Positions 1 through 64,000 of a stretch of 64,000 nucleotides of DNA are shown here, piece by piece (position 1 is the stretch's first letter; each line of letters opens with the position of its first letter). Source of the stretch: Agarophyton chilense. Taxonomy: Eukaryota > Rhodophyta > Florideophyceae > Gracilariales > Gracilariaceae. Made by a program: the position numbers and the translations under genes. Location: the NCBI GenBank assembly GCA_030374765.1, contig JARGXX010000095.1, forward strand, positions 2,418,001 through 2,482,000. Direction: 5' to 3'. The notes under the pieces were generated by a model. The model ran no database searches. It saw nothing but the letters and a program-made list of their open reading frames with translations, and was not told the DNA's origin.

Positions 1-350
1 GGTACCAACCATCCTTCCAAGAAGAATTATACGGTTGTTGCTTTCCGAAAGGTTTAGCTTTGTCAGCCTCTTGAAGTGCTCAAGTGTCCTAGGAAGTCAG
101 ACGTAATGGCAGACGAAGCTGGCTACCCATGTTGGCCTTAAAGTTGCTCCCATTACGAACCTAGCAGCTTCGAGGGATAGAGGAATTTGGGAGTTAACGA
201 GGCCTGCAGTTCTTTTCAAGTAAGGAAGGCCACCGCTCAACCGTTCCACCACACAATTGCCTTGCCGCTGTACCGCCGAGCAGTCCGCTGCCCATTACTA
301 CTGTGACGTCGGCTATTACTTTTTGGGGTAATCGGCGTCTTCGCTTGTCA
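1..350. other. Left-edge non-coding stretch
   Basis: No convincing coding region is seen on either strand. The open frames here are short and begin at non-ATG codons. This probably contains the 5' flank and leader of the + strand gene that starts at 351. Confidence 0.5.
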
Positions 351-1157
351 ATGATGCACATGGGGTTTTCTACATTAGCGTTCAGTTCACCAGTCGATGT
401 TGGCCGCCATGTGTGCAACCAGAATCGAATGGTAAAACGTTGTTCTATACGCACGGATTTCCGTCCAAGATTTATCGTGCGGAGAGTAAGGTTTTCTCAA
501 ATGAGTGCTGAGCAAGATCCAGTCGAAAGTCAAGTTCGGACCGAATTGGCGGCAGAAGGCATCAATCTCGACGAGTTGCTCAACGGTGGGAAGGTCGTAT
601 CGCTAACCAGAAAACTAAATTTGCTCCAGAGCCAATCCGAGATGCTTCTGCCGAACAGTGAGGATTACAATGTCATGCAAAAGAAAATAACGGAGTTGAA
701 AACCGACATCGACCGAGAGAAACGTCAGGTGATGCAGTCATGGTTAAAGAATCTTTTCGTTTTCCAAGCCGTTATGTTTCTCGGGATCGGAGCTGCGCTT
801 TCTTTTGATGCCGTCCCTTTCTATTCCGTACCTCTTGTCGGCCAAGCTCTCGGATTCTGGACAATATGGTTGTTTACAATCCCATCGTTACGCGCGAGAA
901 AAGGGACTGCAAAGGCAGAAAAGAGCGCGCTGAACATCTCCTTTCTGACCGTTCCTCTGATTAATGTGTGTCTGCCGGGGATCACCAAAAATTGTGGGTT
1001 GATATGGACTGCAGACGTTGTCGTGCTTTTGGGATTCTACATGTATTACTTCATCCGTGCCTATAATAGTTCACTGGAAGGGAAGGAAGGGTTACCGAAA
1101 GAGCAGGGTACCATCAAAGGTGTACTCAAGTATTTAGATTGGGGCTCCTGGAGATAA
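351..1157 (+). CDS. Plastid-targeted four-helix membrane protein of unknown function
   Basis: This is an intronless 268-residue frame. The frame stays open upstream to a GTG at 303, but the first ATG is at 351 (two tandem ATGs), so I chose that start. Residues 1 to about 50 are rich in Arg, Ser and Val with almost no acidic residues, like a plastid transit peptide. An acidic and helical stretch follows (about 55-135) with heptad-like spacing. Four hydrophobic segments then follow, beginning near NLFVFQAVMFLGIGAAL, LVGQALGFWTIWLF, ISFLTVPLINVCL and TADVVVLLGFYMYYF. The layout resembles small four-TM chloroplast membrane proteins of plants such as the RPH1 type, but I cannot confirm family membership. 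It lies tail-to-tail with the BASS gene, whose stop is about 260 bp away. Confidence 0.7.
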   Translation: MMHMGFSTLAFSSPVDVGRHVCNQNRMVKRCSIRTDFRPRFIVRRVRFSQMSAEQDPVESQVRTELAAEGINLDELLNGGKVVSLTRKLNLLQSQSEMLLPNSEDYNVMQKKITELKTDIDREKRQVMQSWLKNLFVFQAVMFLGIGAALSFDAVPFYSVPLVGQALGFWTIWLFTIPSLRARKGTAKAEKSALNISFLTVPLINVCLPGITKNCGLIWTADVVVLLGFYMYYFIRAYNSSLEGKEGLPKEQGTIKGVLKYLDWGSWR

Positions 1158-1414
1158 GAAGCGGGTATCTGGAAGGAAATGATTGGAAGCTCCAGTGATT
1201 CGCAAATAGATAATACGTTTTTGCCGAATGACCCAAACACTCAGACATTGAAGTCAGCGACCGAATTCAAGGTTCTTCTTATTACAAAGAAGAAAGATCG
1301 GGCAATGAGCCAATGTTGCGTTATAAAAGGCATGGTGAATAAGAGACAACTCTTTTGCCTAGTCTAATCGAGGCCATCACTGGTTTCGCATTACTGGCGG
1401 TCCGAAAGGAATAC
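1158..1414. other. Convergent intergenic region
   Basis: This is a short spacer between two convergent genes. It probably holds both 3' ends. A 62-codon open frame here has no recognisable content. Confidence 0.5.
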
Positions 1415-2701
1415 TTACTCTGTACTGTTTTTGTCCGATGCTGACGGTTTGAGGAGCTTGCTAAAGAGGCCTTTCCGTTCCACTACTGAGCGATCGAATC
1501 TAATATTGTTGCTAACAGGAATGTAGCGCCAAATAACTGCCATAGTTGAGCCCACCAATGCCATCCAAACAACGGAAACGGCCGAAGGAACTCGAACCAT
1601 GTACTCCCCAAAATGAAGTGATGCGAGTAGAAAGCCAAACGCACTGCTCTTCATTGATGTTTCGATGGCAGTTGTGCGTCTAACAACTTCTCCGTACCCA
1701 GCCATGGCAACCGAAAGATATCCACAAATTCCACCTACTATGTGCAGGAGAAGAATCGGTATTTGTAGAGCGAGACCTGCTTGTAGAATCGGTGTAGCGC
1801 ACTGCGCTACTGAAGATCCCACAAGAAGGCAAGTTGCTGCAACTCCCAGAACTGGGGAGAACGGCAACACAGCGCGAACGAATGCATTGCAATATTTGTT
1901 GAGAAGCATGCCGAGTGCAATCGGAAAAAGGACGACTTGAATTGTTGACCATGCGATTCCCACCGCATTGACCGGAATAACGGCTCCAATCAGCAACTTG
2001 CTGATGAGCGGAGTCATAATTATGGCGCCAAGGGTAGTACTAGTCGTCATCATCACCGAGAGCGCAACGTTGCCGTTTGCAATGAAAGTGCACAGGTTGG
2101 ATGCTTGGCCGCCATTGACTGCACCCACTAAGATAATACCTGCAGCGAGATTAGGGGGAAGTTTGAAAGCCTTCGCGAGAAAGAGAGCTATAAGAGGCAT
2201 AACCAGATAACAACCAATGAAGCCGATTGTCACGGCCCCAAAACGTCGCAAGACGCGTTTGAAGTCTTCTATTGATAAAGTAATACCCATACTGAGCATC
2301 AAAATACCGAGACTGAAGGTAAAGTACGGAGTAGTTAACCATGTGTACAGCGCGGGACGCTTCAGTGCTGATAGCGCACATATAACAGTCCAAACAGGAA
2401 AGAGATTTGTAATGACAGTGGAAAGACGCACGTAACTGTTCCAGGCACTTTCGCGAAACGTATTGTTCGGCCGTTCGGATATTGAAGAGGAATCTTCAGA
2501 AGCAATTGCTATTGTTGTTGACCGCTGAATCTTTTCCGTCGGATTGATATATGGCTGTAGCGGTGCTGATCTTCTCCTTAACATTGGATTGCACACCGAA
2601 TGACTCTTTGGCAAGCATTTCATGCGTAAAAAGGACGACGAACTTGCATGTTGTAGGCAGGAAGTCGACAACGATGAGACAAACGCAAGAGATGTTGCCA
2701 T
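1415..2701 (-). CDS. Plastid BASS-family sodium/metabolite cotransporter
   Basis: This is an intronless 428-residue protein. The frame is open upstream to 2782, but the ATG at 2701 starts a clean Ser/Ala-rich transit peptide (MATSLAFVSSL...), so that start is preferred. After about residue 95 there are nine to ten hydrophobic helices of the SBF (bile acid:sodium symporter) fold. The family signature is visible as GAVNGGQASNLCTF followed by GNVALSV, which matches the Gly-Gly...Ser-Asn...Ala-Leu-Ser motif around the sodium sites. Plant BASS proteins with this layout sit in the chloroplast inner envelope and move organic acids, for example pyruvate for BASS2. The substrate cannot be read from sequence. 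The 586-bp gap to the divergent AP-3 sigma gene probably holds both promoters. Confidence 0.88.
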   Translation of the reverse strand: MATSLAFVSSLSTSCLQHASSSSFLRMKCLPKSHSVCNPMLRRRSAPLQPYINPTEKIQRSTTIAIASEDSSSISERPNNTFRESAWNSYVRLSTVITNLFPVWTVICALSALKRPALYTWLTTPYFTFSLGILMLSMGITLSIEDFKRVLRRFGAVTIGFIGCYLVMPLIALFLAKAFKLPPNLAAGIILVGAVNGGQASNLCTFIANGNVALSVMMTTSTTLGAIIMTPLISKLLIGAVIPVNAVGIAWSTIQVVLFPIALGMLLNKYCNAFVRAVLPFSPVLGVAATCLLVGSSVAQCATPILQAGLALQIPILLLHIVGGICGYLSVAMAGYGEVVRRTTAIETSMKSSAFGFLLASLHFGEYMVRVPSAVSVVWMALVGSTMAVIWRYIPVSNNIRFDRSVVERKGLFSKLLKPSASDKNSTE

Positions 2702-3287
2702 TGTTTTGCGGAGGTGTAGTCGTTTTATTAGAACACACAAATTGTTGATTTCGTTGATTTCCTCGTTTGGTATCGGGATCAATCACCTCGATAGGAAGAA
2801 AACGTATCCCTCTTCAATGAATTCCTCCTTTGAAAGTTGTTCAAAGCGTTGCCTCAGCAGGCGGCAATGGCAGCACTTCCTTCGTAGTGTCGGAAACATC
2901 TGGACGAAGAGCCAAGATCAAGAAAGGATAGCTCATCAGAAGTTGTACAGATCGGGGATTCCCGTAGTCTCGAAAGAAAAATGTGACGCCTATATGAGAT
3001 CGAGCCATTTGGTAGGTGACAAGTGGTGGGCTGCCCAATGAAAACTGTGCTCAGAACTTCAACTGTCTCGTTGGACACTGGTTCAGTTCTCGGTGCTGCA
3101 ATACTGTAGATACTGGAAAGTCTCAAGTTACCACGCCGCGCTTTTCGCTTTTTTTCCCGGCAATTCGTAAAGCTTTCTTTCAACTCTCACGCTGGCCTTC
3201 TCTCCAAGACAGCGTCTCATCGCCCCGTCAATAGTATTGACTCAATACTAGTCCTTGCTTCCAACAACACGAACTCTTTTGGTTACC
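2702..3287. promoter_or_regulatory. Divergent intergenic region between BASS and AP-3 sigma genes
   Basis: Two ATGs point outward from this 586-bp interval, so it must contain both promoters and 5' leaders. A 139-codon open frame (2622-3041, +) overlaps the antisense of the BASS start and has no recognisable domain, so I treat it as chance. I see no confident TATA box or other motif. Confidence 0.5.
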
Positions 3288-3797
3288 ATGATTAAGGCTG
3301 TAATAGTTCTCAACAACCATGGCCAGCCGCGTCTAACGAAATTTTACGAGTATGTTCCGGAGGACCGTCAGCAACAGCTTATTCGAGATGTGTTTGCCAT
3401 CGTTTCAAAGCGCAGTGAAGGTCTCTGTAACTTTGTCGAGGGCGGCACCATATTTGGACCTGGTGTTCGCGTCATTTATCGTCACTATGCCACTCTGTTT
3501 TTCGTTTTCTGCGTTGACGAGGCCGAGAGTGAACTAGGAATATTGGACCTGATCCAAGTTTTCGTCGAGACTCTCGATCGATGCTTTGAAAATGTATGCG
3601 AGCTTGATCTAATCTTTTACATGAACAAGATTCACTACGTCCTTGATGAAATTGTCGTGGGCGGTCTAGTTTTAGAGACCAATATGGCAGATATTCTCGC
3701 CGCGTTGCAGGAAGCGAAGCGAGCAGAATCCCAAGCTTCGAAACCTTCTCTTGTTTCCCCCGGTCGAGCATTTAGTCTGTCTAGAGTTTACAGATAA
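3288..3797 (+). CDS. AP3S1: AP-3 adaptor complex sigma subunit
   Basis: This is a 169-residue intronless protein starting MIKAVIVLNNHGQPRLTKFY, typical of adaptin small chains (longin-like fold). The hallmark RHYATLFFVFCVDEAESELG is present, followed by the helix with LDLIQVFVETLDRCFENVCELDLIF and the segment VLDEIVVGGLVLETN. The IVVGG/LETN end and the roughly 10 extra N-terminal open codons before ATG 3288 fit sigma-3 rather than sigma-1 or sigma-2. The subunit is part of the heterotetrameric AP-3 coat that sorts cargo from endosome or trans-Golgi to lysosome or vacuole. The C-terminal tail after about residue 145 is short and Ser/Arg-rich. Confidence 0.93.
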   Translation: MIKAVIVLNNHGQPRLTKFYEYVPEDRQQQLIRDVFAIVSKRSEGLCNFVEGGTIFGPGVRVIYRHYATLFFVFCVDEAESELGILDLIQVFVETLDRCFENVCELDLIFYMNKIHYVLDEIVVGGLVLETNMADILAALQEAKRAESQASKPSLVSPGRAFSLSRVYR

Positions 3798-3959
3798 CAT
3801 TTTACGAAGGAATGTTGCACCTAAGAATTCTCATTGGGGCTTATTATAAAAAGAATGAACGCAACCCTCACACGCAGTGAGAACGAAACAACTCGTTGCT
3901 TAGAACGAAGTGGATTACCATGCTTTCGCGCTTTTTTTCTGCTTCATGAAGTGCACCAG
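3798..3959. terminator. Convergent 3' ends of AP-3 sigma and SAPS genes
   Basis: A 162-bp spacer separates two convergent stop codons. It presumably carries both polyadenylation regions. No further structure is seen. Confidence 0.4.
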
Positions 3960-6900
3960 TTACACCGCGTTTACGTCGTCCAAGCGCGCTGCGAGGTACT
4001 CGGCACATGCCAGTACCGAGACTGTTTTTGCATCTGGCTTTGGACCTCCACACGGTTTGCTGTGCTCATCCCTTATTCTCGCAATTTCAATTTCCAGCTT
4101 TCCCATGCACGGCAAGTTAACGCCATGGGTAGCAAAAAATGAATCTAGGTTCATGTTGTACTCAGAGTTAGCAATATCCATTAGAGTAGTAGTTATTTGC
4201 ACATACGTGCACTGGATCTGAGAACGACAATGCTGGGCGTCGATACCCCTGGATTTCTGATTTTCTGCGATTCGATGCATTTCGTTCGTCCATCCATGGT
4301 GCTTTCCAAGGTTCTCAATCCATTGTTTATGCAGAAGAACTGCATCCTTTCTTCTCAACGACGATTCAAAACATTCGATAACAGCCTTGTGTATCATAGT
4401 GGGAAATTCGTTTTCATCTATTACAGTTAGCAGAAGTTCAGGTACTTTCTTTTTGTAGAGATGATCCCATATATTATTCTGATTGGACGCGAATAAGCAT
4501 TTAAGCAATTGAATGATGAAGAGTCGAGTGGTCGAAAGAATTCTAGTTGCCCCTTTCCTATCGAGCAGGCCGCATAGATCGTCCAGTTTCGAAAGCAAAA
4601 CCCACTCCAAGTTCTTTGTGCTTACCATCCCAATCGTTCGCCGAACTGCAAATTTCTTTGACTCTGAAGCAACCAAAACAGCTTCAAGTAAATCGGAGGA
4701 CAATGATAGGATTCGACTGAGAGGATAGTTACTCTCAAAAACATTACTGTGTGTTTTGTTCGCGTCACTACTCTCAAAGAGTCTTTTGAGCGAGTACTCG
4801 ATTCCCGCTTGCAAATGATTTGTTGCTGAGTAAAGTGGGATAGTCTCCAGAGCTGTATTAAGCATCTTGATTTGCTTCGGATTCATAGAGCAATTTGTTT
4901 TTCCAAATTTTGGCATCGTCACCGCTTTAAAACTTATCTCCTTCAGGCATTGTAAAGAATTTCGCTGTATCTCTAGGGTCAGATCCGATGAGTTTCCGGA
5001 CCTTGAGTTACACGAGTCGATGAAAGCATGCGCGAGAGTGTCGACTATATTTTCTTTTGCCAAAAGGAGAATCCCGTCTGCGTTGGGAGGGCCGTAACGA
5101 AGAAAACAGTCGGATGATTCCGACAAGGCATCTGCGGCGCACAGCTTCGACACAAAAGAAACGACTTCCGGAAAGCATATATATTTTGAAATCAGTGAGC
5201 TAAGAAGACCATCCTTGCTTGACAAAAACAGTACTACATCTGAGGCATGTTCCGACATCAAACTGCTCAAGATCCGAAAAACAGCGACCGATGTTTTAGC
5301 CCAAGACTTAAGTTCAAGCCTCCCTTGAGGAATATCTTTTCGGAAAAAGCGGATTAGGCTTGAACGCACCTTTTTGTTGTGAAGGAAGGCCTTTTTCACC
5401 GTACTAGGTCCACTGGTGAAGATTTGTAAAAGAATCTCTCGATAGATGCGCGATAAAATAATGTACGCTTCGCATCCTTTCGAAAGTTGCCCGTCAGAGA
5501 TATCCTCCTGGAGCACCCTGAGTTCCTCGGTAATCCATTTCATTGATGATTCAATCGTCTTCCCGCAACTGAAATACTTGTACAACAATTGGAAAAAATT
5601 GTCCGGAGGCCTGCTGTATACACGCATCATACACTCTAGAACTTCATCCAGACTTCGTTTCCCTGAGAGAGCCCTGCGAAGAGCATGGCGGAGCTCTTCG
5701 ATCGTGATTTCCGTAGAGTATTTTGCAACAAGCAAGGAAGAAGAGCTAGATACGGACATGGAAACTGTTTCCTTTCCATGACATGTGGGATCAGTAGTAT
5801 CCTCTTGCTCCAGCTTCTTTCGTTTTCCCTGGCTTTTCAAAGATCGACCCAACTTCGAAAGTTTCGTTCGTCTTCCTTTGTGCTCAATATTCCGCAGATA
5901 ACTTTGCGTTTGTGACGGGACCTGATACTCTTCTAATTTGCTATCTGCTGCCATCGCTTGGAACCAAGGATTATCCGTAATATCCCGAATATCAGTTGAA
6001 TGCTGTCGTCGATCAAAGAGGCGAAGAACTCGTTTTTGCTCTCGAACCATACGGCGACGGTCGGACTTCTGTTTTGGCTCTACAGTAATGCAGGCCACGT
6101 CGTCAGATCTAACGGAGGATGAAGAAGAAGCAGACGCAGATGCAGAACACTGGGCCCGATCCTGGAAAGAATAGCTATCTGATGATTGAAAGGAAGGGAG
6201 TGAAGTAGATACAGTTGGGTCATCTTCTTTGCTCGATCCAATCGATGAGTGAGACCCACTGGCTGTAGAGTCGTTGCTTCGTTCGTTCGTTGAAGATCTG
6301 ATATGCAAAGACTGCGATAAGAAAGAATTTGCGTTTTGACTTGAGGAAACTGTCATACACCTGGGAGAATCTGGGCGTAGTTTGATAGCAGGACTCTCGA
6401 TGGATCGAATCGAGGCTGGGGGGATGCTATCTATGTCTTCAATGCAAAGAAATGAAGCCCGTGAAGCATTCATTTTCTTCCCGTAAAGAACCCCATCACA
6501 GCTGTCTTCTGTGCCTTGTGCACTGAGTCTGAGGGAATCATGGTTGCAATAATCCTTGCCCCTAGCTTGGTTCTGTTTGTGCTCTTTCTCTCCGTAGTCA
6601 CCACAAGTTTTGTGCTCTAGTCTTTGAGGATTGTCAGCATCCTTATTGTTCTTCTCAAATTGATTCAAAAGGCTTCCGCTATTCGACTTTTTCCTCGCCT
6701 TTGTATTTGTGAGAACCTCATCCATTGTGGTGGAGGAAACCGTAGCTGTGTTGTCGTTTTGAAAAGACAGCCCAGATGCCTGTGAGAAAGAAATGGGACA
6801 ATTGACGGCTCTTCGACCACTGAATTCGGTAGAGTCAGCAGAATCCTCGCCCTCATCGAACGAAATCAGTACTTTGTTAGTAACAGGTATGGGCCTAAAA

Positions 6901-7100
6901 ACTTTCGGGATTTGATGAGTAGAGACGATGGAAACTGGGTTCACTCTGTTCGGCTCAGTTATGGTATCCAATTCTGGCTGTACCATCTTGTTTGTAATAG
7001 GCATTTGGTTACGGAGCGAACTGCCTGAATTCTGCCCCGTAGCCAGGTTCTTCCTCTCGCAGCTATCTTCGCCCTTGTTCCACGAAAGAGGGCGAAACAT
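3960..7100 (-). CDS. SAPS-domain protein, candidate PP6 (SIT4-type) phosphatase regulatory subunit
   Basis: This is a 1046-residue intronless protein with an ATG at 7100. Residues 1 to about 440 are Ser/Asn-rich, low in hydrophobics and presumably disordered. From about 470 to 1000 the chain is a helical-repeat domain whose sequence order matches SAPS proteins. The parts seen are an N-terminal block with LDEVLECM...PPDNFFQLLYKYF, then FRILSSLMSEHASDVVLFL, a later RLFIIQLLKCLFASN segment, ENEFPTMIHKAVIECFESS, and GWTNEMHRIAENQ near the end. The last two correspond to the conserved NNFLH...V and GYMGHLTRIAN-like stretches of that family. SAPS proteins scaffold the PP6/Sit4 catalytic subunit. 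I first considered a WAPL-like identity and dropped it. The assignment rests on motif order remembered from the family, not on a search. Confidence 0.6.
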   Translation of the reverse strand: MFRPLSWNKGEDSCERKNLATGQNSGSSLRNQMPITNKMVQPELDTITEPNRVNPVSIVSTHQIPKVFRPIPVTNKVLISFDEGEDSADSTEFSGRRAVNCPISFSQASGLSFQNDNTATVSSTTMDEVLTNTKARKKSNSGSLLNQFEKNNKDADNPQRLEHKTCGDYGEKEHKQNQARGKDYCNHDSLRLSAQGTEDSCDGVLYGKKMNASRASFLCIEDIDSIPPASIRSIESPAIKLRPDSPRCMTVSSSQNANSFLSQSLHIRSSTNERSNDSTASGSHSSIGSSKEDDPTVSTSLPSFQSSDSYSFQDRAQCSASASASSSSSVRSDDVACITVEPKQKSDRRRMVREQKRVLRLFDRRQHSTDIRDITDNPWFQAMAADSKLEEYQVPSQTQSYLRNIEHKGRRTKLSKLGRSLKSQGKRKKLEQEDTTDPTCHGKETVSMSVSSSSSLLVAKYSTEITIEELRHALRRALSGKRSLDEVLECMMRVYSRPPDNFFQLLYKYFSCGKTIESSMKWITEELRVLQEDISDGQLSKGCEAYIILSRIYREILLQIFTSGPSTVKKAFLHNKKVRSSLIRFFRKDIPQGRLELKSWAKTSVAVFRILSSLMSEHASDVVLFLSSKDGLLSSLISKYICFPEVVSFVSKLCAADALSESSDCFLRYGPPNADGILLLAKENIVDTLAHAFIDSCNSRSGNSSDLTLEIQRNSLQCLKEISFKAVTMPKFGKTNCSMNPKQIKMLNTALETIPLYSATNHLQAGIEYSLKRLFESSDANKTHSNVFESNYPLSRILSLSSDLLEAVLVASESKKFAVRRTIGMVSTKNLEWVLLSKLDDLCGLLDRKGATRILSTTRLFIIQLLKCLFASNQNNIWDHLYKKKVPELLLTVIDENEFPTMIHKAVIECFESSLRRKDAVLLHKQWIENLGKHHGWTNEMHRIAENQKSRGIDAQHCRSQIQCTYVQITTTLMDIANSEYNMNLDSFFATHGVNLPCMGKLEIEIARIRDEHSKPCGGPKPDAKTVSVLACAEYLAARLDDVNAV

Positions 7101-7743
7101 GATTCCAATGGGAGTTTCTCGAGAGCTTTGGGGCTGAAGATGAGGAGATAGACTGCACGGGTGGGATTAGGCTCTCTAGCGAAATATGTAACGACTGTAG
7201 TCGTCCTTCTGAAAACTAGCCAAGTTATATGCCGGTTAAATTGAAGAGACACAATGTAATGTATATCCGATGGGACTAGGTATACCCTAGGAATTCAGTT
7301 TGAATGGAAGACCATCAACCCAAAGGTGGTAGTGAGCGCTGGAGCCCGTGGATTCACAACAAAAACTACCCCGAACTTACGTTTGAATCCTGGGCCTACA
7401 GAGTACCCTTCCGTAGGGTTCCCGCGTGGGTGAGCATGAACATTGAAAGAATATCGCCACACTAATTCAGGCTGAGAATGCCAAAAACGGCGCATTGTTG
7501 ACTCACTTTGGGAATCGTTCTTTAAACGCCACGCAACCGATCTACCACAGCAGTGGGTGGCATGACGACGTGACTTAGTGGATTTCTGTACGGTCATTAA
7601 TTGAAAACATTCCGCTCGAATAGCAAACGAACGGTTCGGGCAGTCGACGGCGTTGAGTGAGAGATTTTAGAACAGGTTAAGAGCGCATTTCCCTCCGTTT
7701 CCTTTTTCATTACCACGGTGATCACACGAAAGCACGAAACCCC
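7101..7743. other. Intergenic region, SAPS 5' flank and NSE3 3' flank
   Basis: About 640 bp between two - strand genes. The open frames present (for example 7295-7597) lack domains and I regard them as chance. No repeat or RNA gene is recognised. Confidence 0.45.
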
Positions 7744-8628
7744 CTAATTGTGCTCTTCTCGTTCATCCGGAGGGCCTTCTGGACCCCATGCATCATTGAG
7801 CCGGGCTTTGATTTCGTTTCTTCCATTTTCATCCAGCAAGCCGTGACCACTCGGACCATCTTTGTAAACGGCATGGATAAATTCAAGCAGATCATCGTCT
7901 GATAGTTCTGCACGAAGCCTGGGACCTAGTAAATAGTATGTCACGTTGTCTTCTTTTTCCTTTTCCAAGTACCACATGTCGATAAACTTAACCTCAAGCA
8001 AATCCTTAACATTCCCATTGTTCAGTTGTTTGTGACCTTGTTTTTCACGAACATGCACTCCCAACTTGCTTAGCATATGGTGCAATGTGTCTTCTTCAAT
8101 CCTGCATCCCGGCTGCAGAGCAATGAGAGCTGCAATAAGTGTGAGGAATCCGATTTCACACAGAATGTCTGGCACTTCCAGTCTCGGCTTCGTTGCATTT
8201 GAGACCAATATATAACCTTTTGCGCCATATCCATATCCATATGCTTGTGAGGCAGTAGCGACAGAACGCGATTGGCCTCCAACTTTGCGTTTGGTAAGTT
8301 TCTGAATTTCCTTCACTTCTAAAGCAAGATTTTGACGCATCATATCTCGAGCTCTGTTAAATGCCTTACTAAATGGCCTGCCGCGCACGTGGGGTAATAA
8401 TTTCAGCGCGTATGAGCTGAGATCTGCCCGCCGCACAGGTCTTTTTCTATGCTGACGCCACAATAGCATTCTGGATATACGCTTGGCAAGTTCATCTTGT
8501 TGCGTGTCTGTCAGCGGTACATAACCACTATCAGCGGCGGAGGAGCTGTTCACATCTAATACTTCGCCGTCGTCAACATTATTCTGACTCTGGGAAGTAC
8601 GGTTGGAAAGCGACCGTTTGCGACCCAT
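7744..8628 (-). CDS. NSE3: SMC5/6 complex subunit NSE3, MAGE homology domain
   Basis: This is a 294-residue intronless protein. The frame is open to 8775, but the first 49 codons lack any motif and the ATG at 8628 (MGRKRSLSNR) opens a basic N-terminus, so I use it. Residues 1-60 are hydrophilic. The MAGE homology region covers about 60-270. It has paired winged-helix segments with EIGFLTLIAALIALQPG, EEDTLHHMLSKLGV, KDLLEVKFIDMWYLE and the diagnostic YYLLGPRLRAEL (family pattern FLWGPRA). NSE3 pairs with NSE1 and NSE4 to bind DNA and the SMC5/6 heads in replication-fork repair. A run of YGYGYG before the domain is an unusual tyrosine-glycine linker. Confidence 0.85.
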   Translation of the reverse strand: MGRKRSLSNRTSQSQNNVDDGEVLDVNSSSAADSGYVPLTDTQQDELAKRISRMLLWRQHRKRPVRRADLSSYALKLLPHVRGRPFSKAFNRARDMMRQNLALEVKEIQKLTKRKVGGQSRSVATASQAYGYGYGAKGYILVSNATKPRLEVPDILCEIGFLTLIAALIALQPGCRIEEDTLHHMLSKLGVHVREKQGHKQLNNGNVKDLLEVKFIDMWYLEKEKEDNVTYYLLGPRLRAELSDDDLLEFIHAVYKDGPSGHGLLDENGRNEIKARLNDAWGPEGPPDEREEHN

Positions 8629-9115
8629 GTTGGCAACTAATGCCAGAGTGCTTGGACTTGTGAGCAACTCGCTGTGCAGTTGTTTGCAGAGCTGTAGAAT
8701 GTGTTCTCGGCTAGCTAGTGTGGATGTGCTACAGTGCCTTTGACATACTCCTCCCCGAAAAGTCCACATCATCACGTGTCCTTCCGAGGGTGAAGCAATA
8801 GAAGGGGTAGGGTTACCGTCGTACCTTTGGTAGCAATCGATTGTATCCCTTCAATTTTTCCCACCAGATCTGCATTTCGTACTTGTTTGGTGTGCTTGTG
8901 AAATATAATTTTTAATACATGTTCGTTCTTCAATTGCCAGAAGCGTTGCCAAGACACAACAAAACAAGCTTCAACTGCGAAGCTTGAATTTCCTCGAAAT
9001 ATCTGTCGAGCAACTAGTGCCGCAAAAGGAAGGCTACCAAGGATACCGGGAGCTCTTCCTCAATGCAAACTATGTTGTATCCATGTGGATCTAGCTTCCA
9101 ATTAAAAAATACCTC
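8629..9115. other. Intergenic region upstream of NSE3
   Basis: No supported gene. It contains the NSE3 5' flank. Short open frames at 8772-8957 have no recognisable content. Confidence 0.4.
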
Positions 9116-9526
9116 TCACACCGCTTCTCTCAGTCGTCCTATCCTCTCACCAATGCCGTAAACAAGCTTCACCCCATCTTTGACATTCATATTGGAGTTC
9201 AACAGATCAGAAACCAGCACACTCTGTTTTAGGTATGGCTTTTCGAAACACAACAAAGCCCTTACGGCGCCTAATTTCAGGAACATCGAAGCGAGCTGAA
9301 GCAAAGAAGCTACCCTTTGAACAACCTGTACGTCCAAATGACTTGACCCAGTTTGTAATCTAGCTTTGCACTGAGATTCATGGTTATTGGAGCCTGAATT
9401 CCACATACCATAGTTCTCGGATTTGAGTGTTCGTAGTTGAAAGTGAAGCCTTTCTGACCGACGACGTTCCTTTGAAAAGATCTTTGAAAGCAAACTTTTG
9501 GACAAAGCGAGGTCTGAGAGGGAATC
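9116..9526 (-). other. Possible terminal exon of an unidentified protein
   Basis: On the - strand a helix-rich frame of about 136 codons ends with LVYGIGERIGRLREAV and a stop at 9116. It is preceded by a good splice acceptor (pyrimidine-rich CCTTACCTCCTACAG, ending at 9527). A possible first exon with an ATG lies near 9827, but the candidate donor is weak. A + strand coding hypothesis overlaps this segment, so only one of the two, or neither, may be real. The family is not recognised. Confidence 0.25.
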
Positions 9527-9779
9527 CTGTAGGAGGTAAGGCTATTTTCATATTTTTGGAACAGACGAACACCGGTTTGCTTGTACGATCATGCAAGGCC
9601 CTGACAAATCCGTGAGTTGAAACGACGTTTACCGTACAAATAATTCATACAGATTAGAAATGTACTGTAACATCGCACTACTTGTGGTTGGTATCAGCGC
9701 CATTGCACGATTCGGATACTATGCAGTTTATGGGAAAGAAGGCGGTGCAAAGGCTCTACCCACGCGTGGTGGGAAGTGA
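9427..9779 (+). other. Possible small membrane protein, two exons
   Basis: A + strand frame ending at 9611 can be joined to ATG-containing sequence at 9653-9779 by removing 9612-9652 (GTGAGT...ACAG, 41 nt). The second part reads MYCNIALLVVGISAIARFGY, then YAVYGKEGGAK and a short basic tail, which looks like a single membrane helix. It could also be translated alone from the ATG at 9660 (39 residues). No family is recognised, and the overlap with the - strand hypothesis keeps confidence low. Confidence 0.22.
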
Positions 9780-9954
9780 AAATGGTACCGTTAAACATCG
9801 AAATGGACGCCATCGCTTTAGAACGTTGGGTAGATTGAAACGTAGAAAAGTCAACGACATAGTAAGAAGCATGAAGACGTTCATTGGTAACTGCCACATA
9901 CACCCGCACTGCTTCACGGTTTCAATGGTGCTATCACATTTAAACGGATTCGAT

Positions 9955-10571
9955 CTAGTGATTAAACTTGAACTTAATAATCTATCAACGTAAATTGATA
10001 TAAAAAATGTTGAAGCCCGAAGAACCGATTCAAAATTCGATAATGAAAGCGATTGGTTAGTATTTGACAGCGTGCTTGCAGACCAATTAACATGTTCTAT
10101 CTTGTATAGATGCCTTACCTCCTCCAAGAGGGCTTCCGTCGGCTCGACATCATGCTTGGCAAAGATAGCTGCTAACTCTTGCTTGTCTTGCGCAAGAAGT
10201 GCGTCTGAAGGCTGGATTTCCGCAGTTTTCGAGCATTATGCAGATCGCAAATCGCATGGATCGTTAGAAATATGCCCATATCTGCTCATGACGCAAGTCT
10301 CCCTACGGCAAGAGGTTGGATTGTGTCAAGGTGCCATGGATACTGTAAATAAACTTACCTGCGTCTGAGCTTTCAATTTCTTTGCTAATTCGTGAAGAAG
10401 ATCAGCGTCTTTCTTGTTGAAGTACTGAGATTCGGCGGCGTGCTCTCGGTCCTTCCATGCACGACCCATGCTGCCGCCAGAAATATCGCCGCTGCTCATG
10501 CGGACCGTTGTTGTGCGACCAAGAACTCTTACTGAAGCGGTAGCGCGTTGAATGGCTCTAAGAGATTGCAT
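9955..10571 (-). CDS. Mitochondrial ATP synthase inhibitor IF1 (three exons)
   Basis: I assembled this gene by hand. Exon 1 is 10571-10359, exon 2 is 10211-10119 and exon 3 is 9981-9955. The introns of 147 and 137 nt have GTAAGT...CCAG and GTAAGG...ATAG borders. All junctions fall between codons, giving 110 residues. The ATG at 10571 opens an Arg-rich, acid-free presequence (MQSLRAIQRATASVRVLG...). The mature part has the IF1 core: Gly-rich SSGDISGGSMGRAW, KDREHAAESQYFNKKD and LLHELAKKLKAQ. Exon 2 supplies a second amphipathic helix (LAAIFAKHDVEP) and exon 3 ends IIKFKFNH. IF1 blocks ATP hydrolysis by F1 when the membrane potential collapses. The family core is clear. The exon 3 choice is inferred from frame and splice sites. 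Confidence 0.8.
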
Positions 10572-12230
10572 CGTGCTGTGGTTGTTGTTAAGCAGGTGCC
10601 TTAAAAACTCGACGGATGGGGAAAGTGGATGAGACAATCCTATTCTTGCAACACAAGGGTGTCGAGATGAACCAGCTTACTGATTAGGTGCAGGTTTTTC
10701 CCTAAAAAATGAATTATTTTGTTTTGCGGCCAATTTTGAAAACATGTTTGCCTCAACAGGTTTAGGTCAGCCTGCAATTGCTACCGTCTTGACCCGAAAG
10801 TTTTCTTTGTGTGGAATGGTAGACTTGCGCCAACTCGTAGAACACCTTTAGGGCGTTCCACTAGTTGACGCAACTGATCATCAGTGTCATGATGCCAGGA
10901 AATGTTTGCGCAATGTTGATTTTCGCTTTCGAAGAACATAAACACTCTCAAGTTGGAGAAAACAGAATATTGCTCCATTGCCAAACATGGACCCGATTTT
11001 GATGCGAAAGCCATGCTATTTCCTCAGAAAAATCCAAATTTAGACCTTTGGATGCAACGGTATAGAGGTGCTCTTACCGTTGAACACACGACAAGAAAAA
11101 GTTTATTCTGTGTGATTACCGTACACATGGAATATACACACGTGTCGGTTGGTCTCAAATCTTTATTGAAACAGCAGGCGAGCACACAAACTGCTCCACT
11201 TGTATATGATTTCTGGGTCCAAATATTTCCATTACAACCTCTCGGCTGCTGAGGTAGACATGAACATGACATCTATTACAAGGCACAAGATTTTTTCAGG
11301 GCAGAAACGCTTGAGTTTGTACATTACGGAGGTGCCACGAGCCGCAACTCAAAACGCGGGCGAAGTTGACAACTGAGTTTGCGAAGGTCTGCGACAAGGA
11401 TCACAAGTGCAAGCGGAATGCGAGTATTTCAATCACATTCTTCCACACCTCGCGGATTTTGTACGATTTGATGGGCGTGTATGCCGCGCACGGAACCCCT
11501 AACTAGGGAACCCGCAGGAAAAAAATGGCGCAACCTGAAATGGACAGTAGACATGTGTTAGTGTTGGTGTCCTTCTGAAGAGAATGGATGCCAGTACAGG
11601 TTGCATCTGCAAGTCGTATGACTGCGTCGGCTTGTTAATAAAACGGAAAATCGTTAATCTAAATACTTGTGTCAATACCTGTGTCATGAGGGGTGGAAGC
11701 GCCCAAGGTGCGATCTTCGCAATAAAACGTTGGCTTACGTCGATTTCGGTTGGGCTTGAATTGTGTTGGCTCTGTGTAAAACAAGTAGATAGTTAAACTC
11801 GCAGTGTGCCTGCCGGTGTCCCTAACTGCGGCCGAGGCGGGGCCTGAAGCTCCAAATCACACTCAGCTTTAGCTCGGTGCCACTGAAGTTGCTACTATCG
11901 TAGCTTCGAGAGTGTCTGGTGACGTGGATGACTTTCGGTGCTGCGGGTCATAGGCTCGGTCATAGGATGCTGTGTGTCACCAGTATCTATGATTCTGCGT
12001 TCAGTGCTCCTCCTTTTTTCTGCTCGTGCCACGGTTCCACAACCCGACGGCGACTTGTTTCCTCAAAAGCATATTTGCCGTTGCCCGGCGCGGTTTGTCC
12101 ACGACTCCAGATCAGTTCTGAATTTCCCACTTTCACACTCCCAACTTCCAGCCTTTAGTTCATTCTCAGCCCCTGTTGCTCAACGCACATCCTTCCCCGT
12201 CTGTATCTTCACTGCTATCACATCCCCGTC
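10572..12230. other. Long intergenic region
   Basis: About 1.66 kb without a supported gene. It holds the IF1 5' flank and the leader of the DUG fusion gene. The strand-overlapping frames at 11919-12285 are out of phase with the DUG start and have no motif. No tRNA, repeat or other structured element is recognised. Confidence 0.45.
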
Positions 12231-15200
12231 ATGTGCCGTCTTAGCGCCTTTTTCGGCGTTCCTATTTGTGCGGCCGACCTCGTGACACGCCCCTCCAGAA
12301 GCATCATCACGCAGAGCTTCGACGCAAGGGAGCGTATGGCTGGCGATGCCTCAACCCCGGGTTACCTCAATGGTGACGGCTTCGGTCTTGGTTGGTACTC
12401 TCCACATCCTTCGGATGTCACGCCGTGCGTTTATCGTCATGCACGTCCCGCGTGGAATGACCCAAATCTGGGCTCCATAGCCGAAAAGATTTATACACAT
12501 GTTCTGTTCGCCCATGTGCGAGCGGCCTCTCCAGGTCTGGATGTATCGGAGACTACTTGTCATCCGTTCCGCTTTGGTCGCTTTCTCTGGATGCACAACG
12601 GAGGTGTCGGGAATTTTTCGGCCGTTCGAAGGTTGTTGTTGCCTACGCTTGACGAACATGCATTTGATTTTGCAGTGAGCCACGGTTCTAGTGACACAGC
12701 TCTGTGTTTCGCTGTGTTCCTAAATCTCATAAAGGACTCTCTGGCACCATGTACCCCAGAAAAGCTACGAGCTTGTCTACAGGAAACCATTCTTATATTG
12801 CAGCGCGCGGCTCACGACGTCAATGCCACAGAAACCTCCCTTCTTAACTTTGTGGTTTCCGACGGAGAATCTATAGTCGCGTCGCGATATGTCGTCTCTC
12901 CGTCTAATCCTGATGCTCAGGCTGCCAGTCTGTATTATGCATCGGGTAACAATTATCAATCGGACGGTTCAGCGCCTGGAAATTATGTTATGGTGCACAC
13001 TGACAGACGCCCATCACTCGCAATCATTTCATCGGAACCTCTTACTGAGCGCCGCGGAGATTGGGTACCGGTTCCCACGAGCTGCTGCATTGTAATAACG
13101 CAAAACATGCATATTCTACTATCACCAGTGGAGGACACGTCTAATGTTTTCATGTCACGTATACTTGTGAATCTAGCAACTCCCAAGCTCTTGAACAGGC
13201 CCCAAACTAACCCGCAATCAATTTTTTCAGACCAGGTTATGCTTAGCCCCTTCGTTGCTCACAACAAACCCCCCAATGCCGCTTCTGAAAGTAACCTACC
13301 CAATTCGCAAATTCTTGACCGCAGCCTTTTCTATAGTGACAGATTCTCTTCCCAAACCCAACATGGTAGCATGGTGAGGTCTACTATCACTTTGTCAGGG
13401 AGATCTGTGATATGTTGTGATGTCATGGGGTGGCTATTGTGTTGCGGCACTAATGATGGATCAATTCATGTCTGGAATATAGAAGATGAGCACCGCATTG
13501 CAAAACTTCGTTCAGGTCAAAGCGCAGTTCTTGCTGTACTCGCTGATCTGGAGGATGGTATCTTGGTGGGCGCATCCTCTGCTTCTACGGTAACGCTTTA
13601 CAAGTTTGACTCTCAAGAAACATTTAGAAAGACACTCTCAGTTTCTTGTGAAGGGAAAGGCGATGTTTTAACGTTGGCCAAAGTTGGAAAGAAGATCTTC
13701 GCTGGGTTTTCTGATGCCAAGGTCCGGTGTGTTATCGAAGACATTACTGCAAATTTTGATGGTTTGGCGACATCAACGGTGAAAGACATCGAAGACGAGG
13801 GCCAGCCTGCGACAAGTTTATTATGCGTTGAAGATACTGGTTATGACTTTCCTCGCCGAAATGATGGTCTTACGCACAACGGTTACGTTTTTGCAATATC
13901 TGTTTGTTTGGATGGTCGCTTGATCTGTACTGGATGCGGTGACGGTATTCTGAGGTGGTGGAATGTTGAAACCGAAGAATGCGTTCAAACGAGGGATGAT
14001 CACGCTGGAGCAATTCTCGCTCTCGAAAAGTATGAAACTTCATACGGCACAATGCTCTTTTCCGGCTCAAGAGATTGGTCTGTCAAAGTATGGGTGTGGG
14101 ATGGAGAGAGCGGCTTCATATGTAAGAGGACCCTACGCAAACACAGCGATGAAGTCGTGTTTCTCAGAGTTTGCTCAAACCAGCTTATATCCGGATCTGC
14201 CGATGGTACTGTGTGTGTATGGTGTGCTGAAACTCTAGCCCTTATATGTCAGTATAAAGATGATGGTCTCATTGCCGGAGCCGTTAGCTCTGAATATAAT
14301 TTGTTATTCACAGCTTCTGACAGTGGAGGTGTTCACGTGCGCGATGTCATATCAACTGAAGAACAGCAGCAACATACGAAATCAATGAAGATGCACACAC
14401 CCAGCTTGAGTGGTTTTCTCAATGGTTCAGACTCAAGCTTTCAAGAAGCAACTAGGCTTTCCAACAAATCATTTAGCTCCTTACAGGCGTTCAGTGGGAA
14501 AGCGCTAGTCGCCGCTGATAAAAAGAGTCCAATATCAAATATATGCGAGCGAAAGACCTCTAATATTGTACGAACTGAGGTCCCTGATGACAAAGATGGT
14601 GTTGAAACATTGGTTCCAGGTGTTACAAATGAAATGGTTCTCGCACCTCCAATGTCACCTCTCTTGAACAAGGGCAATAATCTTAAGAAGTTGACAGACA
14701 TGGTACAAAACGAAAGCTGGACAAAGTTGTATGGTGACCATGATTCATCTCCTTCCAGTAGTGATGACGGTCATCAGAGTACATTAACATCGATGGCGAA
14801 GGACAAAAAGAAGTCGAAGAGCTGGACTCCTCGAAAGTTTGAGCGTCGATTAATGCAGGACGTTCTTGCTCGATTCATATCGTTTGCTACCGTTTCGGGT
14901 TCTGAGGAGCGTCGGGAGAACTGTTGGCAAGGTGCCCGGTACATTGCTTCTTTCTTAGAGGGAATGGGAGCAGCAGTGAAGTTTGTCAGCACTGCGAATC
15001 GGGGTGATTCTCGTAGCGGAATGATGCGAACGCTTCCAAATCCGTGGAACAAAGCTGAGGTGTTAGCCTCCCCTGTTGGGTCGAACCCTGTTGTACTGGC
15101 CAGATTTGCTTCAGCGAACCCACACGCTCGGACGATCACATTGTACGGTCATTATGATGTGATGCCAGTGAATTCATCACAATGGAGGACGAATCCATGG

Positions 15201-16274
15201 ACACTGACTTCTATAGACGGATATCTGTACGGCAGAGGTTCCACAGACAACAAAGGACCAATAATTGCGAGCCTCTTTGCCATCAAGCGTTTGCTTGAAG
15301 ATTCGGCCGATGGATTAGGAATCAATCTAGTCGTAGTGCTGCAAGGTGAAGGGGAGATGGCAAATCGAGGCTTCCGCGAGTGCATCAAGTCTCACATGCA
15401 TTGGTTTGAAGGGACGAGTCTAATTTTGACTTCGAGTTCGTCGTGGCTGGGGGAAAGTAAGCCATGTATAACGTATGGGCTTCGCGGGGTCATTGAAGTA
15501 TTAGTCACTATGTCAGGTGGTGCAAGAAATCTACACGCTGGAGTTGATGGGGGAGCTACTTTTGAGCCCATGTCAGATCTTATCGTCATTCTGTCGAAAA
15601 TGGTTGACAAAGACGGTTCTGTTTGCGTTCCTGGGTTCGACGCCGACATCAGGCCGCTTAGTGAGAACGAATGGGCCTCTTTGCAGGAAGTCGAGTTCAA
15701 TATGGCTGAGTATCAAAAGGGGACTGGGGTCCGTCGATTTACGTCAGAAAACGGCATAATGCTGCTCGAATCAAGATGGCGAAAGCCTTCCATCTCCATC
15801 ACATCTATAGACAGCAGCAACGCCTCTGGCGTTTTTTCGGTCGTGCCGTGTCAAGCCTCCGCAAAAATTTCTATCCGCTTTGTTCCCGACCAACACCCGC
15901 AGAAGCTTGTTCGTGCGGTAGAGCAGTTCTTACACGCTCAGCTACAGCAACGGAAATCTCCTAACAAACTCTCGGTATCATGTGCGAACATAGGTGATTG
16001 GTGGCTCGAAGACCCCTCCCGTGAACATTTTCAAATAGCCGCTCGAGCGATCAAGTGTGTGTGGGGAATTGATCCGCAGTACGTATGCGAAGGAGGTAGT
16101 ATGCCCGTCTTCTCCTTTCTATCAAAAACATTAGATGCTCCACTACTCCAAGTTCCATTGGGACAGTCGTCGGATGGGGCTCACTTGCCGAACGAACGCA
16201 TTAGGGCCATTAATTTATTCAAAGGAAAGGAAGTTCTGCAAAAGATCATCCAGGAGTTTGCACAATCTAAATAA
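12231..16274 (+). CDS. DUG3-DUG2 fusion: class II glutamine amidotransferase, WD40 and M20 peptidase-like domains
   Basis: This is a 1347-residue intronless protein. It opens MCRLSAFFGVPICA, so Cys2 is the N-terminal nucleophile after Met removal. Residues 2 to about 260 are a class II amidotransferase like yeast Dug3, with GDGFGLGWY, AHVRAAS and WMHNGGVGNF. Residues about 385-705 form WD40 repeats (SGSRDWSVKVW, ISGSADGTVCVW). A Ser-rich linker leads to an M20 metallopeptidase fold at about 864-1340, with YGHYDVMPV (His974, Asp976), GRGSTDNKGP (Asp1006) and DGAHLPNE (His1318). WD40 plus M20 is the Dug2 layout. In yeast separate Dug2 and Dug3 form the gamma-glutamyl-cleaving complex for glutathione. 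Here both are one chain. The M20 part lacks two expected active-site acids: GEGEM has Gly1041 where a Glu is usual, and SSSSW has Ser1069 in place of the usual metal-binding Asp. It lies tail-to-tail with the PDZ gene, 50 bp apart. Confidence 0.9.
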   Translation: MCRLSAFFGVPICAADLVTRPSRSIITQSFDARERMAGDASTPGYLNGDGFGLGWYSPHPSDVTPCVYRHARPAWNDPNLGSIAEKIYTHVLFAHVRAASPGLDVSETTCHPFRFGRFLWMHNGGVGNFSAVRRLLLPTLDEHAFDFAVSHGSSDTALCFAVFLNLIKDSLAPCTPEKLRACLQETILILQRAAHDVNATETSLLNFVVSDGESIVASRYVVSPSNPDAQAASLYYASGNNYQSDGSAPGNYVMVHTDRRPSLAIISSEPLTERRGDWVPVPTSCCIVITQNMHILLSPVEDTSNVFMSRILVNLATPKLLNRPQTNPQSIFSDQVMLSPFVAHNKPPNAASESNLPNSQILDRSLFYSDRFSSQTQHGSMVRSTITLSGRSVICCDVMGWLLCCGTNDGSIHVWNIEDEHRIAKLRSGQSAVLAVLADLEDGILVGASSASTVTLYKFDSQETFRKTLSVSCEGKGDVLTLAKVGKKIFAGFSDAKVRCVIEDITANFDGLATSTVKDIEDEGQPATSLLCVEDTGYDFPRRNDGLTHNGYVFAISVCLDGRLICTGCGDGILRWWNVETEECVQTRDDHAGAILALEKYETSYGTMLFSGSRDWSVKVWVWDGESGFICKRTLRKHSDEVVFLRVCSNQLISGSADGTVCVWCAETLALICQYKDDGLIAGAVSSEYNLLFTASDSGGVHVRDVISTEEQQQHTKSMKMHTPSLSGFLNGSDSSFQEATRLSNKSFSSLQAFSGKALVAADKKSPISNICERKTSNIVRTEVPDDKDGVETLVPGVTNEMVLAPPMSPLLNKGNNLKKLTDMVQNESWTKLYGDHDSSPSSSDDGHQSTLTSMAKDKKKSKSWTPRKFERRLMQDVLARFISFATVSGSEERRENCWQGARYIASFLEGMGAAVKFVSTANRGDSRSGMMRTLPNPWNKAEVLASPVGSNPVVLARFASANPHARTITLYGHYDVMPVNSSQWRTNPWTLTSIDGYLYGRGSTDNKGPIIASLFAIKRLLEDSADGLGINLVVVLQGEGEMANRGFRECIKSHMHWFEGTSLILTSSSSWLGESKPCITYGLRGVIEVLVTMSGGARNLHAGVDGGATFEPMSDLIVILSKMVDKDGSVCVPGFDADIRPLSENEWASLQEVEFNMAEYQKGTGVRRFTSENGIMLLESRWRKPSISITSIDSSNASGVFSVVPCQASAKISIRFVPDQHPQKLVRAVEQFLHAQLQQRKSPNKLSVSCANIGDWWLEDPSREHFQIAARAIKCVWGIDPQYVCEGGSMPVFSFLSKTLDAPLLQVPLGQSSDGAHLPNERIRAINLFKGKEVLQKIIQEFAQSK

Positions 16275-16324
16275 CGAAGAACAAGAGAACAGGAAAGGGG
16301 TCTTGTTCAGGAAATGAATCTTTT

Positions 16325-17077
16325 CTACTCACGGGTCTTCTCCTCAACGATAGAATGAACGGAATCCATATCAAAACCGTATTCAGTGAGGCTCTTTGAT
16401 GGAGATGCAAAGCTATCTTCCGACTTTTCGCTGTTAGACTTCTTTACGGGATACTCAAGGACGTGAATCTTTCGGGCTAGATTGAGAGCCTCGTCTGCTT
16501 TAAGAAAGTCTGTATCCTCCTCAAGTCGACTACGAAGGTCGTCTATGTCATGATTCTTCGAAATGGCCATGTGAAATAAGGATTCATTGGTATCTCGACT
16601 TGAAATGTGATTAGCGATCATATCCACGCCGCCCGTTTTGGGAACCGGAAGTAGCTCATTCCCAAACGGCAACGAAACGGCCACAATGACATCTCCAACT
16701 TCCAACCCTCCGAAATTACTTGCGTTGCCATCTTCTTCGACCTCGTCGACAAACACCTCTCCATCAATTGTTTGTTCTGTGAAAATGCCAAGGGGTGTTG
16801 GGAGTGATACTAGCTTTGTGTCAGGAGGGAGATGTACATCATCCGAAATTTCAACGTATCTGTCCGCAGAAGGCTCCGGAGTAGTCTTTGGGTCCGAGGT
16901 ATGTGAAGGGGGTGGTATGCAAGCAACTAAAATAGAGGGGTGTCGTGTTCTTATTGTACCAAGAGGACGGGAATGTGAAAATCGGGAGTTGCACAACCTT
17001 TGTTTTGCTATTCGTACTCGTGATAGGCATCCAGAATTGCCACAGAACGCTAATGTGACGTCTGGCGCTTGAACCAT
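16325..17077 (-). CDS. Plastid-targeted PDZ-like domain protein
   Basis: This is a 250-residue intronless protein with an ATG at 17077. Residues 1 to about 65 are rich in Arg, Ser and Pro and poor in acids, consistent with a transit peptide. Residues about 88-170 look like a plant-type PDZ-like fold: LPTPLGIFTEQTIDGEVFV, then VDEVEEDGNAS, then GGLEVGDVIVAVSLPFG, matching the carboxylate-loop strand and the 'vGDvIvavs' strand of that family. A hydrophilic helical tail (about 185-250, with DDLRSRLEEDTDFLKADEAL) follows. Such proteins are usually thylakoid or stromal assembly factors. The specific role is unknown. Confidence 0.65.
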   Translation of the reverse strand: MVQAPDVTLAFCGNSGCLSRVRIAKQRLCNSRFSHSRPLGTIRTRHPSILVACIPPPSHTSDPKTTPEPSADRYVEISDDVHLPPDTKLVSLPTPLGIFTEQTIDGEVFVDEVEEDGNASNFGGLEVGDVIVAVSLPFGNELLPVPKTGGVDMIANHISSRDTNESLFHMAISKNHDIDDLRSRLEEDTDFLKADEALNLARKIHVLEYPVKKSNSEKSEDSFASPSKSLTEYGFDMDSVHSIVEEKTRE

Positions 17078-17866
17078 TTTTCCTTGATGTGAAAGTACCT
17101 AGAGTATTCGTTTGCGAGTCAAGTTCCTCTAATCGATGAGCTCCAAAAATGCTGTAAATCGAGCAGGTCTTACCTGCTTATTATTCGCTGAAGGTAAAGG
17201 GTTATGAGGGATACGCTGGTAATGTAGCTTGTCAATCTTAAAGCACGGGACGGTATGTCACGCACTGAGGCTTAACCCTTCGTAGCTTGTGCCATTGTGT
17301 CTTAAATGACCAAATGGGCAGAGGGAAATCTTCATCAAGAGACTGCAGATCATACGTTGCCTAGGCTAATTCAGATTGCGTCTGAAATCGAGCTCAGCAT
17401 GCTCATGATGTGGGCAAGACGGACTCAATTTTTTGTTTTTGTGGCTGTGCTTTTTGTCGTCCGAAAGTATAGTTTACGTAGTTTTTGGCCGTAGAACAGC
17501 GCCGAACATGAAATGAGCCGCGCAGTCTTCCTGCGATGATAACCATCAAAAATTAAAACCAGTGTCCGTACGGAGGTAAGAAGGGACATGCAAACGTACG
17601 TTGGTTGTCTGTGGGAAAAGTTCTCAAAAGTGGTTCAAAATCAGTAACGTTTACAGGTTTGAAGCACCAGCCCTAAAGGTTTTTGATAAAACCGAAGTAA
17701 AGGGTTAGCAATCTAGCAATCTATCACGGCTCTGCGTTGATAGAGTACCTCGTACGTGCCGCATGCGTGGCTTCTTTTGCTGCGTCCCTGTTCATGCGTC
17801 TCTGTTCATGAATAGAATCGAACCTAAGCAAGTACATTAAAGGGGCGGATCACCGTGTGTAAAAAG
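17078..17866. promoter_or_regulatory. Divergent intergenic region between PDZ-like and CRAL-TRIO genes
   Basis: About 790 bp with outward-facing ATGs at both ends, so both promoters must lie here. No long frame or RNA gene is recognised, and no motif could be assigned. Confidence 0.45.
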
Positions 17867-18591
17867 ATGAGTGCAGACACTCAGGAAGAGAACACATATG
17901 TGGAGGAAGTGCGACTGGCAGAAAACGCAGATCTCAGCGTCGTGGCTGACCGTGGGATTGTGACAGTGGTGCGAGAATCAGATGGGTCTTTTATCAGAGA
18001 TAAGGATGGGAACGCACTAGTGATGGTAATTCCGGCGTTGATTCCGCGCATCGGGGGTGACGTTTGGGAGAAGTGTTTTCAGTTGTTTGTGAGGGAGACT
18101 TGCGATGTACGTTTGGAACATGTTGAAAACCAGTTTGAGATACTTGGCGACTAACGTAGTTTATTTGTGTGAAGCAGATTTGCGCTGACGCGTATCGACT
18201 GATCTACGTTCATTCAGGCTTTTCGCCGCCGATATGGCTGGGCTGGTGGTTGATGCAAGCGCGCAACAGAGTATCAAGAGCACATCGGAAAAACATACAA
18301 GCCATATCCATCGTGCACCCGTCACTGACTCTGCGGGCGGTATGCGCGCTGCTATCCCCTTTCGTTTCCCAGAGCGTGTGGCGTAAGGTTCACTACGTGG
18401 ACAGGTTGGAAGAACTTTGGCTGGATGAGGTCCTTTCGAGGGAGGTTGCCGAGAGAATCATCCCGGGCGGCGTGGCCATGTACGAGGAGGGATTAATCGA
18501 GGAGAACGAGATGATGAGGGAAGCGATTGTTGCTCTGGGCGTGCCTGTGGAACGCAGGATGGGCGAAGCTGTGGATGACGACATGCAGTGA
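17867..18591 (+). CDS. Divergent CRAL-TRIO (BCH-like) domain protein, one intron
   Basis: Exon 1 is 17867-18106 and exon 2 is 18178-18591. The 71-nt intron 18107-18177 starts GTACGT, contains the branch-site-like GACTAACG and ends GCAG. It lies between codons, so the 217-residue protein reads through. Exon 1 ends in a strand and helix (VVMVIPALIP-like region, then WEKCFQLFVRETCD). Exon 2 has YRLIYVHSGF, then RKNIQAISIVHPSLTLRAVC and WRKVHYVDRLEELW, matching the divergent CRAL/TRIO domain of BNIP2, GDAP2 and RhoGAP proteins (YVVHPTxxLKxxxxLLKPFIS...KIHYVDSLxEL). The domain binds lipids or small GTPases. The C-terminus is acidic. Without splicing the frame would end at 18154, before the key motifs. 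Confidence 0.8.
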
Positions 18592-20315
18592 GTTGACAGG
18601 TAACTAGGGTTATAGGATGGTATGGGCGCGTGATGTGTGAAATATAGTCCGCGAAACAAAAATAAATACACCCAAGCCAAACTAGTGTTTCGCCAGTTCC
18701 CAAAGCCGTCTCACTTCGATCGACTACCATTATTCCTTACGACACCACTGTGTTAAGGGATAGTTCAGTCAACGATAACGTTGTGTTCCACAGTCATTGA
18801 GCGGAATAATAACAAATACACGAAAAGAAATAAATACACTTCACTAAAAAGGCGCCAATTTCGAAAACACAGTGTTTGTCTAAATAAGTTTTTGCAGACA
18901 AGACTACAAAGACATTCCAAACGCATCTACCAAACAAGCTCTTTATTCTAACATAACAAAACGCCGAAAGGTCCGCCGCTTTCAACTATTTTAAAAAGGA
19001 CAAATTACCGCTCTACACCACAAAGATTTGTCTAAAAGAAAGATAGCAAACTACTTGGAACGATAAACAGGAGCAGTTTTAGTAATTGTGGTATTGTCCA
19101 TGATACTGATCTACGAGTGAGCTTACCGATAAAAGGTGACGGGCGTAAGTAATATGGAATGGAAGCAAAGAGTATCGGCACAAGCCGGAAAACAATTCCT
19201 CAGCTGGGTTTAGGTAGGTATCAAAGAAATTGTTGCTCATCTGTTTTCTTTTTTTTCCTCTCTCTACCTATATGCCTTTATTGCTGCGCGTTTCTTTCTC
19301 TAAAGTCCTCATTGCGTGAAGTCCTCTTGCTCTTGTAAATCGTCTTCTTCGATTTACTGCTCTTGCGACTTGAGTGGGTTTGCGTGTTCTCAACGTTTTT
19401 GAACTATAGTCGTCCATTCATGTACATTTATCTCCATTACTTGACCTCTTGTCATTTATTTGTCATGTAAGACATCTTCGTGCTGAATGGGGTCTAACAG
19501 CAGTACAGTCTGTATTGCCTGATAAAATGCCTCACAAAGATCTCGGAAATATTTCAAAGCGTACAAAAATGTCCAGACAACAGCTTTACGTTGTCCAGCG
19601 TTGAATTAATTTATTACTGCTGTGACTTTAAAAAAACAAACTCCACTTTCCCATTAAAAATCGTACAGTGCAACAAATTCTGAATTCATTTATAAATTTC
19701 GAACTGAAAAAGATGTTTTAAACCCTAAAAATAAATCAAAATCCTGAAGAATTTCGACTTCAGCGGAAAAGAAGAAACAAATCCAAATACTATTATTTCA
19801 GCTATTTAATTTTTTTAGTGACAAAATTTTTTAACGTGGTTGGGTCTGACTGCCTAGCGCATTACTGTTACGCTTTAAGAAAGAAATGGATTCTTTTTTC
19901 TAAAATCCAAAATAGTGGTAAATATTTAGTAATGTGGGAGTATTGTTTTGTTTCATAGAAAACCTGGACTTTTCATAATGGATGAAACACAATATTTTAA
20001 AAGTTTTCGCGAAGTTCTACAGCAAGCATTGTTACTCAACGCAGCTGGCGTTTTCGGAGAATGAGACAGTACGCCTGTCAAATTCTGAAAAGATTTGTGG
20101 GACTTCAGAAAAAAACAAATTACACTGAAAATGGCTCTGCAGATTTTTCAATGGACTCTTGACAAAACGCAGTGAAACCCGCCTGATCAGTGAAGGGGTG
20201 TGAAGAACGTTCATCAGGGCAGATGTCCCGTTTTTCGCAGAATCTCAGGTGATCCAAGTGGGTAACACAAGCATAATGCAGCCATCGCTTCCCATCACCA
20301 CCTGCCTCTTTTCCA
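18592..20315. other. AT-rich intergenic region
   Basis: About 1.7 kb of clearly AT-rich DNA with only short open frames. It marks the change from the gene cluster to the transposon-rich part. I see no gene, RNA or defined repeat. Confidence 0.5.
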
Positions 20316-21326
20316 ATGCCTTCCACCATGGCATCCGTTGTCGCAATCGACGATGCTCCTTCCGAAAAACATCATCAAAACAGCGCTCCCAGTTCTGCTT
20401 TACCTACCCCTGTAGCCAAGTCCGGCTCTTTCGGGGCGTCAAGCTCTGCCGCAGCCACGTCAAGCTCTGCCGCCGTTACGTCAAACACCATCCCCGCCGC
20501 TTCAATATCTGCCGCCCCAGCGCCAAGTTACGACGCCCACAAGTCAAGTTCCGTCAAAGCCGATTCAATTGTTGGTAAAAAGAGAGAACATAGTGGTTTT
20601 CACTCCAGTTTTACTGCGAATGAGGATTTAATAATCGTATGGGAGGTTGCTACGGCTGGTGCCCATATCGCGCCACATGGATAGATTTATGGCCTGTATG
20701 AGAATTTGACAGAGAGATGAAACCCTAACATCACTCTGAGAGTGAGTATTTTACGGAAGCAGGTACAACATCATTACATCCGTCTCCAGCTCTCGTTCAA
20801 CAAAGATGATGGGTCATGTATGACCATTTGGGGATAATTGGGGTGTATTTGGGTAAGCTGAACGAGTTCTTGTCTTAGGTGAGAAAACCGCGGGACGTTT
20901 TTAGAGGCAAGAAGAACTTTGATAAAGAGAAAGTTGCCAAATAAAAACTATCCAAAGAAATAATCGCTTGGGACTTCGTCACGGCTTCTAAATCATGAAA
21001 ACCCGCTTTCAAGTGGATACAGAAGCAATGAAAAGAGCAATACGAACTCCTTAAGCTCAACAGCAAGAGCAAAGCTCAAGAAAGCGCGCACATAGGGAAT
21101 AAATGGCAATCTGGCTGCGTTTGGAAAGAATTTTAATGAGTCCGATCAGGCTCGTATCGCGTTCGAGCGCGACAAATTGTCGTTTGAGCGCAAAAGGTAC
21201 GCGTCAGAGCGTATCGAACGTGACAAGGACCGATAAAAGCGGTAAGTTGAGCTTGTAGCTGCGAACAAATTGGAGTATGAAAAGTTGAAGGTGATAATGA
21301 AAGCTTTAACTCACTGGTCTGAGTAG
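20316..21326 (+). pseudogene. Decayed SANT/Myb-like coiled-coil gene of transposon origin
   Basis: The frame opens at ATG 20316 with an Ala/Ser-rich low-complexity N-terminus (about residues 1-90). It continues into FHSSFTANEDLIIVWEVATA, a SANT/Myb-like first helix followed by AGAHIAPHG, before a stop near 20684. Farther on the same strand, in shifted frames with several stops, lie heptad-rich fragments (SDQARIAFERDKLSFERKRY, then LEYEKLKVIMKAL) ending at TAG 21324-21326. A SANT-like head with a charged coiled-coil tail is the layout of the second protein of PIF/Harbinger elements, and a better-preserved relative lies at 59758-61455. Multiple stops make this a relic. Confidence 0.55.
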
Positions 21327-21443
21327 GGCGTTTTCAGGTTTTTGATCTGCTAAAAATACCCTCAAATTGCAAGGAGTGTGTCTGAAATCGGTCTGAACCT
21401 CCTCGCGGTAAACACTCGTTCCTCGTTTCGTGGACTTTGTCTT

Positions 21444-21495
21444 CCGATCCCCCGCTCGTCCGGACCTCTTAAGGCCTGGACGAGCGAGGGATCGG
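21444..21495. repeat. Near-perfect inverted repeat (18-bp arms)
   Basis: The left arm 21444-21461 (CCGATCCCCCGCTCGTCC) pairs with the right arm 21478-21495 (GGACGAGCGAGGGATCGG) at 17 of 18 positions, around a 16-base loop. It sits 70 bp before the 5' LTR of element 1. It could be the end or core of a miniature element or a structured RNA. No owner is identified. Confidence 0.75.
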
Positions 21496-21564
21496 ATGAT
21501 AGAAATTGTAACTCTTCGTTCACGGTCAAGCACGTTTCAAGGATCGGGGGCGTGTAGTCGAAGC

Positions 21565-22009
21565 TAAGAAGGAGCAACGATATCTGTTGAGCCTTGTAAG
21601 CAGCCGGGCCCTGAGAGATCTTACAGACGCCACGTGGACTGGCCGACCTCAGCTGGACTCAGGCAGATTATTAATTTATTTTTGAGTAGTGTGATAGATT
21701 AGCATCACAGTGCCAGGGAGATCCCAGCGCCTCGCCAGTACTATTTACGTGGCTCGAACGACGCTTCTCCGTTAGAGTACGGTAGGCACCGTTAGGATAC
21801 TAAATTACCCCCTTTGGTATATTAGTTCCACCACTTGGGCTTCAAGCCATCGTTTCCGTAGCTCCAACCTGTAGGACTACGCAGTAAACGCCAGCCCATT
21901 GCACCAAGTACTCTGGGAGTGCCGCCGTCAAGGATTCGACGCTTAGGACCCGCTCTACCACGCTACCACCGGTCGAGACCCGTACGCTGACTTAACCCGT
22001 CATTGCGCA
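21565..22009 (+). repeat. 5' LTR of element 1
   Basis: It aligns along its whole length with 27289-27733. The first bases are altered relative to the 3' LTR. The B-box-like site of the antisense tRNA-like segment (near 21932) is mutated here, while the other LTR copies keep it or carry a single change. Confidence 0.85.
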
Positions 22010-24614
22010 TATGATTCTATCCGCCAGGCTAAAACTCTTGGAGCTCACACGGAACTATGATCCTTTTTGCCCTTGTAAAATGTATACCGACGGTTCGTTC
22101 AAGGGTTTGCCAAGATCTCGGCCGCTCTAAACGCGATGCTGCAGAAGGGAACACCTTCGGAGTTCGAAGCCCTTACGGACGACCAGTACGAAGCATTTCA
22201 GACCCTAAAGGACAAATTGCTGAGCCCACTCATATTGGCCTTACCAAAGCCCAATAGGCCTTTCGTCCTGGACACAGATGCCTCTGATGTCCAAGTGGGT
22301 TGTGCACTGCTACAGGAACAGGAGTCACCGAAGGACTACCGAACTATTCGATACTGGAGCAGAACGCTCACCAGCGCGCAGCGAAACTACAGTACGGCCT
22401 ATAAGACATGTCTAGCCATCTTATGTTCCGTGTTGACACTCCGTCCATACCTCAAGGCAACTAGGTTCACCATTAGGACAGACCATGATTCACTCCGCTG
22501 GCTACTCAATATGACTGATGCATCAAGTCGCCTCAATAGGTGGCTCCTCAGGCTCTCAGAATACGACTACGAGATAACCCATAGGCCAGGCATCAAGCCC
22601 CAGGCAGCAGATGCCCTCTCGCGAATCATTACCGACGCAACTGATGACACTCTATTGGACGACCTAATTCCTACCCCCTTTACAGAAGATGGACCTCAGG
22701 GTTATACGAATACAGATGACCTTATGGGTAAGGTCCAATTAGATGATCTTGAGGTAAAGGAGAACAAAGTATACCTATTGTATTGGGAGACAGTACCACC
22801 CAATTTGACACCACCTCAGGTTAATGCGATAGCCCCGGAGGACAAAGAGCTCCTCCCTATAACTATAGAGGAACTCCTACAGGCGCAGGTCGAAGACGAG
22901 TACTGCAAGGAAACAGCCGAATTTGTAGGAACCCCTGGATATCTATTCGACTACGACCGATTTGGACCACTATGTCGCCGCTCACCGCTGGATGGCGCAC
23001 TCCAACGGGTAATACGAAGTTCATTAAGGGCGCGATTCCTAAACCTCGCCCATTTCACTCACTTGGCTGGTCACCCTGGAGACCGACGAATGTACCAGAC
23101 CCTAAGGAAGTTCTTCTATTGGCAAATAATGGCGCAGGACCTATGGCAAACCGCACGGAACTGTACATCGTGCGCACAAATCCAAGGGTCTCGCGCCAAC
23201 CATCAGGCCAAATTGAAGGGTTTTCCCGCCGCAGGCCCGATGGAATTTGTCGCGATGGATATACTTGGGCCTTTGTCTAAGTCGCCCCATGGGAAACGGT
23301 TTGTTTTGGTTATAACCGATAGGTTTACTAAACTAACCCGAGCCCTACCCCTAGGGAAGACAACAGCCACGGATGTCGCCACAGCCTTCTTGTCCCACTG
23401 GGTATATCCATATTGCATGCCAATCTACCTCCTTACGGATACCGGCAGCCAGTTTGTATCCAAATTCCTCTCATACGTTTCTGCTACCTTAGGTATCAAA
23501 CATGTGACCACCACGGCGTACCACCTGCTAACCAATGGCCCAGCCAAACGCTTCAACGGCACCCTTCTGGACCGACTGGCACACTACGTAGCGGAGCACC
23601 AATTGGACTGGAACAATTAGTTTGAGGCACTGGTTTATGCCTACAACACGCAAGTGCACGCTTCCACAGGGGTAACACCTTTCGATTTAACGATAACGAG
23701 ATCGCCACCGCCGATAGCTGCTGACCTTCAGCAGTCTATTTTACCCCAGGGCATAACCGAAAAAATGACTCCTACCCAGGCGAAGCGCTACTCGCGTCGA
23801 CGAATCGACCACATTATCCAATCGGCGAGACCTATACTGACCAAATCCCAACGGCACTACAAGGTCAATTTCGACAAGGCCGTTTGGAACGCACCGACCT
23901 TTGGGAAAGAAGAACTTTTTTACCTGGACCGGCCACCGAAGGACATTGAGAACCTCGAGAACACTACGCGGAAGCTCTTATCCCGGTCTAAGGGACCATA
24001 CAAAGTCCTTAAGGCCAATCAACACATCATTACGTAATTAATTGACGGACTGCAGGACAGTGTATCGATTGACCTGGTGACACGAGCTCCCAGCTCCCGC
24101 CAATCACCAAAGTCCCAGTCACCTGGCCCAACGGAATCACTAGGACCTCAAGGTCGACGCTCAAGTCCCCACACCCCCTAATTCAGTTTCCGCGGACCCG
24201 ACTAGCCCCATGGACCCGATAATAAATGCCAATGACGATTGCCCATCTCTTCCAACCGACTCCGATGGATTCGCCCCTCTGGACCACACTCTCCTGCCAC
24301 AGCATGAAGACCAACTGCAATATGTGATTTAGCGCATCATCTCGGCCGGTCGGGGAGAAGATGGAACTATGCGCTATCGCGTCCGTTGGTTCGGCTACAC
24401 ACCTGAGGAAGACACTTGGCAAGAGCCTCAAACCATTCCGGCTAATTTCATCCCTCGCTATTGGCGCAAAATCGGCAGCACGAAGCGCAGCCTTCAGGAG
24501 GGGGCAATCATTGGCCCGAACAATACCATAACGCCTCTCGAAACGCTTCGCGACACGACGGTTCGCCGGAGCGCCCGTATCAGGGAACAAATCCAGTCCT
24601 CAGGCGACCCCTGA
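22010..24614 (+). pseudogene. Element 1 pol remnant: RNase H, integrase, chromodomain
   Basis: The main frame (22136-23620, then 23654-24037) has RNase H (FVLDTDASDVQVGCALLQ, RTDHDSLRWLL), the integrase zinc region (HLAGHPGDRRMYQTLRKFFY...C-T-S-C) and an integrase core with MDILGP and LLTDTGSQF. The place of the third catalytic acid reads TNGPAKRFNGT, with Lys where Glu is expected. In RNase H the usual Glu before CLA is Thr (AYKTCLAI). Stops occur at 23618 and 24035. In another frame, after a stop at 24330, a chromodomain follows: MRYRVRWFGYTPEEDTWQEP. The same three stops, frame change and substitutions occur in element 2, so they are older than the split of the two copies. No RT remains. 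Confidence 0.85.
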
Positions 24615-24718
24615 GAAAGACCTGAGACGCTCTCAAGGTTGGGCACCCTCCCGTGGCATGCACGTTTGAGATGCAGGAACGACCTTGGGAAAGCACAAGC
24701 ATTACTTTATTTGACTAA

Positions 24719-26737
24719 CTAACACCATGACATCAAGGTTCGCGGAAGCGCGCCTAACACCAACAGGACTGACTGGGGCGGCACAGAAGTAACTCCGTCG
24801 TCGTCATTGGAATCTGCAGGAGCGAAACCGGGCCTAGGGTCACCCGAGGAGCCAATTGTACCACTAGGATCGGCCCCAGCCAGCCGAGCACGCTTCTTGG
24901 GCGGAGATTCACCTGACGAACTATCGTCACCATCCGAAGCCTCCCGGTCACTCAAATTTAGACCATACCGGTCACTCAAGTCGGAATGAACCATCTGGGA
25001 CATTACTTGGGCATTCTGCTGCAGGATATTGACCATGGCGGTCTTCAGATCCTGACCATGTTGGGCAACCGCGGCGTAGCGCGCCGAGCGACGCGCCCAG
25101 GAGGAAGCTTTCCTCAGGACTTTCGCAATGTCCTTCGAAGCAGTGATACCAATGGTACGGCAGACATGACGGAGATCTGCAGCAGAAGCCGTGGCCGAAG
25201 CAGGAAAGTGTGCCAACCGAGAGGACGGAGCGATGTCGACGCCTCCGGTGGTCGTTTGAGCAAGTGCCTCGCCTACAAGACTTTCGGTTTCGACAGTAAC
25301 ATCGCCAGGAGGAATGTTTAATTGGGCGACGGGCGGCTCATATAAGAGTTCGTCCTGAGGAGAAGCGCCCGGAATAGCTGGAGGAGGGGAAGCGGTCGGC
25401 AACACAAAAGCGGACTCGACCGGAGGATTAACGCCGTCTACGGGTCGGACGAAGGGGTCTTCACCGGAATATTCTCCATCGGACATACCAGCAGGAACCA
25501 ACGGCGTGGCTTCCACATCAGGCTCGAAGCACAGATAATTGAAACCAATGGCCTTCGGATAATAGTCGGGCACATGACGCCTCGGGATGTCCGATGGTTG
25601 ATTCCTCGAAAGCTTGGCGGGATAGGCACTAGTGTCTTCCCGACCCTGCGGGTGTAGCGGAATTGGCGTACACGAGTCGGTATCGTGGTCATACCAAAGG
25701 AACCCGGAAGCCTTGTCCCACTCCACCTGTAGGACATGATCCAAAAAGGCCTGGGCCTCCTCAACGTCGAACTGGGTCTCACGGACGACATTCTGGATGC
25801 CAAGGTTCCGTAGGAAACGAATCATGATGTCCGGGAGCGGGATTAGGCGACCTCGAGAATCGGGTATGTTCTCGTCGTACCATGCCCTCCATTCCTCCGA
25901 ACGTACATTACCACGGATTCCGTACTTTGCGGTATCCAGGAAGGCCATAAGGGACATCACGCCGAACTCAACGAAGGGTACCTGCCAGGACAGGCACGAC
26001 CTTCGGTCATTGTCATCGCCCATGAGTTGGGACGAGTGGTACGCCACCACAGACGGCAAGGGAACCAAAAGGAGCGGCGAGACACGCCAATACATGGCCC
26101 ATTGGTTCTCATCTTAGTAGGGAAGCTAAAGGTATAACGGAAGACGTTTGTCTGCGCTCATGTCGTGAAACCCCACCTGGTGCCAACAAAAGAAGAACCC
26201 CAGGGATTGACGCAGACGACCATCGGGCTCGTGCATCTCTTTCCAATAGACCCTATTGGACATCCAAAACAGGCGGTCATACGGCGCCCGGAAGCACATA
26301 AGCGCCAAGAATTTGTGACCCGCGGGAGGAAATCGAACATGAGACGAGATGAAGCCCGTGTATAGGTCCGAAATGAGTTTTTTCACCCTGAACTGGTATT
26401 CGACTTTCTCCTCGCAGCGGACGTATGGCATGTCCACTTGGATGAGTGTGCGACATCGCGTCGCCGAACGCGGACCCACAGGACAATGCAATCATCGGTT
26501 ATACCACGAGAGGCTGCGCGCGTTCTTGCTGCCCCTCCAGAAATCGGGTATCTTGGCAAACCTTCGGGGGTCGAGATAAATATGACATAACCTTTGGTAT
26601 TCTTCCACATAGGACGGAAGAATGGCATGACCCACTGCCCGTGGATTCCGTCTGATAGTATGGTCATAGTGGTCCCCGGGACGTTCGTGAGCCCTTTGGT
26701 ATCCCAAGGAGCTTCCGGCTTGGTTGTTCGAAGCCAT
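24719..26737 (-). pseudogene. Antisense ORF of element 1 (aORF), about 672 codons with three nonsense codons
   Basis: One reading frame on the strand opposite to pol runs from ATG 26737 (context ACCATGG) to a stop at 24719. It is interrupted only by stops at 26492, 26126 and 26114. The last 458 codons are uninterrupted. Content in order: MASNNQAGSS start, DMPYVRCEEKVEYQ near the middle, FVEFGVMSLMAFLDTAKYGI, then GRLIPLPDIMIRFLRNLGIQ, a Pro/acid-rich linker, a helical region, and a Ser/Asp tail with a nuclear-signal-like PPKKRARL. The stretch AKYGI...GRLIPLP...NVVRETQFDVEE matches the antisense frame of unrelated-family element 3. The stop lies 105 bp from the pol stop, tail-to-tail. I recognise no known domain. 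It is presumably expressed from an antisense promoter in or near the 3' LTR (inference). Confidence 0.72.
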
Positions 26738-27288
26738 GGTACCGCTGCCCACACGCTGGTCCGCTGGTAAACGTATAGGAAAGCCAACGGAAGCGACATA
26801 GTTTGGAGGGAGAACGGCGTATCCGATGGGCTTATAAGGCGAGTTCAGCTTCGCGCGCGACCAATGGAAATGTACCACGATGGGAAGACGAGGTGATGGA
26901 ATTGACCCGAACGGACTGGCAGGCGTGCACCACGGTGGACCGAGCGCCGAGGGTCGCCAAAGAAAGAACGGAGACTAATGAAGGACCCAATGACCGTCAA
27001 AAAAGAAGAAGCCAATGGACCGTCTCGGCAACGCGACGCGAGGAATGCGCCCGCGATGCACCTATGGCCAGCATTCACGGCTCGCGGGAGTTTCAGTGCT
27101 TAGGAAAATTAATTGCCACCCTGGAGCCAATGGTCAGCTCACGCTGCCTCTTACCCCCGCAGGTGATGACGGCGCGACGTCCCGTCGCGCCCAATGGTCC
27201 TGGGAGCATCTAAGCGCTCACGTCCCCTGGGTAAATCATGAGGCATTCTGGACTTCGCCGTGACGGTCGAATCCTAAGAAGGGAGATA
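26738..27288. other. Interior of element 1 between aORF start and 3' LTR, with polypurine tract
   Basis: The last bases (about 27276-27288, AAGAAGGGAGATA) form the polypurine tract that primes plus-strand DNA in LTR elements. The rest corresponds to the 5' flank and leader of the antisense ORF. Related sequence is present in element 2 between 39502 and 40133. Confidence 0.6.
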
Positions 27289-27733
27289 TGTGAAGGTGCA
27301 ACGACATCGTTTGAGCCTTGTAAGCCGCCAGGCCCTGACGGATCTTACAGACGCCACGTGGACTGGCCGACCTCAGCTGGACTCAGGCAGATTATTTATT
27401 TATTTTTGAGTAGTGTGATAGATTAGCATCACAGTGCCAGGGAGATCCCAGCGCCTCGCCAGTACTATTTACGTGGCTCGAGTGACGCTTCTCCCTTAGA
27501 GTACGGTAGGCACCATTAGGATACTAAATAAACCCCTTTGGTATATTAATTTCACCCTTTGGTCTTCAAGCCATTGTTTCCGGAGCTCCAACCTGTAGGA
27601 CTACGCAGTAAACGCCGGCCCATTGCAACACGCACTCTGGGAGTGCCGCCGTCAAGGATTCGAACCTTAGGACCCGCTCTACCACGCTACCGCCGGTCGA
27701 GACCCGTACGCTGACTTAACCCGTCATTGCGCA
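27289..27733 (+). repeat. 3' LTR of element 1, with antisense tRNA-like segment
   Basis: It begins TGTGAAGGTGCA and ends ATTGCGCA. Read on the - strand, positions 27690-27656 resemble a tRNA D-arm/A-box (TAGCGTGGTAGAGCG) followed by a perfect B-box (GGTTCGAATCC). The anticodon arm is absent. The same pair is visible in both LTRs of element 2. Confidence 0.8.
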
Positions 27734-27914
27734 TATGAGGCCAAAATTACAACATCGACAATTTTTGTAATCTTTGTCAATTTCCTCAAATTTTTGTGCC
27801 TGGACGTTGTCAACAGTCTCTTCTTCTCTGGCGTCAACCTCAAAGATCACGAACGATCGTCCACAACCTGTAAACAACATCATCTTTACTTCATTCTTTC
27901 ATAATTTATCAAAT

Positions 27915-29938
27915 ATGTCATCATCTATGGATCCCCGTCGTGTAGTGGGAAACAGAGTACACACCCGCGCATGTCTCACCACATCAGAGAGCGACTGTAG
28001 ACGCTTCTTTGGCACGCAATGGAAGACGAAACTGGTCAGCGGAAGTGTTACAAAAGTGGATGTTGTTGTCAAAAATAATCCGAGACACACTTTTGTCACG
28101 ATAAACTTCGAGCTACCTGGTTGCGAGAAAGTATGAACTCTCAAACTTTGCAATGTAAAAGCTGGAGATCATGTCACGGTTCAGGAAACTGTTCAAGAAG
28201 CCATCAATTCCAACATGTAGATAAATGGTGCTGCTATTACTACTGAAGTTTCGAACAATGAAGGGCAGCATACTGTCACGGATGTCGATCACTGTCACAC
28301 AAAGAATCCTTTGAGCCCTCCTACTATGACAAACATTGACACGCAAGACAGCTTTGTGGAAGTTCATTCGACGAAATGGACAACTGAAAATGTATTCTTG
28401 ACTCTGAATGGTCCAGTGCAAATGTATCAATGGGAAGTCACGGGACCTGTTGGAGATTTTATCTCCGCCATTCATGCACTCTCGGGACTCTCTCCATACG
28501 ATTTCTTCATGTGGATGTTTCCTGTAGATCATTTGGAAAAAATATTTCGATCTACCAACTCTCGGCTGGAAGAAAAAGGCTTAAAGCAGAGTACAGGAGG
28601 TGAAATTTTGAAGTTTTTCGGTTTGATGGTGTTAATGACACGCTTCGAGTCTTCGAATAGAAGATCGGTTTGGTTTGGTCTAAAGACATATTTTCTAAAT
28701 ATATCGAATCTCCGCACCTTGGAAAGATCATGTCACGAAATCGGTTTTAACATAAAAGGCCATTCATCGTTTTCAGTGGCTCTAAAAACGATCAAAAATC
28801 AGAAGAATGCAGGTGGTCATGCGTTTCTGAGTTTTTGAAAGCTATAAATGACCATCGGAAAGCGTTCGTTACTCCGTCACACACTTTGTGCGTGGATGAA
28901 AGTATGTCACGTTGGTATGGACCTGAAGGGAACTGGATAGAAATTGGACTTCCACACTACACTGCTCTTGATAGAAAATCAGAACATGCACATGGAACAG
29001 CTGTTTTAATGAGACTTGTTGAAAATTGGTTCGCAACTGATCGAATCGTTTGGGCCGATTCATATTTTGCATCTGTTGAAACCGCTGAAGAACTTTTAAA
29101 AAGAGGAATGAGATTTATTGGTGTCGTAAAAACAGCCCCCAGAAGGTTTCCTGTGAAACATCTTTCTGAACGTACGATGACGGCACGAAGCCATCACGTG
29201 TTAATGGTCTCCAAACTGCCTGAATTGGATCGGAAGATGATGTCTGTGCTCTGGGTGCACCGCGAGAGGAGATATTTCATCAGCACTTGTAGCAGTACCC
29301 AACTAGGAACTCCCATTTCTCGTGAAAGATGGAGGACAACTGATGGAATAACAAAGAAAGTTCCGCTTTCCATTGCTGTTCCAGAAGTTTGTGAGGAGTA
29401 CTATTCTTGTTGTTCAAGAATTGATTGGCATAGTAGGTCACTTCAAGATGATCTGAATATGGAAAAGAAGTTTGAAGTGAAAGAATGGTCTTTTAGAGTG
29501 AATACTTCTTTGCTGGCAATGTGCGTGGTTGATGCTTGGAATCTTTACAAGGGTTCATACGGAAAAACATTGAATCTTACACCGCATGAGTTCTATTGTA
29601 ATCTCGCAGACGGATTAATAGATAACAACTGGGATGCTATTCGAACTATGAAAAGAAAATGTAAGGAGGATGATGAAATAGAAACCCCATATATGGCTGG
29701 TACCGGCAGTCATTTAATGGAAACCAATCGAAAAAGAAGAAAATTTGATGGTTCTCTGACGTCTCAAACATACCAAGAACGATACGAAGTCTGCAAGACC
29801 ACTTACAAATCCAAATTTGTTTGTTCAGAATGCAAAAAGTACAATGATATGGATATTTATATATTTCACAGTGGAACCGGTCGAAGGGGTTTTATAGATC
29901 ATCTGCGTGACATTCATCGCATTTCGAGCAACATTTAG
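27915..29938 (+). pseudogene. PiggyBac-like transposase (DDE_Tnp_1_7), broken
   Basis: The frame begins at ATG 27915 (MSSSMDPRRVVGNRV). Stops interrupt it at 28134 and near 28218. It continues through the helical core (WEVTGPVGDFISAIHALSGL, DFFMWMFPVDHL) and shifts frame near 28770-28800. It then runs cleanly to 29938. The three acidic positions of the piggyBac RNase H fold are present: LCVDESMSRWYG, IVWADSYFASVE and CVVDAWNLYKG. The C-terminus (CSECKKYND...HSGTGRRGFIDHLRDIH) resembles the terminal cysteine-rich domain, but some ligands appear lost. Length fits a full transposase of about 670 residues. Two stops and a frameshift make it inactive. Confidence 0.85.
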
Positions 29939-30420
29939 TCGACAACATTGATGGTCGTGTGTCAACACGCGTTTTTAAGGCTTTTTAGAGGTATTTTTGA
30001 AAGTATAAAGCCAAAGTTCAAATTACCTTAAGCCCCCTACTAATTCAATCCGAGTTATTCAACTTCCTAGATATATTATGGTCTCTGACGAAACAATCCC
30101 TCTAGCAGACGTCACCTTATTCTGTCTGCTGTTCAAATGGACGCAAATGCGTTCTTAGACTATAATAATTTTTAGAATTTGTCCAGCTCCCGTAGGAGTT
30201 TTCGAGTTACACTGAACTCAGCTAGGTTTGAACTCTGTTTTTATCAGTCTCCGAGCGGTCCTGAAACCACTGAGCTTCTGTTACTGAAGACAACTGTCTA
30301 AGGAATGTACTTTAAACCAGGAGAAACATGGTTAGAAAAATAGTTTTTTACTTAGAAAATAGAATACGCCGCTGAAGTATGGAAACCAGCGATTTTTAAT
30401 AATGTTTTGGAAAATAGAAC
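29939..30420. other. 3' flank of the piggyBac relic
   Basis: AT-rich sequence without a gene. It contains TTAAGCCCCC at about 30028, a TTAA site that could mark a piggyBac end. I cannot match it to a left end. Confidence 0.35.
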
Positions 30421-30438
30421 TGGCCTCATATGAGGCCA
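30421..30438. repeat. Perfect 18-bp palindrome TGGCCTCATATGAGGCCA
   Basis: It is self-complementary over 18 bases. Its 12-bp core CCTCATATGAGG recurs exactly at 34604-34615, and a half site (CATATGAGGCCA) sits at 27732-27743. It reads as two abutting 8-bp transposon ends separated by the dinucleotide TA. Confidence 0.85.
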
Positions 30439-30579
30439 ATCCGCCGAACGTGTAGACACAAGTATTCGCGTGAATGCGCGAAGGTGTGTTATCCGAAAAA
30501 TATGAATTAATTGCTTGCACCTTGCCGATTCGTCATTTTTCGCAGATTTTTTGACGATTTTCTTAGCCCCCTACGCTTC

Positions 30580-31080
30580 TAGCACCTGGAACTTGCATAC
30601 CGAGAACACAGACGAAGAATTTTACTCGCGCATTCTACACTATATCGTAACTCGGCGATCTCGCCTTTGCCCCTACGTATATCGTCCCAACCGGGTTTTT
30701 GTGGTTCTAATTATCTTCCCCTTTCGAGTGCTACTTCTCTCTTTGCAGGTTGGACTTTGATACCCGCGGTAGACCTACCCACCACGTGTCTTCAAGAAAA
30801 CTACTATCACCATTGGCTCTCTTAATTATTACATGTCGTGTTCCCGCCCCTGTGTAGGGTTCTATCTATTTCGTTTCCTTCGGCTCCCGTGCCCTACGTC
30901 CCGCTCGCCCCACTAGGGGACACCCCTTCCCTTTCCCCACTCTCTGAGCTGACTACCGCTTTGGCACTAATACGCTAAAGCCTACCCACTCCCTCCGCTT
31001 GTCATATCGGTTCATCTCAGGCTTACATTCCAACTTCGTCGTGAATTCCCGGGGACGCTTTTTTTCTGTGCTACCTCATG
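30580..31080 (+). repeat. Diverged dispersed repeat, copy A
   Basis: It shares ordered short blocks with 60600-61120: a CTGTGTAGGGTT-like block, a TTTTCCTC/TTTCGGCTCCCGTG-like block, and a closing CTTACA..C..ACTTCGTCGTG. The spacing is similar. The sequences between blocks differ, so the copies are old. They may be solo LTRs of one family, which is an inference. The C-rich pyrimidine bias on the + strand is marked in both. Confidence 0.5.
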
Positions 31081-33159
31081 GAGGAGAAGATCTTGAGCGT
31101 CGTCGTTTCTTCTATTTTCATGACGTTGCACCATAGTTTTCATTCCCCTTCACGATGCCAGCAGGCCCCTGCTCGATCGTACAGACCCTTTTCCTCTTCG
31201 AGTTTCTTCGAGACCGCCGCAGTGAGATGCCCCGTCAGGTACGTCGCGCCGTTGCCAGTCAGACTTTCGCGCTTCGATCGCCCGGTATTTTACGCCCTGT
31301 TGCTCGCCGCTTCCTTATAAAATCCGACCGCTCGGTACGTCCTAGGAAAGCTTTCGTTTTGGGGGCAAAGCGTAATATGAGAAAGAGTATCTGTAGTATC
31401 ATGACAACCGAGCGAATCTGATAAAGGATGCATAGAACTGCACAGGTTTTGCACAAAGCTGTGGACATGGCAGATAAACAGGTGACGTTGCAGGAGCACC
31501 AAAAACATGTGCGAAACACGAAGAAGTGTGAAGGCCAAAGCAATACCGTATAAATGGAAAGGCAATTGGTTCATCTTTGGTAATTGTTTTAGTTTCAGTT
31601 AGAATATGAAATTTTCAGTAGGGCACGAGATAAGGTGCACTTAAGTATCCCAAATCGGCTGCCAACCTTAAAAATAAACGATAAGCACTTTTCACCTCTT
31701 GTTTTGGTCCTATGCGCAGATTAAGGATCAGAATAAAACGTGCTTGACTGATTTTCAAGCCGTTCTCATTTTTCCCACGTTCTTCACGGTTCCTAGACAC
31801 ATTCAACAACTACGGTTTGGACTATCAAGCATTTAAGAGCTTTTTAAAAGACGTATGAATAACAATTTCATCGATATACTTTAAAGTATGCGACTAGTCC
31901 TCTTCCAAAACTTCATTTATATTTTTAAACCGTTTTTTCTCCAACTATTGTAGAAAGAATTCTTTAGAATATTGTTGAACTGTGACACGGTCAAGGGCTC
32001 TATGATTGAAAATGTTCAACATGCATAGCTTTTTCGTACCATGTAGCTCAAATTCTTTAGTGAAAATAGGACATCGGCGTTTTTTTAGAACAAAGTCCAC
32101 ATTTACCAAGCTTTTGCTATTGTGTTTTTATCGTTTTTCTGTGCAAAAATTTCGAATACAGTCGCTCTCAGATATAAGCTTCCCCATGGGTACAGATTAT
32201 ACTCAAACATCTGGATAAGAATGGGTGGATGACGAAAAGCATTTTCCCACCCGCGGGAACGCAAACCAAAATCATCTGTAGATACCCAAATCTCAGCATC
32301 AGATTTCTAGAAATTGATGGTGAAATTTGGGTACTGCATCGATGAAATGGCAGAGTGGGATTGGCTCCAAGATATTAATTGCCACACTCCCGTTAATAAT
32401 TGGCGCACATCGCGAAATGCTACTTTCTCCCAAAGCAAGGAGAACACCCTCTAACATATCCTGTCAATATCAATTTTTGACCATCGTGAATTCTTTTCGG
32501 CAAGCTTCGATCGCAACAACGAATTATGGAAAGCGACCAAGTTGAATTGACGCAGTCTTTCCCTGCGGTGAAACAACAAAACCAAATACCATACCTGGCT
32601 CCTGTGGTGCCTTTATCCAGAGCATTCAACGCTTCACATATCTCTCAGCTTCCCCCGCTCACTTTCATAGATCTAATTCCATCCCAGGGTTTTTCAAGTT
32701 TATAACGATTACAAAATCCGTCTTTTATGAATGCTATGCAGGCAGATATCAGCAATATTTCTTTGCAAACTGCTACACAGCGTTCCAATATACGAAACAG
32801 AGATCCCTACACTCCCATTTTTCGGCAGGGCACGGGGTCCTCTTCGGAAGAGGACAGCGCCCTCTTTGGTCGTTGGGCTCCTGTGCCGAATGATCCCATC
32901 GTTGACTCAGGTCAAAAGATGGGACTTTCACAGCTATACTCGAAACAGTTTACAATGGTTTTTTAAAGCAAAATAGATGCCAAGAAAAGTCACAACTGTC
33001 CTTCAAGAGAAGTTTTGATGTGATAAAGAATGCGTGTACCAAATTTTCTGCATGATTTGCTGCAGTGGAGCTATCAAAGCTCACTGAGGTCAGCGCACAG
33101 GATATTCATGTATTGAGTACTGCTCATTTATGCGGCAAAAGAGTTCGCTACGCAAACGA

Positions 33160-34003
33160 CTATAGTGGGAAGCCATTATGTTTTCTCAAGTCATGAGAAT
33201 TCTTAAAAGAACGCCCACGTTTCCAAGCCTTTTCGGCATTGAGTCGCTCATCGAAGGACGAAAGTACTGATTCACGGAGGTCCAATACTTTAGCGCGCCC
33301 ATTGGGCAGAACAATGCGAAGAAAGAAGCGGTTATCCCGAGTTCTGAGTGAAAAGAAGCTAGAAACGACACCACAATTGTTTCGCTTTTGAAGCTGTGAA
33401 ACGAAGAGCTTTCGATTCAACATGAGATACTTTTATTTTAGAATAGTATATTTTCTGAAGATGATGAAGAAGCAAGGGAGTCAATTAAAGTAATGAGGAG
33501 GGTAGCGCTGAAAAGAGTGGATGAGAATGAAAGTAGCGATACGAACGAAGGCTCTGATTTTATTCCGTAGTGGTAGGAGTCTTGTTCGTATCACTACTTT
33601 CATTCTCATCAATTGACGATTTGTGGGTGCGGAGAGGAACTTCCTCTCTACACCTAGAAATGGTCGATTGCGAGTTGTTGCAGCTCGTAGTATTGTTCAT
33701 AGTTTTCGATGCCTGCTATAACAGCACTTAGGGCAGAAACCGTACAGGGAGGTGGTGCAAATCCGTCATCAACCAAAATTTCCCTTAATGGAACAAGTTC
33801 GCTATAGTCCGAAACAACTGTCCCATCATGCAAATCGTTTGAGTGCTCATCCTCATGAATCTCTCCCTCCAAGTCCTACCTGTTACTGTCGTAAAATGAC
33901 ACAGTATTTCAGTATTTTGCTCATGAAATCCTTCCAAAAAAGTGGCCAGCCGGCGCGATAATATACCATTTTGCTTGTAAGACTCCAAACGCGCTTGCGA
34001 CAT
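33160..34003 (-). pseudogene. Unidentified decayed protein remnant
   Basis: Consecutive - strand frames read MSQARLESYKQNGILSRRLA at 34003. They shift to an acidic segment (DGTVVSDYSELVPLREILVD) ending at 33654. After broken sequence they resume at 33423 (LFVSQLQKRNNCGVVSSFF, then RFFLRIVLPNGRAKVLDLRE). The order and polarity suggest one ancient gene of transposon type. No family is recognised and no frame is intact. Confidence 0.3.
33520..33610. repeat. Long imperfect hairpin (about 34-bp arms)
   Basis: The left arm 33520-33554 (GATGAGAATGAAAGTAGC...) is complementary to the right arm 33577-33610 (...ACTACTTTCATTCTCATC) with about four mismatches and a 22-base loop. Both arms contain a run that would encode DENES-type acidic peptide in one direction, which suggests an inverted duplication of a coding fragment. 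Confidence 0.75.
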
Positions 34004-34603
34004 CTTTAGTTAGGGCTTCTTGTACCCTTGAAAATATTTTCTCTTTCGCATTTTCAGGTCTTGCAATCGTTTGCAAAAACACCATCCACTTCGGATAGAT
34101 ACAATCTGCAACCTAAAACGGCTTGTTTCTAGCGACGCTGTTGATATCATACACTACCGGAGGGGTGTATTCTTCATCAGCTCTTTTGCTGAGTAATGTA
34201 GAAGATTCCAAAACGTTTATATCATTCGCGGATCCGGGCTTTCATACGAAAAGATGCCATATTCAAAGCGAAGAATCAGCAATTGGTTCGATAGTTATCT
34301 TCGCCACTCCTTACTTCCCTTTATCTTGTTCATGTCAGGCCGTGGGACAATTCCCCCCCCCCCATCTAGAGCAATCTATACTATCAAGTCTCCCAGAAGT
34401 TGTTTTTTTGCGATTGTTTCAGTTTGCTTCACCAAAAGTATATCGTTTTAAAGAAGAGTATAAAAGCTCTGCTTGACTAGATTTCCGAGGGTTTTCGTCA
34501 ACGATAAAGACGTATGGTTTTTTTGTTTCTTCTTTCTTTTCGCTTTAAATTTGAAAAATCATATCTTGAATGGATTTCAGCTACTTTTTAAGAGAAGTTT
34601 TGC

Positions 34604-34615
34604 CCTCATATGAGG
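34604..34615. repeat. Second copy of the CCTCATATGAGG palindrome
   Basis: It is identical over 12 bp to the centre of the palindrome at 30421-30438 and is followed by the same GGCCAA. It marks the left edge of the pogo-like relic. Confidence 0.8.
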
Positions 34616-36860
34616 CCAAGTGGGCATCTTCTGAGGTCAAACACTGGGGCGTATAGACACTACACCCTGTGACCGCAACTAATGTGGGTTCGAAATTGAT
34701 GTGGGTACCGTGGGTAATGTAGCCCACATTGATTTCGGTCTTTCTCAAATACAATCCTAAAAAAAAAAATTCGCCCACACTATTTCTATTTGTTCCGTTA
34801 TTAATGTAGACTAAAGCGCGGGAAGCGGGCAAACGGCCGCAACAAAAAGGCCCAGCGACTCATACTTGTCGTTTCATTTTACTGGTCTTGCTCACCTTTG
34901 ACTCCTTTGGTTCGAACAATTGCGCTCCAGGCGATAATACATGGCCAAACAATGGCTCCATTGTCAGCATCTCCCATTATTGCTTCGTTTCAAATTTGAG
35001 ATAGACAGAGCAATCTCTGCAAACCATACCAGTCGTCCGTTTCGGCGTAGCTATCGTATCAAATGCAGATACACCGTATTGTTTCATCGCCACTGAAATC
35101 TGTTCTAGAGAATGTCACCACACCCACAATGTCCTACCCATATATATATGCGAAAAAAAGTTGTCAAGTGGATGATCCAAACAGATCAGAGCGAAGCCCC
35201 AAAGCATATCGCTTCAAAAACAGTTCAACTTTTCTGTCACTGTTCCGTGGATCGAACAAAGCTAATCTACAACGAACAAATCGCCGTTGGAGGAATCGAG
35301 TGTCGCTTTCAGACGAAAATGAAAGTATTCAAACAGGAGAGATCACCACTAGGCTCATTCGAAAAACATACAGCGGGTTAAAGCGCGTAAATTTAAAGGA
35401 TCGCAGTGTTCGTTGCCGAAAATTTCGACACTGGGTGCGAGCCTTACAATACGAAATGTTGCAGGAATTTGACCGATTAAGAAAACTTGGTGTGTAGTTT
35501 AACTGAAGAACTCTGCACGATCTAGCATTTCAGATACTTTTCCAGTCCTCGAATCTGTTGTATTCGAGGAGGATAGTGCACCAAAAAACAACAAACCTAT
35601 AACGAAATACGTGAATCGGAGATAGATCCAACGATTCACAGACAGAGTTCGAATCATGAGCAGAGCCCTTACAGGAAAGCATCAAATGTCCCCTCAAAAA
35701 GAAGCCTTCATACACAAAGAAGTTGCAAATCATCTAGAAACGCTCAAACGGGCTTTCGAAAATAAGAAAATTGACGAAAATAACGTAGAGAACGCCAATG
35801 TAACTCATTTTTATTGTTGATGTAGACAACGGTAAGACTCTAGGATTTTCAGGTCATCTCGATGTGAAGTACGCCGATGTTGTATCCGATGGAGAGGAGA
35901 TGACGATGTTGGTAAAAACCAGTGGAGGAAGAAATGCCAAAATACAGCTTGCTTTCATGGTCTTCCAGAACAAGTCAAGATCGTACCCTATTCGAAATGT
36001 GCCTGATTATATACCCGGAGCTGCCTACCGTACGAGTCCCAAAGGTTGGATCGATATCAAAGTCATGTCGGAATGGTTCGGAGAAAAGAGAGTTATCAAG
36101 AAGCTGGATCACAACCGAAAACGAGTTCTACATGTGGATATCTGAAGTGGTCACGCTATGAAGCCTGGATTGAAGCAGGCCGCGGATGAGATCAACACGG
36201 TAGTTCGATATTTCCCAAAGAACGCCACTCACTTGGTTCAGCCAGCGGACTCCTTCTTTATACAGGAGATAAAAAACACGAATCACCCGGTGGGAAACGC
36301 AAAAGTTGGACATGATAGCGAAAGGAAAGCGAAAAAATTCTGGAAATACTCAAAATCCAGGAAAGAAATTTTTCACGTCTCGTAATGTTAGCAGTACAAG
36401 ATGTTAATACTCAAAGAGATGTGGATGGACCTACGTATGCAAAAAAATCCATGATCAGAACTGGACTCACGTTAAATGTTAGTGGCTTGTGGGAAGAGCA
36501 GCAGCTCTTCCCGAACCTTCAGGAGATCATCCGCAAGTACCGTACCCGTTTTGACGAGGAACCTGTGTTGAGCCTCTCTGGGGATGATTTAGAATAGGCC
36601 ACACAGCCAGATCAGTAAAACATGTGTTTTTCTTGAAACATTTTAGCCTACATTAATAGATCCTTAACGAACTAATGTAGGCCACACTATTAGAGTACGC
36701 ACCTCATTAATGTTGGTACAGGAATAGTTGTGGGATATGACAGGCTACTGTAATTTTAGTGGGTTGAGTGCATTCCACCCATACTTTTTTCATGTAGCCT
36801 ACATCAATTTCGGTTACTGGGTGTAGAGGTTTGGCAGACTTTTCAGTCCGTCAGCACTGG
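34611..36860 (+). mobile_element. Pogo-like (DDE_1) DNA transposon relic
   Basis: Inverted terminal sequences are visible. CTACACCCTGTGACCG at 34660 mirrors the complement of CGGTTACTGGGTGTAG at 36811-36826, with further matches inward (ATGTGGG/ATGTAGG) and a TGAGGCCAAGTG / TTTGGCCAGTG pair farther out. Subterminal copies of a TAATGTAGGCCACA-like motif occur at about 34718-34734, 36646, 36676 and 36794, on both strands. The interior codes for a broken pogo-type transposase. The ends are approximate. Confidence 0.6.
35063..36597 (+). pseudogene. Pogo/Tc1-mariner-type transposase (DDE_1), broken
   Basis: N-terminal pieces lie at 35063-35497 (basic, LIRKTYSGLKRVNLKDRSVR, RALQYEMLQEFDRLRKLGV), and a short link to about 35818 carries several stops. 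The catalytic core follows: VDNGKTLGFSGHLDVKYADV, then MTMLVKTSGGRNAKIQLAF, VMSEWFG, and VLHVDI-stop-SGHA, where an Asp-Asn-Cys-Ser-Gly-His motif is normal. After the stop at 36143 it continues YFPKNATHLVQPADSFF. Following a frameshift near 36380 it ends with TQRDVDGPTYAKKSMIRTG...EEPVLSLSGDDLE at 36597. The order fits the DDE_1 family. It is a relic. Confidence 0.7.
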
Positions 36861-38616
36861 CCAAATTCTGATTCTTTTTGGTAAACTTTATTTTGGGGCT
36901 GCTAGCCTTTATTCCAAAACCCCAAAATCTGCCGCGCTATGAGAACTATGGCTACCAATGCGCCTGCATCGCCGTCGAAGTCATGCCACACAAGAGCGCC
37001 ACACTCATCCCCTTTCGTAGATTGCAAGCTACAGTTTACTGTCTAAAGCTACCATGTCTGTCATCCTGGCCTTTTCAATGGGCCTTTTAAGTTTTGCAAA
37101 GATCTGTACCGCAACCCAAAAGCTCCAGCGCATTTGCTACATTGATTTCGAGTCAAAAAAGGACTTCTTGTAGTTTTCGGGGCCATATTGTCGTTTTCTG
37201 CTTGCCGCAACTTCTTCTTAAGTTCTGCAAGGGGTTTGAACTCTTTACCATGCTGTACGGTTTAAACGTGACTTAATCTGCAATGCTCATAACACGACGC
37301 AATGCAACACATTGGGATCGCAAAGAAAACAGAGATGTCGACTTCAAAAAAACCAGATTGTGCGTTGTGCGTGATTAGGGTGCTTCTTTGTTGTTTAGTA
37401 AAGTGGTCAATGTAATATGGAATCTTTGTTTTCGATTTCAATGCCACCCAACCACTCTGTGTCCTCTGAAAGCAAGGTACTTCATCGGTATCCTCTGGAA
37501 TTGTCATTTAAACTGCAGACAAAATCACGTGACCTGAATCAATATCTTCGGTATTTATCCCTACCATCTCTTCGGTTGAATCTTCTACCACACTACTATA
37601 GTTGTCTTGTATATAAGTTTGAGCCTTTTTTCAGCATGTTTACACATCCTTCTGAGTCCAAACTACATCAAATACATTCGACATCGCACATAACAGAAGA
37701 GAACTGACAGTTTTTGCACGTTCTTTTGCATCTGCACTTCGCAATTAGATTGCGCATATCGATAGAAATATATCTGACGTCCTCATGTCTTTAAAGAACA
37801 ATGTCTCCGGCTTCAGAAAACCCCCCAACTCAAATCAAAACTTTGTACGATCTATGCTGACAGGTTGTGTGAAGCAAAATGAGCCAATATGAAGAAACAA
37901 AGCCCTCTACAACCACCATCGGAAGACGTTTCAGTACATTTGGCTCTATTAATTAAATTTTTTGTTTGATTGTGAGGCAAATAGCACAGTAGGGCTATGG
38001 GGCTTTGAAAATAGTCTGCAAAAGAAATCGGCAACCAGTTGCGTTTATTCCAGTTCTTGTTCTTAGTTCGGCTAAAAAGAGCTTTTGATTTTGCTCGGAA
38101 TACAGCAAAACGTTGAAAAGATTCCAGTGCAAAAAAAAACAATCGTCGGAGCTGATTTTTGTTGAAGAAATTTTCTTTGTTTTCACGTAAGTTCTATTGT
38201 TTGCACAAATAGCAAATATTATATCGTTTATTCGACAATTACGATGAACATTGCGTCCATGATTGCAGAGAAGACATTGGGCCACTCCGAAAAATCCAAC
38301 TTGCGAGGACATAAATTGGTACGCGTTCATGCATACTATGTAAGGTTTCCGTCCTAAAAACAAGATTGGTGCACCACGACACAAACAAATATCATATTCA
38401 CAGCTTTTAACCGCTCCCAGAATCATTGACTTCTGCCACCACCACACTCATCGACATTAAATGATGCGGCCACTTTACCTTCTCTTGCTTCTTGAAAATT
38501 CGAAGCGGAGACGGCACCTCTACTTCCGTAAAGCCGTATCCCTCTAGGTTCATAGCCGAAGAGATCACAGAATCTCTCGCTTTGCACTACAAGCTCCGCA
38601 CATTTCAGCGTTTGCC
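36861..38616. other. Non-genic region
   Basis: About 1.75 kb with no supported gene. The - strand frame at 37995-38447 and the small frame at 38423-38647 have no recognisable domain. The left part of the Harbinger element, including its terminal repeat, should lie near the right side, but I could not identify it. Confidence 0.4.
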
Positions 38617-39055
38617 GTGCTTTACGGCTCAGGTTCTTACCAAGCATTGCTTACACTCTGCGGCTTCGATCATCGATCGATGCTGTTCATCTTGGGTGTC
38701 TTTGCCCCTTTATATGAAAGATGTACTCAATATAGCACAACTGGTTACACTCGCCGTGTGGTAATCGGTGAACGTAGGGGACGGCCGCGATCTATGACAG
38801 CGACTCAGTGTCTTGGTCTAACTCTAGCATGCTACCGCACGCGCGGTTCCTCGATTGTTCTATCAGCTTTATTTGGTATAACAGGTCAGTCTGTTCTAAT
38901 TTTCTTTGTTTTGGGAGACGTATACTACTTCGCGCGCTTTCGAGCACCGCAGAAGCTGAAGTTCAAATGCCATCTGTTGAGGAATTACGAGCGTTCTGGA
39001 GTGTCAGATCAGCAAAATACTCTTTACTTCCTGATGTCTATGCCGTTGCCGACGG
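38617..39055 (+). pseudogene. PIF/Harbinger transposase (DDE_Tnp_4), N-terminal part
   Basis: Frames here read CGFDHRSMLFILGVFAPLYE, then RRGRPRSMTATQCLGLTLAC, YRTRGSSIVLSALFGITGQS, and, after a frameshift, MPSVEELRAFWSVR and LPDVYAVADG. This is the helix-turn-helix and first catalytic motif (V-x-D-G) of plant Harbinger-type nucleases. The coding sequence stops dead at 39055, where LTR element 2 begins. The continuation is at 47892-48456. Joining the flanks puts GCC GAC GG next to TTTAAAG, giving an in-frame VADGLKL. Confidence 0.75.
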
Positions 39056-39501
39056 TGTAACGCAATGACTGTTGGATCAGCGTACGGGTCTCGATCGGTG
39101 ATAGTGTGGTAGAGCGGGTCCTAAGGTTCGAATTCTTGACGGCGGCACTCCCAGAGTACGTGGTGCAATGGGCTGGCGTTTAATGCGTAGTCCTACAGGT
39201 TGGAGCTACGAAAACGATGGCTTGAAGACCATAGGGAGGAACTAATATACCAAAGCGGGTTAATTAGTATCCTAACGCTGCCTACCGTACTCTAACGGAG
39301 AAGCGTCACTCGAGCCAAGTAAATAGTACTGGCGAGGCGCTGAGATCTCCCTGGCACTGTACTGCTACTCTATTAAACTAATTAAAATAAATTAACAATC
39401 TACATGAGTCCACCTGAGGTCGACCCGTACAAGTGTCACCAGCAAGATCCTCCGACGCCCGGCAGCTTACAGGGCTCAACCGTTATCACTGCACCTTCAC
39501 A
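39056..39501 (-). repeat. 3' LTR of element 2
   Basis: It aligns with 47440-47886 throughout. The + strand tRNA-like segment lies at about 39108-39140 (ATAGTGTGGTAGAGCG, then GGTTCGAATTC), with one change in the B-box compared with the 5' copy. Confidence 0.85.
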
Positions 39502-39785
39502 TATCTCCCTCTTTAGGATTCGACCTTCACGGCGAGGTCCAAATTGCCTCACACCATCCTGGGGCTCTAGCTCTAACTGGACCTATGGGTGAACCTCCAA
39601 TCTTGCCTTCGGGGTCGGAACGTCGTGATCTTGAGCGTCCTAATGGCCTGGACACGAGCGGTGCCGTGCCCGACATGTCGGCGTCTTATGACCAATCCGG
39701 GGGCTAGTGCTCTCGTTACCAATGGGCGCGACGGGGCGTCGCATCGCCACCATCCTCAAGGGTACCAGTGCGCAAGAGCTGACCC

Positions 39786-40689
39786 TTGGCGCCAGGTTGG
39801 CAATTAGACCACCTAAGGTACTGTACGCGCTCCGGGGTGGGGGGGGGTTTCCTTGCTGCTTTTCCTATCCTTCGGTATTCCTTTGGCGACCCTACGCGCG
39901 TTGTCCGCCGTGAACCACGGTTCACGCTTCGCCCGTTCAAGGTCACCTCAGTCATCCTGCCCGATTCGGTTTCATCTTTCCTTCTTCCCGTCGCAGTATT
40001 CCTCTATTGGTCGCGCGCGATGCCGCGATCGCCTTATAAGCCCGTCGGATATGCCATTCTCCCTCCGGACTATGTCGCTTCTGTCGGTTTTCCTATCCAT
40101 TTCCGGGCGGACCAAATTGTGGGCAGCGGCACCATGGCTTCGAACAACCAAGCGGGAAGCTCCTCGGGATACCAAGTGGCTAATGAGCGCCCCGGGGGAC
40201 GCTATGAACAAACCATCGGAAGAAATCCGTGGGCAGTGCGTCATGCCCTTCTGCCGTCCCGTTGGTACTACTGCCTCGATGGACATTGCGACAGTCCTGA
40301 GGGAAGCTTGCTCCTGGGCGCGTCGCTCGGTGCTCTACGCCGCTGTGGTCCAATAAGGTCAAGATCTGAAAACCGTTATGGTCGATATCCTGCAGTTCAA
40401 TGCCCAAGTGATGTCCCAGAGGGTTACTGCCGACTTGGATGCCCGGTATGGTCTCAATTTGAGTGATCAGGAGGTTCCCGATGGTGACAATAGTTCCTCA
40501 TGTGAATCTCCGCCAAATAAGCGTGCTCAGCTCGCTGGGGCTGGATCTGGTGGTCCAGTTGGCTTCTCGGGTGACCCTAGTCCCAGTTTCGCTCCTGCAG
40601 GTTCAAATGAGGACGACGGAGTTACTCTTGCGCCGCCCCAGTGTGTCCGGTTGGTGTTCGGAGCGCTTCCGCGAAACTTCAGGTCATAG
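39786..40689 (+). pseudogene. Antisense ORF remnant of element 2, internally deleted
   Basis: ATG 40134 lies in the same ACCATGG context and the same MASNNQAGSSxGYQ sequence as the antisense ORF of element 1. Upstream frame similarity (SPYKPVGYAILPPDYVASVG) also matches. After RRNP/GRNPWAVRHALLPS the sequence jumps to the equivalent of the C-terminal quarter (MDIATVLREACSWARRS, then MVDILQFNAQVMSQ) in another frame. About 1.35 kb of the element 1 equivalent is therefore missing. The tail (SCESPPNKRAQLAG) matches the nuclear-signal-like tail of element 1. The stop at 40687 is 21 bp from the end of pol on the other strand. Confidence 0.72.
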
Positions 40690-40709
40690 CAAGCGCTGTA
40701 AAGCCTCTG

Positions 40710-43700
40710 TTAGTTACTCCAATACGTTAAATAAAGTAGTGCTTGTGCTGTCCCAAGGTCTTTTTTGTATCTCAAATGTGCGTGCCCCGGGACGGCGTCC
40801 CATCTTGAGAGCGTCTCGGGTCTTCCTTCCGACTGACTTTGTTCCCTGATGCGGGAGCTACGACGAATTTTCGTTCTCCAGCGAACCGTCGTGTCGGGAC
40901 GCGGTTTAAGAGGCGTTGTGGAAGTATGAAAACCAACGGTTGGATTATTCGGACCAACGGTTGCCCCCTCCTGAGGGCTGCGCTTCGAGTGGGCGATTCT
41001 GCGCCAATAGTGGGCGATGAAATTAGCCGGAATGTTTTGCGGCTCTTGCCAAGTGTCTTCCTCAGGTGTGTAGCCGAACCAACGGACGCGATAGCGCACA
41101 GTTTCATCTTCTCCCCGACCGGCCGAGATGATGCGCTAAATCACATATTCCAGTTGGTCTTCATTCTGTGGCAGGAGAGTGTGGTCCAGAGGGGCGAATC
41201 CATCGGAGTCGGTTGGAAGAGATGGGCAATCGTCATTGGCATTGATTATCGGGTCCATGGGGCTAGTCGAGTCAGCGGAAACTGCATCAGGGGGTGTGGG
41301 GACTTGAGCGTCGACCTTGAGGTCGTAGTGATTCCGTTGGGCCAGGTGACTGGGGCTTTGGTGATTCGCGGGAGCTGGGAGCTCGTGTCACCAGGTCAAT
41401 CGATACACTGTCCTGCAGTCCGTCAATTAATTACGTAATGATGTGTTGATTGGCCTTAAGGACTTTGTATGGTCCCTTAGACCGGGATAAGAGCTTCCGC
41501 GTAGTGTTCTCGAGGTTCTCAATGTCCTTCGGTGGCCGGTCCAGGTAAAAAAGTTCTTCTTTCCCAAAGGTCGGTGCGTTCCAAACGGCCTTGTCGAAAT
41601 TGACCTTGTAGTGCCGTTGGGATTTGGTCAGTATAGGTCTCGCCGATTGGATAATGTGGTCGATTCGTCGGCGCGAGTAGCGCTTCGCCTGTGTAGGAGT
41701 CATTTTTTCGGTTATGCCCTGGGGTAAAATAGACTGCTGAAGGTCAGCAGCTATCGGCGGTGGCGATCTCGTTATCGTTAAATCGAAAGGTGTTGCCCCC
41801 GTGGAAGCGTGCACTTGCGTGTTGTAGGCATAAACCGGTGCCTCAAACTAATTGTTCCAGTCCAATTGGTGCTCCGCTACGTAGTGTGCCATTCGGTCCA
41901 GAAGTGTGCCGTTGAAGCGTTTGGCTGGGCCATTGGTTAGCGGGTGGTACGCCGTGGTGGTCACATGTTTGATACCTAAGGTAGCAGAAACGTATGAGAG
42001 GAATTTGGATACAAACTGGCTGCCGTTATCCGTAAGGAGGTAGATTGGCATGCAATATGGATATCCCCAGTGGGACAAGAAGGCTGTGGCGACATCCGTG
42101 GCTGTTGTCTTCCCTAGGGGTAGGGCTCGGGTTAGTTTAGTAAACCTATCGGTTATAACCAAAACAAACCGTTTCCCATGGGGCGACTTAGACAAAGGCC
42201 CAAGTATATCCATCGCGACAAATTCCATCGGGCCTGCGGCGGGAAAAACCTTCGATTTGGCCTGATGGTTGGCGCGAGACCCTTGGATTTGTGCGCACGA
42301 TGTACAGTTCCGTGCGGTTTGCCATAGGTCCTGCGCCATTATTGGCCAATAGAAGAACTTCCTTAGGGTCTGGTACATTCGTCGGTCTCTAGGGTGACCA
42401 GCCAAGTGAGTGAAATGGGCGAGGTTTAGGAATCGCGCCCTTAATGAACTTCGTATTACCCGTTGAAGTGTGCCATCCAGCGGTGAGCGGCGACATAGTG
42501 GTCCAAATCGGTCGTAGTCGAATAGATATCCAGGGGTTCCTACAAATTCGGCTGTTTCCTTGCAGTACTCGTCTTCGACCTGCGCCTGTAGGAGTTCCTC
42601 TATAGTTATAGGAAGGAGCTCTTTGTCCTCCGGGGCTATCGCATTAACCTGAGGTGGTGTCAAATTGGGTGTTACTGTCTCCCAATGCAATAGGTATACT
42701 TTGTTCTCCTTTACCTCAATATCATCTAATTTGACCTTACCCATAAGTTCATCTGTATTCGTATAACCCTGAGGTCCATCTTCTGTAAAGGGGGTAGGAA
42801 TTAGGTCGTCCAATAGAGTGTCATCAGTTGCGTCGGTAATGATTCGCGAGAGGGCATCTGCTGCCTGGGGCTTGATGCCTGGCCTATGGGTTATCTCGTA
42901 GTCGTATTCTGAGAGCCTGAGGAGCCACCTATTGAGGCGACTTGATGCATCAGTCATATTGAGTAGCCAGCGGAGTGAATCATGGTCTGTCCTAATGGTG
43001 AACCTAGTTGCCTTGAGGTATGGACGGAGTGTCAACACGGAACATAAGATGGCTAGACATGTCTTATAGGCCGTACTGTAGTTTCGCTGCGCGCTGGTGA
43101 GCGTTCTGCTCCAGTATCGAATAGTTCGGTATTCCTTCGGTGACTCCTGTTCCTGTAGCAGTGCAAAACCCACTTGGACATCAGAGGCATTTGTGTCCAG
43201 GACGAAAGGCCTATTGGGCTTTGGTAAGGCCAATATGAGTGGGTTCAGCAATTTGTCCTTTAGGGTCTGAAACGCTTCGTACTGGTCGTCCGTAAGGGCT
43301 TCGAACTCCGAAGGTGTTCCCTTCTTCAGCATCGCGTTTAGAGCGGCCGAGATCTTGGCAAACCCTTGAACGAACCATTGGTATACATTTTACATCGCCA
43401 AAAAGGATCGTAGTTCCGTGTGGGTCCTAGGGGGCTGAGCCTGGCGAATCGCATTTGTGGTCCGTGTGGCCACCTTTAGCTTTTCTGGGAGGACGACGTG
43501 ACCGAGATAGTCCACCGAGGCCTGAAAAAAGGCGCATCTGCGTAGTTTCAGTGTTACTCTAGTGTCCAGTAGGATTGTTAGCACCTTCCTCACATGGCGA
43601 AGGTGCTTCTTTACGGTCCGTGAGATGATTATGTCGCTATCAAAATAGACCAGGGCGAACTTTCATTTGAATCTGGACAGTATAATGTCCATTACCCGTT

Positions 43701-45324
43701 GGAAAGTGGCTGGTGCATTCTTCAAACCAAAAAGCATGCGATTAAATCTGAACAGACCTTCAAGGGTGGTAAGGGTTGTCAGCGCTCTCGCATCTTCTAC
43801 CAAAGGGATTTGCCAGTATCCAGAGTTAGCTTCCAGTGTGGTCAATACGACAGCTTTGCCTAAGGAATCCAGACAGTCGTCCATGCGGGGTATCGGGTAT
43901 GAGTCCCTCTTGGTTACTGCGTTCAGCTTCCTGTAGTCGATACAGAACCTGACGGAGCCATCTTTCTTCGCCACGAAGACAAGGGGACTTGCCCATTCCG
44001 ATTAATTTGGAGGCGCCGGCTCTATGATTTGAGCTTTGCGCATCTCGTCCATCTGGTCGGCGACTATTTCCCTACCCTTAAGGCCGGTACGGTATGGGTG
44101 CTGGAACTGTGGTCTAGCATCATCCTGAAGGTCAATGCGGTGTGTAGTGGCTCTGATTTTACCCAATCTACCTGACCACATGGCCTGGTATTCACTGAGG
44201 AGGTCAAGTACCTGGGACCTATAGGATTCAAATTCTGCGCCGATAACGAATGTTCCCTCCCAAGAGTCGACGTCCCTGTCGGGAGTTCGCGTTGAAAGGT
44301 TATCCATGTAGACCTTCATAATTGCCACGGGCGCGGGTAGAGTGATACCAATCACTGTACCTTTATGTGACCGTAAGGGTTTATCTCTGAAGTTGCTGAT
44401 TGTTACCAAGAAGGACCTGTTGGGGTGGATTTCCATTACTCCATTGGCCATCAAAGTAAGGTGATTCAGAACCGTTTTCGGGTGGTTCCTAATCGTTACG
44501 AGACCTGAGGACTAGGAATAGACTGATACAGCGATTTGGGTCATAGGGGGTATCGTTATGGTCTTTGACAGGCGAAACATATTGGACTTCGTGTTTTCGG
44601 AGGCAACCGCTCGTTTGCGGTTAGCTTCCGGCCCTGGGGCGGAATCATTTATGGAGATGGAAGGTGCGCAGTCGAATGTGACTTTCCTAAGGCCTGGATA
44701 AATGGCCTTAATATATCGATCGATAAAGGAGGTCGCTAGGATTGCCTCAGCGCCCAAGTTAGGACATACAAGGAACCACGTGCGGTCTTTGAAATGTCCT
44801 ACCTTAAGGTAGAGTGGTACTATCTCTTTAATGTCCATTGGTATACGTGATGCAGCGGTAATCCTTGGGGTCTTCCTTGCCTGAACGAAATCTTGCCAAC
44901 CCAGTGGGAGTAGCTTAGAATGGACCAAGTTGGGACCAGCGCCTGTGTCCAAGACGGCTGTTGTCACTCTAGAGTTATTGGATTGAAGTCCTACGGTTAC
45001 TCGAACTTTGTAATTCTCTTTCCTGAGGATACAGAAGGGGTCGTTACTGTGTTCCAATTCTGGTTCAACCTGAGTGGTCCATTCTAGGCGTTTTGTTTTG
45101 GGAGGTGTAGAGCTCTTTGGCTCATGACCGTCCAATTGGTTGAGGCAGGGGCTTGAAGAGGGAGGATTTGCCTCGATTTGTCCCTCTAGGAGTTTTCCGA
45201 TGGGGTTTCCGTTTCTTCCTGAGGATAAGATTCTTCTTCGGGGTCGTCCGTAGGATCTACAATTGCTTGGACCTGTGGGGCTTTGATCAGAGTTTCCGGA
45301 GGAGTGACATAGCGTGAGCTTCAA
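40710..45324 (-). pseudogene. Element 2 pol: protease, RT, RNase H, integrase, chromodomain
   Basis: Most pieces share one frame, broken by stops at 44512, 44002, 43663, 43390, 41848 and 41431. Protease: VTTAVLDTGAGPNLVHS. RT: SVRFCIDYRKLNAVT, then TTLEANSGYWQIPL (Glu for the first catalytic Asp), FGLKNAPATFQRVM, and YFDSDI in place of the Y-x-D-D motif. RNase H: VLDTNASDVQVGFALLQ with AYKTCLA lacking the usual Glu. Integrase: HLAGHPRDRRMYQTLRK, LLTDNGSQFVSKF, and TNGPAKRFNGT with Lys for Glu. The chromodomain (MRYRVRWFGYTPEEDTWQEP) is in a different frame, after a stop at 41138. The pattern of defects from RNase H onward is shared with element 1. Confidence 0.85.
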
Positions 45325-47314
45325 GGGGTCCCTGTGGTTCGCTGCTGTGCCCTGTTAGACATTATTTCGCATCTCCGCACCCAGTAATTCTCTTCCCTGA
45401 GTTCTACGGGGTTTTTTCGTGCGTCCTCATGCACATACCTTGTGCAGTCACAAGGTTGGGTTATTGAAAGGCAGAGGAAGTAGGCCCTTGGGGCACGAAC
45501 AAAAACGTCCTTGCGGGGCGGAAAGGAAGAAAACTTGGGCGTGGGTGGTTCAGTGGTCGCTATCGTTCCCTGGGAGGTATATGATGGGGGCCCGGACGGA
45601 GGAGCACTAAAATTGACCGCGAGGACATCTCCCGAATCGGTGTAATGGAGTGATGCATCCATGTCCGACTCCGTGGAGCTAACCAAATGGGCTTGGTTAG
45701 TTTCACGCAATGGAGTTGCGTGTCCTCCGGTTATAACAGCGTTGCGCCTGGAGGTCCTGTATGTTTTGTCATAAACCTCGTCGTAGGTAACAAGCCTTCG
45801 GAAGGAGTATTGCGGGTTTTCGGTGTGGTAATTGTGCACATATGTCCGAATGGCAGGGAGAAATCCCGTGATGAAGTGGCGTTTAAGCCTTCATTCGGAG
45901 AACGCGTTTCCACATCGGTAAGAACTCTTCCATAGGTCGTCTGCGAAAGCCGATTCGGTCATGTTGGAGCTCTGCCTAAAGGATATTACTTCCTGGTGGG
46001 CATCCATTATAACGTCATCCATGGCGTAGGTTTCCAAGAGATAATGAAAAACCTGAGAGTATGACCTGAGGAGCTCACAGTCTTGAGCATCCACGAGGTC
46101 AGTTGTGTCAGATATCTTCGACACCACTCGGTCACGCGCCTGTTCTGTAAGGAAGAATTGGAAAAGGTACACAGCGGCACCCTCATAGACACCGTTCTGA
46201 TAGCAGGCCGTACGGAACAAACCGAGAAACCTAAAGACCGCAATGGGATCGGAACCTGAAAACTTGTCGGTAATGGTTAGTTGCATTCGTTTGCCCTATT
46301 TGGCGACTCTGCGAGCCACCGAACTAGAATATTTCGTGGACCTGTCGGCCAGCCAGTAATTCCGGTAGTCTAGAACCTTAAGGAAAAGTTCGTTGGTTGT
46401 GGTCAGTGGTCTGAGGCCTCGAATGGCAGCCTCATCCACATCCGAGTTTGTCGTTTCGGTTGAGGCCGATTCGGAATCACTCTTGTCCAAATGGTCTCTT
46501 CTCTTGCTTCTTCTGTTCTTCTTTCTCCTGAGGTTACTTCTTTTCTTTCCAGCGGAGTAGGGACCTAAAGGATCGATCTCTCTATCAGATCCGATGGAGC
46601 CCTGAGGTCGCTGTACCTCGTATAATCCGTCGGGTGGGGCAAGCGGTCTCTCTTCTAGACGCAGAGCTTCTCTTCTGCTCCTCACTTGTCCCTCGCTTGG
46701 ATTCTTCTGATGGGCAAAATGTCTCTCATCTAGGCGCGGAGCTTCTTTTCTGCTCCTAGATTGTCCCACCATGGGGTTTTCTTGATGGTATTCCTGGCGA
46801 GGGGCGGATAATCCCGCCGCTCCTGGAGGTTCGGTAGGGGGTTGCAATATGGAAGCCGGATGGTTGACTTGTGGAGTGGTCCTAGGGACCGTGCTGCCTG
46901 ACTGTCTGGTGAATGCTCTTTGAACTTCCTGAATGAGGGAATTCTAAGAATAGCTCAGACTCCATGACCTTAATGGGCTGAGCAGAGCCCATGGAGACGG
47001 GGCCAGAGAAGGTCGGAAAGTCCGGCGGGAACATTCTCTCTAATTTCTTTGGTCTTAGAGGGTTCTCCTTGTGGTGTTCCTGGCCTAGAGATGGCCGTGG
47101 TTATAGTAAACGTGTTGCTACCGTGGGTTCTCGGCGAATCCTTTCAGGGTCGTCCAGGGGGAGTCAGTACTCCTTGCGGCTGGTTTCCCGTGCTCCTGCG
47201 GTCGCTAACATAATCAGCCTAAGGTTCAGGCGACATATTCGGCGTTGCAGTGGCAGCTGCTCCTGCTGTGGGAGTCCTATGTTCGGGTCGGTTGGGTGTG
47301 TTTCCTGTATCCAT
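45321..47314 (-). pseudogene. Element 2 gag, broken
   Basis: An N-terminal Pro/Arg-rich part includes repeated SRSRKEAPRLDER / RSRREALRLEER blocks, then a basic KKNRRSKRRD run. The capsid-like helical domain follows at 46286-45840 (DPIAVFRFLGLFRTACYQNG, EGAAVYLFQFFLTEQA, LLETYAMDDVIM). The related segment of element 3 has the same order (DPIAVIEFLQKFKLACDQNG). The zinc-knuckle place reads YFLCLSITQPCDC, lacking the first Cys and the His. Stops lie at 46296 and 45891. The first ATG considered, 47314, is in another frame, so the start is uncertain. Confidence 0.7.
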
Positions 47315-47418
47315 AATAGCGGTTGCTTCTGTACTTCTGGTCCGTTCGAGAATTAATCCAAAGGTTAAAATCCGGATAATTCTTCGTTCCAGTGGTCCGT
47401 TCAATTATAACTTGAGGT

Positions 47419-47436
47419 TTCCAAGTCGGAAGACCA
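47419..47436 (-). other. Primer-binding site of element 2
   Basis: Read on the - strand, three bases after the LTR end, the sequence is TGGTCTTCCGACTTGGAA. TGG complements a tRNA CCA end. The same site and offset occur in element 3. Confidence 0.6.
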
Positions 47437-47439
47437 AAA

Positions 47440-47886
47440 TGTAACGCAATGACGGGTTAAGTCAGCGTACGGGTCTCGACCGGTGGTAGCGTGGTAGAGC
47501 GAGTCCTAAGGTTCGAATCCTTGACGGCGGTACTCCCAGAGTACGTGGTGCAATGGGCCGGCGATTACTGCGTATTCCTACAGGCTGGAGCTACGGAAAC
47601 GATAGCTTGAAGACCAAAGGGTGATATTAATATACCAAAGGGGGTTATTTAGTATCCTAACGGTGCCTCCCGTACTCTAAGGGAGAAGCGTCACTCGAGC
47701 CACGTAAATAGTACTGGCGAGGCGCTGAGATCTCCCTGGCACTGTACTGCTAATCTATTACATTAATTAAAATAAATTAATAATCTACATGAGTCCACCT
47801 GAAGTCGACCCGTACACGTGTCACCTGCAAGACCCTTCGAGGCCCGGCAGCTTACAGGGCTAAACCGTTATCACTGCTCCTTTGCA
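47440..47886 (-). repeat. 5' LTR of element 2, with intact A-box/B-box pair
   Basis: On the + strand 47485-47500 reads GGTAGCGTGGTAGAGC and 47510-47520 reads GGTTCGAATCC, a perfect B-box consensus. Transcription from these boxes would be antisense to gag-pol. Confidence 0.85.
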
Positions 47887-47891
47887 ATCTC

Positions 47892-48456
47892 TTTAAAGCT
47901 CTACTTACAACAGAGTAGCAATGCCATGATCCAGAAAATCTTTTACAATTGTTGGCAACATGACCATTAAATATCTAACGTGTTGGTATTTGCACTCTAT
48001 GGAGTCGTAATTGCATATACCTTAAATGCCCCAGGATCGATGCACGACTCGTCAATAGCCGAATGGGGGTCCATATACACAAAACTAAAAACATTGTTTA
48101 ATCAGACTGGTGGGACATGCTTGGTTGACTCGGCTTTTTGTAGGGGACAATAACCGTTTTTAGTTTAGTCTGCACAAGATCTGCCGGATACGACAGACCC
48201 TGCAAAATTACACAAAGCTCTGCAGGCTAAATTGGCTCGGCAGGGATCGGAATGAGGCATGCATGCGTTTAAAGGTTCGTTTCCGCGTCTCAAAGATCGC
48301 TTGATTTACGAAGAGAGAGGTGAGCGGCATCTGATTTTACACCTTGTTGTTCTTCTGTTCAATGTGCGAACTCGCCTAGTCGGCATGAACCACGGTCTTA
48401 CATCGTTTATGTCACATTTGAGTGTGGAGGCAAACATCTTCCTACCATGCAAGTGA
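47892..48456 (+). pseudogene. PIF/Harbinger transposase (DDE_Tnp_4), C-terminal part
   Basis: This continues the gene cut by element 2. It reads SSNAMIQKIFYNCWQHDH, VLVFALYGVVIAYTLNAPGS, MHDSSIAEWGSIYTKLKTLF, CLVDSAFCRG, then GMHAFKGSFPRLKDRLIYEE and RHLILHLVVLLFNVRTRLVG, ending at 48456. SMHDSS holds the second catalytic Asp. The third acid position (E-W-G-M) reads GSE-stop-GMHAFKG, where a Trp codon has become TGA. Other stops lie near 47969 and 48150. Its stop is only 58 bp from the native stop of the SANT partner gene on the other strand. Confidence 0.8.
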
Positions 48457-48522
48457 CGTGTCACTAAGAACAAATAGCATTGGAGGTTTCTGCCAAAAGT
48501 AACTTTGTTTCATCTCACTTTC
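48457..48522. other. Tail-to-tail spacer of the two Harbinger genes and left target duplication
   Basis: The transposase stop (48454-48456) and the SANT-gene stop (48515-48517, - strand) enclose 58 bp. CTTTC at 48518-48522 is the left copy of the 5-bp target duplication of element 3, matching 59758-59762. Confidence 0.8.
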
Positions 48523-49157
48523 TGTCGTATAGTGGCAGAAGGACTGACATTTGAGGTTGTCAATATACTACACTGACCCTGTAGGTGATGGATGCGAGGG
48601 ATCATCGGCCATGCAGCTCCGGGCGAGCTACCAACTAGGTTTTGTCAGCCAAGTGTAGTGTTGACATGTACCTTCTGGTTGAGTAATTGTTAGTGATAGT
48701 AATTGTAATTATGTGTATTTTAGTACAGTAGTTGAGTGGCCACCTGGCACTGTAGCCAGTGTTGGCCAGGTCTCTGACACTAGATCAGAGACCGTGCCTT
48801 GCTGGCACCTCCCGGGTGATCTGGAGAGTGCAGTCCACTGCATATAGGGAACTGAACCCCCCCCCACCCTAATCTAATAAAGACAGGCATCACTTGGGTC
48901 ACGACTATACCTTTTGGTTAATTGGTTCTCAACTACCACACAGGCTTTCCGGCGCGTCGACGCCTACCATCGTTCACCTACACGGTATAGGCTAGTCGCC
49001 CCGCCGGTTGCCCCTGCGGGTTTTCACGGTGCCCTGTTATCATCGAGGTTTACTACGTCTCCCTTCTATGGTTGAGCGTCAACAGGCTCCATACGGTTGA
49101 GCGTGACTACGCTCCCGAGACAAGACAGTAGCATACCACAGAAGTGATTGTATGACA
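48523..49157 (+). repeat. 5' LTR of element 3
   Basis: Direct repeat of 59124-59757. It contains the inverted-repeat-like pair GGCACTGTAGCC / AGTGTTGGCC and GGTTGAGCGT motifs repeated near its end. No A-box/B-box pair like that of the other family is seen. Confidence 0.93.
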
Positions 49158-49160
49158 CTT

Positions 49161-49178
49161 TGGTCTCCCGACTTCGAA
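49161..49178 (+). other. Primer-binding site of element 3
   Basis: TGGTCTCCCGACTTCGAA begins three bases after the LTR. It differs from the element 2 site at two positions only, although the LTRs of the two families are unrelated. Confidence 0.6.
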
Positions 49179-49304
49179 AGTATTTTTAGGTTTCGTCGTA
49201 CCTTCACGGTTCCCACGAGATTTTGAGAAGGATTGGACGCTCGTACACCTATTTGGTGTCAGAAAAACCCGCAAAGCAATACAGGATACCACTATTGGTC
49301 ACAA

Positions 49305-51515
49305 ATGAAACGACCTAAAAGGAATACGCGTGGTGCAAGCGCCCCGCCAAGCCATAAAGGTCTTAAAGGAGCCCCATCGGCTCAAACGATTCTTGAAAAC
49401 CCCGAGGAGCTGCTTCGGCACCCTCGGGACAAAACAGGAAAGGTATATGGTCCGCCGCCTATGGCAACGGAACCTCAAAAGGAATTACCAATCGAGGTTG
49501 CAGCGGAGGAGCTATGGCTTGAGCTCGAAGAGCGAGCGAATGTACTCGTCACCCTCGCGGTCGAGGATGCATTAACCATAAAGGTGAAGTCGGGTACCCG
49601 GATGGTTCTGTCCTCAATGGACGTCGATGCATTTACCCGTATTGTGGTTGACCGAGCAGCTCAAGAGCTATCGGAAAGTATACCTGAAATGGTGAAACGA
49701 TATCTCTTTACAGATGCTAGGGAGCATGTTTACCGCGCTGTGCAGGACCTTTGGGTTTCCGAGGTAATTGCAGAATCCCGACCTACACAGGTGAACATCG
49801 CAAAGCGCATACCACAAGGGTTCCAAATGGGTCATTCCACCTATTCCAAACACTTACCTACCGATAGTGAGTACCTACAAGTTCCAAGGCAGAGTTAAGA
49901 GGTCGCGGGGAAGGTAGATCATCAAGACATTTACCTGCCACCAATTACTGGTTTCGTTCAAAAAGATACCCATGGAGGTGGTCCCAAGGACGATTCGTCT
50001 GACTCGTCGGATGAGCGACGAAGAAACCGAAAAGGGAAGAAGCTGAGGACGAAAAAGGGAAAGAATCGAGAGGATGATTCAGACCCCGACTCGTCAGGCT
50101 CCAGTTCCGATACGAGTTCGTCGTCGGATGATGACCGTAAAGGTAAGATGAAGAACAAAACGAACAGGTCGACGAAGAAGTCGTCGAAAAAGACCCGAAA
50201 GGGTAAAAAGCGATACAATGAGTCGCCCGACTCTGAGTCGGACACCGAAATGGACCAGGAGGTGCACCAACCCTTGAACGATATGTTCACCAAAGCAGTT
50301 GACTACAGGACTTATCGGTTGATCAACGAGTCTTCTGAAAACACCCAAGAGGTGGCTCAGAAGATTAATAAGCACCACACGAAGCTCAGCTTCCAAATAA
50401 GTGACACAGCCTTCACAGGTACGGATCCTATTGCGGTGATTGAGTTTCTACAGAAGTTCAAGCTTGCATGTGACCAAAATGGTTTTTCCGAGGGCGCTGC
50501 TATGTGGCTATTTCAGTTTTACCTGAAAGGACAAGCGTACTGCTTGCTGCAGGGTAGGCTCCGCGGCAATACCTTAGCGGTGGATGAGGATGACACAGAG
50601 ATGCTGGAGTCATACCCAGAAGTGGTCAATTTCCTTTTGGAAACATACGCCACCGATGAGGTTATCCAAGAGGGTTATTCGGAATTCCTCGCCTACCATC
50701 AAAGGTCTGGGCAAACCGAATCGGAGTTTTCGCTCGCGCTTTAGAATCTGGCAACCCGTCGTGGAAAAGTGTTCACTACCTCTAGGTTAAAGTTGCTATT
50801 TGCCGATAATGTCGACAAAGCGATCCGTTTCCAGGTACGAAATTACCTGGCCATTAACCGAGAGATGGGCTACAATGGGCTGCCTCGATACTCCCAGGGC
50901 CTTGGAGATACCCTTCGGTTGGGTAAGAGACCAGCCGTGCCTCCAACCTCGCAGGATACACCGAAAAGGTCGGTCTTGGAAATTGAAGATACCACAACCT
51001 CAGAGGGTAGCTCGCACCTTAAAGTACCTACAGGGACCGCTATCCACTTGGTAGCGACCCAGGGGCGGTTCTCTAAACCTTCAACGTTAGGAAATTGGTC
51101 GTCAACGCGTACTCCACACTCTGTACAATCGCCGCCAAGTGCGGTGCGCTTGCATAAGATGCCGGGAGCTCGCTCCAATAACTTGCCGCCCACATCCTAC
51201 GCCACTGCCCCTACCAACCAGGTTTGGAGGCCCCCCTCAATGATAACGCGAGACCCCCAAACTGGAGGCCTCGTTTGCTGGTTCTGTCTCGCGACAGACC
51301 ATTTGGCAAACAATTGCGCTAACTTACCTTCAGGGATGAGAGACCAGTTGATTCAGGCTCGCATGCAGAATCAACAACGCCTCTATGGGTCTTCAACGCA
51401 AGCACCAAATAAGTTGCAACCCCTTCCACCGGTACAGGTCAATACCATCGAGGAAACACCAAAGTTGGACTCAACCCCTCCCGTACAGGAGGAAAACACC
51501 GAACGGGTGACGTAA
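49305..51515 (+). pseudogene. Element 3 gag with CCHC zinc knuckle
   Basis: ATG 49305 (MKRPKRNTRGA) is chosen; the frame is open but ATG-less upstream. One frame continues to 51515 with stops only at 49896 and 50742, about 736 codons. The first third is mixed helical, then comes a Ser/Asp and Lys-rich charged stretch (RKGKMKNKTNRSTKKSSKKT). The capsid-like domain follows (DPIAVIEFLQKFKLACDQNG, EGAAMWLFQFYLKGQA, LLETYATDEVIQ) and a C-terminal knuckle CWFCLATDHLANNC, which fits Cys-x2-Cys-x4-His-x4-Cys exactly. The gag stop TAA shares its last A with the next ATG. Confidence 0.82.
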
Positions 51516-54500
51516 TGGCCGAACCCAACCTTCAATTGGAAGGCCAATCGATACCCAGAACCTTGAAGGTGGAAGAGAACACGTCACAACCAGTTCCGGT
51601 ATGTCATATGAAGTGCAATAACTATAAAGTACGTGCTTCAATGTGTTTCTCCGATCGCCTTGCGGTTACGGTCACCTGCGTGTTGGATACGGGGGCCGGC
51701 CCAAACGTCCTGAACTCCCGCGTCATACCTGAGGCGGTACTTCGGAACTTGAGCCGACCTCCCGACAACACCCCGCTGGTGGATGCAAATGAGCGCCCAT
51801 TAAACCTTAGAGGTATGCTCACCACTGTGGTGCAGCTCGGACACCTCAAGGTAAGACTGCAATTCTTTGTGGTCGACCGGTTACCAACAGACTACCTACT
51901 AGGTACGAACTTCATTGACAGACATATCAAAGCAATCCTTCCTGGTTCCCGTACCGTCGCTCTACGTCACGTGGGACGAATTTCCATTTTATGTAATACG
52001 GAAACCAAACGGGGATGGTTCGTCAAACCGAAAAAGACGATATCCACCGAAACAGTCTCCAACAAAGTGCGCATTACCAAACAGGTTGTTATCCCGCCAA
52101 TGCACCAAATATTGGTACCGGTGTCGTGTGCGACCCCCGGGCTGGTCATACTACAAAACCATCCGAGGTTAGCACATCGACACCTCACCTTGATGGCCAA
52201 CGGGATTGTCGACAACATCCCAAATCAACCCTTGAAGGTGTGTCTCTCAGCAACTTCAGCTGTCACGACGTGAAGTTGCCGAAAAACACCAATGTTGGCA
52301 TCGCACTACCGGCACCACAAGGGGTCTTCACCGTAGCTCACACTGATCTCAGCAAGGTCGCCTTCGATAAGGAAGGGGCGCGCGCAAATGCTTCCACAGC
52401 CACAAAGGTATCGATAAATACCAACTTGGAATCAAAGCTAACCGATAAGGCATCGGTAGACAAAGAAGAGGAACCTGAACCTGAGAGGCAATGGAAAGAT
52501 ACAGTCCAGATCGGTGAAGAAAACGGCGAACTGCGAGGCCGTATCCTCAACCTTCTGGAGGAGTTTGAAACCATGTGGTCAGGCCATCTGGGCCAAATCA
52601 AGGCCACACAGCATCGCATCGAGCTCCTCCCTGACTCGAAGCCGATTTATCAGCAGCCATGCCGTGCAGGTCCGAAGGCGAGAGAAGTAGAACTCAAAGA
52701 AGTGGAGCGAATGCTCGAAGAAGGTGTAATTGAACCAGCCAACTCAGATTGGGATAGTCCCGTTGTTTTGGCTCAGAAGAAAGTGGATAACCGTATGAGG
52801 ATCTGTGTGGGCTACAGAAGGCTCAATAGCGTGACCGTCAGGGATTCGTACCCGTTACCTAGAATGGATGAGTGCATCGACTCCTTGGGAGATGCGCAGA
52901 TATTTTTCACGTTGGATGCCAATTGTGGTTATTGGCAGGTACCTGTAGGTGAGGAAGATCGAGACAAAACGACCTTCACGTGCCATGCAGGTTCGTTTCG
53001 CTTCACGCGGATGCCTTTCGGGTTGCGCAATGCTCCAGCCACCTTTCAAAGGGCGCTGGACATCCTCCTTTCGAAGGTTAGATGGACAAAAGCCTTGGTA
53101 TACATCAATGATGTAATTATCTATTCCAGATCGGTAGAAGAGCATTTTGCTCACGTCCGCACCGTACTAACCCTCCTAGCTGAGGCGAGGGTGACGCTGA
53201 AGCTACGCAAATGCGTCTTCTTTACCAAAACGGTTGAATACCTGGGCCACATCATAGGCCCTGGTACCCTAGAAGTTGCACTGAGCAACATTAGAGCCGT
53301 ATAGGAGGTCAAGGTGCCACGATCCCAGACAGAAGTACGATCCTTTATAGGTTTATGCAACGTCTATCGTCGCTTCGTGAATGGATTCGCGAAAATAACG
53401 GCTCCTCTCAACAAGAAGCTCCAGAAAGGTGAACCTGAACGGTTTGAGAATCTATCGAACGACGAAATAGACACTTTTGAGGAATTGAAACGAGCGCTGT
53501 TGTCGCCGCCGATCTTAGCGTTACCGAAAACAGGTCTACCATACACGCTGGATACAGAGGCATCCCATGCCCAAATTGGTTGTTGTCTCATGCAGGAGCA
53601 TCACAACGCAGACAAATTACCTGTAGGATACTGGAGCCGCGCTATGAATGAGGCGGAGCAGAACTACACGGTAACCGAGAAGGAATGTCTAGCAGTAGTG
53701 TGGAGCATGTTGATGCTCCGTCCATACTTGTATGGTGAGCGCTTTACGTTGCGCACGGACCACGACACCTTAAGGTGGATCCTCGGACTCGCAGATGCGT
53801 CTGGTATATTTGCCCGTTGGAGGTTGAGACTATCGGAGTTTGAATACGACGTACAGTACCGTCCAGGTATCAAGCACAACATAGCTGACGCTATGTCACG
53901 CTTAAACACCTCAGGGATAGAGACAGATCCGGTGGCGGATGATATCCCTTGCTTTTTGGTGTCATCAAACCAAAATGGTACCGGCGAACACCTAGAAGGA
54001 TATTGGGACTTACCTGAAGAACGTGCTTTGCGGAAAACCGACATGGCAACGCAGATGCTGACCCTAGAGGAAACGAACGTCATGCCCGTAACCCGAGAGG
54101 AATTTCTACGAAAACAGGGCCAGGATGCGTACTGCAGAACTCTGGCTGACCAAATTGGTTTCAAAGGATCACCGTTCGATGTGGACCAAAATGGGTACAT
54201 CGTGAGAAGGTCAACCTTGGATGATAGCCTCAAAAAAAAGGTTCCGAAGGCACTGCGCCCGAGAGTCTTGTATCACGCGCACTACCCGCGACTATCGGGA
54301 CACCCCGGTGCCACCAGGATGTATTACATCTTGAGGAAAATGTTCTATTGGCCTCATATGGCGCATGATGTCTATACCTTTGTATGTCAATGCGAATCTT
54401 TTGTTCGTACCCGCGGTGGTATTCGAAAGCATCGAAAGTACCTCAACCTGTTTCCAGCAGCGGTTCCACTGGAGTTTGTTGCGATAGACCTTCTAGGACC

Positions 54501-55806
54501 ACTTCCCAAAACCAAGAATGGGTATCAGCACATTCTAGTGATCACCGACAGATTCTCGAAGCTCACGAGAGCGATATCTTTAAAGGAGACGAAGTCAACC
54601 ACGCTGGCGATTGCGTTCCTCAACAATTGGGTCTACCCGTATGGTGCACCACTGTACCTACTTACCGATAATGGTTCAAACTTGGCATCGAAGTTCTTCG
54701 AAGCAGTCTGTAACCTCCTGGGTATCAAGCACTATTTCATTACTGCCTACCACCCCCAGACGAACGGACAGGTCGAGCGCTTTAACCACACTTTGGTATC
54801 AAAGCTACTCCACTATACGGAAGAGCACCAAACTGGGTGGGATGAGCTGGTGCAACCGCTCACCTACTCCTATAACCTTCAGGTACACCGGTCAACGCAG
54901 ACCACTCCCTTTGATTTGGTTCTTTCGCGACACCCCCCAGGTATTGTAGTGCAGGGAGATCAAACCACCAGCACTGCAGCTGGCACACTGACCCCTGCCC
55001 AAGTCAAGCGAAATACCCTTGTGAGGTTGAGGAGGGCTCTCAAACATACAGAGAGCCGCCTCACTGCAGCCCAGAAGCGGTACAAGGCCGACTACGACCG
55101 TAGAATAACCAAAGTGGTCTCCGTATCTTCGGAACAATATGTATACATAGAAAACCCACCTTCAAATAAAAGAGCACAACCAGGTGATGAAGCGAACGAT
55201 GAAGCTATTGATTGAGATATAAATTCGAAGCTTCTACCCAAAACAGTGGGACCTTATAAGGTATTGAACGCATCAGACCACACCGTTACGGTTGACCAAG
55301 ATGGAATACCGAATACGATATCAATTGACCGTATTACGCTAGCACCTGAAACGGTTCAACATCGCATGGAGGCGGACACCTCAGCCCGAGAGCCCAGAGT
55401 GGTAGCTCTGCGCACTCGACCCTCGGAGGACCCCACCCCAATTTAGGTGAATGATGAACTACAACGAGATGGTGCGGATTACAACCCTCTAACAGGGATG
55501 GAAATGGAACCTCACACGGTAACAGCGGGAGCTCCCAGCCCGGCTCCCACAAACGAAGCTCCCGACTCGGAACATAGGAACTCTTGAGGTGGCGTTCCCC
55601 CGAAAGATCAGGACCAAACCTCAGAGGAATTTCCCGTTGACCGTCTTGTGGGCCACACGCAAACCTACAATGGTCTGAAGTACACCGTAAGGTGGTACGG
55701 CTGGGGCCCTGAAGGGGACACCCTCGAACCCCCAGCCGCAATACCCCCACACTTTCGTATCAGATACTGGCGCCGTCGCAAGGAGCCGATGCCTGCAGAC
55801 GGCTAA
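51515..55806 (+). pseudogene. Element 3 pol: protease, RT, RNase H, integrase, chromodomain
   Basis: It begins at ATG 51515 in the frame -1 to gag (TAATG overlap). Protease: TCVLDTGAGPNVLNS. A frameshift near 52240 leads into RT (RMRICVGYRRLNSVTVRDSY, FFTLDANCGYWQVP, MPFGLRNAPATFQRAL). The catalytic Y-x-D-D box reads YINDV, with Asn for the first Asp. After TAG 53302 come RNase H (TLDTEASHAQIGCCLMQ, TVTEKECLAVVW, RTDHDTLRWIL) and integrase (HPGATRMYYILRKMFYW, VAIDLLGP, LLTDNGSNL, TNGQVERFNHT), with a complete D-D-E set but Phe in the second zinc Cys pair (CESFVRTR). Stops at 55213, 55444 and 55585 precede a chromodomain, YTVRWYGWGPEGDTLEPPAA. Confidence 0.88.
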
Positions 55807-55966
55807 CCTTAGACCTTCGTGGTACTCAGGCCTAAGGAAGGGGGAGAAAAGACGTCGTTTTCCGCAGAAGGTGGACGCATATGCGTGTCAGATTACCTAC
55901 AAGGGAGGGCACAAAAGAACAAACAAATGTAACAGTAGAGGAGACAAGAAGAGACAACAATTTACT
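55807..55966. other. Spacer between convergent pol and antisense ORF of element 3
   Basis: 160 bp between the last pol stop and the antisense ORF stop. It presumably carries 3'-end signals for both strands. No motif is assigned. Confidence 0.4.
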
Positions 55967-58222
55967 TTAAGAAGGACCTGGCGGTTTACGAGCAATGGAA
56001 TCAGGAGGACCCGTGTTATTGACTACCCAGGGAGGAAAACTTGCAGGAATGCTAGGAGCCATCGACCTCAGAGGTAGCGAAGGAGCGGTAGCCCCGCCAC
56101 TGGGGAGAGGAGTCGAACCCAAAAGAGGATGAACGAAAGGAACCGCCGGAGCAGGTTTCAAAACTGCATGGTTCAAGTTGGCTCCCAGAAGGGGATCTGT
56201 CAAAGGATCAGATATCGCGGCACCAGAGACACTTGCCAGATTGGCAACCTGACGGGTGGCCAGTTTGTACATGTCCAAATGGAACTGATTCGGGAACTCC
56301 GCAAGTTGGTTCAGCGCCTTCATGTATTGCGCATGGCGCGGCAGCAAACCTTCAAGGATCGTTAATGAAGCAACCATGGAGGTAGGCCCAGCCCTCTGAA
56401 AGTTTGAAACGCATGACTGGGGAATTCGAGCCAGCAAACCGACCACGGCCGGAGAATCCATCATAGGTTGAGGCGGAGGACGAGAAATACCCGCCAACAG
56501 AGGTCAAACTGGACCAGCAACCCGCGAGGAGCTCGGTTGAGTAGGAGTCACACCCGTAGGGATAGGCGACTTACGACCTTGGGGTAACGGCTCGGACAGG
56601 AAGGGACCAGCATAACGACCAACTGGTGTCTCCACAGTACCATGATAAGGTTCGGGGCTCGCGGGAGCTCCATAAACAGGAGGATCCCCGGGATAGTATT
56701 GAGCCTGGCCAGGCACAATCTCCCAAGTTGCGGGATCGAAAACCTCCCAACCTTGATGAGAATCCCAATGGTAATTCTTGCTCTGCTGGACATACGAGTC
56801 CAAATCCTTCACGGTATAATCGGTCCGCTCCACGATGTTCTCGTAACCAAATCGGGAAATATCCTGGACAACCCTCGGAGGTATGAAGAAGATGCGACCT
56901 ACAGGTTGAACACCATCTCGGTATATGTCAGAGTCGGGATTGCGACAATTCCAATGGATACCGTAACGGGCGGCCTTCAGAGCCGGGATGGCAACCAACA
57001 AGGTCCACTCCGAGAGGGCAATCGACCAAATGAGGTAATACCGCTCTAGGTTCTGGAAAATCTGTCTCCCGAAGTACGCCAAGACCGGCGGAGTGGGCAC
57101 ACTCCGTGATAACCGAACCTCATAGGACTCCCACCACTCTGGTCGAAGCACATACCAATCGCGTCTGTCCCTCGTAGGTTGTGAGAAGTACTCGACGTTA
57201 TGAAACATATGCATAACGCGAGTGTACGAGTTGCGAGTGCGAACGCGACTCTCCGTCGCTGCATCCTCGCCCCGCCTACTACGGTCAGCCCAATTGATAG
57301 TGGTGAAAGGCCTATTCAGGGAAACCAAGTCAGTTGAAACCGGAAGGGAAGTCTCCGGAATAGACTGGTACTGGCACACTTGCACCACCAATCGACGGTA
57401 ATAATCCAGCTCCGGTTCGATGCGCACATACGGCAAGTCAATAGGATATATCGGCGGAATGAAATACCTCAAAGATATATGACGCTGCCGACTCTGGTAA
57501 CATTCCAGTCAACCCTGACGAGGTTGAGACTCTTGGTCTCTTTTCTTCAAGAGCAATGGAACAGAGCGAAGGCGCTCGCAGTCCCAACGAGACAAACCCA
57601 AGTAGGTATCCAATTGTGGTCTGGTAAGAGCTGCCGGCAATGACGAATTCCCCACCGCCACAAGCCAATCGTGCTTCAACAGGTCATTGTTCGTCACCTG
57701 GTCGAAGGTAGTGCCAAAAGGTCCATACTGACTCGTCGTCCGGTTCGCCGCACCGAACGCGAGATTGTGAGCGCAATTGGTTTAGATCATCGAATGAAGT
57801 CCACCACTGCGTTAGTACGGGTCAGCCGGAGTCCCAGGGGAGAACTCAGTCGCAGGGACAGGCATACTGCGAAACCCATTGTTGGTAGGCGTTCGCGAAG
57901 TCGAGCGAGTCACCCTCTTGGTAATACCACCGCGTCCACAGCCAAGAGATGGGCCGCTACCTGACATGGATGGGAAGGCCGTAGCTCGACCCGACGAACG
58001 AGGTGATGACTCGGCCTCCACCGCCGCGGTGAACACCAGCGGGTATTCATCCTTCTGAAGTGGAGCCTCCTCGGTCCGTTCTGAGGAGACGGCCAACGTA
58101 TCCAACCTTTCCGGTAGTACCGACATCGACCTTTCAGGTGCAAAAGTTGCTGGCGTACGGTCTCGAGTGGTTCCAGACCTTTGTGGTATCGTGAAACGGG
58201 ACCAATCCGACCTTAAAGGCAT
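55967..58222 (-). pseudogene. Antisense ORF of element 3 (aORF), about 751 codons with four nonsense codons
   Basis: A single reading frame opposite to pol runs from ATG 58222 (MPLRSDWSRF) to TAA 55967. Stops at 57812, 57782, 57509 and 56504 break it. The frame could extend farther, to 58594 past one more stop. The N-terminal part is Ser/Thr/Arg-rich. Then come LRYFIPPIYPIDLPYVRIEP, FTTINWADRSRRG, LVAIPALKAARYGIHWNC, then GRIFFIPPRVVQDISRFGYE and NIVERTDYTVKDLDSYVQ, a Pro-rich linker, and a helical tail (MDSPAVVGLLARIPQSC). The DLPYVRIEPELDY and ARYGI...GR-IF-IPP...NIVERTDYTVKD segments align with DMPYVRCEEKVEY and AKYGI...GR-LI-PLP...NVVRETQFDVEE of element 1. No known domain is recognised. 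The middle (57472-56504) is open for 322 codons. Confidence 0.72.
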
Positions 58223-59123
58223 AACTGCAGTGGTATCATCCCCTCGGAATCGCCGACTTCTTCAACATCGATGGTAACCGGCATCTCACGTCTCTCGAGC
58301 GCTGGTGCTGCTTGTGGGGACGATCCACCCCTTCGAGGTATCGGTGACGAATCCACGACGCGGCGCGAGGTGCCCCGACGTGGTACCGAATGGGTTCGAA
58401 CGCGTGCGCGGAGGCAGCGCGATCCTGTCATTGCCTTGAGGGTAATTCGGAATGCAAAACCGGAAAAAGGTCACGTAATTACCGACAGGGCCGCTCAACA
58501 CCAATAAGGTCTCACAATCGGAAGCTTCCACCACGGACCCAGACCAACACCACATTGGTTGCATCGACGCAGGCTCAGGCCCCACCGGCGCCACGAGTCT
58601 ATCCCTACAAGGTAGACAAAACCCGAAAGGTCGAGAAGACAGGAAACTTTCAGGGAAAGCCGGACAGCCCGGTTACGGTCGCGACGCCGCCAATCAAGGG
58701 CGACAATACCTGAAGGGTTGTCGAGCCGTGGGAACGACCATGCCGGACGGCGCGCGCAGAGACCTAGGAGGGAACTAAAGTTTGAGTAACCGGGAAGGGT
58801 GAGAAACCAACTTGCTTAGACAGCGGGCTATGCGGAAGCAGAACCGCAAGCAAGCAGGGCCACTACCGAAAAGGTGTCCGAGAGCGTGCTAGATACACTG
58901 CATCGCCCTCATGACAGTCCCTACCTGAGTGGTTGTCGCCCAATTCGTGCGCCGACGTCGTCGCGCGTCCTCCCCAACCGATTCTGGCGCCGAGTTCTGA
59001 ACCTCAAGGGATCGCGCGCCGCGCGCAGACACCACTCCGATGCCCGCGCCACTGTCGCTCGCTCCACCTCTATGGGTTGATGGAAGGAGACACGGAGCGT
59101 GCCTCACGGGTAGGAAGGGGGTC
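58223..59123. other. Element 3 interior between aORF start and 3' LTR
   Basis: GC-rich. It contains the polypurine tract at 59112-59121. It is the expected site of the aORF promoter. Short frames on both strands are present, and the - strand frame 58594-58286 is in phase with the aORF, so the true start could be there. Confidence 0.45.
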
Positions 59124-59757
59124 TGTCGTATAGTGGCAGAAGGTCTGACCTTTGAGGTTGTCCATATACTACACTGACCCTGTATGTTATGGATGCGAGG
59201 GATCATCGGCCATGCAGCTCCGGGCGAGCTACCGTCTAGGTGTTGTCAGCCAAGTGTAGTGTTGACATGTACCTTCTGGTTGAGTAATTGTTAGTGATAG
59301 TTATTTTAATTATGTGTATTTTAGTACAGCAGTTGAGTGGCCACCTGGCACTGTAGCCAGTGTTGGCCAGGTCTCTGACACTAGGTCAGATACCGTGACT
59401 TGCTGGCACCTCCCGGGTGATCTGGAGAGTGCAGTCCACTGCATATAGGGAACTGAACCTCCCCCACACTAATCTAATAAAGACAGACATCACTTGGGTC
59501 AAGACTATACCTTTTGGTTAATTGGTTGTCAACTACCACACAGGCTTTCCGGCGCGTCGACGCCTACCATCGTTCACCTACACGGTATAGGCTAGTCGCG
59601 CCGCCGTTTGCCCCGGCGGGTTTTCACGGTGCCCTGTTACCATCGAGGTTTACTACGTCTCCCTTCTATGGTTGAGCGTCAACAGGCTCCATACGGTTGA
59701 GAGTGACTACGCTCCCGAGACAAGACAGTAGCATACCCCAGAGGTGATTGTACGACA
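59124..59757 (+). repeat. 3' LTR of element 3
   Basis: Direct repeat of 48523-49157 with scattered substitutions. It is followed by CTTTC (59758-59762), the right target duplication. Confidence 0.93.
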
Positions 59758-60114
59758 CTTTCCAGAACTTTTGGCCAACGTCATCATAAACATTTGCATG
59801 TAAGCTTCCCTCGCTTTACGGTCTTCTTCGCGCTGTTCGCGAGCTTCTCTCCGCTCCTCTTCCCGTTCCCAACGCTGTTCCTCACGAATTTTTTCCTCCC
59901 GCTCAAAAGCCTCCCTACCTCTCCCTCTGTCATCCTCTCTCTCCTGAGCCAGGCGCTCCCTTACCTCAGCCCAAGCTTCTCTGTACTCAAGCATGGATGA
60001 TTTGAAAAGCTCCAACACAGACTCTCTCTCTTCATTTGTTGTACAACGTGCACGTTTTTACACTAACGAGAAAGATGGGCTGACAGATGGCGTCGTGCTT
60101 CTTGCTCTTGGAGC

Positions 60115-60165
60115 AGTCTCTTCCTACACAGTCTCTTCCTACACAGTCTCTTCCTCCGTAGTCTC
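60115..60165. repeat. Short tandem repeat inside the SANT relic
   Basis: Three to four units of about 15 bp (CAGTCTCTTCCTACA) lie in tandem. On the - strand they encode repeated EETV peptides with a stop in some units. Confidence 0.75.
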
Positions 60166-60599
60166 TTCGCCATTAACCTCAGCCTCCCCATCTGCCTCCT
60201 GATCCTAAATAAGATCGATTACCTTATCCGCTACACCCTCTTCCATATCGACGCGAGCAGTCATATCTTGGCGAATTACTTTTGCCAACAGCACAGTTGG
60301 CGATATACGCGGGTCGCCTGTTGGAACTTTCTTTCGATACAGTAGTGAAGAAAAATGCTCTTCAAGGGGGTTTCTTCGCAGGACTTAGAAGTTTCGCTCT
60401 CTTGAGGAATAGCTTGGGCCATGACAAGCTATACCGCTATTGCGTGCTGACGGCTGGTTAGAACCGGAAGTGCACACGGGTGGAACACGTGGACTGCACG
60501 GATGCCAACGCTCGATTACGGGGCATGCAACACGTGGCCCGGACTGTACCTAATGGTTAGTATTATTTAGTATTATTTAGTATTTATTTAGCTACGCTA

Positions 60600-61120
60600 T
60601 CGCTATTTAGTGTCTATTTTTTGGGCGCGCGCCCACTGTCAGGGGACGCGCCCCACACTACTTAGGAGGTTGAGCACTGCTCCCCAGTAAAAACTCTCTT
60701 GGGAGACCAAGGAGGGAGTCTTGGCTCTGAACTTTTCGCCTTCGGCGCGTCTTCATCGCATACTGCGTGAGCGCCCGTCGCACGTTAGTTCATTCACCCC
60801 TCTGTCGACCAGAGAGCTACCACCACCGTGGGTTCATATTTAATCGCCGACACTACTTGTCGTAGTGTCGACCCTGTATAGGGTTTCGCCCCCGTTTTCC
60901 TCTTGTTCTCCTTTTCGGCTCTCGTGAGTGGCCGCCCCACTCACCCCGCTCTTCCACCTCATACGAGTGTTTCCTCGCTCCTTTTCCGACAATCGCCGTG
61001 ATACCGCTCCGCCTAGGATTGGTCACACCCCGGACTGTGCCGTGCTCACCTAAACACTTTAGGTATATCCCGCCGGATTAGCCTCGGTCTTACACCCGAC
61101 TTCGTCGTGCCTTTCCAGAG
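60600..61120 (+). repeat. Diverged dispersed repeat, copy B
   Basis: It shares ordered blocks with 30580-31080 (ACCCTGTATAGGGTT, TTTTCCTC/TTTTCGGCTCTCGTG, CTTACACCCGACTTCGTCGTG). It lies within the stretch that interrupts the SANT gene, so it was inserted as a unit. No coding capacity is seen. Confidence 0.5.
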
Positions 61121-61455
61121 TGCCTCTGTTTCTGTGATCCGCTGGGACGCGTCTCCTCCGCCTGAGGCGTGTCTCTCAAGAGAAAAAAACCCCGAACATC
61201 TTCGTGGTATCTCCACTCCAAGCGTTGTTCTACAAGTAGAGCAAACTTGCAGCGGAGAAAGTCGGTAGAACGGTTCTCTTCGGGGTAACGGCTTTCATGC
61301 ACTCGTTTGACAGCATCCAACTCTTTCCCTCCTACGGCCAACTGCTCTTGGAGAAATACCAAGAAACAATTGAGCTCCATCGCAGTAAGGGTCGCACCAC
61401 GCCCGCCAGCAGCAGGGTTTTTCCTTTTTGCTTTTTCGCCCTTCGCGTCGCTCAT

Positions 61456-63017
61456 TTCAGCGATTTCATCGGATTGCGCTCCCGGACGGCGGAAGCCTAG
61501 ATCTCTGTGGGAGTGTAGGTGTGTGAGGAGCATTAAAAAAATCGTCTGGTTGCCTGCTCAAGTGGGAGAAAAGCGCCTCAACTATCTTCTGAGGGTGACT
61601 GCAAGTGAGACTGCGCGAATTCGGATGGCGCAGCCTACGGCGTCAACATCCGAGTTGTCCGAAGAGAAAAGGAGGGGCGCTGGGCCGGAGAGTTTAAAAG
61701 AGCAGGGATTCTGAATGGAGGGTTTTGCGACAGTGGATGGGGATGCGCTGTGCCAGTTGGTGTATAGATGGCCATGGTACAAGGATAAGGGCATTTGTTT
61801 CCTTGGACATATGAACCTATAACGGTGGCGAGGGTCGATTAAATCATGCATTTATGGATTCACAAACGGTACAACTTGTGTAGATTTTACACACACTGTG
61901 TATGTATATTTTGAGTTCTTATGTTTTTTGGAATCGCTTATTTACTTTTTTTATATCTTAACGGATCGTAAATTACTTTTCAACCGATTATCAAGGATCT
62001 ACAGTCTGTACAGCTCAGGAACATGTTAATAAAAAGAATTTTGTATGACTGGTAATTACTTTTTTTCGTTTGCCGATTTGAGAGTCTTTTATATTGACTA
62101 CTTCTATCCCTTGTCTTTTTGAGACGTTGTGACAAGCAATACAAAGTTTGGTTTTAAAGTAGGACATGAAGTCCGGTTTGACTGGTTTTGGATTGAAATC
62201 CATGCTGCAAGTTTTTCTGGATTGGTGTGACGCCAAAAAGCTACAAAGGCAAAGGAAAATGTACTCCGCGGCGAATGATTAATGTAAAGAGACTAATGCG
62301 GTTGGTAACGCGACAGGAGTTCAAAGAGCACGAAGGAACGATAGTTTAATTTCTTTCTGGGGCTTTAAAGGGTCGTTATCCAGGGGGAGGAAGTACGGTG
62401 GTGAGTTAGTTGCGGGGCCTGTGCGTTTGTGATTTCAAAATTATTTCAATCCTCGGGGACTGTTATTCTTAACAATGGTCTGCATCGCTTGTTTTTTGTA
62501 ATTCTGATTGGCAGTAAGCTCTGTGATGTTGCGCGTTGCCGCTTGACTGGCTGTTGTCGTGAATGGTTGGTGGAAGCTAGAACAGCTGGTAGGAAGCATT
62601 CGCAGGAATAACATGTTGCGCTTCATGATCTGATTGGCTAGTTGCATGACGTCGTTTACGTCGTGTGAATTCGGTAGAGGCCGACTTGGCATTGCTGCTT
62701 TGCCAACAAAAACGGCGCCCACCCGATCTTTTGGCGTGTGCTCGCCGTGGGCTTACCGTCAGCAGCAGCGCCCACGCGCTCCCACCCAGCCCAATTTCGT
62801 GCTGCGTATTAGAACCAGTTACGCATCGCACCTCACTCCCCCATCCAGACCACCGCTCCATTCCCACTCTCACATCTGCTCGCCGCCCAGCACACCCGGC
62901 CGCTCCCCATTCCCGCTCGTTAACGTTCTGTTCACCCAAGTCCCCTCCCGGCGATCGCTGCCTCCCACCACGTACCGCCGCCATCCACAGCCGCCGTTTG
63001 CGTTTCTCCAGTCTGAT
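61456..63017. other. Intergenic region upstream of the SLC35-like gene
   Basis: About 1.56 kb. The first part should contain the outer end of the Harbinger element, which I could not define. Small frames (62015-62236 -, 62577-63065 -) have no recognised domain. The last 400 bp are GC-rich and pyrimidine-rich and probably hold the promoter and leader of the transporter gene. Confidence 0.4.
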
Positions 63018-64000
63018 ATGGCTGTCAAACAGGGTCAGGTCACTGTTGTTCATTCCGCCCCGCAAACGGAGAAGGATCGATCCCCTTCCGCACAGGATGA
63101 CCCCTCGAACGCCGAGGTTGCGGCAGTGATTGCCTTTAACTTCTTTTCATCCACTGGCATCGTTTCAGCCAACAAACTTGTCTACAACTCCGGCTTCAAT
63201 TTCGGCGCCACTCTCACCTTTATTCATTTTGTGTGCACCACTCTGGGCCTTTTGTTGCTTGCGCGGTTGGGCATTTTCACTCCAAAGCGACTTGATGTGC
63301 GCAAGGCTTTCAAACTTGCCGTAGCTGGGATGGGCTTTGTCGTGTTTTCCAATCTCAGTTTGCAACACAACTCTGTTGGATTCTACCAGGTAATGAAGCA
63401 CATGACTGTTGTCGGTGTTGTCATCATTGAAGCTGTTTTGTTTCGCAAGTTCTTGCCTTATCCGTTTTTGGCTGCGCTTGGCACCATGTGCTTCGGAGTG
63501 CTCATCACTGGCTTAACAGATTTTCAAGTCAACACGGTTGGAACGCTTTTCGCGCTTGCAAACATCCTATGCACCTCCTTTTATCAAATATGGTGTGGTT
63601 CTCTTCAAAAATCCCTGGAAGCCAACCCTCTACAACTTCAATTATACATTGCCCCTCTCTCAGCTTTGTCAATTATTCCGGTTGTGCCCCTCTTTGACAA
63701 TTATTCGCCCACATCGCCTGACTCAATCTTTCAATACGTGCCCACAAGTTCGTCTGTTTACAGGATCCTTTTCACCGGTGCGCTCGCACTTTGTGTCAAT
63801 GTCTCAATATTTCTGTTGATTGGAAAGACTTCTGCTGTAACCTATAATGTTGTTGGCAACGGGAAGACCGCATTTTTGTTCTGCGTCGACTTTTTTGTGT
63901 TTAAACGGCCTTTTGATATAGCCAATGTGTTTGGTATGGCTCTCACCCTGTCTGGCGTGGTCTGGTACACCCAGCTTAAACTCAAGGCTCGCGCGGAAGC
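63018..64000 (+). CDS. SLC35E3-like TPT/nucleotide-sugar transporter, 3' end beyond window
   Basis: ATG 63018 opens MAVKQGQVTVVHSAPQTEKD and the frame is open to the window edge (327 full codons). A hydrophilic N-terminus of about 35 residues is followed by about nine to ten membrane helices in the drug/metabolite-transporter fold. Family features of SLC35E3/TPT proteins are visible: NFFSSTGIVSANKLVYNSGF, TLTFIHFVCTTLGL, FVVFSNLSLQHNSVGFYQ, VMKHMTVVGVVIIE, SFYQIWCGSLQKS, and GKTSAVTYNVVGNGKTAFLF. Such proteins sit in the Golgi or ER membrane and exchange nucleotide sugars. There is no plastid transit peptide. The substrate is unknown. Confidence 0.88.
   Translation, partial: MAVKQGQVTVVHSAPQTEKDRSPSAQDDPSNAEVAAVIAFNFFSSTGIVSANKLVYNSGFNFGATLTFIHFVCTTLGLLLLARLGIFTPKRLDVRKAFKLAVAGMGFVVFSNLSLQHNSVGFYQVMKHMTVVGVVIIEAVLFRKFLPYPFLAALGTMCFGVLITGLTDFQVNTVGTLFALANILCTSFYQIWCGSLQKSLEANPLQLQLYIAPLSALSIIPVVPLFDNYSPTSPDSIFQYVPTSSSVYRILFTGALALCVNVSIFLLIGKTSAVTYNVVGNGKTAFLFCVDFFVFKRPFDIANVFGMALTLSGVVWYTQLKLKARAE

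What the first reader, a model, noticed from the sequence alone, without database searches (positions are those of the whole stretch)
55967..58222. The same antisense protein family occurs in an unrelated chromovirus family
Seen: the antisense frame of element 3 (about 751 codons) shares ordered blocks with that of element 1: DLPYVRIEPELDY vs DMPYVRCEEKVEY; ARYGI vs AKYGI; GR-IF-IPP vs GR-LI-PLP; NIVERTDYTVKDLD vs NVVRETQFDVEEAQ. Position and orientation (after the chromodomain, convergent) are identical, while the LTRs are unrelated and pol is strongly diverged. Inference: conservation across families argues for selected coding function, such as an envelope-like, silencing-suppressor or packaging role. 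I recognise no domain, so the role is open.
Basis: partly seen in the sequence, partly recalled or inferred. Interest (0 to 1): 0.92.

Follow-up and report, generated by a model that had tools for sequence, protein, structure and literature searches.

The report
Backward gene in seaweed jumping genes
Several families of retrotransposons in a red seaweed carry the same extra protein gene, written backwards behind their usual genes and kept by selection; the layout is known from land plants, but the protein looks new and its job is still unknown.

Summary
Confirmed and enlarged. The reverse-strand frames of elements 3 and 1 are homologous: BLASTP E=2e-16, 61/265 identical; hhalign of copy sets E=3e-12, 304 columns; their DNA and LTRs show no significant similarity. 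At least 124 and 92 copies were scored. In both families the reverse frame is coding: dN/dS 0.61 and 0.46, stops several-fold rarer than in the other five frames. The genome holds at least four such families, probably five; in the probable fifth, 8 of 12 rows lie 2-3 kb from a chromodomain or integrase hit on the opposite strand. Relatives: Agarophyton chilense (perhaps the window's own species), a Trinity-assembled EukProt entry, two unnamed assemblies. No Pfam family was found for the core. The layout matches plant antisense ORFs (Grande, RIRE2, Retand; PMC7264820) without their Pfam domains. Best reading: an accessory protein of red-algal chromoviruses, probably nuclear and regulatory (basic motif in one family, coiled coil in a relative). 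The role is inferred; structure prediction failed twice. New variant of a known kind.

The parts
55967..58246 (-). Antisense gene of element 3 (decayed copy, four internal stops). Upstream end from alignment to the L056 ORF, residues 14-771 of the 772 counted from its Met71; the first 13 residues did not align in this frame.
   Evidence: homologous to 124 scored places in the genome, itself included
56504..57472 (-). Longest stop-free piece of that gene; its first ~265 residues are the conserved core domain
24779..26845 (-). Antisense gene of element 1 (decayed copy); 24719-26095 is its longest listed ORF (458 aa)
40020..40635 (+). Remains of the same gene in element 2 (element on minus strand): residues 1-79 and 554-681 only, the core is deleted
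48523..49157 (+). 5' LTR of element 3, preceded by CTTTC
59124..59757 (+). 3' LTR of element 3, followed by CTTTC (5-bp target-site duplication); purine tract GGAAGGGGG just before it
51515..52273 (+). Protease part of pol, element 3 (PF13975, E 3e-6, at the cut-off)
52015..53304 (+). Reverse transcriptase part, element 3 (PF00078, E 2.9e-29)
53314..55215 (+). RNase H and integrase part, element 3 (PF17917, PF17921, PF00665)
55588..55803 (+). Chromodomain, element 3 (PF00385 E 4e-4, 20.7 bits, below the 25.1 cut-off)
22136..23620 (+). RNase H and integrase of element 1 (starts 122 bases after its 5' LTR, so gag, protease and RT are missing)
24333..24611 (+). Chromodomain of element 1 (PF00385 E 1.8e-5, 25.0 bits against cut-off 25.1)
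21568..22014 (+). 5' LTR of element 1
27292..27738 (+). 3' LTR of element 1

Best explanation
It is a protein-coding accessory gene of red-algal Ty3/gypsy elements with chromodomains (chromoviruses), lying between the end of pol and the 3' LTR on the opposite strand. SHOWN by computation: the reverse frame is coding and under purifying selection in two families; the protein is homologous in at least four families (probably five) of one genome and in other sources; the gene keeps position and orientation relative to pol in three of them. INFERRED: it is translated from its own reverse-strand transcript; the protein is a nuclear factor with a core domain of about 270 residues and a helical C-terminal part that may pair molecules; it acts on the element's own DNA, chromatin or transcription, for example to keep the element expressed against host silencing or to tune its transcription, in the way proposed for plant antisense ORFs.
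For: Homology. Coding selection: dN/dS in the gene's frame 0.61 (codon bootstrap 0.56-0.69, 30 copies) and 0.46 (0.42-0.51, 30 copies), falling with divergence (e3 0.69 to 0.55, e1 0.62 to 0.38 by dS quartile), core lowest (0.46, 0.35); stops 3.2 and 6.1 per 1000 codons against 23-43 and 20-36 in the other five frames. In 60-codon windows the first is neutral in both reference ORFs (0.94, 1.11) and the signal starts with the second, which holds a Met (71; 67). Linkage: among 70 listed e3 pol copies there are 34 pairs, and among 87 listed e1 pol copies 21 pairs, with a listed antisense hit 0-4 kb downstream, all on the opposite strand; none on the same strand, none upstream. 8 of 12 rows of the probable fifth family lie 2.0-3.2 kb from a chromodomain and/or integrase hit on the opposite strand; in one, both pol hits are in a 1085-codon frame beside an 852-codon gene frame. 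Expression hint: P0003 is a Trinity-assembled EukProt entry. Nuclear hint: a PPKKRARL-like motif in 24 of 30 e1 copies by a loose pattern; P0007 has an acidic VVILDSDDE stretch, a coiled-coil region (14 generic models, all below cut-off, about 446-572) and a basic KRPRRG end.
Against: No reverse-strand RNA, protein, localisation or phenotype was available. Basic motifs are common by chance; none was looked for systematically in e3; the e1 tail with the motif evolves almost neutrally (dN/dS 0.87). In e3 the linker and parts of the C-terminal third are weak (windows 0.80-0.82), and in two e3 windows and the first e1 window another frame has the lower ratio. A conserved hydrophobic stretch (Kyte-Doolittle 1.8-2.1) could be a membrane helix. 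The 30 copies per family are those most similar to the window's protein, which may lower dN/dS somewhat. P0003 could come from DNA in an RNA library, and its species is unknown. Both structure models were unusable (mean pLDDT 26 and 38).
Confidence: 0.5

Rival explanations
1. Envelope-like or membrane protein: the gene gives the element a way between cells or into membranes.
For: A hydrophobic 19-mer at the same alignment place in e3, e1, P0003 and P0007 scores 1.77-2.09 (placement).
Against: The stretch has a central Glu in all four and lies inside the conserved domain; the env-like genes described in PMC7264820 (part 1 read) run in the sense direction; e1 and P0007 carry basic motifs. Signal peptides and glycosylation sites were not tested.
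Confidence: 0.1
2. The gene's main effect is through its reverse RNA (double-stranded RNA or antisense control of gag-pol), the protein being secondary.
For: The gene is convergent with pol, and antisense transcripts are discussed as regulators of some elements (PMC7264820, part 2 read).
Against: Amino-acid conservation across families without significant DNA similarity between e1 and e3, dN/dS below 1 and stop depletion point to a protein; in the window the gene does not overlap the pol ORFs.
Confidence: 0.12
3. A host-derived or other mobile-element gene captured once in an ancestor, now carried and selected for a task unrelated to nuclear regulation (for example packaging or an enzyme).
For: No Pfam, NCBIfam or convincing PDB relative of the core, so a catalytic or structural role cannot be excluded; the conserved pattern fits a folded domain.
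Against: No host or viral homologue turned up: the protein searches returned A. chilense proteins without names, one EukProt entry and two unnamed assemblies (two of the three searches scored only a capped set of candidates), and a viral-contig scan with P0007 found none. This is weak evidence, as distant relatives can be missed.
Confidence: 0.25
4. Chance antisense ORF created by codon bias or by the sense strand, with no function.
For: Antisense ORFs arise easily; the window copy has four internal stops.
Against: The other five frames of the same copies carry 20-43 stops per 1000 codons; over the whole ORF the gene's frame has the lowest dN/dS in both families; homology between families.
Confidence: 0.02

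Closest known systems
Antisense additional ORFs between pol and 3' LTR of plant LTR retrotransposons (aORF-3R / eORF-3'R: maize Grande gene23, rice RIRE2, Silene Retand ORF4, PvRetro13)
   Same: Same place and orientation, present in many copies, conserved, function unknown; Grande's product is nuclear (PMC7264820, parts 1-2 of 3 read).
   Different: Here the elements have chromodomains and the host is a red alga (inferred); no Transposase_28 or plant mobile domain was found. [quoted passage not shown]
Antisense ORF of fungal Boty elements
   Same: Antisense ORF between pol and 3' LTR outside plants (named in PMC7264820).
   Different: No sequence comparison was made here.
HTLV antisense proteins HBZ/APH-2
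   Same: Reverse-strand proteins of a retroelement with nuclear location (stated in PMC11963269, passages).
   Different: No sequence relation tested; analogy only.

Membership tests
aORF-3R / eORF-3'R (antisense ORF between pol and 3' LTR) | Lies between pol and the 3' LTR, opposite strand | tested here: met
   Window elements 1 and 3; elsewhere only relative to pol: 34 pairs among 70 and 21 among 87 listed pol copies, all opposite
aORF-3R / eORF-3'R (antisense ORF between pol and 3' LTR) | ORF of at least 250 codons kept in many copies | tested here: met
   Stop-free frames of 785-876 codons in 6 of 30 e3 loci; 7 of 12 rows of the probable fifth family list an 852-codon frame
aORF-3R / eORF-3'R (antisense ORF between pol and 3' LTR) | Own reverse-strand transcription (reported for Grande) | not testable with these tools
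   Only hint is the Trinity-assembled entry P0003
Retand/Ogre antisense proteins | Transposase_28 (PF04195) or plant mobile domain (PF10536) | tested here: not met
   Neither family among the Pfam hits at E up to 5, 1 and 5
Chromovirus | Chromodomain at the end of pol | tested here: met
   Above the Pfam cut-off behind three listed e1-type pol copies (C1:232012, C68:1303800, C80:459447; read) and near 7 of 12 rows of the probable fifth family. The window's elements 1 and 3 fall short: 25.0 and 20.7 bits against 25.1, so e3 stays unproven
Chromovirus | RT/integrase phylogeny within the chromovirus branch | not tested
   No tree built
Retroviral or env-like protein | Sense orientation; signal peptide; transmembrane segment | tested here: inconclusive
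   Antisense, so the orientation differs; one hydrophobic stretch; signal peptide not tested

The most novel reading that the evidence does not exclude
A lineage-wide, ancient antisense gene of red-algal chromoviruses whose nuclear protein protects or steers the element (anti-silencing, or partner of the chromodomain integrase): an invention of the antisense accessory gene independent of those in plant Tat/Retand elements and HTLV-like viruses.
Probability: 0.25. Interest if true: 0.75.

Novelty: new variant of a known kind. Interest (0 to 1): 0.6.

Why it matters
Plant antisense and other extra ORFs have been hard to interpret because their proteins are so diverse that a function was questioned (PMC6317226, passages). 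Here one protein family survives in at least four element families, with a measurable selection signal in the two tested, and some copies have open frames, so the question of what an antisense retrotransposon gene is for becomes testable on a single conserved domain. A layout like that of plant elements in a red alga, with a protein of no detectable relation, would point to repeated invention.

Tried and rejected
Structure prediction of the full ORF (21 rows: mean pLDDT 25.9) and of the core (23 rows: 37.8) failed; no fold search was made on them. Pfam, NCBIfam and PDB sequence searches gave nothing convincing for the core: four families each hit one of 23 members at E 0.07-0.18, and the two PDB rows (E 0.02-0.03) are designed TIM barrels; both taken as chance. 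Viral contigs: an alignment query could not be used; a scan with P0007 matched 3 stretches by pattern, none a relative. Literature for such a gene in red algae: judged from the listings, no paper describes one; only open-licence PMC papers are held. The Ectocarpus TE paper (PMC12477816, passages read) describes chromodomain Gypsy elements; the passages shown mention antisense small RNAs but no antisense ORF.

Full report
Setting. The window is part of a 79.8 Mb genome in 135 contigs. Proteins of the red alga Agarophyton chilense are close relatives of the frames studied, so the window is probably from that species or a near relative; this is inference. Three LTR elements lie in the window: element 1 (LTRs 21568-22014 and 27292-27738; its pol starts within the RNase H part), element 2 (LTRs about 39056-39507 and 47440-47891, minus strand; its RNase H-integrase is 96% identical to element 1's) and element 3 (LTRs 48523-49157 and 59124-59757, about 95.6% identical, flanked by CTTTC on both sides).

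The observation. The reverse frame of element 3 (55967-58222) has 752 codons with four internal stops. It matches element 1's reverse frame with BLASTP E=2e-16, 61/265 identical; the Smith-Waterman score of 174 compares with 45 +/- 6, maximum 69, in 300 shuffles. Profile-profile comparison of 11 element-3-type and 10 element-1-type open copies gives Prob 97.6, E=3e-12 over 304 columns. The DNA of the two regions and the LTRs show no significant similarity, and pol is 45% identical over 495 residues. So the similarity is visible at protein level only.

Many copies. The own-genome searches scored 124 (of 1416 candidates) element-3-type and 92 (of 1083) element-1-type places; these are lower bounds. 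Of the 30 element-3-type loci cut out, 6 have stop-free frames of 785 to 876 codons.

Coding selection. In 30 copies per family (the best-scoring ones), the gene's frame has dN/dS 0.613 and 0.460; the other five frames give 0.73-0.99 and 0.54-1.26. Stops are 3.2 and 6.1 per 1000 codons against 23-43 and 20-36. Codon bootstraps give 0.557-0.689 and 0.421-0.509; the ratio falls as copies diverge, and the core is lowest, 0.46 and 0.35 (the element-1 N-terminal segment gave no value there because of gaps). In windows of 60 codons the first is neutral (0.94 and 1.11) and the signal starts with the second, which holds Met71 of the L056 ORF and Met67 of the L024 ORF. Weak spots: in element 3 the windows 601-660, 661-720 and 781-840 reach only 0.80-0.82; in windows 1-60 and 781-840 of element 3 and 1-60 of element 1 another frame is lower; the element-1 tail 691-748 is at 0.87. 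Within-family values are raised by decay after insertion; on the other side, copies were chosen by similarity to the window's protein, which may lower them.

More families. The weakest rows of one search led to a third family (L070, L071; later L074, L075): 31-37% identical to the element-3 ORF over 460-490 residues, 41% over 198 residues of the core. A neighbouring stretch, fetched in the hope of its pol, held no pol match but a decayed relative on the other strand (L076; element-1 protein E=2.6e-20, 27%; no hit with the element-3 protein): a fourth family, seen once. So pol linkage is not shown for these two. A probable fifth family tops the search with P0007: the 12 rows above the first element-1-type row are 34-36% identical to P0007, 7 list an 852-codon frame, and 6 of those have no stop in the match; none overlaps the 92 listed element-1-type rows. 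Its letters were not seen, so that it is separate from element 1 and from L076 is probable, not shown. Hence at least four families, probably five.

Position. Among 70 listed element-3 pol copies there are 34 pairs with a listed antisense hit 0-4 kb downstream, all on the opposite strand, none on the same strand, none upstream; most gaps lie at 1463-1479 bases. For element 1 there are 21 pairs among 87 listed pol copies, likewise all opposite, none upstream. The lists are truncated, so the remainder are not shown to lack the gene. Of the 12 rows of the probable fifth family, 8 have a chromodomain and/or integrase hit 2.0-3.2 kb away on the opposite strand; one further row has a chromodomain hit only on the other side, 5.1 kb away, and 3 have none. 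Chromodomains near 7 of these rows pass Pfam's cut-off, as do those about 0.7 kb behind three listed element-1-type pol copies, whereas those of the window's elements 1 and 3 fall short.

Outside this genome. The database searches returned A. chilense proteins without names, P0003 (EukProt, a Trinity assembly; 62% identical over 262 residues, no gaps; 63% at most to near full-length copies listed here and up to 67% to partial ones, so another species is likely), P0007 (581 aa, Logan/ENA) and P0012 (Logan). P0007 matches both families about equally (31% and 32%) and shows a core, an acidic VVILDSDDE stretch (recalled as resembling a SUMO-interacting motif), a coiled-coil region and a basic end.

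What it does. No known domain was found for the core and both structure models are unusable. The element-1 family has a PPKKRARL-like basic motif near its C terminus in 24 of 30 copies by a loose pattern, though that tail is nearly neutral. A conserved hydrophobic stretch keeps a membrane role possible. By analogy with plant antisense ORFs, of which Grande's product is nuclear (PMC7264820, parts 1-2 of 3 read) and Retand's are suggested to regulate transcription (PMC11963269, passages), a nuclear regulatory accessory protein is the best guess, at about even odds.

Relation to the known. The architecture is that of aORF-3R/eORF-3'R genes. A plant survey found eORFs in many Ty3/gypsy elements, their proteins heterogeneous, and most OTA (non-chromovirus) elements had them (PMC6317226, passages). 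Here the carriers have chromodomains, the host is a red alga (inferred), and one protein family spans at least four element families. The listings of eight literature searches showed no account of this in red algae; the library lacks most subscription papers. I file it as a new variant of a known kind.

Noticed in passing
window 40020-40635: Element 2 keeps only residues 1-79 and 554-681 of the antisense gene, the two pieces abutting; the core is missing although its RNase H-integrase ORF is open.
   Followed up: partly
window 21568-27738: Element 1 has no gag, protease or RT ORF between its 5' LTR and its RNase H ORF, so it is internally deleted yet keeps the antisense gene.
   Followed up: no
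window 28311-29938: Two ORFs that look like a piggyBac-type transposase (recalled resemblance, no family search made).
   Followed up: no
window 16325-17077: A host-like ORF (250 aa) with 8 further partial matches in the genome, 41-64% identical, 6 of the 8 with stops inside the match.
   Followed up: no
L071 and L076 (C1:466701-471600): Genes of two different antisense families lie about 2 kb apart on opposite strands, suggesting nested or adjacent elements.
   Followed up: partly
G000 C1:1406129-1410419: A probable fifth-family element with an 852-codon gene frame facing chromodomain and integrase hits in a 1085-codon frame, no stops in the matches.
   Followed up: partly
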